Assembly (NCBI GenBank): GCA_019454045.1
Contig: SKCR01033670.1
Coordinates: 1-64,000 of the forward strand
Length of the DNA stretch: 64,000 nt
Source: Zanthoxylum bungeanum
Taxonomy: Eukaryota > Streptophyta > Magnoliopsida > Sapindales > Rutaceae
Reading direction: 5' to 3'
Shown here: piece by piece, positions 1-64,000 of the stretch
How the letters are laid out: each line of letters starts with the position of its first letter
Position numbering within the stretch: the stretch's first letter is position 1
Position numbers and translations under genes: made by a program
The notes under the pieces: model-generated
What the model saw: the letters and a program-made list of their open reading frames with translations, nothing else
What the model was told of the DNA's origin: nothing
Database searches by the model: none

Positions 1-1342
1 AATATCACAACAGTTGCACAGATGGTTTCCAGAAGACTAGTGGCTAATGTACCTTCGAGCAGCGGTGGTAGTACGAGCAAGCTAGATCAATTTCTTAATT
101 TGAGGTCTCTTCAGTTTCATGATACAGCTGATCCTTTTGTTATAGAGAAATGGAAGAATGATATTGAACATATATTCAGTGTGTTAGACTTGACAAATCA
201 ATAGAAGGTTAGGTTTGCTGCCTTTATAAGGAGAGGTGAGGCGGAGACCTGATAGAAGCACACTGAGACTGTACTGACAGATAAATTGAGAGCACCAGAT
301 TATTAGAGAGTTGATGGACTTAGAAGACCTCAGTATATCACATGGGATATGTTCGAGGAAGCCTTTAATGAGAAGTACTTCCCTTATGCTTATCGTAATA
401 AGCAGTGTCGTCAGTTTGAGAATATGGTTCAGAGACCATCATAGACAATAATGGAGTATGAGAGGTGGGTGATTTCCCTATCCCGATACTACTCAGAGTT
501 AATTCGTGCGAGAAGAATACAATTGTGAGAAGTTCAAGAGTGGGCTGAGACAAGAGATTAGGTCACAGATCTCGATTTTGGGGATGCTGCCATATACAGT
601 ACTAGTTGACAGAGCTATGATTGCAGAGAGTGATATCAGGGTCGAGAGAGAGAGTAGAGCAGCCTTCCGAGCGAGCAGGAAGAAGGGGTGACCGGCGTAA
701 ACACACAGGTATAATGCAAGCGCACGTATCGTTCAAGTAGTATAAAAATATCGATCACACGAGGACTTAATTCCTACTGTTGTTATTAATTATTGATACT
801 ATTTATTTACAGGTATCTAATTATAGGGAGAAGGGAATTGATTGCTTTGGTTGGTTGAATGTGGAATTACTTAATTAAAATAAAAAGGCATTAAGAATAC
901 CCAGTATAACCCAATTGAACCATATTCCTATGTCAACCACATTACCTGGATTCATTAAGACCAAGTTCCAATTATGGCTACCCCCGCCCGACAGGTATAT
1001 TCCTATCCTGTAAGGAAATCTATTAAAGGGTTATCTATCCTCAAGGAAGATCGTGGGCTACTGAATCTAAGGCTGAAACCTAAAATCCCTATGTCTAGTT
1101 CATTTTAAGTTTACCTTATCAATTTTATTAGTGGCCAATTAATAAAAAGGCATTAAGATTAAGACTCAATAAACAAACTAAAGAACTACCCATAAAAAGA
1201 AAATCAATTATTAAGTGTGTGTATTGTGTTTCATCACTTCCCTAGAATAAAAATATAATGCTGGGGGTTGGGGATCCACTTTTACTATTTATAATTTAGA
1301 TATATCTCTTAATATAATACAGAAATTAAACATGATATTACT

Positions 1343-1521
1343 GACCAGCCATAAAGGCGGTATTCCTTATTAAGTCAAATTAAGTTCGACCAGCCATAAG
1401 GCGGTAATAATATTTGAACATAAACCAGCCATATAGGCAGTAATTATCTGTCACCTAAAGACCAGCCATATAGGCGGTACCACATTATGTCAAATAAATA
1501 AAACCAGCCATTAAGGCGGTA
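1343..1521. repeat. Five spaced copies of a 19-bp motif inside the solo LTR
   Basis: Copies of ACCAGCCATATAGGCGGTA (with 0-3 changes) start near 1343, 1389, 1423, 1460 and 1502, separated by unrelated AT-rich sequence at 34-46 bp intervals. Three diverged copies stand at the same place in the LTRs of the related element (15436-15570 and 23068-23200). This is an LTR-internal motif array, not CRISPR. Function unknown; protein binding sites are one possibility. Confidence 0.8.
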
Positions 1522-1785
1522 ATCTTTTATATTTTGAATTTTAATTTCCATATTATATTTAAGGGAGATTAATCCAAATTAAAATAATAAAAGTTTCACC
1601 TTATCCCTAGCAGAAAATTAACTACAAAACATTAAAGAAAGGTAGAAGAAGAATTACTACTATTAATGAAAATTAAAATACATAAATTAAAAATAATATT
1701 TATATATACAAAAATAGATGCTTCCTATAAAACCAGGGAAAAATTCCATAGGAGAGCACGAAGAAAAATGAATGGGCGAGGCTCC

Positions 1786-2210
1786 TTTTATAGGCATATT
1801 TTGGTCCAGCGTCGCGACTCTGAAAATGCACTAGCGTCGCGACGCTGGAAACAGTCCATGCGGAGTCCACGCGGGTTGACCACGCATCTGTCGGCAGCAA
1901 TAATTGAGCCACGTGTCACGCTGTGGTTGGCTGGCATGTGGTCGAATAGCAGGGCGACACGTGGCAGCTGCTGATAGGAGGGAATTTCGGTCCAATAGCG
2001 GCTTGACATATGGCAGCACCTGATTCGTCAATAATTCGGTCCAATGGTGAGATGACACGTGGTACGCGCTTGGTTTGGTCCAATGAAATGTTGACACGTG
2101 GCGGAAGGCGTATGTTAGCAGAACCGTTTTGATGGTGACACGTGGTACAGCGCACGTTAGCATGATCGGCACACATTAGCAAATTTTGACCAATCAGATT
2201 TCGACACGTG
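1786..2210 (-). promoter_or_regulatory. LTR promoter: TATA box with six upstream G-boxes
   Basis: On the minus strand CCTATAAAAGG (1784-1794) is a TATA box. Upstream of it in transcription sense lie six CACGTG cores, at about 1911, 1958, 2056, 2095, 2139 and 2205, most within TGACACGTGGC or its complement. CACGTG with these flanks is the G-box/ABRE bound by plant bZIP and bHLH factors (established knowledge). Response of this LTR to ABA, light or stress is inference. Confidence 0.65.
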
Positions 2211-3079
2211 GCACAGGGCGCAAGTTAGCAAGTCCGGCGCATGCTGGGAGTCGCGACGCGCAGGAAGTCATCGTCGCGACGCGTAAAAGACAAAAAACAT
2301 CCCTGTTGACGCATTTTTGTCCATTTTTGCCCTAAATTGCCTCCAATGCTTTCCAAACTTTATTTATCTGCAAAATAACAACAAAACACATCCAAAACGT
2401 TCATAAAACTCTAGAAACAATACAAAACATTAAGCTAAATGAGTGGGAAAAAGTGATATATTTACCACTCATCAAGGGGCGAGATGAGGTTTCTGATGGG
2501 AGACATGACAGATCTAATAGTAGACAATATTCTCCGCAGCTGAGAAACAGCGGGGTACCACCCAGAGGCACCCAGAGTGCACCTCATATAGGACAGTTCT
2601 GTGGGGTTCAACCTGAGCAGGTCTATAGTGGAGGCACAATACCATCTGTTGATCAGAGTGCAGCGAGTGTAGCATCTCGACCGACTAGCACACGACGATG
2701 CTATAATTATGGTCAGGAGGGACATATCAGCACACAATACAACATGGCAAAGAGATGTTACAAATGTAAGCAGGTTATACATTTAGCCAGAGATTGTTCC
2801 GCTGGTGATGGATCTCGAGGAGTTGAGCAAGGAACATGAGGAGTAGTGACAGCATGATGTGGTAGAGGGACTAGTTCTGGTAGTAGTCGTGGGCGAGGCT
2901 CGGGTTTCCCACAGGGCAGAGGCAGAGAGACTCCGAGTGGTGCATATGGTGGTAGAGGATAGATATCTCAGACATATACTGCACCCGATGCTGACAGGGG
3001 ACACATTTTTGCCATGACAGATCATGAGGTACATGATGGTGGTGATGTTGTATCTGGTATAGTTTGAGTATCAAGTATA

Positions 3080-3643
3080 CTTGTCCGAGCTCTTTTTGAT
3101 ACGGGTTCTACATATTCTTTTATTGCCACTACTTGTATTCATTGTTTGGGTAGTGTAGCGGAGTCCAACATGATTACTTTGATCGTGAGTCTTTCTTCGG
3201 GGAAGGACATCATGATAGATGCAGTATACAGAGGATTGCGTGTGGAGATTGATGGGAGACAGCTACCAGTTTTACTTTACCCGTTAGTGATGGAGGACTT
3301 CAGTCTGATTTTAGGGATGAATTGGCTGACAGCTCATGTAGCCGTTATCGATTGTAGTGGTAAAGAAGTGAGGTTTAGGTTGGATGACAGGGAGTTCAAG
3401 GTAGTCAGTGATCATGGTCGTGTTGTGGCACCTATCATTTATGCCATGTCGGCTTGTAGAATGATCAGACAATGGTGTAAAGACTTTTTAGCGAATATTG
3501 TTACAGTAGAGGATAGTGAATCAACGCAGATAGCAGATATTCCAGTTGTGAGGAAGTACCATGACGTGTTTCTTGATGAGTTACCAGGATTTCCTTTACG
3601 TAGAGATCTTATGACTTCCACTGCCCCTATTTCGATAACTTGA
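3080..3643 (+). pseudogene. Protease region of element A
   Basis: Aspartic protease of the gypsy polyprotein. The active-site triad DTG is visible at 3098-3106 (FDTGSTYSF), followed about 70 residues later by the ILGMNWL motif typical of gypsy protease ends, and then by the linker into RT (VVRKYHDVFLDELPG). A stop precedes the active site and another ends the open stretch. It would have cleaved Gag-Pol. The preceding 2841-3080 is a glycine/arginine-rich gag-protease linker with stops. Confidence 0.85.
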
Positions 3644-4330
3644 TACCGTATGGCCCCGGCAGAAATGAAGGAATTGAAAGAACAATTGCAAGATGTGTTA
3701 GATTGAGGATTTATTCAGCCAAGTGTTTCACCTTGGGGAGCACCAGTATTGTTTGTGAAAAAGAAAGATGAGACCTTAAGATTGTGTATCGATTATCGTC
3801 AGCTCAATAAGGTAATGGTTAAGAATCGGTATCTGTTGCCTCGTATCAATGATTCATTTGATCAACTTTAGGGAGCCTCGGTGTTCTCAAAAATCAATCT
3901 TCGATCGGGATATCATCAGATGAGGATTCGAGATGTGGATATTTTGAAGATTGCATTCCGCACTAGATACAATCATTATGAGTTCCTAGTGATGTCATTC
4001 AGACTTAGTAATGCACCTGCAACATTCATGGGTTTGATGAATAGAGTGTTCCAACCGTATTTGGATAAGTTTGTTGTAGTATTTATTGATGACATCATTG
4101 TGTATTCGTCCTCTCGGATTTATCATGAGCATCACATTCGATTGGTATTTGATATTTTGAGGAGCAGTTATATGACAAGTTCTCCAAATGTGAGTTTTGG
4201 CTGGATATGGTGGTGTTTCTGGACACATCATCTCTGTAGAGGGTATCTATGTAGTTCCGCAGAAGGTCGAATCAATTTTGAAGCGGGAGAGACCAAGAAC
4301 GGCAATAGAGGTTCAGAGTTTCTTGGGATT
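3644..4330 (+). pseudogene. Reverse transcriptase of element A
   Basis: RT core with the usual motifs: [13 protein letters not shown] near 3780, [14 protein letters not shown] near 3890, and a catalytic box FIDD in place of YVDD near 4085. In-frame stops occur near 3700 and 3870, and a frameshift follows the catalytic box near 4160. Non-functional. It would have made element cDNA in virus-like particles. Confidence 0.88.
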
Positions 4331-4880
4331 AGCAGGCTACTACCGTCACTTTATCTGAGACTTCTCTATTATTGCTACTCCGATTACTCTGTTGACGAGA
4401 AAAAAATACCATTTGTGTGGACTGGCGATTATGAGAGGAGCTTCCAGATTTTGAAAGAGAAATTGACTACTGCACCAGTTCTCACTCTACCATCTAGACT
4501 TGATGGATATGTGGTTTATACGGATGCATCACATCAGAGATTAGGATGTGTGATGATGCAACATGGGAGAGTGATTGCGTATGCCTTGAGACATTTAAAT
4601 ACCCATGAGAAGAATTATCCCACCCATGATCTAGAGTTGGAAGTGACTGTACACGCTCTTAAGATTTGGAGGTATTATCTATATGGTGCCAATGGTGAGA
4701 TTTATACCGACCATAAAAGCCTGAAATATCTTCCCACTCAGAGAGAGTTGAATTTCAGGCAGATATGTTGGATGGAGTTCCTCAGTGACTATGATTGAAC
4801 TATTAATTACTATCCGGGGAAGGCAAATGTAGTTGCTGACACACTCAGTAGAAAGAACATGGGTATACTGTAATTTCTGA
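4331..4880 (+). pseudogene. RNase H of element A
   Basis: RNase H domain joined to RT. The first catalytic aspartate lies in YTDAS (about 4518), the glutamate position is replaced in the [10 protein letters not shown] stretch, and a further aspartate is in YTDHKSL. The tail YYPGKANVVADTLSRK (about 4805-4855) is the classic gypsy RNase H end, with a stop just before it at 4797. About 4870-5085 is a decayed linker to integrase with several stops. Confidence 0.85.
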
Positions 4881-5084
4881 GAGCTAGACAGAGGATGTTT
4901 GAGAAGATGGCAAAATTACATTTGGCCTCTGAGGTATCTGACAGATGAGGGCTTCTTACTCATATGAAGGTTCGGCCGACACTATTGGATAGACTTAAAA
5001 TAACACAAGATGAAGATGAACAATGCAAGAAATAGAAAGCAGAGGTTGCAGAGAGAGAGATTACTACTTTCAGATTGAGTTCAG

Positions 5085-6420
5085 ATGATGTATTACTTTT
5101 TGGTGATAGAGTTATGGTACCATCTACCGGAGCACCTTAAGCAGGAGATCTTGGATGAAGATCACGATGCTCCGTATAATATGCATCCTGGGAGTACCAA
5201 GATGTATCAGAATCTGAAGGAAACATACTGGTGGTCGGGAATGAAGAGAGAGATTGCCGAGTTTGTATCCCATTTTCTGGTTTGTCAGCAGGTCAAGACA
5301 GAGCATCAGCACCCAGCTAGATTACTCCAGCCTCTACCTATACCTAATTTGCCATGGGAAAACATTATGATGGATTTTGTAGCGGGGCTACCGAGGACAC
5401 ATAAAGGCTACGATGCAATTTGGGTGATAGTGGACCGATTATCTAAGTCTGCTCATTTTCTACCGATTTGAGTTAAGTGGGGACCAGAAAGGCTAGCAGA
5501 ACTGTATTTGGAGCAAATTGTGTGGTTACATGGAGTATTAATTTTGATTGTATCATATAGAGATGCCAGATTTACTTCTCGTTTTTGGCAGGGTTTCCAG
5601 AAATCTATGGGATCGAAGATTTCTATGAGCACGACATTTCATCCTCAGACTGACAGGCAGTCAGAGCAGACTATTCAGACATTGGAGGACCTACTGAGAT
5701 CGTGTGTATTGACTTTTGCTGGAAGATGAGATGGTCATTTACATCTGATAGAGTTTTCCTACAACAACAGCTTCCAAGCGAGTATCAGTATGGCCCCATT
5801 TGAGGCATTGTATGGAAGGAGGTGCATGACTCCTGTTTGTTGGGGCGAGGTTGGAGATAGATAGATTCTAGGTTCAGACTTGGTACATATGACATCTGAG
5901 AGGATCAGACTGATTCGAGCTAGACTATTGGAAGTGCATAGTCGACATAAGAGTTATGCTGACAAAAGAAGAAATGACATTGAGTTCCAAGTGGAGGATA
6001 AAGTCTTATTGAAAGTCTCCCATTAGAAGAGAGTATTGAGATTTGGCTGGAAAGGAAAGTTAGCATCATATTATATTGGTCAAATATGAGATATTAGAGA
6101 GAGTAGGAAAAGTAGCATATCGTTTGACATTACCACCATAATTAGAAAGGATTCATAACGTATTTCATGTGTCTGTGCTGAAGAAGTATGTACTAGATCC
6201 TACTCACATTCTGGAGAGCCAACCGGTCGAATTGAGTGAGAATATGACTTATGAAGAAAAACCCGTGAAGATTGTAGAGCAGAAAGTCCAAGAGTTGAGA
6301 TCCAGACATATCCCTCTTGTGAAGGTCATGTGGACTAATCATCCAATACACGAGGCAACTTGAGAAGTGGAACAAGACATGAGAGAGAAATATCCAGAGC
6401 TAATCGAAGATTGAGAAATT
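5085..6420 (+). pseudogene. Integrase of element A with C-terminal tail
   Basis: Integrase remnant in several open pieces (5085-5471, 5508-5729, 6169-6363). The N-terminal zinc region has lost one cysteine (SHFLVCQQV). The catalytic core keeps the first aspartate (MMDFVAGLP) and the glutamate (SEQTIQTLE), but the second aspartate region reads SYRDARF where the family has SDRD, so the catalytic residue is lost. The C-terminal part, with HVSVLKKYV and a WTNHP box, is the end seen in Tekay-like chromoviruses; I do not see a clear chromodomain. Confidence 0.87.
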
Positions 6421-6443
6421 TTGAGGACAAAATTTTTATAAGG

Positions 6444-8457
6444 TGTGTAGATTGTGAGACCAAGTCTCTTACTTTATTTTATGTAAAATTGAATTAGAGA
6501 TTTATCCTTATCTCTCACACTCCCATGTTCCTTCTAATTCTCCCCCAACTTAGCAACCACTAACCACAACTCCTAATAACACTCAACTCCTTTTACTATA
6601 TAAATTGAAACTAACCCTAAGTTTTTCCTTTAGTGTGTGTGCTTGGTGTGAATCAATAAGAAATATAATGAATTGAAATTCTAGAGATCATTTGAACAGT
6701 TAGAGAGAGACACATACGCGTAGAGAGAGAAAACACAAAACTAGTAGAGAGAGAAAGTGTAAGCATGAGAGAGAAAGGGCTCGTTCGTCATCTTATGGTC
6801 ACCTTTTCCGGAGAGTGACCACTCCAGGAGAATCCCCTCACCGAGACGAAGCCAACGCCTCCGATCTAGTCGCCAGACTCCTCCGCACGCGCTTCAAGAC
6901 ACCACCCACGCGCCGCCGCGTCGCTGCTCAATGCGCCTAGGCGTCGCCGTACGTACAGTTTACCTCCCGAACCAGAATCTTCCCATCGCCGAGATACGCG
7001 GGTTAGACACCTCATTTGTACAATTCGGACCTTCGCTTATCGTGAAACGAGCCAAAAATGAGAGTTAACATCGTTCGATTGTTCGTCGGTGACCACCGAG
7101 CATCCGCCATTTCCACCACCATCGTTGTGATCATGGTGATGTGTACTGACTGTTGACTATCTCGTTGTGGAATCCTGAAGTCGTTGGAGCTCGGTATGTT
7201 ATATTTGACAGTTTTAGGGGTGTAAATGTTATATTTTGAGAGTTTTGGACTTATTCGTAAATTGACATGTTTGGAGACCTAAATGAGCAAATTCTGATTT
7301 TTAGTGAGTAATATATGATAACTGAAAGTTTTGAGACTAAATTGATAATATTGGAGAGTATTGGGGTTAAATTATAAATTTAGAAAATTTAGGGGTAAAA
7401 TCATAATTTTAGTAAAATATAGAGACCTGATCGTAATTTTATAATTTTTCCAGATTTTAGCGATGACATATAAATATAGAGAGTTTTACGTGGATTGAGG
7501 TAAGTAGAAAGCATGATGATTCCCTTTACATAAATATTTGGTGGTTGATGTTTGATCTATGAGTTTATGTATTACAATATAAATATATTTATACATATAT
7601 GTTGGAAATTTGATTGAATAATCGATAGCATGAGAACATAAATTGTGAATATAATTTTTTAGAATTGTATGCTTGTACTATGAATCGAAGTAATTGAGTA
7701 TTATGTGACTTTGAGATGAGTTGATGGATGAAATGCGATGATATGTGTTGTATTGGATGTTGTGTGGGATTATTGTTATGCTGCCGGATTTAGTATAATA
7801 GTGGTCAGAGATGCGAGATTATGTGAGATTAACAGAGGCGTGTGGTTCAATCCCCCTCTTGCACATTTATGCGGGATTATACGGTGGGAAACCTTGGGAG
7901 TAAGAGAGGGACTCTCCCATTGGTTTAAGTCCATTATTATACCGAATCCGGATAACAAACCTTGTTTTATTGAGATATGTTATTGTGAGTATCTTTTGCC
8001 TGAGATAGCTTTTATATATTAATTGTTGTTTCAGATATTAATTATATATATATATATATATATATATTTTGTTGGTGAGGTCATGTTGAGAGTATGAGTG
8101 TTTTTACTTACTGAGCTCTTTAAGCTCACCCCTCATTTTCCCAAACAACTCAGGTAGTTCGCCAACACTACTGTAGCAATATCTATATCAGGATTTAACA
8201 CGTTTGCCACAGTCGTCAATCGGGTTGGTCCATACATTTCTTTTGGCTTTTGAGATATGATATTTAGGATAACTTTCATGTTTTCAGACACTTTTGGTGT
8301 AAACACTCATTTGGGATTTATTAGATTGCATTTTATGGAATATTATTTTTCCTTTGCGAACTTTTAGTTCAGTTGTATGACATATATGTGCTCGAGCTGA
8401 AGTGGTTCGCGGACCCCTTTCTAGGGTTGGGCCTGCTCTAGGGAGGGGGTCGTGACA
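6444..8457 (+). mobile_element. 3' LTR of element A
   Basis: About 2.0 kb from TGTGTAGATT, just after the purine-rich end of pol, to GGTCGTGACA. The interior is non-coding and AT-rich, with a (TA)n microsatellite at about 8042-8066. The left edge is uncertain by a few bases because TG repeats there. No paired LTR is in the window. Confidence 0.8.
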
Positions 8458-8515
8458 CCAATACTTATTTTATTCATTTATTATTTCTCAATTTTTAAAA
8501 TAATAAAATGATAAT
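8458..8515. other. Short pre-insertion sequence between A and D
   Basis: AT-rich, no features. It ends in ATAAT (8511-8515), the left target duplication of element D. Its continuation on the right of D is the ATAATAACCCTAA found at 47920. Confidence 0.7.
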
Positions 8516-9043
8516 TGTTTACGAGTGATTTTAGTTTTAGGGGAAATTTCGGGATAATACTCCCGGGACAATCATCCTCTAATCGTGAATTTGTTTGGTT
8601 ATGTGGGGCAAAAGCAAATTTAGGAAAAGACGAAAAAAATACAAAACCGACAAGAGGTTTTACGTGGCTCGGCGGAATAAACTAGCCTACGTCCACGAGA
8701 ATAAAGTAGAGCACCAATTTTATAACCAAACCGAGCTCGACCAACCTCTTTTAAAGGTGGTCAAATGTTACCGAGCTCATTCTCCCGATCCAAGATGAAT
8801 GATAGGGTTGAACCGAGCTACCGGGCTAAAATGGTCAGTCTCGGCTATGATGTTATCGGCCTCTGACATCTGCATCATGCTATGTCTTCAGGTTTGTCAA
8901 ATCCAGGAAGCCGGGTCCGAACACCATGTCTGGTCGAAGAATGGCTAATACCCTTAGAACATTTATCCTCCCAAAATGAGAAATTCCATTTCTGCCCTTA
9001 CCGAGCTCTTCAAAACACTTGGTCACAGAAATCACCATCAACA
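8516..9043 (-). mobile_element. 3' LTR of element D, internally deleted
   Basis: 528 bp, against 934 bp for the partner at 38279-39212. The missing 0.4 kb matches the partner between two CCGAGCT copies (about 38535 and 38938), so the deletion was probably joined at this 7-bp repeat. It removed the TATA region. The next bases (9044-9072, beginning TCTGTCTCTTAG) match the PPT side of elements B and C. Confidence 0.85.
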
Positions 9044-10104
9044 TCTGTCTCTTAGTTCTCGGTTTCAACGAGTGTATGAGTTGGTACCGGAAACTATGAA
9101 TTCAGGGAAATACTGATCAACCAGATGGTGATTGCCTCTTGGAGACACAAAAAAATGCCTCGGCTATCACTTAAGTTGGCTCTATCTTCTTCATGTGCTC
9201 GGTCATTGAGGATTATGATGTCTATCAAGTCGGTGCTCATGTCTTGAAATGAAATCCCCCTTTTACCCTTCTGGTAGCCGTCCCTTGGATACCGTAAACC
9301 ATCGTTACCTCATAAATGCCCATCAAATCATTTTTAGGGTTTAATCCGGTGAAACTTGTCGAGCATCCACGACTCTCCCGCCAAAATCAAAGCAATCAAC
9401 CATTCAAGGGGCAGCCGAAGGGTTTCCAATCTCACTTGTTCATCACAATCTGAGTAGATGGAACTTGAAAGTGACACGTGGAGCACATCCGAGACCTCTC
9501 TCTCATCTAACGGCCAGAAATACCCCGAGCTGTCTACAAAAATAGAAAAAACACTCATTTCTCTCTTTTACGAAAACCAGCACTTCCGAAGCGCAAGAGA
9601 CTTATTCCTCACTTGTCTGAGATCAGCAAGCTTCAAGACCGACCAGACCAACTCTCCGTACAAACTCTCGAATCAAGTAAGTCTTCTGTTCGACCTCTTT
9701 ATTCCCAATTACTGAAACTTTTCATGCTTGTTTGTCGCCTGCGAAAGTTCATGTACTTTTTCTTGCTCGTTCCTACTGCTCTTCATGTTTTCTATCATGT
9801 TTATGCCTCTATTATGTGTTGTAAATGTGTAGTGTGATTTGCGGGTTGGTTCGGTGGTGTAAAATGCACGTGTTTCTTGGTCGAATGATGGGTTGTGGGT
9901 TATGGTGTTTGATGTTCGGGTTTTCTGGGTTTGTTATTTATCGTGTGTTTGGTTTGATGTTTTAGGGAGAGACTTACTATTTGTGGCCATTGCTAGGAAG
10001 TTTAGAGACTTTAGGCCTAGGTCCCCAGAAGTTAGAATATCCTTTTGGCGCATGACTCACCGAAACTGATTACTAACTGCCCTTTTCGGACCTTGCCATT
10101 GCTA
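9044..10104 (+). other. Leader and promoter region of the antisense gene in element D
   Basis: No long ORF. On the + strand there is a G-box (GACACGTGGA near 9473). A pyrimidine-rich stretch is followed by a possible 5'-UTR intron, with donor CAAGTAAGTC near 9677 and acceptor GCTAG just before the ATG at 10108. The 9044-9300 part resembles the equivalent part of elements B and C. Confidence 0.45.
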
Positions 10105-10107
10105 GGA

Positions 10108-12472
10108 ATGTCAGACGCTGAATCATCCTCAGCTCGGCCCCCAATCTCCCAACCTCCGTGTACTGAAGAGGCTTCCTCCAGCTCGACCAGTTTGGAGGAA
10201 TTAGATACCATTCCAACCCATTCTCAGGGAGAAAATGACACTTACCATCACCGAATTCCCCGGAAAAATCATGAACTATGTGAATTAGACTGGTCCTCCA
10301 TGGACATGGATCGTCCTTCAACCATCACGAAAGATGCTTTGAGCATAGTCCGTCATCAGTATGAGGTCCTCATAGACATAGCAATTGAGGTCTCGGGCCT
10401 TACCTAATTCGCAAGTCGGCCCGAATCTGACTTTATAGCTATTCTCCCTCCATTCTTCGAGTGCAGTCTGCGGCTGCCCATCCAGTCTTATTTTGCGAGA
10501 ATGCTTGCCTTGATGGAAGTTTCCCCATGACAGCCAAATTTGAACAGTTGGAGGATACTAGCCGATCTCTACGTGATATGGCACCGAACGGGCCTAGGAG
10601 AACCGACCTTTGTGGAGCTGCAAAGACTGTACAAACTGAAAGCCAACCCAAAATCTCATCACGGCTGGTACTACCTTTCTTCTTACGCCGACGTACCTGC
10701 CCTCATCACCGAGCTCCCCCAAACTAACAAGAACTTCAAAGACCCCTGGTTCTGGGCCACGGGCGACTGGGGCCGATCTCGATCAACAGATTTCGTAGAG
10801 ATAGACGTCCCATACGTCTTTTTGGCAGGAGGTGAGGACCTGAGCCCTTAGTTTTTTCGTAAATTTCATGAAAAAATACTAACTTTCCAAACCTTTTCAG
10901 CCTGCTGGAGGGATCCTCCCAAAGTCAGTCATGAGGCCCGGACCAGGATTAAGAAAGCCCGGAGTTTCTCCGGCTCCTGGAAGAGAATTGTCAACGACGC
11001 TGCCTTTGTAGAATCATGCCTCATCCGGAACACACCTCCACAGGCTCTAGGACGATTAGGTAGTTATCGTCTGACCTTCTGAAAAATTTCCTGTGCTCAG
11101 CTCGAATCTGAATGAAGTTATCCGTATTCAGAAACTGACCATACTTTCTGTCTTGTATTTTACAGGAATGACGAAGTCGGGCAAGGTCATGGGGCAGATT
11201 GAGAGTCTGACCAAGAAGACCGGTCATGGTGAAGCTGGAAGTTCTCGGCGGCGACTGACCACTCCGATTCCTCCTGAGGCTAAGGGAAAAGCCAAACTGC
11301 TTGCTCATCCAGTGGCACCTCCTCAACCTCCTCTCACACTAGCTGCTCCGAGCCCAACAGTCCAACCGTCCCCCGCCTCATCCAGACCTTCGAGCAAACA
11401 CCGCCGTCTGTTCGGCGAAGAAGTAGTCGAACTTGAAGAGGAAGAAGAAACAGAACCCCCCGCCAAGAAGGCTGTCACCCGGAAGGAGAAGAAAACTGTT
11501 GAGGCTCCTTCCGGAACCGGGAAGGGTATGATGCTGTTGGGGGTGAACGACCTCAATGATAAGGTCCAGGACGCGATAGCCAATCTAGTTTCTGTGATCA
11601 ACTTACTGGCCGAGGTAGTCCCCGCCGAGCAGATCCCAAAATATGAGGACATCTCCCCCGAGGAGGTGATCTCCAAGTTCACGGCCCGAATCCTCAAGGT
11701 AAACATTCTTCATTGTTTCCATTTTTCGTTTTTACTTTGGTAAATTCTAACCCTTTCTTTCTCTCTTGCATATGGGTTACATGATGGCTCAGAACAAAGA
11801 CCTGCTGACCCCAATATCAGATTATGGAGTGGGAGGCCGAACTGGTCTGAAAAGGAAAAAGAAAACCAAGCGCTGAAGCAGGCCGCGGTCGAAGCCACCG
11901 AACTGATTGATTCCCTCCGCAATGTCTTCACCGTTGCAAAGAGAAAAATGGATGCCACCGAGGATGAAGCTAAACATCTGAGGTGGGAGACTTCAAGCTT
12001 GGATTCCAAACTCAAAGCGGCAATCAAAGAAAGGGATCAGGCTCGGGATGACCTGAAAAACCAAAAGACCAAGCTGGAAGAGGACCTGGAGAATGCAAAG
12101 CTTGAAGGGATTGGGGATTGCACAAAGATCATTCCGATGTTGGTGCCTGGGGTGGACATGGGACCCGTCCACGTTGCCATCCAATACTGCAAGGGGGAGC
12201 TCTCGGAGGACGAAGCTCTTGCACTACTCGCCCCTCCTCCAGAGCAAATTCAAGACCCGGAGCCTATATCTGTCGTGCCCGCGTCCCCAGCTGCTGAGGA
12301 AGCGCAGCCTGAGGCCCCTGCTCCTGAGTCGGAAGTGCCTATAGCAGAAGTCGAAGCTCCTCATACCGACCAAACCGAAGCTGAGATCCCTTCTGCCGAG
12401 CCTGAGCCAAAGATTCTTCCCCTTGCACCCGATCAAGTTGAACCAATTCCCCATGTGCGGGCTGAGGAATGA
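10108..12472 (+). pseudogene. Spliced antisense ORF of element D, putative gypsy-type transposon domain
   Basis: A five-exon gene opposite in sense to gag. Exon 10108-10831 starts MSDAESSS and holds a domain resembling Pfam PF04195 (FFECSLRLPIQSYFARML ... WRILADLYVIW). Exon 10901-11059 and exon 11166-11698 (proline-rich, acidic EEEEETEPP, basic KEKK) follow, and the last exon runs from about 11788 to the TGA at 12470. The three introns have GT-AG ends and the frames join exactly (phases 1, 1, 0). The last exon has a coiled coil (about 11850-12120) and a Pro/Glu/Ala-rich tail. Two in-frame stops (10405 and near 10528) and a likely 1-base insertion near 11810 make it a pseudogene. Tat elements often carry such antisense ORFs; their function is unknown. 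Confidence 0.75.
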
Positions 12473-12649
12473 GGGTGACCCCAAGAGGGCCCTGTGTAAC
12501 AAACAATACATTTTTTGTTATAATATTTACACTTTCCCCTTATTGCTTCTCAATATATGTTTTACTTCCTGCCTTCCATACTTAGTGTAATTTTTATTTC
12601 CCACTTGATAACTTGTTCTTCATAATTTGAATGTGATGAGAAGTTCCGA

Positions 12650-13600
12650 TCCAGACCAATTCGAATCCGACCATGGGGAAAATGCTCTGTCCTCGAGTCG
12701 ATGATAACACTCTCGGTGGGACTTAACCCGACCCCAAGCTAGCGGTACACGGCTCCGAGGGAATATCACCTCCCCGGACCAATTGAGAGCCGGCCATGGG
12801 GAAGATGCTCCGACCCCATACCGATGATAATCCACTTGGTGGGATATAACCCGACCCCGAGCTAGCAGTACAATTGGATTCGGGGGGATGTCACCTCCCC
12901 GAACCAATTAAGAGTCGGCCATAGGGAAGATGCTCCGACCCCATGCCGATAATAATCCACTTAGTGAGACGTAACCCATAGCAGTACACTTGGCTCCAAG
13001 GGAATGACACATCCCCGGACAAATTGAGAGTCGACCATGGGGGAGATGCTCCGACCCTATGCCGATGATAATCCATTCGGTGGGACGTAATCCGATCCCG
13101 AGCTAACAGTACACTTGGCTCCGAGGGAATGTTATCTCCCCGGACTAATTGAGAGCCGGCCATGAGAGAGATACTCTGACCCCTTGCCAATAATAATCCA
13201 CTTGGTAGGACATAACCTGACCTCGAGCTAGCAGAACACTTGCCTCCGAGGGAATGTCACCTCCCCGGACCAATTGAGAGCCGGCCATGGGGAGATGCTC
13301 CGATCCCATGATAATCCACTCGTTGGGACTTAACCCGACCGCAAGGTAGCAATACATTTGGCTCCGAGGGAATGACACCTCCCCGGACCAATTGAGAGCC
13401 AGCCATGAGGGAGATGCTCCGACCCCATGCCGATGATTATCTACTCGGTGGGACATAACCCGACCTCGAGGTAGCAGTACACTTGGCTCCGATGGAATGT
13501 CACCTCCCCGGACCATTTGAGAATCGGTCATGGGGGAGATGTTCTGACCCCATGCCGATGATAATCCACTCGGTGGTACGTAACCCGACCCCGATCTAAT
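12650..13600. repeat. Tandem array, about 125-bp unit, 7-8 copies (element D)
   Basis: Units contain GACCAATTGAGAGCCGGCC and CGACCCCGAGCTAGCAGTAC; the GGACCAATTGAG block recurs near 12776, 12901, 13017, 13142, 13267, 13385 and 13510. Copies differ by substitutions and short indels. Long minus-strand ORFs here are by-products of the repeat. It lies between the antisense gene and gag, the hypervariable region of Tat elements. 12473-12649 has nothing recognisable. Confidence 0.92.
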
Positions 13601-13745
13601 GGAAAAAATGGCCTCGCCGGAATGAATGCAGCTCCGAGTCAGTGGAACAAATAGCCTCGGTAAAATGAATGTACCCCCGAGCCAGTGGAACAAATGGCCT
13701 CGGCGGAACGAATGCAGCCCCGAGCCAGTGGAATAAATGAGACTT
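13600..13745. repeat. Short tandem array, about 45-50-bp unit, 3-4 copies
   Basis: Units of the type ATGGCCTCGGCGGAATGAA ... CCCCGAGCCAGTGGAACA. A related array follows the main array in elements C and B (51265-51440, 56966-57145), which confirms homology of the three 3' regions. Confidence 0.85.
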
Positions 13746-14196
13746 AATCGCGAGGTAAGAAATTCAACCTCCGAGGCTCCGTGGATCCCCATGCAGGTGA
13801 CCCTTTGCTGGGCATCAGCAAAAACAAAAGATGGAAACATGACAAGGTAAGTATAACGGAGGTGACTTAGTACATACTCCATACAGACTCGAAAAGATAA
13901 CAACTCGGGTGCCCCGAGGCAACGTCCTGCCTGGTGCCTCCCAAAACAACAATTCGGAACCTTACAATTCAGTGTCCCAGCTAACCGGGCTACGGATCGG
14001 TGAATGGCCAAAGCCAGAACCTAGGTCCATGCTGGGCGGGTTTGGAGTCTGCAAACGCAATAGAGGCAGAAACCTCCCAATGCTATGCTTCTCATAATCC
14101 GAGACGGTTAGGTAGACTACTCACGGGGGAAGAAACCTCCGCGTGTTCGTCATCTCTTAAGGTTGCAGGAGTCACAGAGGCACTATGGCCTTCTAT
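13746..14196. other. Internal DNA of element D, no gene
   Basis: Non-coding. Two GAAACCTCC-containing blocks near 14070 and 14130 resemble a block near 34710 that lies beyond the F1 insertion, consistent with both being D DNA. Confidence 0.5.
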
Positions 14197-14619
14197 TGGG
14201 TTTTTGGCAAAGGGCGCGGCGGAAGCGCTGTTCGGGCGAAATCGTAATTTTAAAACCTTTTCAAATTACCGAAAAAATTATTCAATATCTAACATGAATA
14301 ATTTATTCATATTTCACCTAAACACAGTTATTCGATATCAAATAACGACATAAATATAAAAGAAACGTCGTGAAATTTTTACGAAAATATTTTTCCGCAA
14401 AATGGCGTAAAACGGGTTTTTGACCGAACCGACCACCCAACACTTATGGGGACGGCCCAGGTCAGCCCCAATAGTGTTAGGGAAGTTCATGGGCTGCACG
14501 AACAGTGAAAAATTATTTTTTGGACAGCCAACACCCGGTTGGCTCAAAAGTCACATGGTAATGCCGTTTTTCACCGTTTTTGCTTATTTTAACTCCGAAA
14601 CAATTTCCGGAAATTGTTC

Positions 14620-16490
14620 TGACCAGTGCGAAATCACACGCGTATAACGCAAGTGCACGTATCGTTCAAGTAGTATAAAAAGTATCGATCCCACGAGGAA
14701 TTAATACATAATCTATTAATTTTATGAGGCCAAATGATTACTAGTATCTATTGGATTGATTGTTTGATTGGAATGGTGACTTTAAAATTAAAACAAGTAT
14801 ATAAAAAGGTGCGAAAGTAGATTGAGGAAAATTCAAATTTATAAAACTATCCAAGGTTGTGATTTCTTCCAATATATTTTTAAAGATGAAGTGGTTATTT
14901 CATATTTGTGAAATATATTGGTTTACTAACCTGGAACACGAAATTCTGCAAAAGCCTCTGTCGATGGTCAGATTCAAATACCAGTGTAACCCAATTAAAT
15001 TATATGTCTATGTTAACCAAGTTACCTGAATTCATTAAAATTAAGTTCCAATTATGGCTACCCCGCCCAACAGGTATATGTCTATCCTGTAAGGAAATCT
15101 ATTAAAAGGTTATCTATCCTCAACGAATATCGTGGGCTATTAAGTTTAAGGCTAAAACCTAAAATTCCTTTCTCAAGTTGATTTTAAGTTTACCAGATCA
15201 ATCTTATTAATTGCCAGTTAACAAGAAGCATTAAGCTTAAGACTTAATAAGTAAACCTTTATATACCCAAACTATAAAATAACAGACATAAAGTAAAATG
15301 CTGAAAAGTAAATGCTGGAAATTAAAAAGGAAAAAGTACAATAAAAGAAAATGCTAGGGTTAAAGGATCCACTTTTATTACTACTATTTTAGATATCTCC
15401 CTTAATATAATATATTAACTTGTGTGATATTACCAACCAGCCATATAGACGGTATCCTGATTAAGTCAAATTAATAATTAATTACCAACCGACCAACCAG
15501 GCGGTATCCATGCTTAGTCAGGTTAAAACCAATTTAATATCAATTACCAACCGGCCAATATAGCGGTATCATCATTAAGTCGGGTTTTAAATAGTTATTA
15601 TATTATAATTAAGGGAGATTAATATAAGTAGTAATAATAAAAGTTTTACCTTTCACCATAGCAGGAGGAAGTTACCTCTTCATTCCTGAATAATAAAAAT
15701 TGAAAAAGTAAAGAAAGTAAATTACTATTACAAAAGTAAATAAAATTAATTATAAAACTAAAATTAAAACAAACTAGATACAAACTCTTTAGAATTATCA
15801 GAGAATTACATAGAGGAAGGTACATTTGAAACTGAAATTTCGAGCTGAATTTATAGGCGTCAGTACGCCTCTCGCGTCGCGACACATGGATTGATCTTGT
15901 GTCGCGACACGATGATGTGTCACACGCTGATTAGTTCTTTGATTCCCATATCTGCTGATGTGGAATTTTGGATGATTAACTCAATAATTGTGCTGACGTG
16001 GCGACATGTGGCGATGTTGATTATCGGCACCGTGTGATTGTGACACGTGTCACAAGATGATTGTCTCATGATGATGTGGCTGACACAAGGCACGCTGACT
16101 CGGCATGTGTCTGATGTGGATGCCACGTGGCGATGGCGATTGTTGGCAGCATGTGATGATGACACGTGGCATGCGCATGTTAGCAAGATCTGGTGCACGT
16201 TAGCAAGATCAAACTTCTCAGATTTTGACATATGTCCCGACACATTTTAGTAGGCTCCCGGTGCACATTAGCGGTCGCGACGCAGGCTGCGCGTCACGAC
16301 GCGCTAATGACCATTTTGCCATTTTATCCGTATTTCATTGTTTTGGTCCCGAATCACCTCCAGAGAGTCCTGAAACTTTATTTATCTACAAAATAACACA
16401 AAACACATCAAAATATTCACAAAGCTCAAGAAACTATACAAAATATTATGTCAAATGAGTGGGAAATAGTGATATATTTACCACTCATCA
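14620..16490 (-). mobile_element. 3' LTR of the Athila-derived element
   Basis: 1871 bp, TGACCAGTGCG to CCACTCATCA. Against the 5' LTR it lacks about 100 bp (partner region near 22818-22920) and has only about two of the four short repeats around 16170-16215. G-box-like motifs are fewer and more mutated than in the partner. Confidence 0.93.
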
Positions 16491-16503
16491 CACCCCCAAA
16501 CCT
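16491..16503 (-). other. Polypurine tract of the Athila-derived element
   Basis: Read on the minus strand, AGGTTTGGGGGTG directly precedes the 3' LTR start TGATGAGTGG. It would prime plus-strand DNA synthesis. Confidence 0.8.
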
Positions 16504-17801
16504 AACATTTTGCTAGTCCTCGAGCAAAACAACAAAATAAAATAACATAAACATCTTTAAAATAAAATTAAATTAAGCCACTTTCGTAGGGATCACGGTT
16601 GCATTTAGCGTATGCAACAATCCTTTAAACCCCTAGGTGTCCCTAGTGGACGAGTTGTAGTCTCGTGAGGGCTTACAACTACGATACCCACAAACGTTTT
16701 ACAAAAGTAAAAAAAAAATAGAAAAACTAATGCACACAAAAACAAAAAGACAAGAGAAAAAAGAATAAAGAAGTTAGTGACTAATTAGGTGAAACTTCTT
16801 ATCCAAGTTTAGAGTTGTTTTTTTTCTTTCTAAATTACTGAATAAGTAAATTCTCCGATTATTTTTATCATTCTCCATACACACAACCAACAAAATATTA
16901 ATCAACTCATTTTTTCCCATAATAGTCTCAAGTGTAGTTGAAAAGAAGATAATATTTTTGTCCTAAAGTTATATCAGAATTCACATTTTTTTTAGCAATT
17001 AAATACTTTTATGATTTTTTCTGATTTTTTTTTATATACAATATCTTCCATCCGTGTAGCGAGCTTTAGGCCAGTGACTCCCAAACCAGTTGGCTTTAGG
17101 GCACTAGGTGTTATGACACCCATACGGACTTAATTACTCGGACTTGAGATATATATACATATATATTTTTGTAACATCTTTGATCCATGTAGTAAGATTT
17201 GGGCCAGTGGCTCCCAAACCAGTTGGTTTTAGGGCACTAGGTGTTGAAACACCCCTACGGACTTAATAACTCGGATCTCAGACGTTTTTTTTATCCCATC
17301 GATTTTTTAAGATGCTTTCTCCAATTAAACCAGAGCACTGAATATTACAAACTTGTCAATTACAACTCATGTCTGTATGTTACCATGCAAGTTGATAATA
17401 CCTGTCAACTGAGCATATGAAGATTCATTTTAATCAGTTTTATGGAGAACTCACAAATTAAATAATTTAAAAGGAAATAAACAAAAATTAACTTGTTTCG
17501 AAATAGGTTGAGATACGTCTCAGGAGTGGAAACTCCTTACACAGCTATCTTACACCAATTTCACCCGATTAATCAAATTAAAAACACAAAATATTTTTTT
17601 AATTTTTGTAAAAAAATTTCATTTTTTTTTCATTTTGAAAAAAACAATAATAAAAAAAATAACTATACAAAACAAGATACTAATCAACTATTCCCCTCCC
17701 CCAAACCTAAATGAGACATTGTTCCCAATGTCTTAAAAATAAGAAGATGAGTTCAGAAGAGAGTACCTGGTTAGCTGAAATTCTATATCTAAATGGGAAA
17801 T
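16504..17801 (-). other. 3' untranslated region of the Athila-derived element
   Basis: 1.3 kb between LOG and the PPT, AT-rich with long A/T runs and no ORF of interest. It includes a block CCTAGGTGTCCCTAGTGGAC (about 16632) and the duplicated segment listed next. Confidence 0.6.
17050..17285. repeat. Two direct copies of a roughly 100-bp segment
   Basis: 17054-17145 and 17190-17278 share CAAACCAGTTGG, TTTAGGGCACTAGGTGTT, ACACCC and TACGGACTTAAT. They lie in the 3' region of the Athila-derived element. Confidence 0.85.
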
Positions 17802-18455
17802 TTAAAGGTTAAGATCCAGATTTATTCGACGCTTCTTACCACGATCATCATCAGACCATTTTATCTTGGAAATGATAGGGTCAATTTGTGATTCATAGGC
17901 TAAGATTTGGTCAATTAAATCCTGGGCAGTTCTGGCAGTGAAGAGGATTTCTTTTAAAGGTTTTGACATGAACCCATTTCTTCGGGCATCATCAAGAAAT
18001 ACACAAAGAAAATCATAAAATCCATCTGCGTTGAACAGTCCAATTGGTTTCTGGTGTATGTTCAAGTTTGCCCAAGATAACACTGTAAAAATCTCCTCTA
18101 ACGTACCCAAACCACATGGCAAAGCAATAAAAGCATCGGCACGGTTAATCATTTCCACCAGTCGTTCAGACATACCAGGCATGATCAGTTCTTCTCCGTT
18201 TGATAATCATATAAGATCCGCATCTACCAAGGGTTTTGGGATAATTCTCAGAACTTGACTACCTCATTGCTGTACAGCCTTTGAAACTATCCCCATTAGT
18301 CCAAGATTGCCACCGCCATATACTAGGTGCATATTCCTTTCGGCTAAGACTCGTCTCAATTCATGTGCTGCTGCTACATATTGTGGCTTAGTACCAACAC
18401 TAGTACCGCAAAACACACAGATGTTTTCAACTCTTCTTTTTGAAGTATCTTCCAT
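17802..18455 (-). pseudogene. LOG: Captured LOG cytokinin riboside monophosphate phosphoribohydrolase, two stops
   Basis: LOG enzymes release active cytokinin bases from cytokinin nucleoside 5'-monophosphates in the cytosol. From MEDTSKRRVENICVFCG (an upstream in-frame ATG is at 18479) the frame runs 217 codons, the family's normal size, with no intron, although plant LOG genes have several. Motifs seen: CVFCGTS, YGGGNLGLMG, IIPK, ADAFIALP, GLGTLEE, KPIGLFNADGFYD. The nucleotide motif PGGxGTxxE reads PCGLGTLEE, so one glycine is cysteine, while the catalytic-region glutamates remain. TGA at about 18264 and TGA at about 18210 interrupt it. The C-terminus is basic (GKKRR) followed by LDLNL, an EAR-like motif. 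It lies in sense with the element, between the CRP-like ORF and the PPT. GGGN and GLGT differ from usual plant LOGs (GGGS, GYGT), so the donor may not be the host. Confidence 0.9.
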
Positions 18456-18479
18456 TTTTATGTATTTCTTTCTCAGCAT

Positions 18480-18715
18480 TGGATGCCTTCAAGAGTGCAA
18501 TGATGAGTTGAATTTATAATACCTGAAAAATGGTGATTAATAATAGCACTAGTACCTGCCAAATGACAATTATTAGATAAACAGTACAGTATATCCTGAA
18601 AGTCAAAAGGTCTGGATCCTGTCGGAGAAACTAAAAGAAAACAACAAAACAAATCACAATTATTAGGAAAAAAATAAAGAGATATAATATTTACAATAAT
18701 TTACAGTTTGATTGG
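18480..18715 (-). other. Spacer between CRP-like ORF and LOG
   Basis: About 240 bp, AT-rich, no ORF. It contains the 5' leader of LOG. No splice or promoter signal is clear. Confidence 0.5.
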
Positions 18716-18718
18716 CGT

Positions 18719-19267
18719 CTATGCGTCAGGGACAAGCTTCCCATCCAATTTTCTTAAAAATTGGCAAACATGGTCTTTTTGAGTCAGATTCCCGAGACTT
18801 AACTGTTGTCTTTCTCTTTGGAATTGTGTATATAACACGCGAATTTCGTGATACACATATCCACTGGGATGCATCTCAAGAGTTTTAGATATGTCATCTA
18901 AAGACTCATTACTCAAGCCATCCCTAATGAAATTTATCTTATCTTCACGGTTATCAGACACCATTCTTAAAGAACGACAACGAGTATCACAAAACATACG
19001 AGCACATTTATGACATACACCCATTCTTTTAGCTCTTCTTTTTTTAGCATAGGTGCTTCTTCCTAAACCAGGCATATGTGAAATAAAAGAGTCAGAGGAC
19101 TCACCTGCCAATCGGACCCGTGCTTCAATAATCCAACGAATGTCAGTAGGAATACATTTTATCATCAGTAGTCTCATTCGTTCTAAGCGAGCTTTGTAGA
19201 CTTTCATCAGAGATTTTTGAGGGAGAGAAGGAAATTGCTTGTGAAGATTTGCGAGAGCTTCTTCCAT
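18719..19267 (-). CDS. Cysteine-rich ORF resembling carlavirus nucleic-acid-binding protein
   Basis: Open 182-codon ORF with a clear ATG, in sense with the element. Residues about 72-84 read GRSTYAKKRRAKR, an arginine-rich nuclear/RNA-binding motif, directly followed by CHKCARMFCDTRC (C-x2-C-x4-C-x3-C) and later NFIRDG. This order of GRSxYA, a basic run, a cysteine cluster and FI-x-(D/E)-G is that of the carlavirus cysteine-rich protein (Pfam Carla_C4), which in those RNA viruses binds nucleic acid, enters the nucleus and can act against silencing. At 182 residues it is longer than the viral proteins (about 100), with added helical ends. It sits 190 bp after integrase, beyond an Athila-type GGAGGCAACCCATGC junction block. 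Assignment is from motif memory; an unrelated zinc-finger protein is possible. It is the only uninterrupted ORF of the element. Confidence 0.6.
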   Translation of the reverse strand: MEEALANLHKQFPSLPQKSLMKVYKARLERMRLLMIKCIPTDIRWIIEARVRLAGESSDSFISHMPGLGRSTYAKKRRAKRMGVCHKCARMFCDTRCRSLRMVSDNREDKINFIRDGLSNESLDDISKTLEMHPSGYVYHEIRVLYTQFQRERQQLSLGNLTQKDHVCQFLRKLDGKLVPDA

Positions 19268-19459
19268 CGTGAAATGACTTTACCTGCAAAAATTAAACAC
19301 ACAAAAATAAAACACACCAGATCACAATATATACACAAATTGCATGGGTTGCCTCCATGCTAGCGCTAAGTTTAACGTCGTCAGCTAGACGTGACTGCCT
19401 GAATGTTAGGCTGGATCTGAAAGTGTGACACTTTCTTTTTGTCGCTCAAATGAATCTCC

Positions 19460-19830
19460 CTAGTAGTGCTTGACACGCTTGTTTTTAACCTTGAATATTT
19501 TGTTGGAGTCGGGATCATGTATCTCAATGGCTCTATCTGGTAAAACCTTGGTGATTAGGAATGGACCTAACCACCGTGATTTTGGCTTCCATGGGAAGAG
19601 TTTCAACTTTGATTTGTTTAACAGTACCCTCTGCCCTGGTTCTAGTGGTATGCGCACTAACTTCTCATCATGTCTCTTCTTGGCCTTTTCTTTGTACAGT
19701 TTAACATTCTCAAAAGGCTGTATGTGAAATTCCTCCAATTCATTGAGCTGGTGGAACTGTTTCTCTTCTGTTGCTTGTAGTGCAAGAATAGGCTTCTTTA
19801 GTACGCAGAACGCTTTATCTTTAGGCTCCA
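19460..19830 (-). pseudogene. Integrase C-terminus of the Athila-derived element
   Basis: The end of pol: QLNELEEFHIQPFENVKLYK, EPGQRVLLNKSKLKLFPWK, SRWLGPFLI and the final RVKHY then stop are the GPF/Y-type C-terminal domain of Athila integrase. It is fused in frame to the protease part upstream in one 199-codon ORF (19460-20059). RT, RNase H, the integrase zinc domain and the DDE core are missing, an in-frame deletion near 19830. It cannot integrate DNA. Confidence 0.85.
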
Positions 19831-20570
19831 CAGACAGTTTGTCAGTAGAACTTTGCATTGCATTGGAGTTCTGGATGGTACTATGTATCACATCAAGTCT
19901 GAAACATTCCTCCTTCTTTTCGTTATCCGGGAATTCCATGGCTTTGAAAACATTGAATTTTACTTCTTGGTCTTGTACCCTCATGGTTAGTTCTCCTTTT
20001 TGTACATCAATAATGGTTCGACCTGTAGCCAAGAATGGTCTTCCGAGTATGATCGGCACGTCTTCGTCTTCCTACATATCAAGGACAATAAAATCTGTTG
20101 GGAAAATGAATTTGTCAACTTTGACCAGCACATCTTCAATTACACCTCTCGGAAATACGAGCGTTCTATCAGCAAGTTGCAGAGAGACTGATGTGGGAAT
20201 TGTTTCTCCAATCTCTAATTTCCTGAAAATAGAAAAAGGCATCAAGTTAACACTCGCACCTAGATCACACAAAGCCCTACCAAAGTTATGTTCTCCTATG
20301 ATGCAAGGAATGGTGAAACTGCCAGGATCTTTCAACTTTGGGGGAAGCTTCCTCTGAATGATGGCGCTGCATTCTTCCGTCAATGCTACTGTCTCGTAAT
20401 CTCCCAATCTCCATTTTTGTGAAAGAATGTCTTTCATTAATTTGACATAGCTGGGCATTTGTTCCAAAGCTTCTGCAAATGGAATGTTGATATGCAGCTT
20501 TTTGAACACCTCCAAGAATCGAGCAAACTACTAGTCCTGTTTGTTTTTCTGAAGACGCTGTGGAAAAGGT
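19831..20570 (-). pseudogene. Protease region of the Athila-derived element
   Basis: FKKLHINIPFAEALEQMPSY starts the conserved Athila block, then LTEECSAI, the active site CDLGASVNLMPFS (near 20255) and PIILGRPFLATGRT. DLGAS rather than DTGAS is normal for Athila. A stop between 20059 and 20072 splits it. Confidence 0.88.
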
Positions 20571-22037
20571 GGAGGTAGAGTGATTTGATATTTTTCCGTT
20601 GCTTTTTTTTATTTTCTTTTTTTTCCTCCATATGTTGCTCTTTTTCTTTTGGAATTTCTTCAATAGTTGCCTTGATTACAACATCTTTGTTGATCTCAAT
20701 ACCGCTTTTCAAAGTAATGGCTTGACATTGCTCTTCCTTCGGTTCCTTGGATTTGGTTATGTGTTGCTGGGAAGGTACCCTGACGGTCTGTAACTCTAAG
20801 CATTGGCCAGTTGTCCAATTTGATTCTCTAGTGCTTTAATAGAGGCATATTGGCTTTGAAATATTGCATCGTATGCTGCTTGTTGCTTTTTGAACATCTC
20901 TGCAATCCATTCTTTCATTTCTGGTTCTTTTTCATGCTCCTGGCCTTTGTTCTGTTGCTGGAATCCAGACGATGGATAGTTCTTTTGCCCTGAGTTGTTG
21001 CTTCATGAAAAATTGGGATGATTCCTCCACCATGGGTTGTAGGTGTTGGAATATGGATTGTTCCTCTGTCTATTGAAATTGTTGACGAAATTCACCGTTT
21101 CTTGAAGTTGGTTTGGTTCTAGTGCTCCTCCATATTGTGAACTTGTGGATCCAATGTTGCTTTGCGTGCTGAGAGTCTCCATGAATTTACATATCTGATC
21201 CAGCATGGACTGTTGTATTGGCTCCAACTTAATAAATTCCAGGAATTCTTTGAATCATGCTCCTTTCTGTTGGCCAGAAGGAATTATTGTTATCCATTTC
21301 TTTGATTAGGTCTCATGCTTGATCTTCTCATTTTTCCATCAAAGCTCCTCCAGCAGTAGCATCAATTGTGGTTTTCATTAGTCCAGAAATTCCATTATAG
21401 AATGTTTGGACTTGAAGCCATTTTGGAATCTCATGGTGAGGACATTTCCGGAGCAAATATTTGTACCTTTTCCAAGCTTCGTAGAGAGTTTCCGAGTCTT
21501 GTTGTACAAAAGATGTGATGTCATTCCTCAGTTTTGTTGTTCTGGATGGTGGAAAGTACTTTGCGAGGAATTTGGTGGCTAGAGTGTTCCAAGTTGTGAT
21601 GGAACCTGCTGGTAGTGAATGTAGCCAAGCTTTTGCTATGTCTTTCAAGGAATATGGAAAAACTCGCAGTCTCATTGCTTCTTTAGCTCCTCGGTTGTAA
21701 TTGAAAGTGCCACAAACTTCCAGGAAGTTGCTGATGTGGGCATTAGGATCTTCAGTTGCATTCCCCCAAACTGAACTGACTGCTGAATCATCTAAATGCA
21801 TGTTTTGATGTCACACGCATTTTCTGGTAAGGGAGGAAGTACAATACAGGAAATGAAGCCGTCAACCACCAGAATGGTTCTATTTCAAATGGGAATTGGT
21901 GGTGCAACTTCTAAAGGTTCAGGTTCTATGTTAACGATGTCTTCTTGGCCTTCTCACATTTTCCTTCTCAATTGTCCGATAGTTCTTTCAATTTCTGGGT
22001 CAAACGGTCGAAGTTCAAAGCTTCTAGTTCGTCTCAT
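20571..22037 (-). pseudogene. gag of the Athila-derived element
   Basis: Starts at MRRTRSFELRPFDPEIERT (22037), 107 bp after the PBS, the Athila position and wording. The capsid core is at 21801-21328 (PNAHISNFLEVC, WLHSLPAGSITTW, KFLAKYFPPSRT, KCPHHEIPKWLQVQTFYNG). The downstream half (21227-20571) has frameshifts, a lysine-rich stretch (KKKIKK) and stops. No zinc knuckle is seen, as in Athila. It would have formed the particle; it is broken here. Confidence 0.9.
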
Positions 22038-22143
22038 GTAGTGTCTGAGAACCTGAAACACAAGAAAACAAAAAAATAAGAAAAAAGAAATTAGACACAA
22101 GTAACATATCTAAGCTCAAAACTAATAGTGAAATATAACTAAG

Positions 22144-22161
22144 TCCCCGATAACAGCGCCA
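22144..22161 (-). other. Primer-binding site of the Athila-derived element
   Basis: Minus strand TGGCGCTGTTATCGGGGA, six bases inside the 5' LTR. It fits, with two or three changes, the tRNA-Asp-type PBS used by Athila elements. Confidence 0.8.
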
Positions 22162-23473
22162 AAAACTTGACCGGTGCGAAATCACACGCGTATAACGCAA
22201 GCGTACGTAGTATAAAAAGTATCGAGCCCACGAGGAATTAATACCTAATCTATTAATTTTATGAGGCCAAATGATTACTAGTATCTATTGGATTGATTGT
22301 TTGATTGGAATGGTGATTTTAAAATTAAAACAAGTATATAAAACGGTGCGAAAGTAGATTGAGGAAAATTCAAATTTATAAAACTATCCAAGGTTGTGAT
22401 TTCTTCCAATATCTTTTTAAAGATGAAGTGTTTATTTCATATTTGTGAAATATATTGGTTTACTAACCTGGAACACGAAATTCTACAAAAGCCTATGTTG
22501 ATGGTCAGATTCAAATACCAGTGTAACCCAATTAAATCATATGTCTATGTTAACCAAGTTACCTGAATTCATTAAAATTAAGTTCCAATTATGGCTACCC
22601 CGCCCAACAGGTATATGTCTATCCTGTAAGGAAATCTATTAAAGGGTTATCTATCCTCAAGGAATATCGTGGGCTTTAAGTCTAAGGCTAAAACATAAAA
22701 TTCTTTTGTCAAGTTGATTTTAAGTTTACCAGATCAATCTTATTAATTTCCAGTTAACAAGAAGCATTAAGCTTAAGACTTAATAAGTAAACTTTTATAT
22801 TACCCAAACTATAAAATAACCCCTTATAAACCGATGATATTGGAATTCATCACAACCCCAGATAACGGGCTTAGTTACGACTCATATTTACAACTAGTAA
22901 AAACTTAAGAATAAAAGACATAAAGTAAAATGATGAAATGTAAATGCTAGAAATTAAAAAGGAAAAAGTACAATTACAGAAAATGCTAGGGTTAAAGGAT
23001 CCACTTTTATTACTACTATTTTAGATATCTCCCTTAATATAATATATTAACTTGTGTGATATTACTAACCAGCCATATAGGCGGTATCCTGACTAAATCA
23101 AATTAATATTTAATTACCAACCGACCAACCAGACGGTATCCATGCATAGTCAGGTTAAAACCAATTTAATATCAATTACCAACCGGCCAATATAGCGGTA
23201 TCCTCATTAAGTCATGTTTTAAATAGTTATTATATTATAATTAAGGGATATTAATCTAAATAGCAATAATAAAAATTTTACTTTTCACCCTAGTAGGGGG
23301 AAATTACCTCTTCATTGCTGAATAATAAAAACTGAAAAAGTAAATTACTATTACAAAAAGTAAATAAAATTAATTACAAAACTGAAATTAAAACAAACTA
23401 GATACAAACTCCTTAGAATTATCAGAGAATTACAGAGAGGAAAGTACATTTGAAACTGAAATTTCGAGCTGAA

Positions 23474-23830
23474 TTTATAGGCGTCAGTAGGCCTCTCGCG
23501 TCGCGACGCGTGGATTGATCTTGTGTCACGACGCGATGATGTGGCACACGCTGATTGGCTGCTTTGATTCCCTTATCTGCAGACGTGGTATTTTGGATGA
23601 TTAACTCAATAATTGTGCTGACGTGGCGATGACGTGGCGACACGTGGTGATGTTGATTGTCGGCACCGTGTGATTGTGACACGTATCATGAGAAGATTGG
23701 CTGATAATGACATGGCTGACACGTGGCATGCTGACTTGGCATGTGTTTGATGTGGATGCCACGTGGCTAACACATGGATGACACGTGGACGACACATGGC
23801 GATGGCGATTGTCGGCAGCATGTGATGATG
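23474..23830 (-). promoter_or_regulatory. LTR promoter with TATA box and CACGTG/ACGTGG array
   Basis: Minus strand CCTATAAATTC (about 23473-23483) is the likely TATA box. Upstream in transcription sense are many ACGTGGC/CACGTG motifs (23600-23830), several exact CACGTG. Same plan as in the solo LTR at 689-2474. Confidence 0.6.
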
Positions 23831-23844
23831 ACTCGTGGCAGGCG

Positions 23845-23920
23845 CACGTTAGCAAGATCGGCGCACGTTAGCAAGATCCGACGCATGTTAGCAAGATCCG
23901 GTGCACGTTAGTAAGATCAA
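23845..23920. repeat. Four tandem copies of a roughly 20-bp unit
   Basis: Units of the type GCGCACGTTAGCAAGATCCG. About two copies exist in the partner LTR (16165-16210) and scattered ones in the solo LTR (2155-2240), so the copy number changes between LTRs. Confidence 0.85.
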
Positions 23921-25933
23921 ATTTTTGAGATTTTGACATGTGTCCCGGCGTATTTTAGCAGGCTCCTGGCACACATTAGCTGTCGCGACGTAGGCTGCGT
24001 GTCGCGACACGTTAAATGACCATTTGGCCATTTTATCCGTATTTCATTGTTTTGGTCCCGAATCACCCCCAGAGAGTTCTGAAACTTTATTTATCTACAA
24101 AATAACACAAAACACATCAAAATATTCACAAAACTCAAGAAACTATACAAAATATTAGGTTAAATGAGTGGGAAATAGTGATGCATTTAGCACGCATCAT
24201 GTTCCAACACCCAAAACACATCCAATACATTCATAAGATATTATTTTTTATCACCATATGAACAATAATTTCAGATCTGATCCAGAAGCTATAATTATCA
24301 ATTTTTCATGCTTTAAATCCACTTTTTCAAGATTAATCCAATTAATCAAATTCACCACACATGAAGCACCCAAGAATAATTCTAGGCATTACAGGAGTGG
24401 TTATAACACTCTAGAATGGCAACATATCATCAAATGATTAAATTGGACTAATATTACAATAATATCAATGAAATCAACTTCACACATGCATATGGCCTTC
24501 CAATTCATCCACCAAATCCAAAAGCCTCAAATTTTAAGAAAAAAAGAAACCCTAGAATCTATCTAAGTCATCAAGAAACAAGAAACATATTTCCAAACTT
24601 AGGGATATAAAGAAAAATTACCTTTATTCTCCTATTCCTTAAGCTTTTTTCTTGATTTTCTTCTTTTTATTCCTTGATCAATCAAGCAATTTGAGAGTGT
24701 TTTTGGTGTTGTTATTTTCGGCCATAGCTTCTTCAAAATGAAGAAAATAAAATTTTTTCAAATTAAATGAAGCATGACCGACATTTAAGAGCATTTTGGT
24801 CATTTTTAAAAATTAAATCAATTTATTATAATAAGATTTAATGTTAGCAAATCAAATTTGCACACATTAGGCTTAATAAAATCATGTCATGTGTTTCAAT
24901 AATAATTAAACATATTTCACAACATTTATGAAATATAGATATTATTTAACTATTCAAATATTTAACAATTAAATATCTAAATAATTAATTAATATAATTA
25001 TTATATATATGTATTTTTATTTACATTAAATAACAAATACATATATTTATGGCATGTGTCAAAGTCTCATTTGACAATTAATTAATGTGTATCTAATCAA
25101 ATTATGTATCAAATACAAATACACAATAATTATTAAATGACCAAAATTCATAATGCATGTGCTATTGTTTAACCGATTAAACGATTCGAATTAACTCATT
25201 TAATCCGATGAAGTATTATGAATAATCTGTATTATTCATTACGCGTTGCCTAAATGCTTAACGAGTACAGTTCATATTGTGGGACTCTCTAAGTTTAGGT
25301 TTATCCGTCACGGAATCCAATTTCGTGTCCATAATTCACCCACTTATGAATTATGACGACCACAGATAATCTCGCTAAACTATGCAGTCAAGGCCATTGC
25401 ATACATATAATCCCTCCGTCACAGGCTATCCATATTATACCTGGGATATAGATAAAAACGTCAAATCCTTTCGGTATAATATAGTCGACTTTCAATTTAC
25501 GATCTCTAAATAACACTCGGAACTGACTTCCGAAGTTATACCACGACCATGGATTTACTATATCGCAAACACGTGAGGATACTTATGTCATGTACACATG
25601 ACTGACATATACTCTCTTGATACGCACAGGATATCATGAGCATCAGTCCACACCCAACGAACAGACGAATGTCTGATCATGAATAGATCGGTGACGTGAC
25701 TGCCATCAAAGTGTGGAGGATAACTCATATATCCACAATGGTATCTCAAGTCGAAGTACCACTATGCTCGCTCAAATTGAGAAGATTCCTATTGACGTTG
25801 GTGTACCATCTATTATGAAATCTTCAGTGAGTCGTTCAATGTTTATGAAATAAACACCTACATATCTATATGAGTCTCCTGAGACTCATGGTTCATTGGA
25901 TAAACCATCGGACCAAGTCACGATATACGATAT

Positions 25934-27920
25934 TGTAGGAACTGCATTTTTGCATGTAAGTCCCGATGATGAGTCTCACATTGAAACACTACCTCTTTAA
26001 ATTGTGGAAGTCGCGGGAAACGGCCGTCGGAAGGGAAGAGTCAAGAATTGACATTTTTGTTGGATTTAGTTCGCTTGTTTAGCTTCGGGTTCGCTTGTTG
26101 AACCTCTGTTTTAAAACACACATTAAACACATGCTAAAATCAAGATAAATCACCTTCCCAAATTAAAAGATTCAAATCAAATCTCATCAAACACTTTCCT
26201 AATTCAATTAAATCATATCCCTAATCAAAAGAGAAGAAATCAAATAAAATCAAATCATATCCCTAATCAAAAGAGAAGAAATCAAATCAAATTAAAAAAC
26301 ATTCCTAATTAAAAGATATTTCCCATAATACACAAATCATTTCCCTATTCGCACAAGGATTACCCCTCATTTGCCTATAAAAAGAAGCCTTAACCCAACC
26401 TTGAAACCCCTGGCTCATTCTCATGAAAACACAAAGGAAATACCCTAGCTCATTCTCACGTTACTGCCTCAACTTCAAGCCACAGCCTCATCACGTCCCT
26501 AAACCCTCCACAAACAACAGCCTTCATCCTTCACGCAAATAAACCCTCCACAAGCCTTCAATTTACGCATCAATAAACCCTCCACAACAGCCTTCATCCT
26601 TCACGCCACATACCCCTCCACTCATGCAAGTCCCATTTGCTTCACGCCACATAAAGCCCCTCCAAATCAGCCTTAAACTCCACGCCACAACACCAAAAAT
26701 CCGCCCTCATCTTCACGCAAAGCCATTATCCCAACCCCCCATTCAATGTCAAAAACTGCCGCATATACCCTCCATAAACTGCCGTGAAACAGCCCTTCCA
26801 AAACCGAGAATTACCCCCTGAAACACAGCCCCATAACCCCCAAAAACTGCACTAAAAACAGCCCAAAAATGCGGCAAATCATCAGCCTAAAACTGCACTG
26901 TTTTAACCCCCAAAACTACCCTAGACTGTATTGTTTTAAGCCTAAACCGTAACCAGAAACACCGTAAAACGAAGTAAAAATAGCAGCCCAAACAGCGAAA
27001 CAGCGAAGGAAAATGTTGAACCAGTGAACCGGAGGAGTTGCGGATCATCAACCCTTCTGACGGCCGTGTAACGCGCTTCCGAGAGACGACTTAAGAGGTT
27101 AGACCTGAGGGCACCCCTTTTATTTATTATCCTTTATTTATTATTTATTTTATTACTTTATTTCGCATGAGTATTGTGGATTGGTGCATGATGTGATTTC
27201 CGGATGAACGGAATATGTGTTCTCTCTTGCGGTATATCAGATGGAAACCCGGACGTAAATTCCGTAGCTGAATCCGAATGGACGGTATTACGGTATGCAC
27301 TCGGGATACAACTCCACGTACCACTTGAGAGACACACATATTTCGTCTCATCCAACCTTGTGTTTGAGCATGATTTAGTCTAGTAGGTTATTTATTTTTA
27401 AGCATGATTTAGTATAGTAGGTTATTTATTTTTAAGCATGATTATGTTATTTCTTTATGCATGGTTTATTTATTTGCTTTCGCATTATGAGTTTAATATA
27501 TGTTTATGTTTAGGTTGTTATTTATTTTTCGTGTTTGATAATTCAACATGCTCATGAGATTATTGTGTGATATCGTATGTTTGCCTTTATGATAACTTAC
27601 TTTCAAAGCATGCAAACTTAGACGTAGGATTTACTTTCATGAATGCGAACTAGATCTAAGTTACTTTGAATATATATGTTGCGTAGATTCAGTTAAGTTA
27701 TCGCACAATCATTTCATTACAAGTGGCATAAGTAAGGGACCATTCTGAACCCAACGGTTTGAGGTCTTCCCTTGCGAGGGGTGAGTGCGGCCTTAATCAT
27801 TTTCCCTATTCACACCTGATGGCGACTCCATTATTCTCCGATTTAGTCCCCCGCGGGCTACTTCGTACTCCCAACTAGGCCGCGAGCCTAGAATAATGTC
27901 GTCAAGTTCTGTGTCCTACA
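25934..27920 (+). mobile_element. 5' LTR of element E
   Basis: 1987 bp, TGTAGGAACTG to GTGTCCTACA. TATA box CCTATAAAAAG near 26371. It lacks a 139-bp segment near 26123 that is present in the right LTR (about 32380-32520). The ORF at 26624-26821 and its neighbours are not genes. Confidence 0.93.
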
Positions 27921-27923
27921 GTC

Positions 27924-27941
27924 TGGCGACTCCACTGGGGA
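27924..27941 (+). other. Primer-binding site of element E
   Basis: TGGCGACTCCACTGGGGA, three bases after the left LTR. Its TGG start fits a tRNA CCA end; I do not assign the tRNA. Confidence 0.75.
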
Positions 27942-28876
27942 TAGAGAATCGGCCCCAAAATAATGTCTTGTAATGTTTGTGATTTGTGCTTTAGTTAACT
28001 ATGTCTACCGTGGGTTGAAGGGGTTAATCAAAGGCATTATTAGAGTTAGGTAATGGTTTGGTGTATTCCTTCATTCACTACCTTTCTATACGGAAAAGCT
28101 GTGAAGGCACCTGGATAATCATTTACCTGAAGCTTATCGTGATGGACTAATTTGGAGGACTTATTGTCTATTCCTGTCACCAAGGCGATAAGAGCCTAAG
28201 AGGCTTGGGTATTTAAAAGAGTCCGCTCTACCCTCCCTCTGGGGAATCTTCAATAAGAAATCCATTTGACAGTTAGTCACGCACCATAACTCGTTGGCAC
28301 GTACCTTAAGGTATAAAAAAAGGTGCGCTCACTTGGTCGCTCGAACCCTTGAGTGGGAAGTCCTATTTGTAGGAAATCCTTCACCGGTAAGAGCCTTTGT
28401 CTACATCCCCGTAAACCCACATGTGAACCATAGTCGTATGATCAATAGAAATTATTCCCTTATGCTTGCATTTAGGACCATCGTCATGTGGATTCAGTTG
28501 GACCTTTTGTCATGAGGTATGGGCTTGTTGGGCCATTTAAACTGGGACGAGTCCGTGCTTTATGGCAGTTGGGCCAAAAGTTTCTAAAATACCGATGGGG
28601 CACTTTATGTTTGGGCCCCTCATCATTTGAAGTTGTTTAGCCACGTTATCGCAAAAGTGTAAACCTGTTGGGCCTTTTCAACTGGGACAAGTTTGCACCG
28701 CGCAATAATATGATTAAATGCTTTAAAATGATAATGGGCCGACTTATATATCTCATACATCGCACGCATCTCATGCATACATGCATCATGTTAACCATTT
28801 GTGTCTTAAAAGCCATCATAGATATGTGTTGGGTTGGGGGTAAGAGGGAAGACTCGTCAAAAAGCCGTTAGCAAAC
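27942..28876 (+). other. 5' leader of element E
   Basis: About 0.9 kb of non-coding leader, typical in length for Tat elements. It has repeated TTGGGCC motifs (near 28528, 28558 and 28668) and no convincing ORF. Confidence 0.55.
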
Positions 28877-29026
28877 ATGAACGAATCAGTTAACGAGGGA
28901 TCTCGTATGGATCAGCTGGAGACTAATCTCACTAAGATCACCGAACAGTTGCAAGCTTTGACCGCCGCTATGGCCAATGATGATGAGACCTCTGTTGTTG
29001 ACAACGGCAAGCAAACCGATTTATGA
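28877..29026 (+). pseudogene. gag start of element E
   Basis: ATG at 28877 begins MNESVNEGSRMDQLETN and a short coiled-coil-like stretch typical of Tat gag N-termini, then stops after 49 codons where the deletion joins pol. Nothing functional remains. Confidence 0.6.
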
Positions 29027-29645
29027 GATAGAAAGAATCTTGGAAGTATAGGTCAACGATGGGAAACCTTGGTATCATGACATTCAGAGATATCTGGAAC
29101 GAGAGGAACTCCCGGAAGAAGCGAGCAGAAAGGACCAGATAGTCATTCAGGAGTTGGCTTCTCAATATATGAGTTTGAAGGGAGGACTATACAAAAGACA
29201 AGCGAATGGCGTTCAATCGAAGTGTTTAAGAAAAGAAGAAGCTCGAAAGGCAATGGAAGTAGTACTGCCGGTCGAAGTTGAGATACAGTCCATGCGGGTA
29301 TTAGCAGAAGCAGAGTTATCTATGCAAGAATGGACCGCGAAGAGATTTGAACAGTTAGCCTTGCTGGGTGAAAAGATGATGAAGTCCTTACATCATATGC
29401 AGTTATACCAGAAGGGATTGTCTCGAGCATTCAACAAGAAAGTGTGCCCTACCAAGATCAGAAAGAGTGATCTGGTGCTTAAGCAGTCGACGACAGACCC
29501 GGGAGGAAAGTTCAGGCCCAATTGGGAAGGACCCTACATAATCCAGAAAGTAACGGGAAATGGGGTAGTGAGACTGTCAGACTTGGAAGGGAACGAGTTC
29601 ACCGAGCCGATCAATGTGGACAGATTGAAGCCATATTTTTCCTGA
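29022..29645 (+). pseudogene. Integrase remnant of element E
   Basis: KPWYHDIQRYLE and ASQYMSLKGGLYKR are the linker after the second RNase H of Tat elements. After CLRKEEARKAM the sequence jumps to the integrase C-terminal region (VLPVEVEIQSMRVLAEAEL, SRAFNKKV, FRPNWEGPYII), so the zinc domain's second half and the whole DDE core are deleted, in frame. 163 codons are open, ending at 29645. The joined ORF has no catalytic residues. Confidence 0.85.
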
Positions 29646-30734
29646 GAAAGAAAAGATCGAGCAGTCGCCAGGAGAACCGGCAAAAGACCTAACCCAACGG
29701 AATAGGAAATTTATTCATGCATACACGTAACGCACTTGCATTCTTCTTTGTTTTGTTTTGTTTTGTTTTGTATTCATAGGTTTCAATGAAGAAAAAGAGA
29801 AAGCAGCGATGGCAAGCCAACCAGAAGCAACAACAGTACAATGTTATCAGTTCAGGAATGAATCAATATCAGTTCAGGAATGAATCCCAAGGTTGAGGCC
29901 CATATCAGTGTTAGTTTCGGGGAGGAATCTCAGGGGGCGTAGCCCACATTATCAACGGTTGAAAAGAAGAATTCCAGTGGAGTGAGTAAAAAAAAAAAGG
30001 TCTTTGATAGTTAGGCATATGTCCGGTGATGACATTGTTTGATGTAAGGTGAAACCTTAGAAACGATGAGTGTGAGATGTGCTCTCGTTCGGCGAGATTA
30101 CTAGTCGAAGAGATGGCGGATCAATGAATGACTGTTTGCCTAGATGTCCATCCTGGTTTACGTATGCTACGATATATGATGTGGTTGGAAACAAAGAAAA
30201 AGTCTCTGAAAAAAAAGGAAAAAAATAGACAACTTATAACCGACAAGCGTGAAGCTACCCATGGGCGAGTATTAGGACCACCATGAGGAGAAATGCTACC
30301 TTAAAGGGTAGGTGTGTCAAAAAAAGAGAAAGAAAGAAAAGAGAAAAGAAAAAAGAAAAAAGAAAAAAGAAAGGTCAAAATGAAAAGAAAGAAAGAAAAA
30401 AGAAAAAAGAAAAGAAGAAGAAAACCATATCATGTTGAGTACAATGAAGTAATCACAGAGTATGATCAAGACATCTAGGTTGGTTAGACCCACTGATCCA
30501 ATTCTCGGAGACAAAATCATCGAGTTGGCTTACTTAAGGATTAAGTTGCGAAAGAACCTTGGCACACACACACATTATGAGTCTAGTTCAGATCACTCAT
30601 TCAGACGAGCGGATTTGAGTGTATTAAGTACTTTGAAGGTTCTCTGGTTTCGACACGAAACATCCGTTGAGGATGAAAATATGTTTAGCTATTAGGATTA
30701 TCTCACGAGAGGCAATGCAGCATGTTGATATGCA
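29646..30734 (+). other. Non-coding 3' region of element E, with a purine tract
   Basis: No gene. A (TTTTG)n run lies at 29746-29770 and a purine-only-like AAAGAAAAAAG tract at about 30318-30423, whose ORFs are low-complexity artefacts. Confidence 0.6.
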
Positions 30735-31045
30735 ACATCAGCATCAGTATTAGTTTGAGGGGTGAGGCCTACATCGATATCAGTTGAGGGGCGAGGCCTA
30801 CATCAGTATTAGTTGAGGGGAGAGGCCCACATCAGTATCAGTTTAGGGGCGAGGCCCACATCAGTATCAGCTTGGGGGCGAGGCCCACATCATCATCAGT
30901 TTGGGGGCGGGCCCACATCAGTATCAGCTTGGGGGCGGGCCCACATCAGTATCAGTTTGGGGGTGAGGCCCACATCAGTATCAGTTTAGGGGCGAGGCCC
31001 ACATCATCAGTATCAGTTTTGGGATGAGTCCTAGGGTCGAGGCCC
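30735..31045. repeat. Tandem array, about 29-bp unit, roughly 10 copies
   Basis: Units of the type GTATCAGTTTGGGGGCGAG plus GCCCACATCA, with length variants of 28-33 bp. First of three adjacent arrays in element E. Confidence 0.92.
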
Positions 31046-31129
31046 ACACATCATCAGAATGCCGGGTATGACACTCCGGTATGGAGACACAACAGCGACA
31101 CCTCGGGTATGAGGTTTAACACACCGGGT

Positions 31130-31920
31130 ATGGCACTCCGAGAATGAGCACGGTTCGAGAATGAACAAAGTCGAGAATGGCACTCCGAGAATGGAGCAAG
31201 GTTCGGGAATGAACAAGCCGGGAATGGCACTCCGAGAATGGAGCAAGGTTCGGGAATGACCAAGCCGAGAATGGCACTCCAAGAATGGAGCACGGTTTGG
31301 GAATGAACAAAGCCGAGAATGGCACTCCGAGAATGGAGCAAGGTTCGGGAATGAACAAGCCAGGAATAACACTCCGAGAATGGAGCACGGTTCAGGAATG
31401 AACAAAGCCGAGAATGGCACTCCGAGAATGGAGCAAGGTTCGGGAATGAACAAGCCGGGAATGGCACTCCGAGAATGGAGCACGGTTCGGGAATAAACAA
31501 AGCCGAGAATGGCACTCCGAGAATGGAGCAAGGTTCAGGAATGAACAAGTCGGGAATGGCATTCGAGAATGGAGCACAATTCGGGAATGAACAAGCCGGG
31601 AATGGCACTCCGAGAATGGAGTACGGTTCGGGAATGAACAAAGCCGAGAATGGCACTCCGAGAATGGAGCAAGGTTCGGGAATGAACAAGCCGGGAATGG
31701 CACTCCGAGAATGGAGCACGGTTCAGGAATGAACAAGCCGTGAATGACACTCCGAGAATGGAGCATGGTTCGGGAATGAACAAGCCGGGAATGGCACTCC
31801 GAGAATGGAGCCCGGTTCGGGAATGAACAAAGCCGAGAATGGCACTCCAAAAATGGAGCACGGTTCGGGAATGAACAAGCCGAGAATGGCACTCCGAGAA
31901 TAGAGCACAGTTCGAGAATG
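31130..31920. repeat. Tandem array, about 47-bp unit, roughly 16 copies
   Basis: GGCACTCCGAGAATGGAGCA starts near 31179, 31226, 31272 and so on, each followed by GGTTCGGGAATGAACAAGCC. Because 47 is not a multiple of three, long ORFs open in several minus-strand frames (up to 221 codons); these are not genes. Confidence 0.95.
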
Positions 31921-32040
31921 GACCACCTCACAGTAACGGTTCGGGAATGGACCACCTCACAGTAACGGTTCGGGAATGGACCACATCACAGTAACGGTTC
32001 GGGAATGGACCACCTCACAGTAACGGTTCGGGAATGAACC
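31921..32040. repeat. Tandem array, 29-bp unit, four copies
   Basis: GGACCACCTCACAGTAACGG followed by TTCGGGAAT, copies almost identical. The GGTTCGGGAATG core is shared with the 47-bp array, so one array probably grew from the other. 32041-32183 is non-coding. Confidence 0.93.
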
Positions 32041-32183
32041 AGGGGTCGAAGCACATCACCACCATATCAACTCAGTTCAAAGCAATAGGCAAGTCAGGTG
32101 GCAGCTGGCGAGCCAGGTAAGTAAAAATGCATTGCATAAACTTTGATAGGATTGTCATTGTCACACACTGCACAAGTCCCATC

Positions 32184-32198
32184 AAAGTGGGGGCGACT
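32184..32198 (+). other. Polypurine tract of element E
   Basis: AAAGTGGGGGCGAC directly precedes the right LTR start TGTAGGCACTG. Confidence 0.75.
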
Positions 32199-34308
32199 GT
32201 AGGCACTGTATTTTTGCATGTAATTCTCGATGATGAGTCTCACATGGAGACACTACCTCCATAAATTGTGGAAGTCGCGGGAAACGGACGTCGGAAGGGA
32301 AGAGTCAAGAATTGACATTTTTGTTGGATTTAGTTCGCTTGTTTAGCTTCGGGTTCGCTTGTTGAACCTCTGTTTTAAAACACATCATTAGCCCAAACTC
32401 TCGCAAGTCACACACCAAGCCCACATATCACCAAACCATACACCAAGCCCACCAAAATGAATCAAGCCCACGCCCAAGAGACCAAGCCACACGCCCAAAC
32501 ATATCCAAAATAACAAAATCACACATTAAACACATGCTTAAATCAAGATAAATCACCTTCCCAAATTAAAAGATTCAAATCAAATCTCATCAAACACTTT
32601 CCTAATTCAATTAAATCATATCTCTAATCAAAAGAGAAGAAATCAAATAAAATCAAATCATATCCCTAATCAAAAGAGAAGAAATCAAATCAAATTAAAA
32701 AAACATTCCTAATTAAAAGATATTTCCCATAATAAACAAATCCTTTCCCTATTCGCACAATGATTACCCCTCATTTGCCTTAACCCAACCTTGAAACCCC
32801 TGGCAGATTCTCACGAAAACACAAAGGAAATACCCTAGCTCATTCTCACGTTACTGCCTCAACTTCAAGCCACAACCTCATCACGTCCCTAAACCCTCCA
32901 CAAACAACAGCTTTCATCCTTCACGCAAATAAACCCTCCACAAGCCTTCAATTTATGAATCAATAAACCCTCCACAACAGCCTTCATCATTCACGCCACA
33001 TACCCCTCCACTCATGCAAGTCCCATTTGCTTCACGCCACATAAAGCCCCTCCAAATCAGCCTTAAACTCCACGCCACAACACCACAAATTTGCCATCAT
33101 CTTCACGCAAAGCCATTATCCCAACCCCTCATTCAACGTCACAAACTGCCGCATATACCCTCCATAAACTGCCGTGAAATAGCCCTTCCAAAACCGAGAA
33201 TTACCCCCTGAAACACAGCCCCATAACCCCCAAAAACTGCACTAAAAACAGCCCAAAAATGCGGCAAATCATCAGCCTAAAACTGCACTATTTTAACCCC
33301 CAAAACTACCCTAAACTGTATTGTTTTAAGCCTAAACCGTAACCAGAAACACCGTAAAACAGAGTAAAAACAGCAGCCCAAATAGCGAAACAATGAAGGA
33401 AAATGTTGAACCAGTGAACCGGAGGAGTTGCAGAGCATCAACCCTTCCGACGGCCGTGTAACGTGCTTCCGAGAGACGAATTAAGAGGTTAGACCTGAGG
33501 GCACCCATTTTATTTATTATCCTTTATTTTTTATTTATTTTATTACTTTATTTCGCATGAGTATTGTGGATTGGTGCATGATGTGATTTCCGGATGAGCA
33601 GAATATGTGTTCTCTCTTGCGGTATATCAGATGGAAACCCGGACGTAAATTTCATAGCCGAATCCGAATGGACGGTATTGCGGTCTGCACTCGGGATATA
33701 ACTCCACGTACCACTTGAGAGACACACATATTTCGTCTCATCCAACCTTGTGTTTGAGCATGATTTAGTCTAGTAGGTTATTTATTTTTAAGCTTGATTT
33801 AGTCTAGTATGTTATTTATTTTTAAGCCTGATTATGTTATTTCTTTATGCATGATTTAGTTATTTGCTTTCGCATTAGGAGTTTAATATACGTTTATGTT
33901 TAGGTTGTTATTTATTTTTCGTGTTTGATAATTCAACATGCTCATGAGATTATTGTGTGATATCGTATGTTTGCCGTTATGATAACTTACTTTCAAAGTA
34001 TGCAAACTTAGACGTAGGATTTACTTTCATGAATGCGAACTAGATCTAAGTTACTCTTGAACATATATGTTGCGTAGATTCGGTTAAGTTATCGCACAAA
34101 TCATTTCATTACAAGTGGCATAAGTAAGGGACCATTCCGAACCCAACGGTTTGAGGTCTTCCCTTGCGAGGGGTGAGTGCGGCCTTAAATCATTTTCCCA
34201 GTTCACACCGGGTGGCGACTCCATTATTCTCTGGTTTAGTCCCCCGCGGGCTACTCCGTACTCCCAACTAGGCCGTGAGCCTAGAACAACGTTGTCAAGT
34301 TCTGTGTC
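32199..34308 (+). mobile_element. 3' LTR of element E, last bases missing
   Basis: 2110 bp, TGTAGGCACTG to GTTCTGTGTCC; the expected final TACA is absent. The TATA segment of the left LTR (TATAAAAAGAAGCC) is deleted here near 32780. Confidence 0.9.
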
Positions 34309-34660
34309 CGTACTGGTCTCAGCGGATTGTACTAACCGAATCGTGTTAGTAAATCTTGACCAGGAACTTTATTTAAGGATATACATCTTATAGTGCGCTT
34401 CCCATTGTCAATTACAAACTACGTTGTATCTGCGCACTACATTGTAAATCCTAGGGTCTTTGTCTAATATACACGTATCACTAAACCAAATTTAGTTTCA
34501 ATCTAATCGTAATTAAATATCCTATCATAATTAGATCGAATATTTGTATTAAAGACAATATGTGATACCATTAAATAAGTAATATTATGGAAAATGAAAC
34601 TGCTCATATTTATGAATCGAACATAAATACGATCCGGATTGGCACTCCGAGCACCTCCCC

Positions 34661-35300
34661 CCGCTGTGCACCTGGTGTTTCTCAGCGGGACTCACCTGCC
34701 AACTCGTAGGGGCAGAAACCTCCCTGGGTCTGATTTAACCGAGGTCACAAAGGTCATGGAGGCCATTCGGCCATTCGGGATTTGATAATGACACCCGGGA
34801 TTGGCTTGTCACGAGGGGTTCACGCTTTTCCCACATGTACTTCATCCATTGAAACGTTCTGGATCCTCAAAGATGAAAATACCTGGGTCGGAACACTTCC
34901 ACCCGAAGGTTTGATAATGACACCCGAGATTGGCGTGCCACGGGTTTGGTGTCATTCCCAACTACTGAACACCCCTTCACCCCGAGCACATCCCAAGAAT
35001 ATTGAATATGGCTTTCACATTCAATTAATAAACAAATAAAGTGGACAAGTTTTTTAATTTAAAATAGAAAGTCTTATTCATATTCATGGGACCTACTGCC
35101 ATTCTTACAACTCTTTGCGGGTCATTTTAAGAGAGACTTTTATAGTAAGTTTCTTCTGATTCTTGTCTTGCAATCCGATTGCGTTCTTTCGGTATGAACT
35201 TGATTATGAAATTCCCAACCATGTTAACAGATTCCCTTTGTGCTTATGCTCCATAAGCATCTCTGGACAATTCTGGAGCTCGGTCAAGAACCCTTCCCAT
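34661..35300. other. Internal DNA of element D between F1 and F2
   Basis: Non-coding. The block GGGGCAGAAACCTCC (about 34709) resembles D DNA at 14068, and ACACCCGGGATTGG/ACACCCGAGATTGG (34790, 34920) recurs, so it looks like 3'-region D DNA. The short ORF at 34782-35039 is not recognised. Confidence 0.5.
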
Positions 35301-35305
35301 GATCT

Positions 35306-37716
35306 TGTAAGGGTTTTTTTAGGGGGAGAATCCGGTAACGCAGCGGAAGCGGTGAAAATCGTTTTTAGATTTCAAAAATTTTTCTCGGATTAATTAAATA
35401 AACATATTTATTTAATATTCCAATAATCAAATTATGAAAATAAAATTCAAAATAAAACAATTTTAAGTGAATTTACTGAAATGCCCTTGCTTTGGTATTT
35501 TGTCCGTTTTAGTCCGAAATTGATCTAATCAATTTTGAATGATTCTAAATCATTTCTAAGATGCACTTATGATGTTCAAAACATCAAAACACCAAAGCAA
35601 CCAAAATCCCCAAATATCCACACCAAGGCCGAGAGCCTCATTTAGGTCCAATTTGTGCATTTTGCACTTTCATGCTTCAAGACACATCCAAATGATATCC
35701 AATCAACATGAAACTTTATATGCATCATATACACACATAAATACACAACATATATGAAAACCCCCAATTTGGAATTAGTCATGAACCCTAATTTTTCAAT
35801 TTCCTCAAATGGACAAATTAGACCAAATACATTAAATCAATTACTTCAATCATCATTCTTCCGTCCAATCCAAGTCTCAACACAATGAAACAACTCAAGA
35901 TCAAATCTAGGTCATTTAAGAGTGGGTCAATAACTCTAGATTAGCAACATGGTTTCAAAAACCTTAAAAGAATAGTTATAACTACAATAGTCACAACACT
36001 TCCTTCATTACACATGCTTCACACTTCTCCAAACTTCCATCATCAAAAACCACAAGGAACAAAGAAAGAAACATCCTAAGAATATCATATATTAAAGCCT
36101 AGAACCTAAGGAACATATTCCTTACTAATAGCAAGTTTGAAAAACTTACTAAATTTCCAAGCTTTTTGAAGTTTTCTTTCTTTCTCAAGCTTTCTTTTGG
36201 TTTCTTCAATGGTGTCTCTCTTTTGTAAAAGTGTATTAGGTTAACAAATGAAGATGAAATGAAAACAATATATACTTGCTTTATTTTAGCCTTGGCCGAA
36301 TTTGCCAAGCCAAATACAAGATAAGTAATTTCAATTTCATTTCAAATTAATGTTATCAACTTGCATAAATATCTTAATACAACTTTATTAGATATTTATT
36401 TAAGTCAACAAAAGCAACTAACATCATTTACTTAATATATCCTAATGTAAGATATTTATATTTTAATTAATTTAATCATTTAACAATTAAATAATTAATT
36501 AATTAATTAAATACAAATATATTAAATATATGTATAATATTTACATTAAATATTAAAATCATATATTCATTTAGGATAAAAGTCAAATAACTCATTTGGA
36601 CTATTAATTAATGTGTATTTAAATTAATCAAGTATTAAATGTAAATACACAATAATTAGGCAAATGACTATCTAGTCCCTTTAGCACGTATCTTGCGTTT
36701 AACCTTTAAACGACTTTATAAATAATCAATATTATTTATTAATGTTGCTCTAGTGCTCTACGAGTATGTTTCATTATTGAGATTCTCTAGATTCAGGTAT
36801 ATCCGTCACGAAATCAAATTTCGTGTCCATAATATATCCACCCGTAGATTATGACGATCACGGATAATCTCGCTGAACCATACAGGTCGAGGTCATGGCA
36901 AATGTATAATTCCTCCGTCACAGGTATCCGGATAAATCCCAGAGATATAGATGTAAACGTCAAATCTCTATCGGGATTATCCAGTCGACTATTCTATTAG
37001 CAATCTCAAAAAAAGAATGTTTAGAACTAGCTTCTAAACTTTACCACGGGCCCATGGTTTTATCTGATTGCTAATCATATGGACTACCTATGCTCTGATA
37101 CACAGAACTTACGGATCCTATCTTGATACACATAGGACACCCTGAGGATCTATCTACACCCAACGAACAGGCGGAGGTCTGATCTAAATAGATCGGTGAC
37201 GTGACTGCCATCTAAGTGTAGAAGATGTCTCATGTGCCCACAATGGCATCTCAAGTCTAAGAATCACAAGTGCTACTCAACCCAAGAAGATTCTTATTGA
37301 CGCTGGTGTACCATCCATTAAGAATCTTCGGTGAGTGAGTCGTTCAGTGTTTATCCGCTATAAACACCTACACGTCTATACTAGTCTCCAAGACTTATGG
37401 TTCATTGAGAAACCATTGGAATCATATATTCCAGTATACGACATGTACCGGTCTCAACGGGTTTACTATACTGACCAAGTAGTGTAAACCTTGACCAGGA
37501 ACTGTCTGAGAATGACAACTTCAATACTTCTCAATGTCCATTGCGACGCTTTTGCAACTGTATCATGACTAATCATTCTAGGGTCATTACGTCTTTACCA
37601 TATAGAAAGATAGATTATATTATAGAAACTGCATATATTATTCATAATGATAATGTTTTACAGAAGTATTTAACAGATACAACCGGGAATTGGCGCTCTG
37701 AGCACCAACCCCAACA
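35306..37716. mobile_element. LTR F2, solo LTR in element D
   Basis: 2411 bp, TGTAAGGGTTTTT to CCAACCCCAACA, flanked by GATCT (35301-35305 and 37717-37721). Homologous to F1. No coding capacity inside. Superfamily not assigned, since no internal region is present. The last 0.43 kb is repeated at 45971-46408. Confidence 0.88.
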
Positions 37717-37721
37717 GATCT

Positions 37722-38258
37722 TTGGTGGTCCCCGTGAGATTTTTCTCATTTCCCCTCATTTGGGGTGTCCACCACATAATAAGCCGGCGACACTCATAGA
37801 TACAGATCTAGTGCCTCGGTCATGCTGGTTCGCCTGCCGTTCCATGAGGGTTATCTTGGCCGTGAAACCGCAGATATGGATGGTCGAACCATTGCCACAA
37901 CTTCTTTAGGATAACGTGTAGATTCTGTTATCTCTAAGAGTTACATTCCATTCTACGGCGAGCCCTAATCAGTGACTTTTTTCCACCTCTTTTACATTCC
38001 ATTCTACAGCTCAATAAGGAGAGCTATTACCGTTCTTACTCTTTGGGCTTCCCTTCCCCCGTTTTTATCGCTATCGTCACCTTCTTTCTTCTTGCGATCT
38101 CCTTCCCCTTTCCCCTCTGACCAGCTTCCGCTTGTTCCTTTTCTCTTTCCTCTAGTCTTTCTTCCATTTTCTCCATCCACTCTGTTGTTGAACTCTCCGA
38201 CTATCTATAGTTCCCGTCTTCTGCCATTGTCTTACTAAACAAGCTGCTTTTTGCTCTT
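37722..38258 (-). pseudogene. 5' internal DNA and gag start of element D
   Basis: On the minus strand the gag start MAEDGNYR at 38227 is followed by a stop, then SESSTTEWMEKMEERLEE and a basic stretch, stopping near 38040. It matches the gag starts of B (58639) and C (54666). The rest (37722-37980) is non-coding D DNA. Gag is truncated by the deletions that shaped D. Confidence 0.7.
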
Positions 38259-38276
38259 TCCCCACAGACGGTGCCA
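38259..38276 (-). other. Primer-binding site of element D
   Basis: Minus strand TGGCACCGTCTGTGGGGA, two bases from the LTR. The same site occurs in C (54698-54715) and B (58671-58688), confirming the relationship and orientation. Confidence 0.8.
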
Positions 38277-38278
38277 AC

Positions 38279-39212
38279 TGTTGACGGGTGATTTTAGTTC
38301 CAGGGGCAATTTCGGGATAATACTCCCGGGATAATCCTCTTCCAACCGTGAATTTGTTTGGTTATGGGGGTCCAAAAGCAAATTTAGCAAAAGACGAAAC
38401 AAACACAAAATCGACAAGAGGGTTTACGTGGTTCGGCAGAATAAACCAGCCTAGGTCCACGGGAACAAAGTAGAGCACCAATTTTATAACCAAACCGAGC
38501 TCGGCCGACCTCTTTTCAAAGGTGGCCAAATGTTACCGAGCTGTTTGTTTTGTGATGTTTTACAAATAGTACTTTGAGAGAGATTTTTTCTAACCAACCT
38601 ATACAAATGAGATTACCCTTTCTTTATATACTAAGAGAACTACGACACTATTCTCATATCTCTATGATGTCAGTCACGTGGATTTCCGGCTGATTGACGG
38701 GCTCTCTGCCCCCAGCTGCCTCGCCGAAAGCAAGTCCGCCATCTGACTCCCCATCAAATCACTCTATTTTATACACTGCCACACTTAACAATTATGATGA
38801 CAGCCTGTAAAGATTTCTCATACGGCGATACATGTCAGAGGTAAAAGTCCAAACGGTCTCGGTCTCACATCGGACGTCATGTGGGCGGCCAAACATTGCG
38901 CCGAGCTACTCCAACTACTTCCGAATTGACCCAAAATATCCGAGCTCATTCTCCCGATCCAAGATGAATGATAGGGCTGAACCGAGCTACCGGGCTAAAG
39001 TGGTCGGTCTCGGCTCTGATGTTGTCGGTCTCTAACATCTGCATCATGCTGTGTCTTCAGGTTGGTCAAATCTAGGAAGCCGGGTCCGAACACCATGTCT
39101 GGTCGAAGAATGGCTAATACTCTTAGAACATTCATCCTCCCAGAAGGAGAAATTTCCTTTCTGCCCTTGCCGAGCTCTTCAAAACACTTAGTCACAGAAA
39201 TCACCATCAACA
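38279..39212 (-). mobile_element. 5' LTR of element D
   Basis: 934 bp, TGTTGACGGGTG to CACCATCAACA. A TATA box on the minus strand (GTATATAAAG, about 38620) supports leftward transcription. A second near-identical copy is at 46987-47919. Confidence 0.92.
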
Positions 39213-39220
39213 ATAATAAC

Positions 39221-39934
39221 TGTACGTGCCAAAATTAGGCCAAGGATAAAACCGTCTTTTACCTTAAAAGCCCAAAATAGTGTGCAGAGCCCAAAATGGT
39301 ATGCAAAGCCCGAAAGTAAGAGCCAGGCCCAAAAGATATATAAGTCTATATGGACCAAACTTGGACCAAAGTTGAAATCATCTAAGCCCAAGGTAAAGCC
39401 TAATAAAACCCTTCTTCCACTTGCAGAAAAATGATTCATACACAAAGCCAAATCTATACCAAACATTTCCCACTTACCCTAATCATAATCGAACTGCTCC
39501 ACTTTGTTCACTAAATAAATATATCTTAGCATATAATGGGTTTATGCCAACTGCTAAAGGCAATCATTTGCACTTATAAATAGCAATGTAATTGAAGATA
39601 CATATCATCTGAGTTTGGAGCTCTTATACTTAGCCTTCTAAGCTTCTTATTCTTCTCTATTTCTAAATTCTTTCAGCTTTTTATATTTCCTAACCAAATT
39701 TCTTCGCCCTCACGGCCATCCAGAGAAAGTTAAGGTAATATCAAACCTTACTTTCACATATTTACTTATTCACTGCTCTTTACACACTACTGACTTGAGC
39801 GTCGGAGTGCCCCCGGCACCCACCACACCGGTGGGCAGTCTACTCCCGCTCATTCCGCTTTGTTTTGCAGGATCGCTGGTGCTCCCAACCTACAAATTCT
39901 GATTGTGGACCTCGGCCGAAATCCAACATCCACA
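39221..39934 (+). mobile_element. 5' LTR of element G
   Basis: TGTACGTGCCAAAATTAGG to CCAACATCCACA, 714 bp. TATA box TTATAAATAG at about 39574. No partner in the window. Confidence 0.85.
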
Positions 39935-39937
39935 ATT

Positions 39938-39955
39938 TGGCGCCCACCGTGGGGC
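39938..39955 (+). other. Primer-binding site of element G
   Basis: TGGCGCCCACCGTGGGGC, three bases after the LTR, a form common in Tat elements. 39956-40016 is the short leader. Confidence 0.8.
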
Positions 39956-40016
39956 CCTAGCGATAATTTGCAGACAAAGATTTTGAATTCTACCAACATT
40001 CACGGCTTAGTCACTC

Positions 40017-41507
40017 ATGGCTACAAGCAATGAACAAACACCCGATCCAGTGGCATCACAACTAGCCATGCTACAGGAGAGATTGAAAGCTTTAGAAGAG
40101 GAAAATCTAACCATATGTAATTCCAACATGAATCTTCAGAAACAGTTGGAATTGGTTTCATCACCATCCCAGCATCATGATATCTCAGATCAGCCCAACA
40201 ACCGTATCACTCCAGCTAATCTCTTGGGAGCATTTAACGAAACAATTGATAACATTCCATCCAATGATGAGGACCAGAGGGACCTGCCAAAATCTCCCAT
40301 CAACCAAGCTCAGCAAGTTGCCATCGCTATGAGAAGGGAAATGAAGGAATTTAAAGAAGCAATCATGTCCAGCCTACCAGGTGTGAAACTATCAAGAAAG
40401 AAGAGCAGAGCTGGAACCATTTCTGATACCCCCTTCACGGAGAACATCACATCCGTTGAGTTACCACGAAAGTTCAGTCCATCAGACATGAAACTATATG
40501 ATGGATCTACTGACCCAGACGACCATGTCATCCATTACAAGTACAAAATGATGTCAACTGGCTTAGCTCCTCTTCAATGGGAAGTAGGTATGTGCAGAGG
40601 ATTTGGAGAAACTTTGGGAGGCCCTGCCCTTACATGGTTCATCAATCTACCATACAGATCCATCAAGTCCTATCAACAGTTAGCAGACAAGTTTGTGGAG
40701 CATTTTGCCAGCTCTTGCAAACTTGAAAAAACTACTGACGATCTTAGTACCATACAGCAACTGAGGGGTGAATCCTTGCGAAGCTACGTGGCCCGTTTCA
40801 ACAAGGAAAGGATAACAATCCAGATCTACATCAGCCGACAGCTGTGGAAGCTTTTAGAAACGGATTACTTTGTGATAGCGGACTCTATAAAAAGTTGACC
40901 AATTTCGATGATGCTACACGTTGGACCAGGCCATGGCACGAGCTCAAGTCGAAATCAGGTGGGAAGAAGACAAGAGAAATAAAAGGAAAGATAATTCCTC
41001 CAATGTGCAGAATGAAAGGACCTCTCACACTTCCAAACGACATAAAGAATTGCAAGAATGATACCCAGGCATCATTCAGAAAAGATGAATCACCCAAGGA
41101 AAGAACACCAGCCCCTCCGAAGGGACTTTGATCGAAGACCTCTACCATACAAAGCCCGGGAAGGAGTTCTGGTGGAAAAGCCGAGACTCCCAGACTACAA
41201 TTTTTCTATTTCTCCAGGAGAATTAGTTTTGGTACTAAAAAAGATGGGAAATGAAGTAAGATGGCCTCCAAGCAACAGAGAAAACTTCAAAAAGAAAGAC
41301 ACAAGTAAATGGTGTGAATTCCATCGAGACTACGGTCATACAACGGCTGAATGTGTGGCATTAAGATTAGAAGTCCTCGAGCTGCTGAACAAGGGATTTC
41401 TAAGGGATTTACTTACAGAAAAAGGGAAAGCTAATTCGCTCAGAGAAGTGAAAAAGATGGACATGAAGAGTCGCCAATACAACCTCCACCAATCGACAAC
41501 ACAGTGA
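40017..41507 (+). pseudogene. gag of element G
   Basis: Starts MATSNEQTPDPVASQLAM with a coiled coil (residues about 15-50). The capsid domain has LYDGSTDPDDHVIHY, ALTWFINLPYRSIKSYQQL, FVEHFASS and SLRSYVARFNKE. Frameshifts near 40830 and 41060 break it. The nucleocapsid motif CEFHRDYGHTTAEC (about 41317) is the Tat-type knuckle. It would assemble the particle around element RNA. Confidence 0.92.
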
Positions 41508-42118
41508 GTTTCATTTCAGGAGGATCGGAGATCAGTGGGGTTTCGTATTCAGCAGCCAAACGACATACCAGAGCAATCATGTCAAACACTCATCATTCGA
41601 CAGTTTCTATAGAGAAAAAATTTACAAATTTGATGATGGAGTTTCCAGACGACAGCAATTCCGGAAGTATGAACCCTCATCATGATGCTTTAGTGATCTC
41701 CCTACAGGTGGCGAATTTTATGGTCAAGCGGGTTCTTGTAGATACGGGATCTTCAGCCAACATCATCTTTGCAACCGCCTTAGCAGATATGGGAGCTGAA
41801 CTAGGGAAAGTTAACAAACGAACGACGGTGTTAATCGGGTTCAGTGGTGAGCAAAAATTTACTTTGGGAGAAATAAATCTTCCAGTCTACGCAGGAGGAA
41901 TCAACCAAATGACTACTTTCCTAGTTCTGGATTGTCCTTCAGCCTACAATCTTATCATCGGTAGACCATGGATTCATGAAATGAGGGCTGTATCATCCAC
42001 TTATCATCAAACACTAAAGTTTCCTACGAAGTGGGGAGTTCAGGAAATAAGGGGCGATAGGACTGGCTCGAGAGGATGCTACCAGACGACAATGAAAGCT
42101 AAGATCCATTCAGCATAG
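41504..42118 (+). pseudogene. Protease of element G
   Basis: Active site VLVDTGSSANIIF at about 41730-41770 and LIIGRPWIHEM near 41950 mark an intact-looking aspartic protease. The frame closes at 42116, so it is separated from RT by a stop. The 5' part overlaps gag by four bases in another frame. Confidence 0.9.
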
Positions 42119-42142
42119 CAATTATAGAGCGGGCCTCATCCT

Positions 42143-43645
42143 TTGGAGCCTACACTCCCAAGTATTGAAGAACTGGACGAGGTCCAAATTCATCCAGAAC
42201 ATGCAGATCACAAAACTCAAATAGGAGCAAATCTGGATCCCAAGCTACGAGCAGACTTGAGTGAATTTCTACGAAAACGGCACGACCGATTCGCATGGTC
42301 GCATGAAGATATGACAGGGATCGATCCTGGGTTGATCACCCATCAACTCCACGTTGATCCAGACTACCCTCCAGTCCGGCAAAAAAGGAGGAAGTTCGCC
42401 CAAGAAAGGAATCAGATTATTGATGAAGAAGTCCAGAAATTGTTACAAAATGGTGCCATCAAAGAAGTGCAGTTTCCAGACTGGTTAGCCAATGTGGTGG
42501 TATTACGAAAGAAGAATGGAAAGTGGAGAGTTTGCATTGACTTCACAGACCTGAACAAAGCGTGCCCGAAGGATTCTTTCCCATTGCCACATATAGACCA
42601 AATGGTCGATGCTACAGCCGGACATGAATTGTTAAGTTTCATGGATGCATATTCTGGATACAATCAAATCCTTATGCACTCAGACGACCAAGAAAAGACA
42701 GCCTTTGTGACCAATAAAGGCATATTTTGTTACAAAGTAATGCCCTTCGGCCTCAAAAATGCTGGAGCTACTTATCAAAGAATGGTCAACAAGATGTTCT
42801 CTCAACAGATTGGGAAAACAATGGAGGTTTATGTAGACGACATGCTCGTGAAATCTTCAAGATCTGATCAACATCTACAACATTTGGGAGAAGCATTCGA
42901 CATAATGAATAAATATGGGATGAAGTTGAATCCAACAAAATGTGCATTTGGAGTAGCCTCTGGGAAGTTCTTGGGATATGTTGTCACGCGACGAGGCATT
43001 GAAGCAAATCCTGATCAAATCAAATTCGTTCTTGAAATTCCCTCTCCTACCTGTCCAAAAGATGTTATGCGACTGGCAGGAAGAATTGCAGCTTTAAACA
43101 GATTCATCTCCAAGTCCACAGATAAGAGTTTTATGTTCTTCTCAGCCATAAAGAAAGCAAAAAACTTTGAGTGGACTCCAGCCTGTGAAGAAGCTCTCAA
43201 AGAACTCAAGCGATATTTAACGTCGCCACCATTGTTGTCAAAACCACTCGACAATGAAAGACTTTTCCTATACCTAGGAGTCTCAGATCAAACTGTGAGC
43301 GCTGTTTTGATCAGAGAAGACAACAACGCCCAACTTCCAGTCTACTACGTAAGCAAGGCATTGCTGGATGCGGAATCACGTTACTCACATTTGGAAAAAC
43401 TAGTATTGGCCCTGGTAATGTCAGCAAGAAAGCTACGACCATACTTTCAGGGACACCCGATCACAGTTTATTCAGAGTATCCCCTAAGGAGCATTCTTTA
43501 TAAGCCGGAGTTGTCTGGAAGATTAACGAAATGGGCGGTCGAATGGGAGAACACGACATCACTTACCAGCCCAGGACATCAATCAAATCTCAAGCGTTGG
43601 CTGATTTTGTTGCTGACTTCAGTCTCAATCAGAGGGTTTCAATAG
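42143..43645 (+). pseudogene. Reverse transcriptase and first RNase H of element G
   Basis: 500 open codons. RT motifs in order: WRVCIDFTDLNKACPKD, FMDAYSGYNQI, FCYKVMPFGLKNAGATYQR, the catalytic YVDD (about 42830-42841), and FLGYVVTRRGIE. The Ty3-type RNase H follows (TPACEEALKELK, LFLYLGVSDQTVSAVLI), with its usual catalytic aspartate region degenerate as is common in Tat. A frameshift near 43560 ends it. Of all pol segments in the window this is the best preserved, so G is a relatively recent copy. Confidence 0.93.
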
Positions 43646-44195
43646 ATGAAGAAGTCAGTTCAATCCAGACCACATCACTTTGGAATCTTGCAGTCGACGG
43701 TTCCAGCAATAAGAAAGGATGCTGTCTTGGGTGGTGATCACTACTCCTGATGGAGATATACTACGTCAAGTAATCAAATGTGGATTCAGGGTTACAAACA
43801 ATGAGGCGGAATATGAGGCGTTGTTAGCAGGAATCAGTTTGGCTAAAGAACTTGGAGCAAGCAGAATAAAAGTGGTATCAGATTCTCAACTAATTGTCAA
43901 CCAACTCCAAGGATCATATCAAGCCCGAGATCCTCAAATGTCATCCTACTTAAAGAAAGTGAAAGAAATCCAGTCGACGTTTGAAGAATTTACAATAACC
44001 CAAGTTCCGAGAAGCGAGAATACTCAAGCAGACGCATTGGCTACCCTTGGGTCGACGATGCAGGAGGATAAACCACAATCCATTCCGGTAGTGTATTTGA
44101 ATTGGCCAGCAATTTGGAAAGAAAGCAAGGAGATCACCACCATCACATCAAGCGACTCATGGATGACGCCACTCATGAAATATTTACAAGAATGA
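43646..44195 (+). pseudogene. Second (archaeal-type) RNase H of element G
   Basis: The extra RNase H typical of Tat/Ogre elements. VDGSSNKKG (about 43693), NNEAEYEALLAG (43797), SDSQLIVNQL (43880) and TQADALATLG (44023) give the four acidic positions. A frameshift near 43725 separates the first acidic residue from the rest. It would remove the RNA strand during reverse transcription. Confidence 0.88.
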
Positions 44196-45410
44196 CTACT
44201 TCCAGACGACAAAACTGAAGCGAGAAAGATTCAGAGACAGGCAGCAAGATTTACCGTCTTCAACGGACAATTGTTGAAAAGGTCATTCTCTGGACCATAT
44301 TTAAAATGTCTTACTCACGACCAAGCACATCACGTACTGTCAGAATTGCATGAAGGAGAATGTGGAAACCATTCTGGAGGACGTAGCCTCGCTCTACGCG
44401 CCCATTCGACTGGGTATTACTGGCCAACTATGAGAATTGATTCAGCAAATTATACGAAGAAATGCGAGAAATGTCAAAAGTTCGCTCCAATTTCACATCT
44501 CCCTCATGAGAAATTAAATCCCACTCTCTCCCCGTGGCCATTCATGAAATGGGGAATGGATATTGTGGGGAAGCTACCAACCGCCCCTGGACAACGAGTC
44601 TACATGCTGGCGTTAACAGACTACTTTTCAAAGTGGATTGAGGCAGACTCTTTCGCCAAGATACGAGATAGAGAAGTTCAATCATTCGTCTGGAAGAACA
44701 TCATATGTCGATTCGGCATTCCCAAAGAGATTGTGACTGATAATGGTTCACAATTTATCAGCAATCACTTCCAAGACTTCTGCAAAAATTGGAGGATCAA
44801 ATTAAGTTTTTCAACCCCTCGATTCCCACAAGCAAATGGTCAGGCCGAGTCTTCCAACAAGACAATTTTAAACACACTAAAGAAAAGATTAGAAAGAGCG
44901 AAAGGTGCCTGGGCAGATGAACTACCTGGAGTCTTATGGTCCTACCGGACGACTATCCGTTCCTCCACAGGAGAAACTCCTTTCTCTCTAGCATTTGGGA
45001 CAGAAGTCGTGATACCAACTGAAGAAACCATACCATCTCCACGTTACCAATGGCTCAGCGATGATGCGAATCAACAACTTATGAATTTTAACCTGGAAAC
45101 AATTGAAGAATCGAGGGATCGTGCATCCATTCGACTAGCGGCGCGCCGACAAAGAATGACCAGATATTTCAACAAAAATGTCAGAAGCAGAACATTCAAG
45201 GAAGGGGATTGGGTACTACGAAGAGTGTTTCAAAATACAAAAGAATTGGAGATGGAAAGTTGGGGCCAAATTGGGAAGGGCCATACGTCATCACAAGAGT
45301 TGTTGGACACGGAGCCTACAAATTACAAACAACCGGGGGGAGGCAAATTCACAACAGTTGGAATGCAATTCACCTTAAGCGATTTTACCGCTTCTTCCGG
45401 AATGCGTTCA
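44196..45410 (+). pseudogene. Integrase of element G
   Basis: Zinc domain with HEGECGNHSG ... CEKCQKF, then DDE core residues in [18 protein letters not shown] and NGQAESSNKT, all present. The C-terminal domain needs a frameshift near 45215 to reach GPNWEGPYVITRVV and the end SWNAIHLKRFYR. A stop near 44194 separates it from RNase H. It would insert element cDNA in the nucleus. Confidence 0.92.
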
Positions 45411-45739
45411 GCAACAACTTCAGGCGCAGGAATATTTTGGATTTGGCCAGACAGCTCCACCTCCATTCGACTAAGTTCTTCATTCTTCTTGTCCATCGCT
45501 TGAACTTCAGCCGCTTCCTTGCCGTCAACAATTTCTTTCCCAGCCACTTTAGAATCGACCTCTTCACCTTTCTCTTCCTCAGCACCCTCGTTGGAAGAAG
45601 AAATTTCTGCCAGTAATCGGTCATACTCCTGAATCAATGTTTGGTTCAGTCGACCAAGGGACAATCCCCATGACTCTTGGTGAGTCAAGTATACTCCTGA
45701 ATCAATGTTTGGTTCAGTCGACCAAGGGACAATCCACAT
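45323..45739 (-). pseudogene. Remnant of an antisense ORF in element G
   Basis: An open minus-strand frame overlapping the integrase end. Its middle is Glu/Lys-rich (EEEKGEEVDSK, KEIVDGKEAAEVQ) and coiled-coil-like, with a composition like the C-terminal part of the antisense gene of element D. Its N-terminal side runs into the tandem repeat and is not real coding. It may be the tail of a Tat antisense gene cut off by the truncation. Confidence 0.4.
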
Positions 45740-45972
45740 GACTCTTGTCGAGTCAAGTATACTCCTGAATCAATGTTTGGTTCAGTCGACCAAGGGACAA
45801 TCCCCATGACTCTTGGTGAGTCAAGTATACTCCTGAATCAATGTTTGGTTCAGTCGACCAAGGGACAATCCCCATGACTCTTGGTGAGTCAAGTATACTC
45901 CTGAATCAATGTTTGGTTCAGTCGACCAAGGGACAATCCCCATGACTCTTGGTGAGTCAAGTATACTCCTGA
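45623..45972. repeat. Tandem array, 68-bp unit, five copies (element G)
   Basis: ATACTCCTGAATCAATGTTT recurs at 45623, 45691, 45759 and onward every 68 bp. Copies are nearly identical. The array stops within CTCCTGAA, the junction with duplicated F2 DNA. Confidence 0.95.
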
Positions 45973-47919
45973 AGATTCTTATTGACGCTGGTGTACCATC
46001 CATTAAGAATCTTCGGTGAGTCGTTCAGTGTTTATCCGTTATAAACACCTACATGTCTATACTAGTCTCCAAGACTTATGGTTCATTGAGAAACCATTGG
46101 AATCATATATTCCAGTATACGACATGTACCGGTCTCAACGGGTTTACTATACTGACCAAGTAGTGTAAACCTTGACCAGGAACTGTCTGAGAATGACAAC
46201 TTCATAATACTTCTCAATGTCCATTGCGACGCTTTTGCAACTGTATCATGACTAATCATTCTAGGGTCATTACGTCTTTACCATATAGAAAGATAGATTA
46301 TATTATAGAAACTGCATATATTATTCATAATGATAATGTTTTACAGAAGTATTTAACAGAAATACAACCGGAATTGGCGCTCTGAGCACCAACCCCAACA
46401 GATCTTTGGTGGTCCCCGTGAGATTTTTCTCATTTCCCCTCATTTGGGGTGTCCACCACATAATAAGCCGGCGACACTCATAGATACAGATCTAGTGCCT
46501 CGGTCATGCTGGTTCGCCTGCCGTTCCATGAGGGTTATCTTGGCCGTGAAACCGCAGATATGGCTGGTCGAACCATTGCCACAACTTCTTTAGGACAAGC
46601 TTGTTCGTACGCTAGAGGTAGCGTGTAGATTCTGCTATCTCTAAGAGTTACATTCCATTCTACGGCTGAGCCCTAATCAGTGACTTTTTTCCACCTCTTT
46701 TACATTCCATTCTACAGCTCAATAAGGAGAGCTATTATTGTTCTTACTCTTTGGGCTTCCCTTCCTCCGTTTTTATCGCTATCGTCACCTTCTTTCTTCT
46801 TGCGATCTCCTTCCCCTTTCCCCTCTGACCAGCTTCCGCTTGTTCCTTTTCTCTTTCTTCTAGTCTTTCTTCCATTTTCTCCATCCACTATGTTGTTGAA
46901 CTCTCCGACTATCTATAGTTCCCGTCTTCTGCCATTGTCTTACTAAACAAGCTGCTTTTTGCTCTTTCCCCACAGACGGTGCCAACTGTTGACGGGTGAT
47001 TTTAGTTCCAGGGGCAATTTCGGGATAATACTCCCGGGATAATCCTCTTCCAACCGTGAATTTGTTTGGTTATGGGGGTCCAAAAGCAAATTTAGCAAAA
47101 GACGAAACAAACACAAACCGACAAGAGGGTTTACGTGGTTCGGCAGAATAAACCAGCCTAGGTCCACGGGAACAAAGTAGAGCACCAATTTTATAACCAA
47201 ACCGAGCTCGGCCGACCTCTTTTCAAAGGTGGCCAAATGTTACCGAGCTGTTTGTTTTGTGATGTTTTACAAATAGTACTTTGAGAGAGATTTTTTCTAA
47301 CCAACCTATACAAATGAGATTACCCTTTCTTTATATACTAAGAGAACTACGACACTATTCTCATATCTCTATGATGTCAGTCACGTGGATTTCCGGCTGA
47401 TTGACGGGCTCTCTGCCCCCAGCTGCCTCGCCGAAAGCAAGTCCGCCATCTGACTCCCCATCAAATCACTCTATTTTATACACTGCCACACTTAACAATT
47501 ATGATGACAGCCTGTAAAGATTTCTCATACGGCGATACATGTCAGAGGTAAAAGTCCAAACGGTCTCGGTCTCACATCGGACGTCATGTGGGCGGCCAAA
47601 CATTGCGCCGAGCTACTCCAACTACTTCCGAATTGACCCAAAATATCCGAGCTCATTCTCCCGATCCAAGATGAATGATAGGGCTGAACCGAGCTACCGG
47701 GCTAAAGTGGTCGGTCTCGGCTCTGATGTTGTCGGTCTCTAACATCTACATCATGCTGTGTCTTCAGGTTGGTCAAATCTAGGAAGCCGGGTCCGAACAC
47801 CATGTCTGGTCGAAGAATGGCTAATACTCTTAGAACATTCATCCTCCCAGAAGGAGAAATTTCCTTTCTGCCCTTGCCGAGCTCTTCAAAACACTTAGTC
47901 ACAGAAATCACCATCAACA
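45971..47919. repeat. Right copy of the 1.9-kb direct duplication
   Basis: Matches 37286-39212: F2 end (GATCT duplication at about 46409), D gag start and D 5' LTR (46987-47919). It is followed by ATAATAACCCTAA, the undisturbed right flank of D. ORFs here repeat those of the left copy and are not genes. Confidence 0.93.
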
Positions 47920-47924
47920 ATAAT

Positions 47925-49675
47925 AACCCTAATTTTTATGTATTTATTTCTTAATGTGAGGAGAATACAAATGGAAGTTAATTTTCAGCCACATATATTT
48001 TTAATCCACGTTTAAATTTCAGTTGCAGCTGTAGTCCAGGTGGTCCAAAATTTGCCACCATTATAAGGAAAGTCTTCATTTTAAGAAACACCATCATTTA
48101 CCAACTTGTTGGCTTATTGTTTGCAATTTTCAACTTTGTTTTTTTAACGTAATTTATTGACCGCACACACAACCCAAAAACCATAATCCCCACACTATAA
48201 TTTTATAGACATTTGGCAAGTAACAGCCCACTGGTCTAGACTCTAGTGGGTACACAAAATCAAACAAGACAAAATATTCAGAGATCACGGGCCGTCTGAT
48301 GGCCCTACCATGGACCTCTCTCTGAACCCCCACTTCCCCACGTGTGTTTCAACTGGCTTAACTTTTCATTAAATATTTAAGGCCACGTAACCGGTATATC
48401 ATTCAGTATAAACATATTATTTTGATTATTCAATATACAACTTAAATTATTAAACAATTAATAAATATAAAATTAGTTTTATGTTATTAAAAATTTCATA
48501 TTTATTGGTAGAATTTACATATTTAATGGTTTAAATTATAACATATTTGTACCCAAAGTCTCAAAGGGACGTGACTTGGTGATGTATGACTTATGATTTT
48601 ACATTGAGGTCTTGAGTTCGAATCTCATTAATAGTAATTCAAGATTTGACATATAGATAATACTGTATCTATATGCTTTAATGGTATAAAACTTAAGATT
48701 TGGTTATTCAAGTCTTAAGTTCAATTCATGAGGTGTATTTTTTCTAAAAAGATTTTACTTACTCCACTTAAATACGAGAGGATAATTACCGGCAAGATTT
48801 TTAATATTTTTTAAAAAAAGAATACTATGGCCACCATGTTGAGTTGTCCTTAACAGCCAGCATAATGCAAAGAAGTAAATGGGGACTGGACCATTGAGAC
48901 AAGTGGGCTCGAACCAGCTTCGTTGCACGGGACTATCGTGTTGCCGAGGAATCCGATGTTCGAATGTGGGTGGCACCATATACCGTGCCACGTGCATATT
49001 GCCCGGGTCCTATTTCGACTCGTGGGCTTGCCCTTGCAGTGTTCTTCATCACGTGACCTGTGAGTGGTTCAATGTTCAGTCGTGTTCAACGTAACCACTG
49101 ACAGACTCAATAGTGAAACTGTGTTTTGGGTCCAGGTGGCCACTTTTGCTTTAATTTTTTTCCTTGACGAAATCATACAATTACATCGTAGATTAATTTT
49201 TTATTTTTATCAATATTTAAAAAATCAAACATAGCACATATAGGGACATGGGTTTTTGTGTGTGTGTATATATTTTATAAGTGAATAAGACATAAGAGAC
49301 ATATTTTGTTTTTTGGTTTCATGTCCAGGCTGATCTTTCTTCAGGATGACAAAGAAGTAAACAAATTTACTCACACTTTAATGACTGATTATAATAATAG
49401 CTTACAAATGTGCATATACAGTATCCGCTATAACAAAAACTGAATGTGACATGTAATCTACCACATGATAGTCACAAAATCATTGGATTAAGATTCTAAT
49501 TAATGAGGAATTTTTTAGTGGAACGGAGATTTGAGTGATGTGATATTATTAACAAATTAATAAATGATATGTATGATTTAATATTCATATTTTTTAATTA
49601 TTTTTTAATACTTTAACACACGTGGCAATGTATTATTAGATTGTTGCACGGATAACATAATACCTCCATTATATT
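47925..49675. other. Intergenic DNA
   Basis: About 1.75 kb with no recognisable gene. AT-rich with one GC-richer part (48830-49100) whose short ORFs are not supported. A SINE-like piece is listed separately. It ends in ATAGA (49676-49680), the left TSD of the B/C complex. Confidence 0.6.
48566..48700 (+). mobile_element. Possible tRNA-derived SINE fragment
   Basis: TGACTTGGTGA (about 48572) resembles an RNA polymerase III A box, and TTGAGTTCGAATCTC (about 48612) a B box, about 40 bp apart. No clear tail or duplication is seen. Confidence 0.4.
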
Positions 49676-49680
49676 ATAGA

Positions 49681-50420
49681 TGTTGACGGCTGATTTCGTT
49701 CTCAGGGTAATATGGGAATATTACCCCAGAGCAACCCTCCCTCAATAGTGAATTTGTTTGGTTATGGGGGGGACCAAAAGCAAATTTAGCAAAAGACAGA
49801 TAAATACACCAATCAACAAGGAGATTTAACGTGGTTCGGCGGATCAGATCCCACCTACGTCCACGGGCACAAAACGAATGATACTTTTATTACTGAGATA
49901 TGTTTCTCTGATCTTTCTTGTGTTTACAAGTCTGATGATGATGATATTGATACCCTTACTTACTCTTTCCCCTTCTATTTATAATAGTGAATAAATCAGA
50001 TACCTTTTCCCATAAGGATTCCTAGTTGAAAACTACATTCTCTTCCAATATCCTATTAGGACACTGACTCATTCACTTCCCATATCCTATTAGGACACTG
50101 ATTTATCTACTTTTCCCATGAAAGTAGGATAACTTATCTTCTTATCCGTAAAAATAAGATGTATTATCTTCTGGAGCATATCACGACATTTTCTCGGTCT
50201 TCATGAGGTCGGTCACGATGGTCTTTTGAACTGAGAATGCTGCTATCGATCTGATAATGCCCGGTCATTCGATCTTAAGTGGTCGGTTTACCGATCGTAA
50301 AGTGCTCGGCCCCTCACTCATGTGGTCGGGTCGGTATTAAAGATCCTGACCAAGAAGGAATTACCTTTTTACCCCTGCCGTACTGCTTAAATATCATAGG
50401 ACCTGAAAATAGCATCAACA
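49681..50420 (-). mobile_element. LTR1 of the B/C complex (outer 3' LTR)
   Basis: 740 bp, TGTTGACGGCTG to AGCATCAACA. A TATA box on minus (ATTATAAATAG, about 49977). Best match is LTR4. Confidence 0.92.
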
Positions 50421-50645
50421 TATGTCCCCTAGTTCTCGGTTCCAACGAGTTATACAAGTTGGTGCCGGGAACTATATAAAAAGAACAGTACTCCTGACGG
50501 ACTGATGGCTATCCTTCTTTTTTTTTCTTTTTTTTTTACATGTTTCTATTCCACTTTTTATCTTTCATAATCTGCTCCGAATAATCTCCTGCAAACGATC
50601 TCTCGAGGCCCGGCCATGAGGGGACAACCCGAGCCAGAAATTAGA
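50421..50645 (-). other. PPT side of unit C
   Basis: Begins TATGTCCCCTAGTTCTCGG, whose complement is a purine-rich tract ending GGGGACA. Then a T-rich stretch; no gene. Confidence 0.6.
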
Positions 50646-51262
50646 TCATGCGGTGGGACGTAACCCGACCCCGAGCTGGGAGAAACACTTGACTCTGGGG
50701 GAATGTTACGTCCCCAGTCCAAGGAGACAGACTCGGTGGGACGTAACCCGACCCCGAGCTGAGAGAAACACTTGGCTCTGGGGGAATGTTACATCCCCAG
50801 TCCAAAGAGACAGACTCGGTGGGACGTAACCCGACCCCGAGCTGAGAGAAACACTTGGCTCTGGGGGAATGTTACGTCCCCAGTTCAAAGAGACAGACTC
50901 GGTGGGCGTAACCCGACCCCGAGCTGAGAGAAACCTTTGGCTCTGGGGGAATGTTACGTCCCCAGTCCAAAGAGACAGACTCGGTGGGACGTAACCCGAC
51001 TTCGAGCTGGGAGAAACACTTGGCTCTGGGGGAATGCTACGTCCCCAGTCCAAAGAGACATACTCGGTGGGACGTAACCTGACCCCGAGCTGAGAGAAAC
51101 ACTTAGCACTGGAGGAATGCTACGTCCCCATTCCGAAAAAGGTAGACTCGGTGGGATGTAACCCGACCCCGAGCTGAGAGAAACACTTAGCTCTGAGGGA
51201 ATGCTACGTCCCCAGTCCGAAAAAGGTAGACTCGGTGGGACGTAATCCGACCCCGAGCTGAG
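50646..51262. repeat. Tandem array, 83-bp unit, about 7-8 copies (unit C)
   Basis: ACTCGGTGGGACGTAACCCG recurs at 50731, 50814, 50897 and so on. The CGTAACCCGACCCCGAGCT core is shared with the array of D (about 125-bp unit). Minus-strand ORFs here are artefacts. Confidence 0.94.
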
Positions 51263-51440
51263 AGAAGACATAATGGCCTCGGTGGAACGAATCCAGCCCC
51301 GAGCCGAATAACCATGTGGCCTCGGCGGAATGAATCCAGCCCCGAGCCGAATAACCAAGTGGCTTCGGCGGGACGAATCCAGCCCTGAGCCTAATTACCA
51401 AGTGGCCTCGACGTAACGAATCCAGCCCCGAGCCGACTAA
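51263..51440. repeat. Short tandem array, about 49-bp unit (unit C)
   Basis: Units GGCCTCGGCGGAATGAATCC ... AGCCCCGAGCCGA, about four copies. 51441-51770 is non-coding. Confidence 0.88.
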
Positions 51441-51770
51441 ACCTTGGGACTTATTCAGAAGGGAAGTGAATCAACCTTTGAAGCCCTATTGAATTTGGCA
51501 TGGCGTCCCCTTGCCAGACCCGCGAAAGATAAAAAGAAAACTTTGGAAAATAAAATCAAAAAATGGGAGTGACTCAAAATGAAACATTTTGCAAGTGTGC
51601 ACAACAGCACGGATACCTCAAAACAGCGTTCTGTCCGAGGTCTCCAAAACATAATTTTGAATCTTTCAATTCAGAGTCCCGGCGAACCATGATTCGGATC
51701 AAAGAGTGTTTAGGATGGTAATGGCACATTCCTCTATACGTCAGGTTACTATGGAGCCCGCGTTTCGTTC

Positions 51771-53455
51771 GAGGGCTCCTCCTTACAATGCTGGAGCAAG
51801 TATACGCCACAAGGGTGTAATCCTTCCTCGTGCTATGCTTCTCACGGATCCGAATGACCGAATATGTAGAGATCAAAGAGTGTCCGAAACATTAAGAGCA
51901 TGCTCCTTATTATGCTCAGTAACACTAGAGCAAGCAAACGCCACGAGGGTATAATCCCTCCTCGTGTTATGCTTCTCACGGATCCGAATGACCGAATAGG
52001 TAGGGATCAAATAGTGATCGAAACATTAAGGGCATGCTCCTCCTTATGCTCGGTAACACTGGAGCAAGCAAACGCCACGAGGGTGTAATCCTTCCTCGTG
52101 CTATGCTTCTCACGGATCCGAATGACCGAATAGGTAGGGATCAAAGAGTGTTCGAAATATTAAGAGCATGCTCCTCCTTATGCTCGGTAACACAGGAGCA
52201 AGCAAACGCCACGAGGGTATAATCCATCATCATGCTATGCTTCTCATGGATCCGAATGACCGAATAGGTAGGGATCAAAGAGTGTCTGAAACATTAAGGG
52301 CATGCTCCTCCTTATGCTCGATAACACTGGAGCAAGCAAACGCCACGAGGGTATAATCCCTCATCGTGATATACTTCTCACGGATCCGAATGACCGAATA
52401 GGTAGGGATCAAATAGTGTCCAAAACATTAAGGGAATGCTCTTCCTTATGCTCGGTAACACTGGAGCAAGCAAACACCACGAGGGTATAATCCATCCTCG
52501 TGCTATGATTCTCACATATCCGAATGACTGAATAAGTGGGGATCAAAGAGTGTCTGAAGCATTAAGGGAATGCTCCTCCTTATGCTCGGTAACACTGGAG
52601 CAAGCAAATGCCACGAGGGTATCATCCCTTCTCGTGCTATACATCTCACTGATCCAAATGACCAAATAGATAGGGATTAAAGAGTGTCTGAAGCATTAAG
52701 GGAATGTTCCTCCTTGTACTCGGTGACACTGGAGCAAGCAAACACCAAGAGGGTATAATCCCTCCTCGTGCTATGCTTCTCACGGATCCGAATGATCGAA
52801 TATGTAGGGATCAAAGAGTGTCTGAAACATTAAGGACATGCTCCTCCTTATGCTCGGTAACACTGGAGCAAGCAAACACCACGAATGTATAATCCCTCCT
52901 CGTGCTATGCTTCTCACGGATCCGAATGAGCGAATAGGTGGGGATCAAAGAGTGTCCGAAGCATTAAGGGAATGCTCCTCCTTATGCTCGGTAACACTGG
53001 AGCAAGCAAATGCCACGAGGGTATCATCCATCCTCGTGCTATGCATCTCACTGATCCAAATGACCAAATAGGTATGGATCAAAGAGTGTCCAAAGCATTA
53101 AGAGAATGTTCCTTCTTGTGCTCGGTGACACTGGAGCAAGCAAACGCCACGAGGGTATAATCCCTCATTGTGCTATGCTTCTCACGGATCCGAATGACCA
53201 AATAGGTAAGGATCAAAGAGTGTCCGAAACATTAAGGGCATGCTCCTCATTTTGTTCGGTAACACTAGAGTAAGCAAACGCCACGAGGGCATAATCCCTC
53301 ATCGTGCTATGCTTCTCACGGATCCGAATGACCAAATAGGTAGGGATCAAAGAGTGTCCGAAACATTAAGGGAATGCTCCTCTTTATGTTCGGTAACACT
53401 GGAGTAAACGAACGCCACACGGGCATAATCCATCCTCGTGCTATGCTTCTCGCAG
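51771..53455. repeat. Tandem array, 134-bp unit, about 12 copies (unit C)
   Basis: GGAGCAAGCAAACGCCACGA recurs every 134 bp (for example 51918, 52052, 52186, 52320), each with TGCTATGCTTCTCACGGATC. Because 134 leaves a remainder of two, each unit restarts a 62-codon ORF; these are not genes. Unit B holds about 4-5 copies. Confidence 0.96.
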
Positions 53456-54666
53456 ATCTGTTGGTCAGACAAAATGTACGGGAACACATTCCATGTAGCC
53501 GTATTTCCTCAACTGGCCAGGCCGGCCATCTTACGGGGGCACTCCCTCCGGGTGATTCTCTCTTCATCTTCCAACAAAACAAACTTCCGGGCTGTTTCCA
53601 GAACGGTGTCATAATCTGGTGTACCCTGGATCCTCAAGTGGGTCCACAACTTTTCGATCTTTAAGGCTCACTTCAAACTCTCCAAGGCCTCAAGCGACTC
53701 ATATCCCCCGACCTCGAGCACCATGCTATGGTACCGCTCAATGAAAGCCTTCAGGGGTTCATCGTCCCTCTGTTTCATGAGCCTCAATTCCCCAATTGTC
53801 TTCTTTGAGACACATGCCCCTTTGAAGTGCCGAACAAATGACTTCCTGAGTTGCGCGAAGCTTCCGATGCTCATTGGGGATAGACTTCTGAACCACAGAA
53901 TGGCAGATCCCCCAAGGTTAGGGGGAATACTTTGCAAATGACATCCCCTACTACTCGTTGGACCTCCATCAACAGGACAAAACTCTCAATATGGTATTTT
54001 GGATCAGTGTGGCCTTTGTAGGGCGTCATGGACGGCATGTTGAATCATCTTGGGAACTTTACCGACCTTATTTCTTCTGTGAAGGAAGATTCAACCTCGT
54101 CATCCCGAGCATCTCCCGTGTCAGTTTTGAGGTTCACTCCCCACTTGGCCATTTCTTTTTTTTAACCAATATTTTATATTGCCATCTGTGTTACCGTGCC
54201 GCCTCCTGCGGCCTTCTTTGCGTCTGTCACCCCAGGTGCGGCGTTCCTCATGGCTTGAGATTTCCCGTCCAGTTTCACCATCCTTCCTATCTCCCCTTCT
54301 GGTGTCGCGGGGGCCATCATAGGAAGAATCTGGCGACTGTCTCCCATATTCTTCTTCCCACGTATCCTCCGTTTGTAAATCTTTTTCTACCACTACGGAC
54401 CTCATCCCGTAGAGACCCTTCCTCCTCGGTTCATCGTCATCACTCACATCTGCGATCCTTTTTCCTTCCGCTATTTCACCTCTCCTCCGACTGGTTCCGA
54501 CTTCAAGTCTCTCATTATTCGTCTCTTCCATCCTCTACAGTCTGTTCATTATGGATTTCAAAAGGATTTGATTTTCCTCCCTATCTTTCCTTATATCTTC
54601 CTCCATCTTCTCCATCCATTCCGCTGTTGAACTCCTTGACGACCGGTGATTTCCATCTTCTGCCAT
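53456..54666 (-). pseudogene. gag of unit C
   Basis: Start MAEDGNHRSSRSS at 54666, a short distance from the PBS. N-terminal part is basic and acidic (EEEYGRQSPDSS). The capsid core is at 53937-53668: GSAILWFRSLSPMSIGSFAQL, FVRHFKGA, KQRDDEPLKAFIERY, the Tat gag pattern. Stops near 54535 and 53940 and frameshifts break it. Downstream (53667-53456) only scraps remain before the repeats. The opposite-strand 298-codon ORF is a shadow. Confidence 0.85.
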
Positions 54667-54697
54667 CGTCTTACCACACGAGCTGCTTTTCGTTGAT

Positions 54698-54715
54698 TCC
54701 CCACAGACTGCGCCA
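54698..54715 (-). other. Primer-binding site of unit C
   Basis: Minus strand TGGCGCAGTCTGTGGGGA, two bases from LTR2. Confidence 0.8.
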
Positions 54716-54717
54716 AC

Positions 54718-55425
54718 TGTTGACGACTGATTTCGGTCTCAAGGGTAATAAGGGTTTTTTACTCCCGAGACAATCCTCCTTCAACTGTGAATTTGTTTTG
54801 TTTATGGGAAACCAAAAGCAAATTTGGCAAAAGATAAGTAAATTCACCAATTAACAAAGAGATTTAACGTGGTTCGGCGGATCAGATCCAACCTACATCC
54901 ACGGGCACAGAACAGATGATGTTCTATTACCGAAATATGTTTCTCTGATCTGTTTTTGTGTTTACAAGTCTAATCACAATTCTGCCTTTTACGTATGCTC
55001 TCCCCCTTATTTATAATAGTTAATAATCAGTTTCCTTTTCCCCTAAGGATTCCTAGTTGAAAACTACCTTCACTTCCTTTATCCTATTAGGACACTGACT
55101 TATCAGTTTACCCCATGAAAGTAGGATAACTCGTCATCTTATCCGTAAGAATAAGGTATCTTATCTTCTGGAGCATGTCTCGCCATATGCTCAGTCTTCA
55201 TGAGGTTGGTCATATTGGTCCTTTGAACTGAGAATGTTTCTATTGATCTGATAATGCCCGATCATCCGGTCTGGAGTGGTCGGTTACCGATTATAAAGTG
55301 CTCGGCCCCTTACTGTTGACTTCTAGTGGTTGGGTCGGCATTAATGATCTTGACCGAGGAGGGAATAACTTTTTTACCCCTGCCGTACTGCTTAAATATC
55401 ATAAGGCCTGAAAATACCATCAACA
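54718..55425 (-). mobile_element. LTR2 of the B/C complex
   Basis: 708 bp, TGTTGACGACTG to ACCATCAACA; the 5' LTR of unit C. Closest to LTR3. Confidence 0.92.
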
Positions 55426-55427
55426 TA

Positions 55428-56136
55428 TGTTGAAGGCTGATTTCGGTCTCAGGGGTAAAAATGGTTTTTTACTCCCGAGACAATCCTCCTCCAACTGTGA
55501 ATTTGTTTTGTTTATGGGAAACCAAAAGCAAATTTGGCAAAAGATAAGTAAATTCACCAATCAACAAAGAGATTTAACGTGGTTTGGCGGATTAGATCCA
55601 ACCTACATCCACGGGCACAGAACGGACAATGTTTTATTACCAAAATATGTTTCTCTGATATGTTTTTATGTTTACAAGTCTAATCACAATTCTGCCTTTT
55701 ACGTATGCTCTCCCCCCTTATTTATAATAGTTAAGAATCTGTTTCCTTTTCCCCTAAGGATTCCTAGTTGAAAACTAAATTCACTTCCTTTATCCTATTA
55801 GGACACTGACTTATCAGTTTACCCCATGAAAGTAGGATAACTCGTCATCTTATCCGTAAGAATATGATATCTTATCTTCTGGAGCATGTCTCGCCATATG
55901 CTCAGTCTTCATGAGGTCGGTCATATTGGTCATTTGAACTGAGAATGTTTCTATTAATCTGATAATGCTCGATCATTCGGTCTGGAGTGGTCGGTTACCG
56001 ATTATAAAGTGCTCGGCCCCTTACTGTTGGATTCTAGTGGTCGGGTCGGCATTAATGATCTTGACCGAGGAGAGAATAACCTTTTTACCTCTGCCATACT
56101 GCTTAAATATCATAGGGCCTGAAAATACCATCAACA
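55428..56136 (-). mobile_element. LTR3 of the B/C complex
   Basis: 709 bp, TGTTGAAGGCTG to ACCATCAACA; the 3' LTR of unit B, two bases from LTR2. ORFs at 55427-55771 and 55965-56195 lie inside it and are not genes. Confidence 0.92.
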
Positions 56137-56339
56137 TCTGTCCCCTAGTTCTCGGTTCCAACGAGTTATACAAGTTGGTGACGGGAACTATATAAAAAGA
56201 GTGGTATTTGCTGATGAACTAATGGCTGACTTTTTTTTTTACATGTTTCTATTCCACTTTTTATCTTTCATAATCTGCTCCCAATAATCTCCTGCAAACG
56301 ATCTCTCGAGGCCCGGCCATGAGGGGATAACCCGAGCCG

Positions 56340-56965
56340 GAAATTAGATCATGCGGTGAGACGTAACCCGACCCCGAACTGGGAGAAACACTTGGCTCTG
56401 GGGGAATGTTACGTCACCAGTCCAAGGAGACAAACTCGGTGGGACGTAACCCGACCCCGAGCTGAGACAAACACTTGGCTCTAGGGGAATGTTACGTCCC
56501 CAGTCCAAGGAGACAGACTCGGTGGGACATAACCCGACCCCGAGCTGAAAGAAACACTTGGCTGCGGGGGAATGTTACGTCCCCAGTCCAAAGAGACAGA
56601 CTCGGTAGAATGTAACCCGACCCCGAGCTGAGACAAACACTTGGCCCTGGGGGAATGTTACGTACCTAGTCCAAAGAGACAGACTCAGTGGGATATAACC
56701 CGACCCCAAGCTAAGAGAAACACTTGGCCCTAGGGAATGTTACGTCCCCAGTCCAAAGAGACAGACTCGGTGGGATGTAACCCGACCCCGAGCTGAGAGA
56801 AACACTTGGCCCTAGGGGACTGTTACGTCCCCAGTCCAAAGAGACAGACTCGGTGGGATGTAACCCGACCCCGACCTGAGAGAAACACTTGGCCCTGGGG
56901 GAATGTTATGTACACAGTCCAAAGAGACAGACTCGGTGGGATGTAACCCGACCCCGAGTTGAGAG
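56340..56965. repeat. Tandem array, 83-bp unit, about 7-8 copies (unit B)
   Basis: Same unit as 50646-51262. 56137-56339 is the PPT-side non-coding part (GTCCCCTAGTTCTCGG). Confidence 0.94.
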
Positions 56966-57150
56966 AAACTATAATGGCCTCCTCGGCGGAGCGAAATCCA
57001 GCCCCGAGCCGAATAACCAACTGGCCTCGGTGGAATGAAATCCAGCCCCGAGCCGAAAAACTAAGTGGCCTCGGCCGAACGAATCCAGCCCCGAGCCGAT
57101 TACTCAAGTATTGGCATCGGCGGAACGAATCCAGCCTCGAGCCGATTAAT
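56966..57150. repeat. Short tandem array, about 49-bp unit (unit B)
   Basis: Same unit as 51263-51440, about four copies. 57151-57470 is non-coding and matches 51441-51770. Confidence 0.86.
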
Positions 57151-57470
57151 CCTTGGGACTTATTCGGAAGGGAAGTGAATCAACATTTGAAGCCCTATCG
57201 AATTTGGCATGGGCGTCCCCTTGCCAGACCCGCGAAAGATAAAAATAAAATTTTGGAAAATAAAATCAAAAAATGGGAGTGACTCGAAACGAAACATTTT
57301 GCAAGTGTAAACAACAGCACGGATCCCTCAAAACAGCGTTATGTCCGAGGTCTCCAAAACACAATTTTGAATCTTTCAATTTCAAAGTCCCGGCGAACCA
57401 GGATTCGGATCAAAGAGCGTTTAAGATGGTAATGGCACATTCCTCTATACGTCAGGTCACTATGGAGCAT

Positions 57471-58085
57471 GCGTTTCGTTCGAGGGCTCCTCCTTACAAC
57501 GCTGGAGCAAGTATACGCCACGAGGGTGTAATCCTTCCTCGTGCTATGCTTCTCACGGATCCAAATGACCGAATAGGTAGGGATCAAAGAGTGTCCGAAA
57601 CATTAAGGGCATGCTCATCCTTATGCTCGGTAACACTGGAGCAAGCAAACGCCACAAGGGTATAATCCATCCTCGTGTTATGCTTCTCACGGATCCGAAT
57701 GACCGAATAGGTATGGATCAAAGAGTGTCCGAAACATTAAGGGCATGCTCTTCCTTATGCTCGGTAACACTGGAGTAAGCAAACGCCACGAGGGTGTAAT
57801 CCTTCCTCGTGCTATGCTTCTCACGGATCCGAATGACCGAATAGGTAGGGATCAAAGAGTGTCTGAAAGATTAAGGGCATGCTCCTCCTTATGCTCGGTA
57901 ACACTGGAGCAAGCAAACACCACGAGGGTATAATCCATCGTCGTGCTATGCTTCTCACGGATCCGAATGACCGAATATGTAGGGATCAAAGAGTGTCTGA
58001 AAAATTAAGTGCTCGGTAACACTGGAGCAAGCAAATGCCACGATGGTATAATCCCTCCTCGTGCTATGCTTCTCATGGATCCGCT
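57471..58085. repeat. Tandem array, 134-bp unit, about 4-5 copies (unit B)
   Basis: Same unit as in C; the last unit is shortened near 58005. The copy number differs strongly from C (about 12). Confidence 0.95.
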
Positions 58086-58153
58086 GGTCAGAAAAAACGT
58101 GTGGGAACACACTCCCTGCAGCCCTATCTCCCCAACTGGCCAGGTCGTCCATC

Positions 58154-58639
58154 TTACGGGGGCACTCCCTCCCCATGATTACCATCTGTGTTACCGTGTC
58201 GCCACATGCGGCCTTCTTTGCGTCTGTCACCCCAGGTGCGGCGTTCCTCATGACTTGAGATTTCCCGTCCAGTTTCACCATACTTCATGTCTCCCCTTCT
58301 GGTGTCGCGGGGGCAATCATAGGAAGAATCTGGCGACTGTCTCCTCTCTTCTTCTTCCCACGTATCCTCCGTTCGTAAATCTTTTTTTACCACTACGGAC
58401 CTCATCCCGTAGGGACCTTTCCTCCGAGGTTCATCGTCATCACTCATATTTGCGACCTTTTTTCCTTCCGCTATTTTGCCTCTCCTCCGACTGGTTCCGG
58501 CTTCAAGTCTCTCATTGTCCATCATGGATTTCAGAAGAATTTGATTTTCCTCCCTATCTTTCCTCATATTTTCCTCCATCTTCTCCATCCAATCCGCTGT
58601 TGAACTCCCTGACGACCGGTGATTTCCACCTTCTGCCAT
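58154..58639 (-). pseudogene. gag N-terminus of unit B
   Basis: Start MAEGGNHRSSGSSTADWMEK at 58639, coiled-coil-like EENMRKDREENQ, then a charged stretch (DDDEPRRK, DTWEEEERRQSPDSS). The frame is open for about 160 codons but the capsid core present in C is deleted, so it runs into the junction near 58160. The upstream extension of the same frame reaches into the LTR and is not coding. Confidence 0.8.
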
Positions 58640-58670
58640 TGTCTTACTACGCGAGCTGCTTTTTGTTGAT

Positions 58671-58688
58671 TCCCCACAGACGGCTCCA
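58671..58688 (-). other. Primer-binding site of unit B
   Basis: Minus strand TGGAGCCGTCTGTGGGGA, two bases from LTR4. Confidence 0.8.
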
Positions 58689-58690
58689 AC

Positions 58691-59431
58691 TGTTGACGGC
58701 TGATTTCGGTCTCTGGGCAATATGGGAATATTACCCCCAGAGCAACCATCCCTCAATAGTGAATTTGTTTGGTTATGGGGGGACCAAAAGCAAATTTAGC
58801 AAAAGACAGATAAATACACCAATCAACAAGGAGATTTAACGTGGTTCGGCGGATCAGATCCCACCTACGTCCACGGGCACAAAACGAATGATACTTTTAT
58901 TACTGAGATATGCTTCTCTGATCTTTCTTGTGTTTACAAGTCTGATGATGATGATATTGATACCCTTACTTACATTTTCCCCTTCTATTTATAATAGTGA
59001 AGAAATCAGATACCTTTTCCCATAAGGATTCCTAGTTGAAAACTACATTCTCTTCCTATATCCTATTATGACACTGACTCATTCACTTCCCATATCCTAT
59101 TATGACACTGATTTATCTACTTTTCCCATGAAAGTAGGATAACTTATCTTCTTATCCTTAAAAATAAGATGTCTTATCTTCTGGAGCATATCTCGCCATT
59201 TTCTCGGTCTTCATGAGGTCGGTCACGATTGTCTTTTGAACTGAGAATGCTGCTATCGATTTGATAATGCCTGGTCATCCGATCTTAAGTGGTCGGTTTA
59301 CCGATCGTAAAGTGTTCGGCCCCTCACTCATGTGGTCGGGTCGGTATTAATGATCCTGACCAAGAAGGAAATTACCTTTTTACCCCTGTCGTACTGCTTA
59401 AATATCATAGGATTTGAAAATACCATCAACA
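58691..59431 (-). mobile_element. LTR4 of the B/C complex (outer 5' LTR)
   Basis: 741 bp, TGTTGACGGCTG to ACCATCAACA, then ATAGA. Closest to LTR1. Confidence 0.92.
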
Positions 59432-59436
59432 ATAGA

Positions 59437-60975
59437 TTTTCTCCATATTAAGGATAATGGAGAGATTAGGCTCCTTTTTTTCGTTTTGGTAATGGAGTAA
59501 GATTCTTTGTATTTATTTCTCACAAAAAAAAAAAGATTCCTTGTATATGATGAGCCAAGAGGGAGAGACTGGTGAAGAAACGTAATGGTTGAGCAAACGA
59601 TCCGAAATTTAAAGACACGAACAAGTGACATATTTAGGAAAATTAGATAAATATATTTATAGTGCTGTCCAAATAATTATCGGTATGAGACTAGAAGATT
59701 ATCTTCTATAATATTTGAAAAATGTTTATGTATATATATATATATTTTTCTTTTTACAAATTAATGAGACTTTAAATTTATAAAATTATTAAGGCTTGGT
59801 TTGGTATTGTGATTCAAAAAATATAGTGAACAAATGATGATTTATAAATTGTGATATGTAATTTTATTTTATGTTAAAAAATAATTATATTATATTTTTT
59901 TAATATTTTGATCGTGAGAAAAAATTAAAAATTTTAACTTATATAAAATTCAATTTTAAAACAAATTAGAATTAATAATCATAATTATTTTTTTTAATCA
60001 AATATTTAAAAATTATATTTTGATTAAAATATAATTGTATTATCCTATCACAAATCAAACTATAATAATAACAAATATGGCTTAACCTTTTTCACGACGC
60101 GTGTTTAGGAATTCAAACACGAGTTGAGTTGAGTGGGTCAGAGGAGTAGACCCACAATTTGACTATCAAATGTTTAACACAAAACGGCAACTCTTCTCGC
60201 TTAAGACATGCTTTCTATCTTTATGTTTATGGCACCACAGGCACAGGAGACAGCGACCAAGGTACTTAACATATCCCCGCTCCTCTTTGGACCGTGTAAT
60301 TAGCCTTTGATTAGTGGTTTTATCCCGTGTTTTGAAAATTAGATCGGATCATCGAAGTGGTTAAGTAATCGATTATGAGTTTGGTCCTATTAAATTTTTA
60401 AAATTGAACTAAAAAATCTATTAAAACAAATAAAATTGGTAGATTAGTCCGACCTTTTTTTTACTTTTTTTTTGTTTAATTAAAATTATTTATAATATTA
60501 GTTAGTTTTTATAATTCAATCAAAATGGTTCAACCGATCGAACTAACAACAAATTAAATTTTTTTAAATCATCAATTTAATCACTGATCTGATTATTAAA
60601 TAATGGTTTTAACCAAAGAGATAATCACTTAAAAAGATCAATATACTTTTTGATCGATTGCCGAAAGCATATTTACCTTTTACTTTTTTCTATCATGTAA
60701 AAACCTCTTCCGGAAAGAAATTCTATTCCCAAATTTTACTGCTCATAATGATTACTATGTTTAGAATTATTTAGCTTTTACTCTTATTATCTTTGTTCAA
60801 TAACCATGGGTTTTGAATTCATAATCTTTATCTAACCCAATTCTACAATATAAAGTTATCAAATAATTAGTGAATTGAAAAACAAGCCTACATCATTTTT
60901 AGTTTATTGCTTGCTAGGTTGTAAAAATTTCCAAATAGTATGAATTTAAGCATGAATTTAAGCTTTTGTCAATTA
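59437..60975. other. AT-rich intergenic DNA
   Basis: No gene seen. Long A/T runs and a (TA)n stretch near 59730. A possible imperfect inverted-repeat element lies at about 60335-60610 (AAATTAGATCGGATCATCG facing CTGATCTGATTATT), too decayed to call. Confidence 0.6.
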
Positions 60976-60981
60976 TAATGA

Positions 60982-61237
60982 GGGTAATGCTATGATACCC
61001 AATGGTATTAAATATTATTGGATTCAAAGTTGCATGCTCAATGTAATTTTGAGCATTGAGCATGTAATTTCTACCAATAAACATGCTACTGATATCATAT
61101 TTTAAAAACTTTCATATTTATTGATAAAATTTATATGTTTAATGTACAAAGTTGCATGTTCAATGCTCAAAATTGCATTGAACATACAACTTTGATAACC
61201 AAGGGTATGTGATATCCTTGGGTACCATAGACATACC
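60982..61237. mobile_element. Foldback MITE, 256 bp
   Basis: Ends GGGTAATGCTATGATACCC and, reversed, GGTATGTCTATGGTACCC. The inverted arms continue for about 80 bp (AAAGTTGCATGCTCAATG facing its complement, with internal TTTTGAGCATTGA). Flanked by TAATGA on both sides (60976-60981 and 61238-61243). Superfamily not assigned. It lies about 0.5 kb upstream of the IAA29-like TATA box. Confidence 0.75.
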
Positions 61238-61920
61238 TAATGAATGAAATTTTTCTTCTTTTAAAAAAGCTTTTGTCGAGTCAAGCTAATAGAATCTTAA
61301 TAATATAATAACTAAAAAATTGGCTGTCTCACAAGTTTATACATGAATATCAGTGAAATGAGTAATCTCCGGTTTTGATGCAGTGATGTAACTAAAATAT
61401 TTGATTCAATAAGAGATAAGAATAGATTTTCATAAAAAATATTATAATCAGCATATATTAAAAATTCTATTAATTTATAAAATACACGAAGAGATTTTCC
61501 GGCTCACCTCTTTATTGGTGGGCGTGGACACGAGTGTAAGAAAAAGACAATGTTGATGGGAGCAGAAAACAATGAGCAAGGGACAGGGAGGGCAAATGGG
61601 TCGGCTAAAAAAGGGACCAGTTTTAGCATTTATGTAACCTGTTGCCTGCACCTTGTCTGCTTACCCGCCTACCTCGCCTTCCTCTTTTCTCTTTCAATAA
61701 AACAACACTCCCTCCCCACACATTACATTTAACATAATCCCCCCAGTAACCTTATAAAATCACTCTGCGTACAAAGTAGCCCAGAATAGATCACTTTCAC
61801 TTACTATCACAAACTCTCACGCAGAACTTTTAGCTGCTGTTGCCTGTTTAATTTTCGATTTTCATTTTGGCTGGTTTTATTAATTTGGATATCACTGTTG
61901 GATTTACGGTTATGATTCAC
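61238..61920 (+). promoter_or_regulatory. Promoter and 5' UTR of the IAA29-like gene
   Basis: TATA box CTTATAAAATC at about 61751, roughly 170 bp before the ATG. The core auxin response element TGTCTC occurs at 61325-61330, consistent with auxin feedback on Aux/IAA genes, though one copy can be chance. The 5' UTR would run from about 61785. The small ORF at 61550-61732 is not supported. Confidence 0.65.
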
Positions 61921-62919
61921 ATGGAGCTTCAATTGGGTCTCGCTCTTCCAAGTGTAAGCATTATTCATGGCAAGGGTCTCGACTTCGACCTTAATAATAG
62001 CTACTATGTGCACGAGCCATCTTCATGTGACTTTGGCGGCTCAGGTTCTGTGCCTAGCAAATGTAGTACTAATAATAATGATGACATGTGCAACGACAAC
62101 AGGAAGCGCCGCTTTAGTGATGCCTTTGAGTTTGAGCAAGTCAAAGCGGTGGTGCCTCCAACGTTGTTTCTTTTGAACTGGAACAAGCACTCTGGTGACG
62201 ATGAAGATGATCATCCCAAAGACCTCGATAACAATTCTTCCTTTGGCAGTAACAAGTACCTCTCTACTCTCTACTCTCTCACCCCCAAATTTGCAACTGG
62301 GATCTCATGATTTTGATTCTTGTTTTTTTACAGGACGATTGATGAAGATGGTGTAGTGGGTTGGCCGCCAATTAAGAATTTGTGGAAGAAACTTTGTTAC
62401 CAATATCATGCCGGTGGAGGTCGAGTCAAGAACAATCAGACGGTGGCAAATGCGAATTCGATGTTCGTCAAAGTGAAAATGGAGGGTGCAGTCATTGCTA
62501 GGAAAATTGACTTGAGCCTTTATAATTCTTTTGAAACGCTAACAAACACCTTGATCACCATGTTTGGTTTATGTAAGTATAGTAACGGTGCCTTCGAATT
62601 CGAAATTTAATTCGGTGTGAAAGAAAATGAAACAATTTAGTTAACAAGGTCTGTAATTGGTTGATTGTTTGGTAATAATAACAGGGCATGAAGATTCCGA
62701 AAATTATCAACTCACATATCAAGATAGAGGAGGAGTTTGGCTAATTGCTCAAGAAGTTCCCTGGAGGTATATGCTTGTTTAAACAGATTCCATGAATGAA
62801 TATGATGAGTCATTTTCAGTTTTGCAAATTCTAACAAAATTTATGGACTCATTGGTTGGTATTGCAGAACTTTCATTCGCACTGCGAAACGCCTCAAGTT
62901 GTCAAAGCTCAGCTGTTGA
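61921..62919 (+). CDS. IAA29: Aux/IAA auxin-response repressor, IAA29-type, four exons
   Basis: Nuclear co-repressor of auxin response: it binds ARF factors, and auxin makes TIR1/AFB bind its degron so that it is degraded. Exons 61921-62255, 62334-62572, 62685-62766 and 62868-62919; GT-AG introns join exactly to 235 codons. Domain I (EAR) is LQLGLALP, residues 3-10; a second DLN-type motif FDLN is at 22-25. RKRR (61-64) is a nuclear signal. Domain II degron VVGWPPI is at 119-125. Domain III is about 155-190 (MFVKVKMEGAVIARKIDLSL), with its basic patch. Domain IV is 199-229 (LTYQDRGGVWLIAQEVPWR). The last has lost most OPCA acidic residues (QDRGGVW where others have a D-x-D-G-D-like run). FDLNN near the start and the domain III wording are closest to IAA29. 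An in-frame ATG at 61912 would add three residues; 61921 fits the family. Confidence 0.93.
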
Positions 62920-63574
62920 TTCACATTAAATTGATCATCAATTACTTGGACAATTGCACTAGCAACAATCAGAATACTTAATTTGAATCATTAATAGATC
63001 CCATCTGGGTAGTCTTAAATGACCGTGTCTTCAACTTTCAAGCATTAATTAGCTCTGTAACACGAATTATCGTTTTACCTTGATGAAGACAACATGACTT
63101 AGACTTGTTAATTATAATTATGATTTGCTTTGAGCAATATCTTCTATTTCTTTTTAATCCTGCTTTCAATATGTTTCATGGTTATTGAAGGTATTTATTT
63201 TTGCGCTCCTATTATGTCCGCTTTGAGTTCTGGCGAGTTCCATGGACCTATTGTCCGGACCGGCCGGCACACGGTTTTATTCTTGTAGGAAGTCTCTTTA
63301 CTCTTATACATGACTCGAACCTAGATATTTTGAGTGTATAGGCGTTGGTACCACGTGTGGCACCATTGAATTATTATAACCTGTTGGTATCTTGATACAT
63401 AGAAAGAATCTTAGCGCTACCTTTGATATATTAGAAGAACTTACAGTCTTACATGGCTTAAAACGCAAGGGTTCAATCTTTGACTATCACACAAAAATGA
63501 GTCCTCTTATGCAATTAACGATTACTCAGGAATAAACATTGAACAATAAACCTCCACGTGATGATGGGGGGTTT
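62920..63574. other. 3' flank of the IAA29-like gene
   Basis: Contains the 3' UTR, with no clear polyadenylation signal. On the minus strand AGGTTCGAGTCAT (about 63315) with TGGTACCAACGCC (about 63345) resembles a B box and A box of a tRNA-like SINE, at low confidence. No gene. Confidence 0.5.
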
Positions 63575-64000
63575 TGTAATGGCCCTAAATTTTTAAAGGG
63601 GTATTATGGTATTTTCATAAAATACTCGGTCAAACTTAGTCTTTGTGCTAGCCTTGACTTTTCAAAATTTTAGACTGAATTGTAAAGATTTTAAAATTTC
63701 GGGGCTGAATTATAAATATTTTTTAGACTAAGTACAGAGTTTCTGAAATTTGAGCTCAAATTGAAATTTTTTAAAATTTCAAGGGGCTCAAAGATCTTTT
63801 TCGAGGGGATAACACTTGGCACTACTAAGCGGGACATGTGGCCTAATTGGAGAGTGACACGTGGCCCACTCAACGCTTGACACGTGGTCCTATCAGTGCA
63901 TGACACATGGCACACGTGGCCTAATCAATATTTGACACGTGTTACCATTTTTTTGGTCTATAAAATGCACTTCACTCTTCAAATTTTGGATTCCCTTTTT
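63575..64000 (+). mobile_element. Start of a further LTR, cut by the window end
   Basis: TGTAATGGCCCTAAATTTTTAAAGGGG resembles the start of Tekay/Del-type LTRs. It has four exact CACGTG cores upstream of a TATA box. No right end or coding region is in view, so solo or full length cannot be told. The start position is inferred from the TG and the family pattern. Confidence 0.55.
63858..63966 (+). promoter_or_regulatory. LTR promoter: four G-boxes and TATA box
   Basis: CACGTG at 63858, 63881, 63913 and 63936, mostly within TGACACGTGGC-like words, then TCTATAAAATG at about 63957. The last G-box is 20 bp from the TATA box. Confidence 0.65.

What the first reader, a model, noticed from the sequence alone, without database searches (positions are those of the whole stretch)
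14620..24199. Retrotransposon carrying a virus-like silencing-suppressor candidate and a cytokinin-activating enzyme
Seen: one insertion with exact TSD, LTRs, PBS and PPT, holding in sense order gag, protease, the integrase tail, a 182-codon cysteine-rich ORF and an intronless LOG. Known: Athila elements often have an env-like ORF at this place; LOG makes active cytokinin, which supports meristem cells; carlavirus cysteine-rich proteins bind nucleic acid and can counter silencing. Inference: the pair could help an element that must be copied in meristem cells under RNA silencing. I know of no described plant retroelement with this pair.
Basis: partly seen in the sequence, partly recalled or inferred. 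Interest (0 to 1): 0.93.

Follow-up and report, generated by a model that had tools for sequence, protein, structure and literature searches.

The report
Athila-type retrotransposon with two accessory genes
A multi-copy plant jumping gene carries, and evolution seems to have kept, a protein resembling a plant-virus silencing suppressor and a remodelled hormone-enzyme relative that has probably lost its hormone-making job and gained a nuclear-type tail.

Summary
A minus-strand LTR element (14620-24199, TSD TGTTC, LTRs 93.8% identical) carries an intact 182-aa CRP scoring above Pfam cut-offs for virus nucleic-acid-binding proteins and, downstream, a LOG-like gene broken by two stops in this copy. 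In the host genome (3.96 Gb) the CRP gave 46,596 loose candidates; the 150 scored are 88% or more identical. Of 25 places read (chosen by CRP similarity), all 25 have LOG sequence just downstream; 19 share a loss of RT/RH/integrase core, five keep integrase core. Pairwise dN/dS is 0.28 (CRP) and 0.35 (LOG), like gag and pro; variants shared between copies favour third positions, singletons do not. CRP relatives occur in Populus, Xanthoceras, Rhamnella and Orobanche; a separate contig has integrase followed by CRP. The cytokinin reading is weak: element-type LOGs mostly lack the pocket Lys (kept in 2 of 108) and Glu (1 of 118) that 120 of 120 compared cellular LOGs keep, and most have a basic plus LxLxL tail that none of those has. 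Best reading: two nuclear accessory proteins; silencing suppression is plausible but untested. LOG capture was known; the CRP was not found in print.

The parts
14615..14619 (.). target-site duplication TGTTC (one side)
14620..16490 (-). 3' LTR (1871 bp)
16491..16506 (-). polypurine tract abutting the 3' LTR
17040..17282 (-). 110-bp direct duplication in the 3' non-coding part
   Evidence: 84% alike
17802..18455 (-). element-type LOG gene, intronless, two in-frame stops between 18207 and 18263; C-terminal tail KKRRINLDLNL
18719..19267 (-). intact 182-codon CRP (Viral_NABP / Carla_C4 similarity; C-x2-C-x4-C-x3-C; KKRRAKR)
19284..19303 (-). 3' splice-site-like sequence 16 nt before the CRP start (suggestive only)
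19460..20071 (-). open frame joining protease tail to integrase C-terminal part (integrase similarity runs on to 19409); RT/RH/integrase core missing
20072..20527 (-). aspartic protease frame (Pfam support weak, PF13650 E=0.24; named from position and motif)
21328..21810 (-). gag core, PF03732
22144..22161 (-). primer-binding-site-like sequence (15 of 18 of a recalled tRNA-Asp PBS)
22168..24199 (-). 5' LTR (2032 bp)
24200..24204 (.). target-site duplication TGTTC (other side)

Best explanation
This is a degraded, non-autonomous copy of an abundant Athila-type Ty3/gypsy family whose genomes carry a sense-strand 3' module: a virus-type cysteine-rich protein (CRP) followed by a LOG-derived protein. 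SHOWN: LOG sequence follows CRP at every one of the 25 places read (places chosen by CRP). Both genes show purifying selection in the replicating lineage. The pair is present both in copies with integrase core (five, four of them with RT similarity) and in 19 copies that share a loss of RT, RNase H and integrase core. INFERRED: both proteins act in the host nucleus on behalf of the element. The CRP would be a basic zinc-finger-like nucleic-acid binder, working like flexivirus CRPs (counter-silencing and/or transcription-factor-like). The LOG derivative would keep the LOG fold and phosphoribose site but no longer make cytokinin, and would instead use its NLS-like plus EAR-like (LxLxL) tail to meet TOPLESS-type co-repressors. 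They may be made from spliced RNAs, as 3'-splice-site-like sequences lie upstream. The subfamily lacking polymerase would borrow RT and integrase in trans while still supplying Gag, protease, CRP and LOG itself. The confidence covers the whole: I put the element and selection part near 0.9, 'not a cytokinin enzyme' near 0.75, and nuclear anti-silencing/co-repressor action near 0.35.
For: Anatomy. Copies: 46,596 loose candidates, 150 scored, all at or above 88% identity. LOG sequence beside CRP at 25 of 25 places; 19 share the deletion, 5 have integrase core (4 with RT similarity), 1 differs. Selection: pairwise dN/dS CRP 0.28 (23 distinct sequences), LOG 0.35 (12), gag 0.26 (9), pro 0.27 (9). 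Shared variants by codon position: CRP 19/17/40 (p=0.0006), LOG 29/20/53 (p=0.0001); singletons not biased. CRP against an independent contig, L001: dN/dS 0.22, with none of 2000 neutral simulations reaching the observed identity. Other plants: 311 CRP homologues; integrase followed by CRP in L001; protease-CRP gene model in Orobanche, P0114. CRP kinship: 46 of 48 members match Carla_C4 and 43 of 48 Viral_NABP at E<=0.01. LOG: pocket and tail contrast with 120 cellular LOGs; 26 sampled element-type LOGs form one group, 99/98; LOG fold, pLDDT 84.6. In host copies the Lys position is Leu in 23 of 24 stretches read and 20 of 20 tails are recognisable, though 1 of these 20 (L041) has an in-frame stop in its basic stretch and Phe as last residue.
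Against: No expression, localisation or activity data. The places read are among the best CRP matches, so CRP presence is by construction and CRP intactness (21 of 23 distinct sequences without a stop) is biased upward; LOG lacks a stop in only 3 of 12 full-length gap-free copies, and 13 of 25 are not full-length gap-free. For CRP the shared-versus-singleton contrast alone is weak (Fisher p=0.078). The CRP structure model is poor (pLDDT 66): no PDB match and no BFVD match at E<=0.001. Splice-site-like sequences are not rare in the element (18 sense, 10 antisense under the relaxed rule). NLS and EAR meanings are recalled motif knowledge. For none of the 120 LOG hits outside this genome did I see the DNA around it. 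The bootstrap of the LOG tree had not settled and its root is a midpoint. 39 of 106 element-type LOGs keep the pocket His and 115 of 120 the Trp.
Confidence: 0.5

Rival explanations
1. One reading: LOG is an active cytokinin enzyme that supports the meristem cells in which the element is copied, with the CRP suppressing silencing.
For: The catalytic Arg (95 of 106) and Glu (115 of 118), the PGGxGTxxE motif and the pocket Trp (115 of 120) are largely kept in the element-type set; the fold is LOG; LOG is under purifying selection.
Against: The Lys that contacts adenine/prenyl is Leu/Ile/Met in 103 of 108, and the Glu from the neighbouring subunit is replaced in 117 of 118; the compared cellular LOGs keep both in 120 of 120. 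Ala mutants of the Lys are inactive or nearly so in bacterial LOGs.
Confidence: 0.12
2. Hitch-hiking passengers: CRP and LOG are captured sequences with no benefit, carried along by a successful element.
For: LOG is broken in most copies read (3 of 12 full-length gap-free copies without a stop), and element copies in general decay.
Against: Pairwise dN/dS 0.28 and 0.35, third-position bias of shared variants, and CRPs of 59-66% identity and about the same length in named plants of different families.
Confidence: 0.05
3. The CRP is a packaging or RNA-chaperone factor for the element's own RNA (nucleocapsid-like) rather than a counter-silencing protein, and LOG is a nucleotide-binding partner.
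For: A basic, Cys-rich protein beside gag-pol; both retained in the subfamily without polymerase, as expected of proteins acting preferentially on their own RNA.
Against: Kinship to virus CRPs, some of which have known silencing-suppressor or transcription-factor activity; an LxLxL tail has no known role in packaging (recalled).
Confidence: 0.25
4. The tail and the changed pocket were inherited from an unsampled cellular LOG subfamily, so they say nothing about element biology.
For: Cellular LOGs were sampled by the best 120 hits of one query (LOG3; 7,963 proteins matched) plus LOG8 and two bacterial ones.
Against: 120 of 120 sampled cellular LOGs lack the tail; tail and changed pocket persist across about 50% sequence divergence.
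Confidence: 0.2

Closest known systems
Athila / Calypso / Diaspora lineage of plant Ty3/gypsy elements
   Same: LTR-gag-pro order, 5-bp TSD, tRNA-Asp-like PBS close to the LTR (Diaspora/Calypso PBS: PMC1142308, passages), long LTRs, sense ORF(s) between integrase and 3' LTR
   Different: The 3' ORFs are a virus-type CRP and a LOG derivative instead of an env-like ORF; plant env genes are described there as more degenerate than pol, whereas the CRP is strongly conserved. No RT tree was made here.
Athila-like elements with LOGL4-like extra ORFs (Steinbauerova et al. 2011) and YgdH domain in Citrus/Populus gypsy consensuses (Alvarado-Marchena et al. 2022)
   Same: LOG-family domain inside plant gypsy elements; probably the same capture (inference)
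   Different: The 2011 paper is not held; its abstract is recalled. Neither the CRP next to LOG, the lost pocket residues nor the C-terminal tail is in the passages of the 2022 paper that I saw.
Cysteine-rich / nucleic-acid-binding proteins of carlaviruses, allexiviruses, vitiviruses and mandariviruses (PF01623, PF05515)
   Same: Sequence kinship over residues 34-118, basic stretch followed by Cys-rich finger; some suppress silencing and one acts as a transcription factor (PMC12172455, passages)
   Different: Element CRPs are mostly longer (182 aa) with their own conserved N- and C-terminal parts, are chromosomal and multi-copy, and their function is untested
LONELY GUY phosphoribohydrolases
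   Same: Fold, PGGxGTxxE, catalytic Arg and Glu
   Different: Pocket Lys and Glu lost in nearly all; basic plus LxLxL tail gained in most
VANC anti-silencing proteins of VANDAL DNA transposons (PMC5735166 and PMC10398659, abstract starts in the listing)
   Same: A transposon-coded protein that counters host silencing
   Different: Unrelated protein and element type; VANCs are described as sequence-specific; nothing comparable has been tested here

Membership tests
LTR retrotransposon | paired LTRs, TSD, PBS, PPT | tested here: met
Athila-type Ty3/gypsy | tRNA-Asp PBS just inside the LTR | tested here: met
   15 of 18 against a recalled PBS; position close to that in PMC1142308 (6 nt here, 5 bp there)
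Athila-type Ty3/gypsy | RT/INT phylogenetic position | not tested
   RT is absent from this copy; no tree made for the copies with RT similarity
Virus CRP family (PF05515/PF01623) | score above curated Pfam cut-off | tested here: met
   35.9 vs 23 and 29.1 vs 20.9 bits; 46 (PF01623) and 43 (PF05515) of 48 relatives match at E<=0.01. Not all relatives pass the cut-off: P0079 fails both, L001 fails PF01623
Virus CRP family (PF05515/PF01623) | same fold as virus CRPs | tested here: inconclusive
   poor model; 35 weak BFVD hits, 15 of the top 20 named as silencing suppressor, RNA-binding or nucleic-acid-binding protein, none at E<=0.001
Virus silencing suppressor | suppresses RNA silencing | not testable with these tools
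   needs an assay
LOG cytokinin-activating enzyme | LOG fold with PGGxGTxxE, catalytic Arg and Glu | tested here: met
   (for the family; the window's own copy has PCGxGTxxE and two stops)
LOG cytokinin-activating enzyme | adenine/prenyl-pocket Lys and Glu | tested here: not met
   Lys 2 of 108, Glu 1 of 118, against 120 of 120 in cellular LOGs; host copies, stretches read: Leu 23 of 24, Thr/Ile 24 of 24
EAR-motif (TOPLESS-binding) protein | LxLxL-type motif | tested here: met
   LxLxL in the last 9 residues of 81 of 120 element-type and 0 of 120 cellular LOGs; motif meaning recalled
EAR-motif (TOPLESS-binding) protein | binds TOPLESS in the nucleus | not testable with these tools
   needs an assay

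The most novel reading that the evidence does not exclude
Plant Athila-type elements evolved a two-gene nuclear counter-defence cassette: a CRP of the kind RNA viruses use against silencing, plus a LOG enzyme turned into a hormone-independent co-repressor-recruiting (NLS plus EAR) protein. The cassette is so useful that elements which threw away polymerase and integrase core kept it, and it is swapped between element lineages by recombination. The flexivirus CRPs and the element CRPs share an origin, so RNA viruses and retrotransposons have traded the same counter-defence gene, possibly from element to virus.
Probability: 0.22. Interest if true: 0.88.

Novelty: new variant of a known kind. Interest (0 to 1): 0.74.

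Why it matters
Plant retrotransposons of this lineage have long been known to carry ORFs of unknown function after integrase. Here is one with a recognisable virus-type protein, found in several eudicots and under purifying selection, next to a captured hormone enzyme that looks refunctionalised. It makes two questions testable: whether LTR retrotransposons encode their own anti-silencing proteins in plants, and where the CRPs of flexiviruses come from. The non-autonomous subfamily that keeps the cassette while lacking the polymerase is a natural experiment on whether accessory proteins act on their own element.

Tried and rejected
Rejected: 'only this copy'; 'no selection'; 'active cytokinin enzyme' as leading reading; 'ordinary cellular LOG retrocopy' (sampled element-type LOGs form one group, and LOG sits beside CRP at 25 of 25 places). 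Literature: 10 searches.

Limits: the places read are among those most like this CRP, so copy statistics lean to well-kept CRPs, and copies with divergent CRPs would have been missed. The genome search is a loose first look (46,596 candidates) of which only the best 150 were scored. The cellular LOG control is the best 120 of 7,963 hits of one LOG3 query. The host plant is unnamed.
Full report
WHAT IS THERE. The finding describes a real LTR retrotransposon on the minus strand. A 5-bp target-site duplication (TGTTC) flanks LTRs at 14620-16490 and 22168-24199, which differ at 114 of 1850 aligned bases plus 11 gap events. At plant rates recalled from the literature this is about 2.5 to 4.6 million years. 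A PBS-like stretch lies 6 nt inside the 5' LTR and matches 15 of 18 bases of a recalled tRNA-Asp PBS; a polypurine tract abuts the 3' LTR. In sense order come gag (PF03732), protease (weak in Pfam, E=0.24), an in-frame join to the integrase C-terminal part, the 182-codon CRP, a 263-nt gap and LOG. No RT, RNase H or integrase core was found in the element, gag is broken, and LOG has two in-frame stops in this copy.

THE CRP IS VIRUS-TYPE. It passes the curated Pfam cut-offs for Viral_NABP (35.9 vs 23 bits) and Carla_C4 (29.1 vs 20.9). Of 48 diverse relatives, 46 match Carla_C4 and 43 match Viral_NABP at E<=0.01, though single members can fall below a cut-off (P0079 both, L001 one). Of the 120 listed, 62 are exactly 182 aa and 93 are 175-191 aa; named sources include Xanthoceras, Populus, Rhamnella and Orobanche. 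The pattern C-x2-C-x4-C-x3-C is present in 98 of 120. The AlphaFold2 model is poor (mean pLDDT 66). It finds nothing in the PDB and only weak matches among virus models: 35 at E<=10, none at E<=0.001, but 15 of the first 20 are named as silencing suppressor, RNA-binding or nucleic-acid-binding protein.

IT SITS AFTER INTEGRASE ELSEWHERE TOO. A scan of bacterial genome contigs found one relative, on a contig that I take for plant contamination from its content (L001, 3330 bp, filed under a Nomurabacteria MAG). It has an integrase frame (rve, Integrase_H2C2) at 104-1594, whose tail is 42% identical to this element's, and an intact CRP from 1799, 66% identical to the window's. No LOG is detected in its remaining 983 bases. 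The Orobanche minor gene model P0114 joins a protease piece (42% identical to the window's) to a CRP (56%). Window against L001 CRP: dN 0.24, dS 1.06, ratio 0.22. Of 2000 neutral simulations, 11 kept the frame open and none reached the observed 66% protein identity.

COPIES IN THE HOST GENOME. The genome search answered once: 3.96 Gb, 51,709 contigs, 46,596 loose first-look CRP candidates, of which the best 150 were scored. All are at or above 88% identity and, by my count of the 150 rows, 117 have no internal stop and 33 have one or more. I read 25 places, the window's own included: 8 loci given and 20 stretches, of which three are the same place twice. They hold 23 distinct CRP sequences: L031/L032 and L051/L052 are identical there. 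CRP is present by construction. LOG similarity lies directly downstream of CRP at 25 of 25, in some only as a part (L049: 42 residues). Nineteen have the window's structure, protease followed by the integrase C-terminal part only, at nearly the same spacing (226-245 nt from the hit coordinates). Five have integrase-core similarity (L034, L041, L043, L046, L047), four of them also RT similarity, at 26-34% to an RT probe from another element in the window. One, L037, is different: protease followed by a nearly full-length integrase at 40% identity, no RT found. So a non-autonomous subfamily with what looks like one shared deletion has spread while keeping gag, protease, CRP and LOG sequence. Own-LTR identities over the parts held (588 to 1789 columns) run from 84 to 95% in nine copies.

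SELECTION. Mean pairwise dN/dS (Nei-Gojobori): CRP 0.28 (23 distinct sequences), LOG 0.35 (12 gap-free full-length copies of 25), gag 0.26 (9), pro 0.27 (9). Variants seen in one copy only are spread roughly evenly over codon positions (CRP 36/36/47, LOG 68/46/44), as expected after insertion. Variants shared by two or more copies favour third positions (CRP 19/17/40, p=0.0006; LOG 29/20/53, p=0.0001). The contrast between the two classes is clear for LOG (p=0.0001) and weaker for CRP (p=0.078). Copies without a stop: CRP 21 of 23, LOG 3 of 12, gag 5 of 9, pro 5 of 9. Copies were chosen by CRP similarity, so CRP intactness is biased upward; LOG was not used for choosing.

MODULE EXCHANGE. Between the 19 deletion-type and the 5 integrase-bearing copies the integrase tail has a median dS of 0.93, but CRP 0.18 and LOG 0.30. 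CRP similarity decided which copies were seen, so the CRP value is partly built in; LOG was not selected and shows the same. The simplest reading is that 3' modules have been exchanged between the two lineages, as template switching would do.

LOG IS PROBABLY NOT THE ENZYME IT SEEMS. The open 134-aa piece of the window's LOG found 270 relatives at E<=0.001. Intact 217-aa ones exist, and many rows come from different loci of one genome (Reevesia pubescens). I compared the 120 listed with the best 120 of 7,963 cellular-type LOGs found with Arabidopsis LOG3. In CgLOG numbering, of residues read: Arg99 is kept in 95 of 106 and Glu122 in 115 of 118, but Lys100 in 2 of 108 and Glu125 in 1 of 118; His97 in 39 of 106 and Trp129 in 115 of 120. 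All six are kept in 120 of 120 of the comparison set. In CgLOG, Arg99 and Glu122 are the proposed catalytic residues, while Met96, His97, Lys100, Glu125 and Trp129 form the proposed prenyl site; alanine at the AMP-binding residues, Lys100 among them, costs nearly all activity, and alanine at the equivalent Lys costs all activity in CgLOG-II (PMC4979012, PMC5379747; passages read). Most element-type LOGs end in a basic cluster followed by alternating Leu: LxLxL within the last 9 residues in 81 of 120, against 0 of 120; several that lack it are truncated. In the host copies the Lys position is Leu in 23 of 24 stretches read, the Glu position Thr or Ile in 24 of 24, and 20 of 20 tails read are recognisable, though 1 of these 20 (L041) has an in-frame stop in its basic stretch and Phe as last residue. 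In a tree of 43 rows, 26 element-type LOGs form one group (99/98) apart from 15 cellular and 2 bacterial ones; the bootstrap had not quite settled, and the root is a midpoint. The model has the LOG fold (mean pLDDT 84.6, TM 0.94 to 2a33 normalised by the target), with very low confidence in the tail. That such a tail is an NLS plus EAR motif able to bind TOPLESS is recalled motif knowledge, not a result.

MECHANISM. Most likely the two proteins are nuclear helpers of the element. Virus CRPs of this kind include silencing suppressors and one that acts as a transcription factor (PMC12172455, passages), which fits a counter-silencing or transcription role for the CRP. The LOG derivative more likely recruits or titrates co-repressors than makes hormone. 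Retention in the subfamily without polymerase suggests that the proteins favour their own element or its RNA. Splice-acceptor-like sequences lie 16 nt before the CRP start and between CRP and LOG, and one lies between integrase and CRP in L001, but such sequences are common (element: 18 sense, 10 antisense; L001: 4 and 4). Apart from the cited passages and counts, this paragraph is inference.

NOVELTY. LOG-family domains in Citrus and Populus gypsy elements are in print (PMC9289625, section 12 read), citing Steinbauerova et al. 2011, which is not held and which I recall as reporting two Athila-like elements with LOGL4 similarity. The passages I saw of Neumann et al. 2019 say that extra ORFs were counted from 250 codons up (PMC6317226), which would miss both ORFs here. 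I found no paper on a CRP/NABP-like ORF in a plant retrotransposon with the searches (listings, and passages of PMC3136472), nor on an EAR motif in one (listing). The library holds only open-licence papers, so this is weak evidence of absence. Filed as a new variant of a known kind.

Noticed in passing
window 21428-21534 (+): The only Rfam match at gathering threshold in the window, snoR71 (RF00097, 42 bits against a gathering score of 40), lies antisense inside the element's gag region; it may be a retrotransposon-derived false match of that family.
   Followed up: no
L034, L041, L043, L046, L047 against the 19 deletion-type copies: CRP-LOG module much closer than the integrase tail between two lineages of the same family (median dS 0.18 and 0.30 against 0.93), suggesting exchange of 3' modules.
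   Followed up: partly
L037: A copy with protease followed by a divergent, nearly full-length integrase and no RT detected: a different arrangement from the common deletion.
   Followed up: no
window 17040-17282: 110-bp segment duplicated in direct orientation in the element's 3' non-coding part (84% alike), with a second polypurine-like run near 17696.
   Followed up: no
window 40011-45503 (+) and 3068-4798 (+): Other Ty3/gypsy-type remains: gag, RT-RNase H and integrase frames at 40-45.5 kb, protease and RT-RNase H at 3-4.8 kb.
   Followed up: no
window 50651-53458 and 56354-58083: A composite of an 83-bp and a 134-bp tandem array occurs twice about 5.7 kb apart in direct orientation, as if inside two LTRs of another element.
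   Followed up: no
window 12654-13598 and 31130-31920: Tandem arrays of 125-bp and 47-bp units; the first lies about 1 kb from the element.
   Followed up: no
L051/L052 and L031/L032: Pairs of contigs with identical CRP DNA and similar hit layouts, possibly segmental or assembly duplicates; identical sequences were merged for dN/dS.
   Followed up: partly
L001 (DAIEQH010000041.1): A contig filed under a Candidatus Nomurabacteria MAG carries plant-type retrotransposon genes, so that MAG is probably contaminated.
   Followed up: partly
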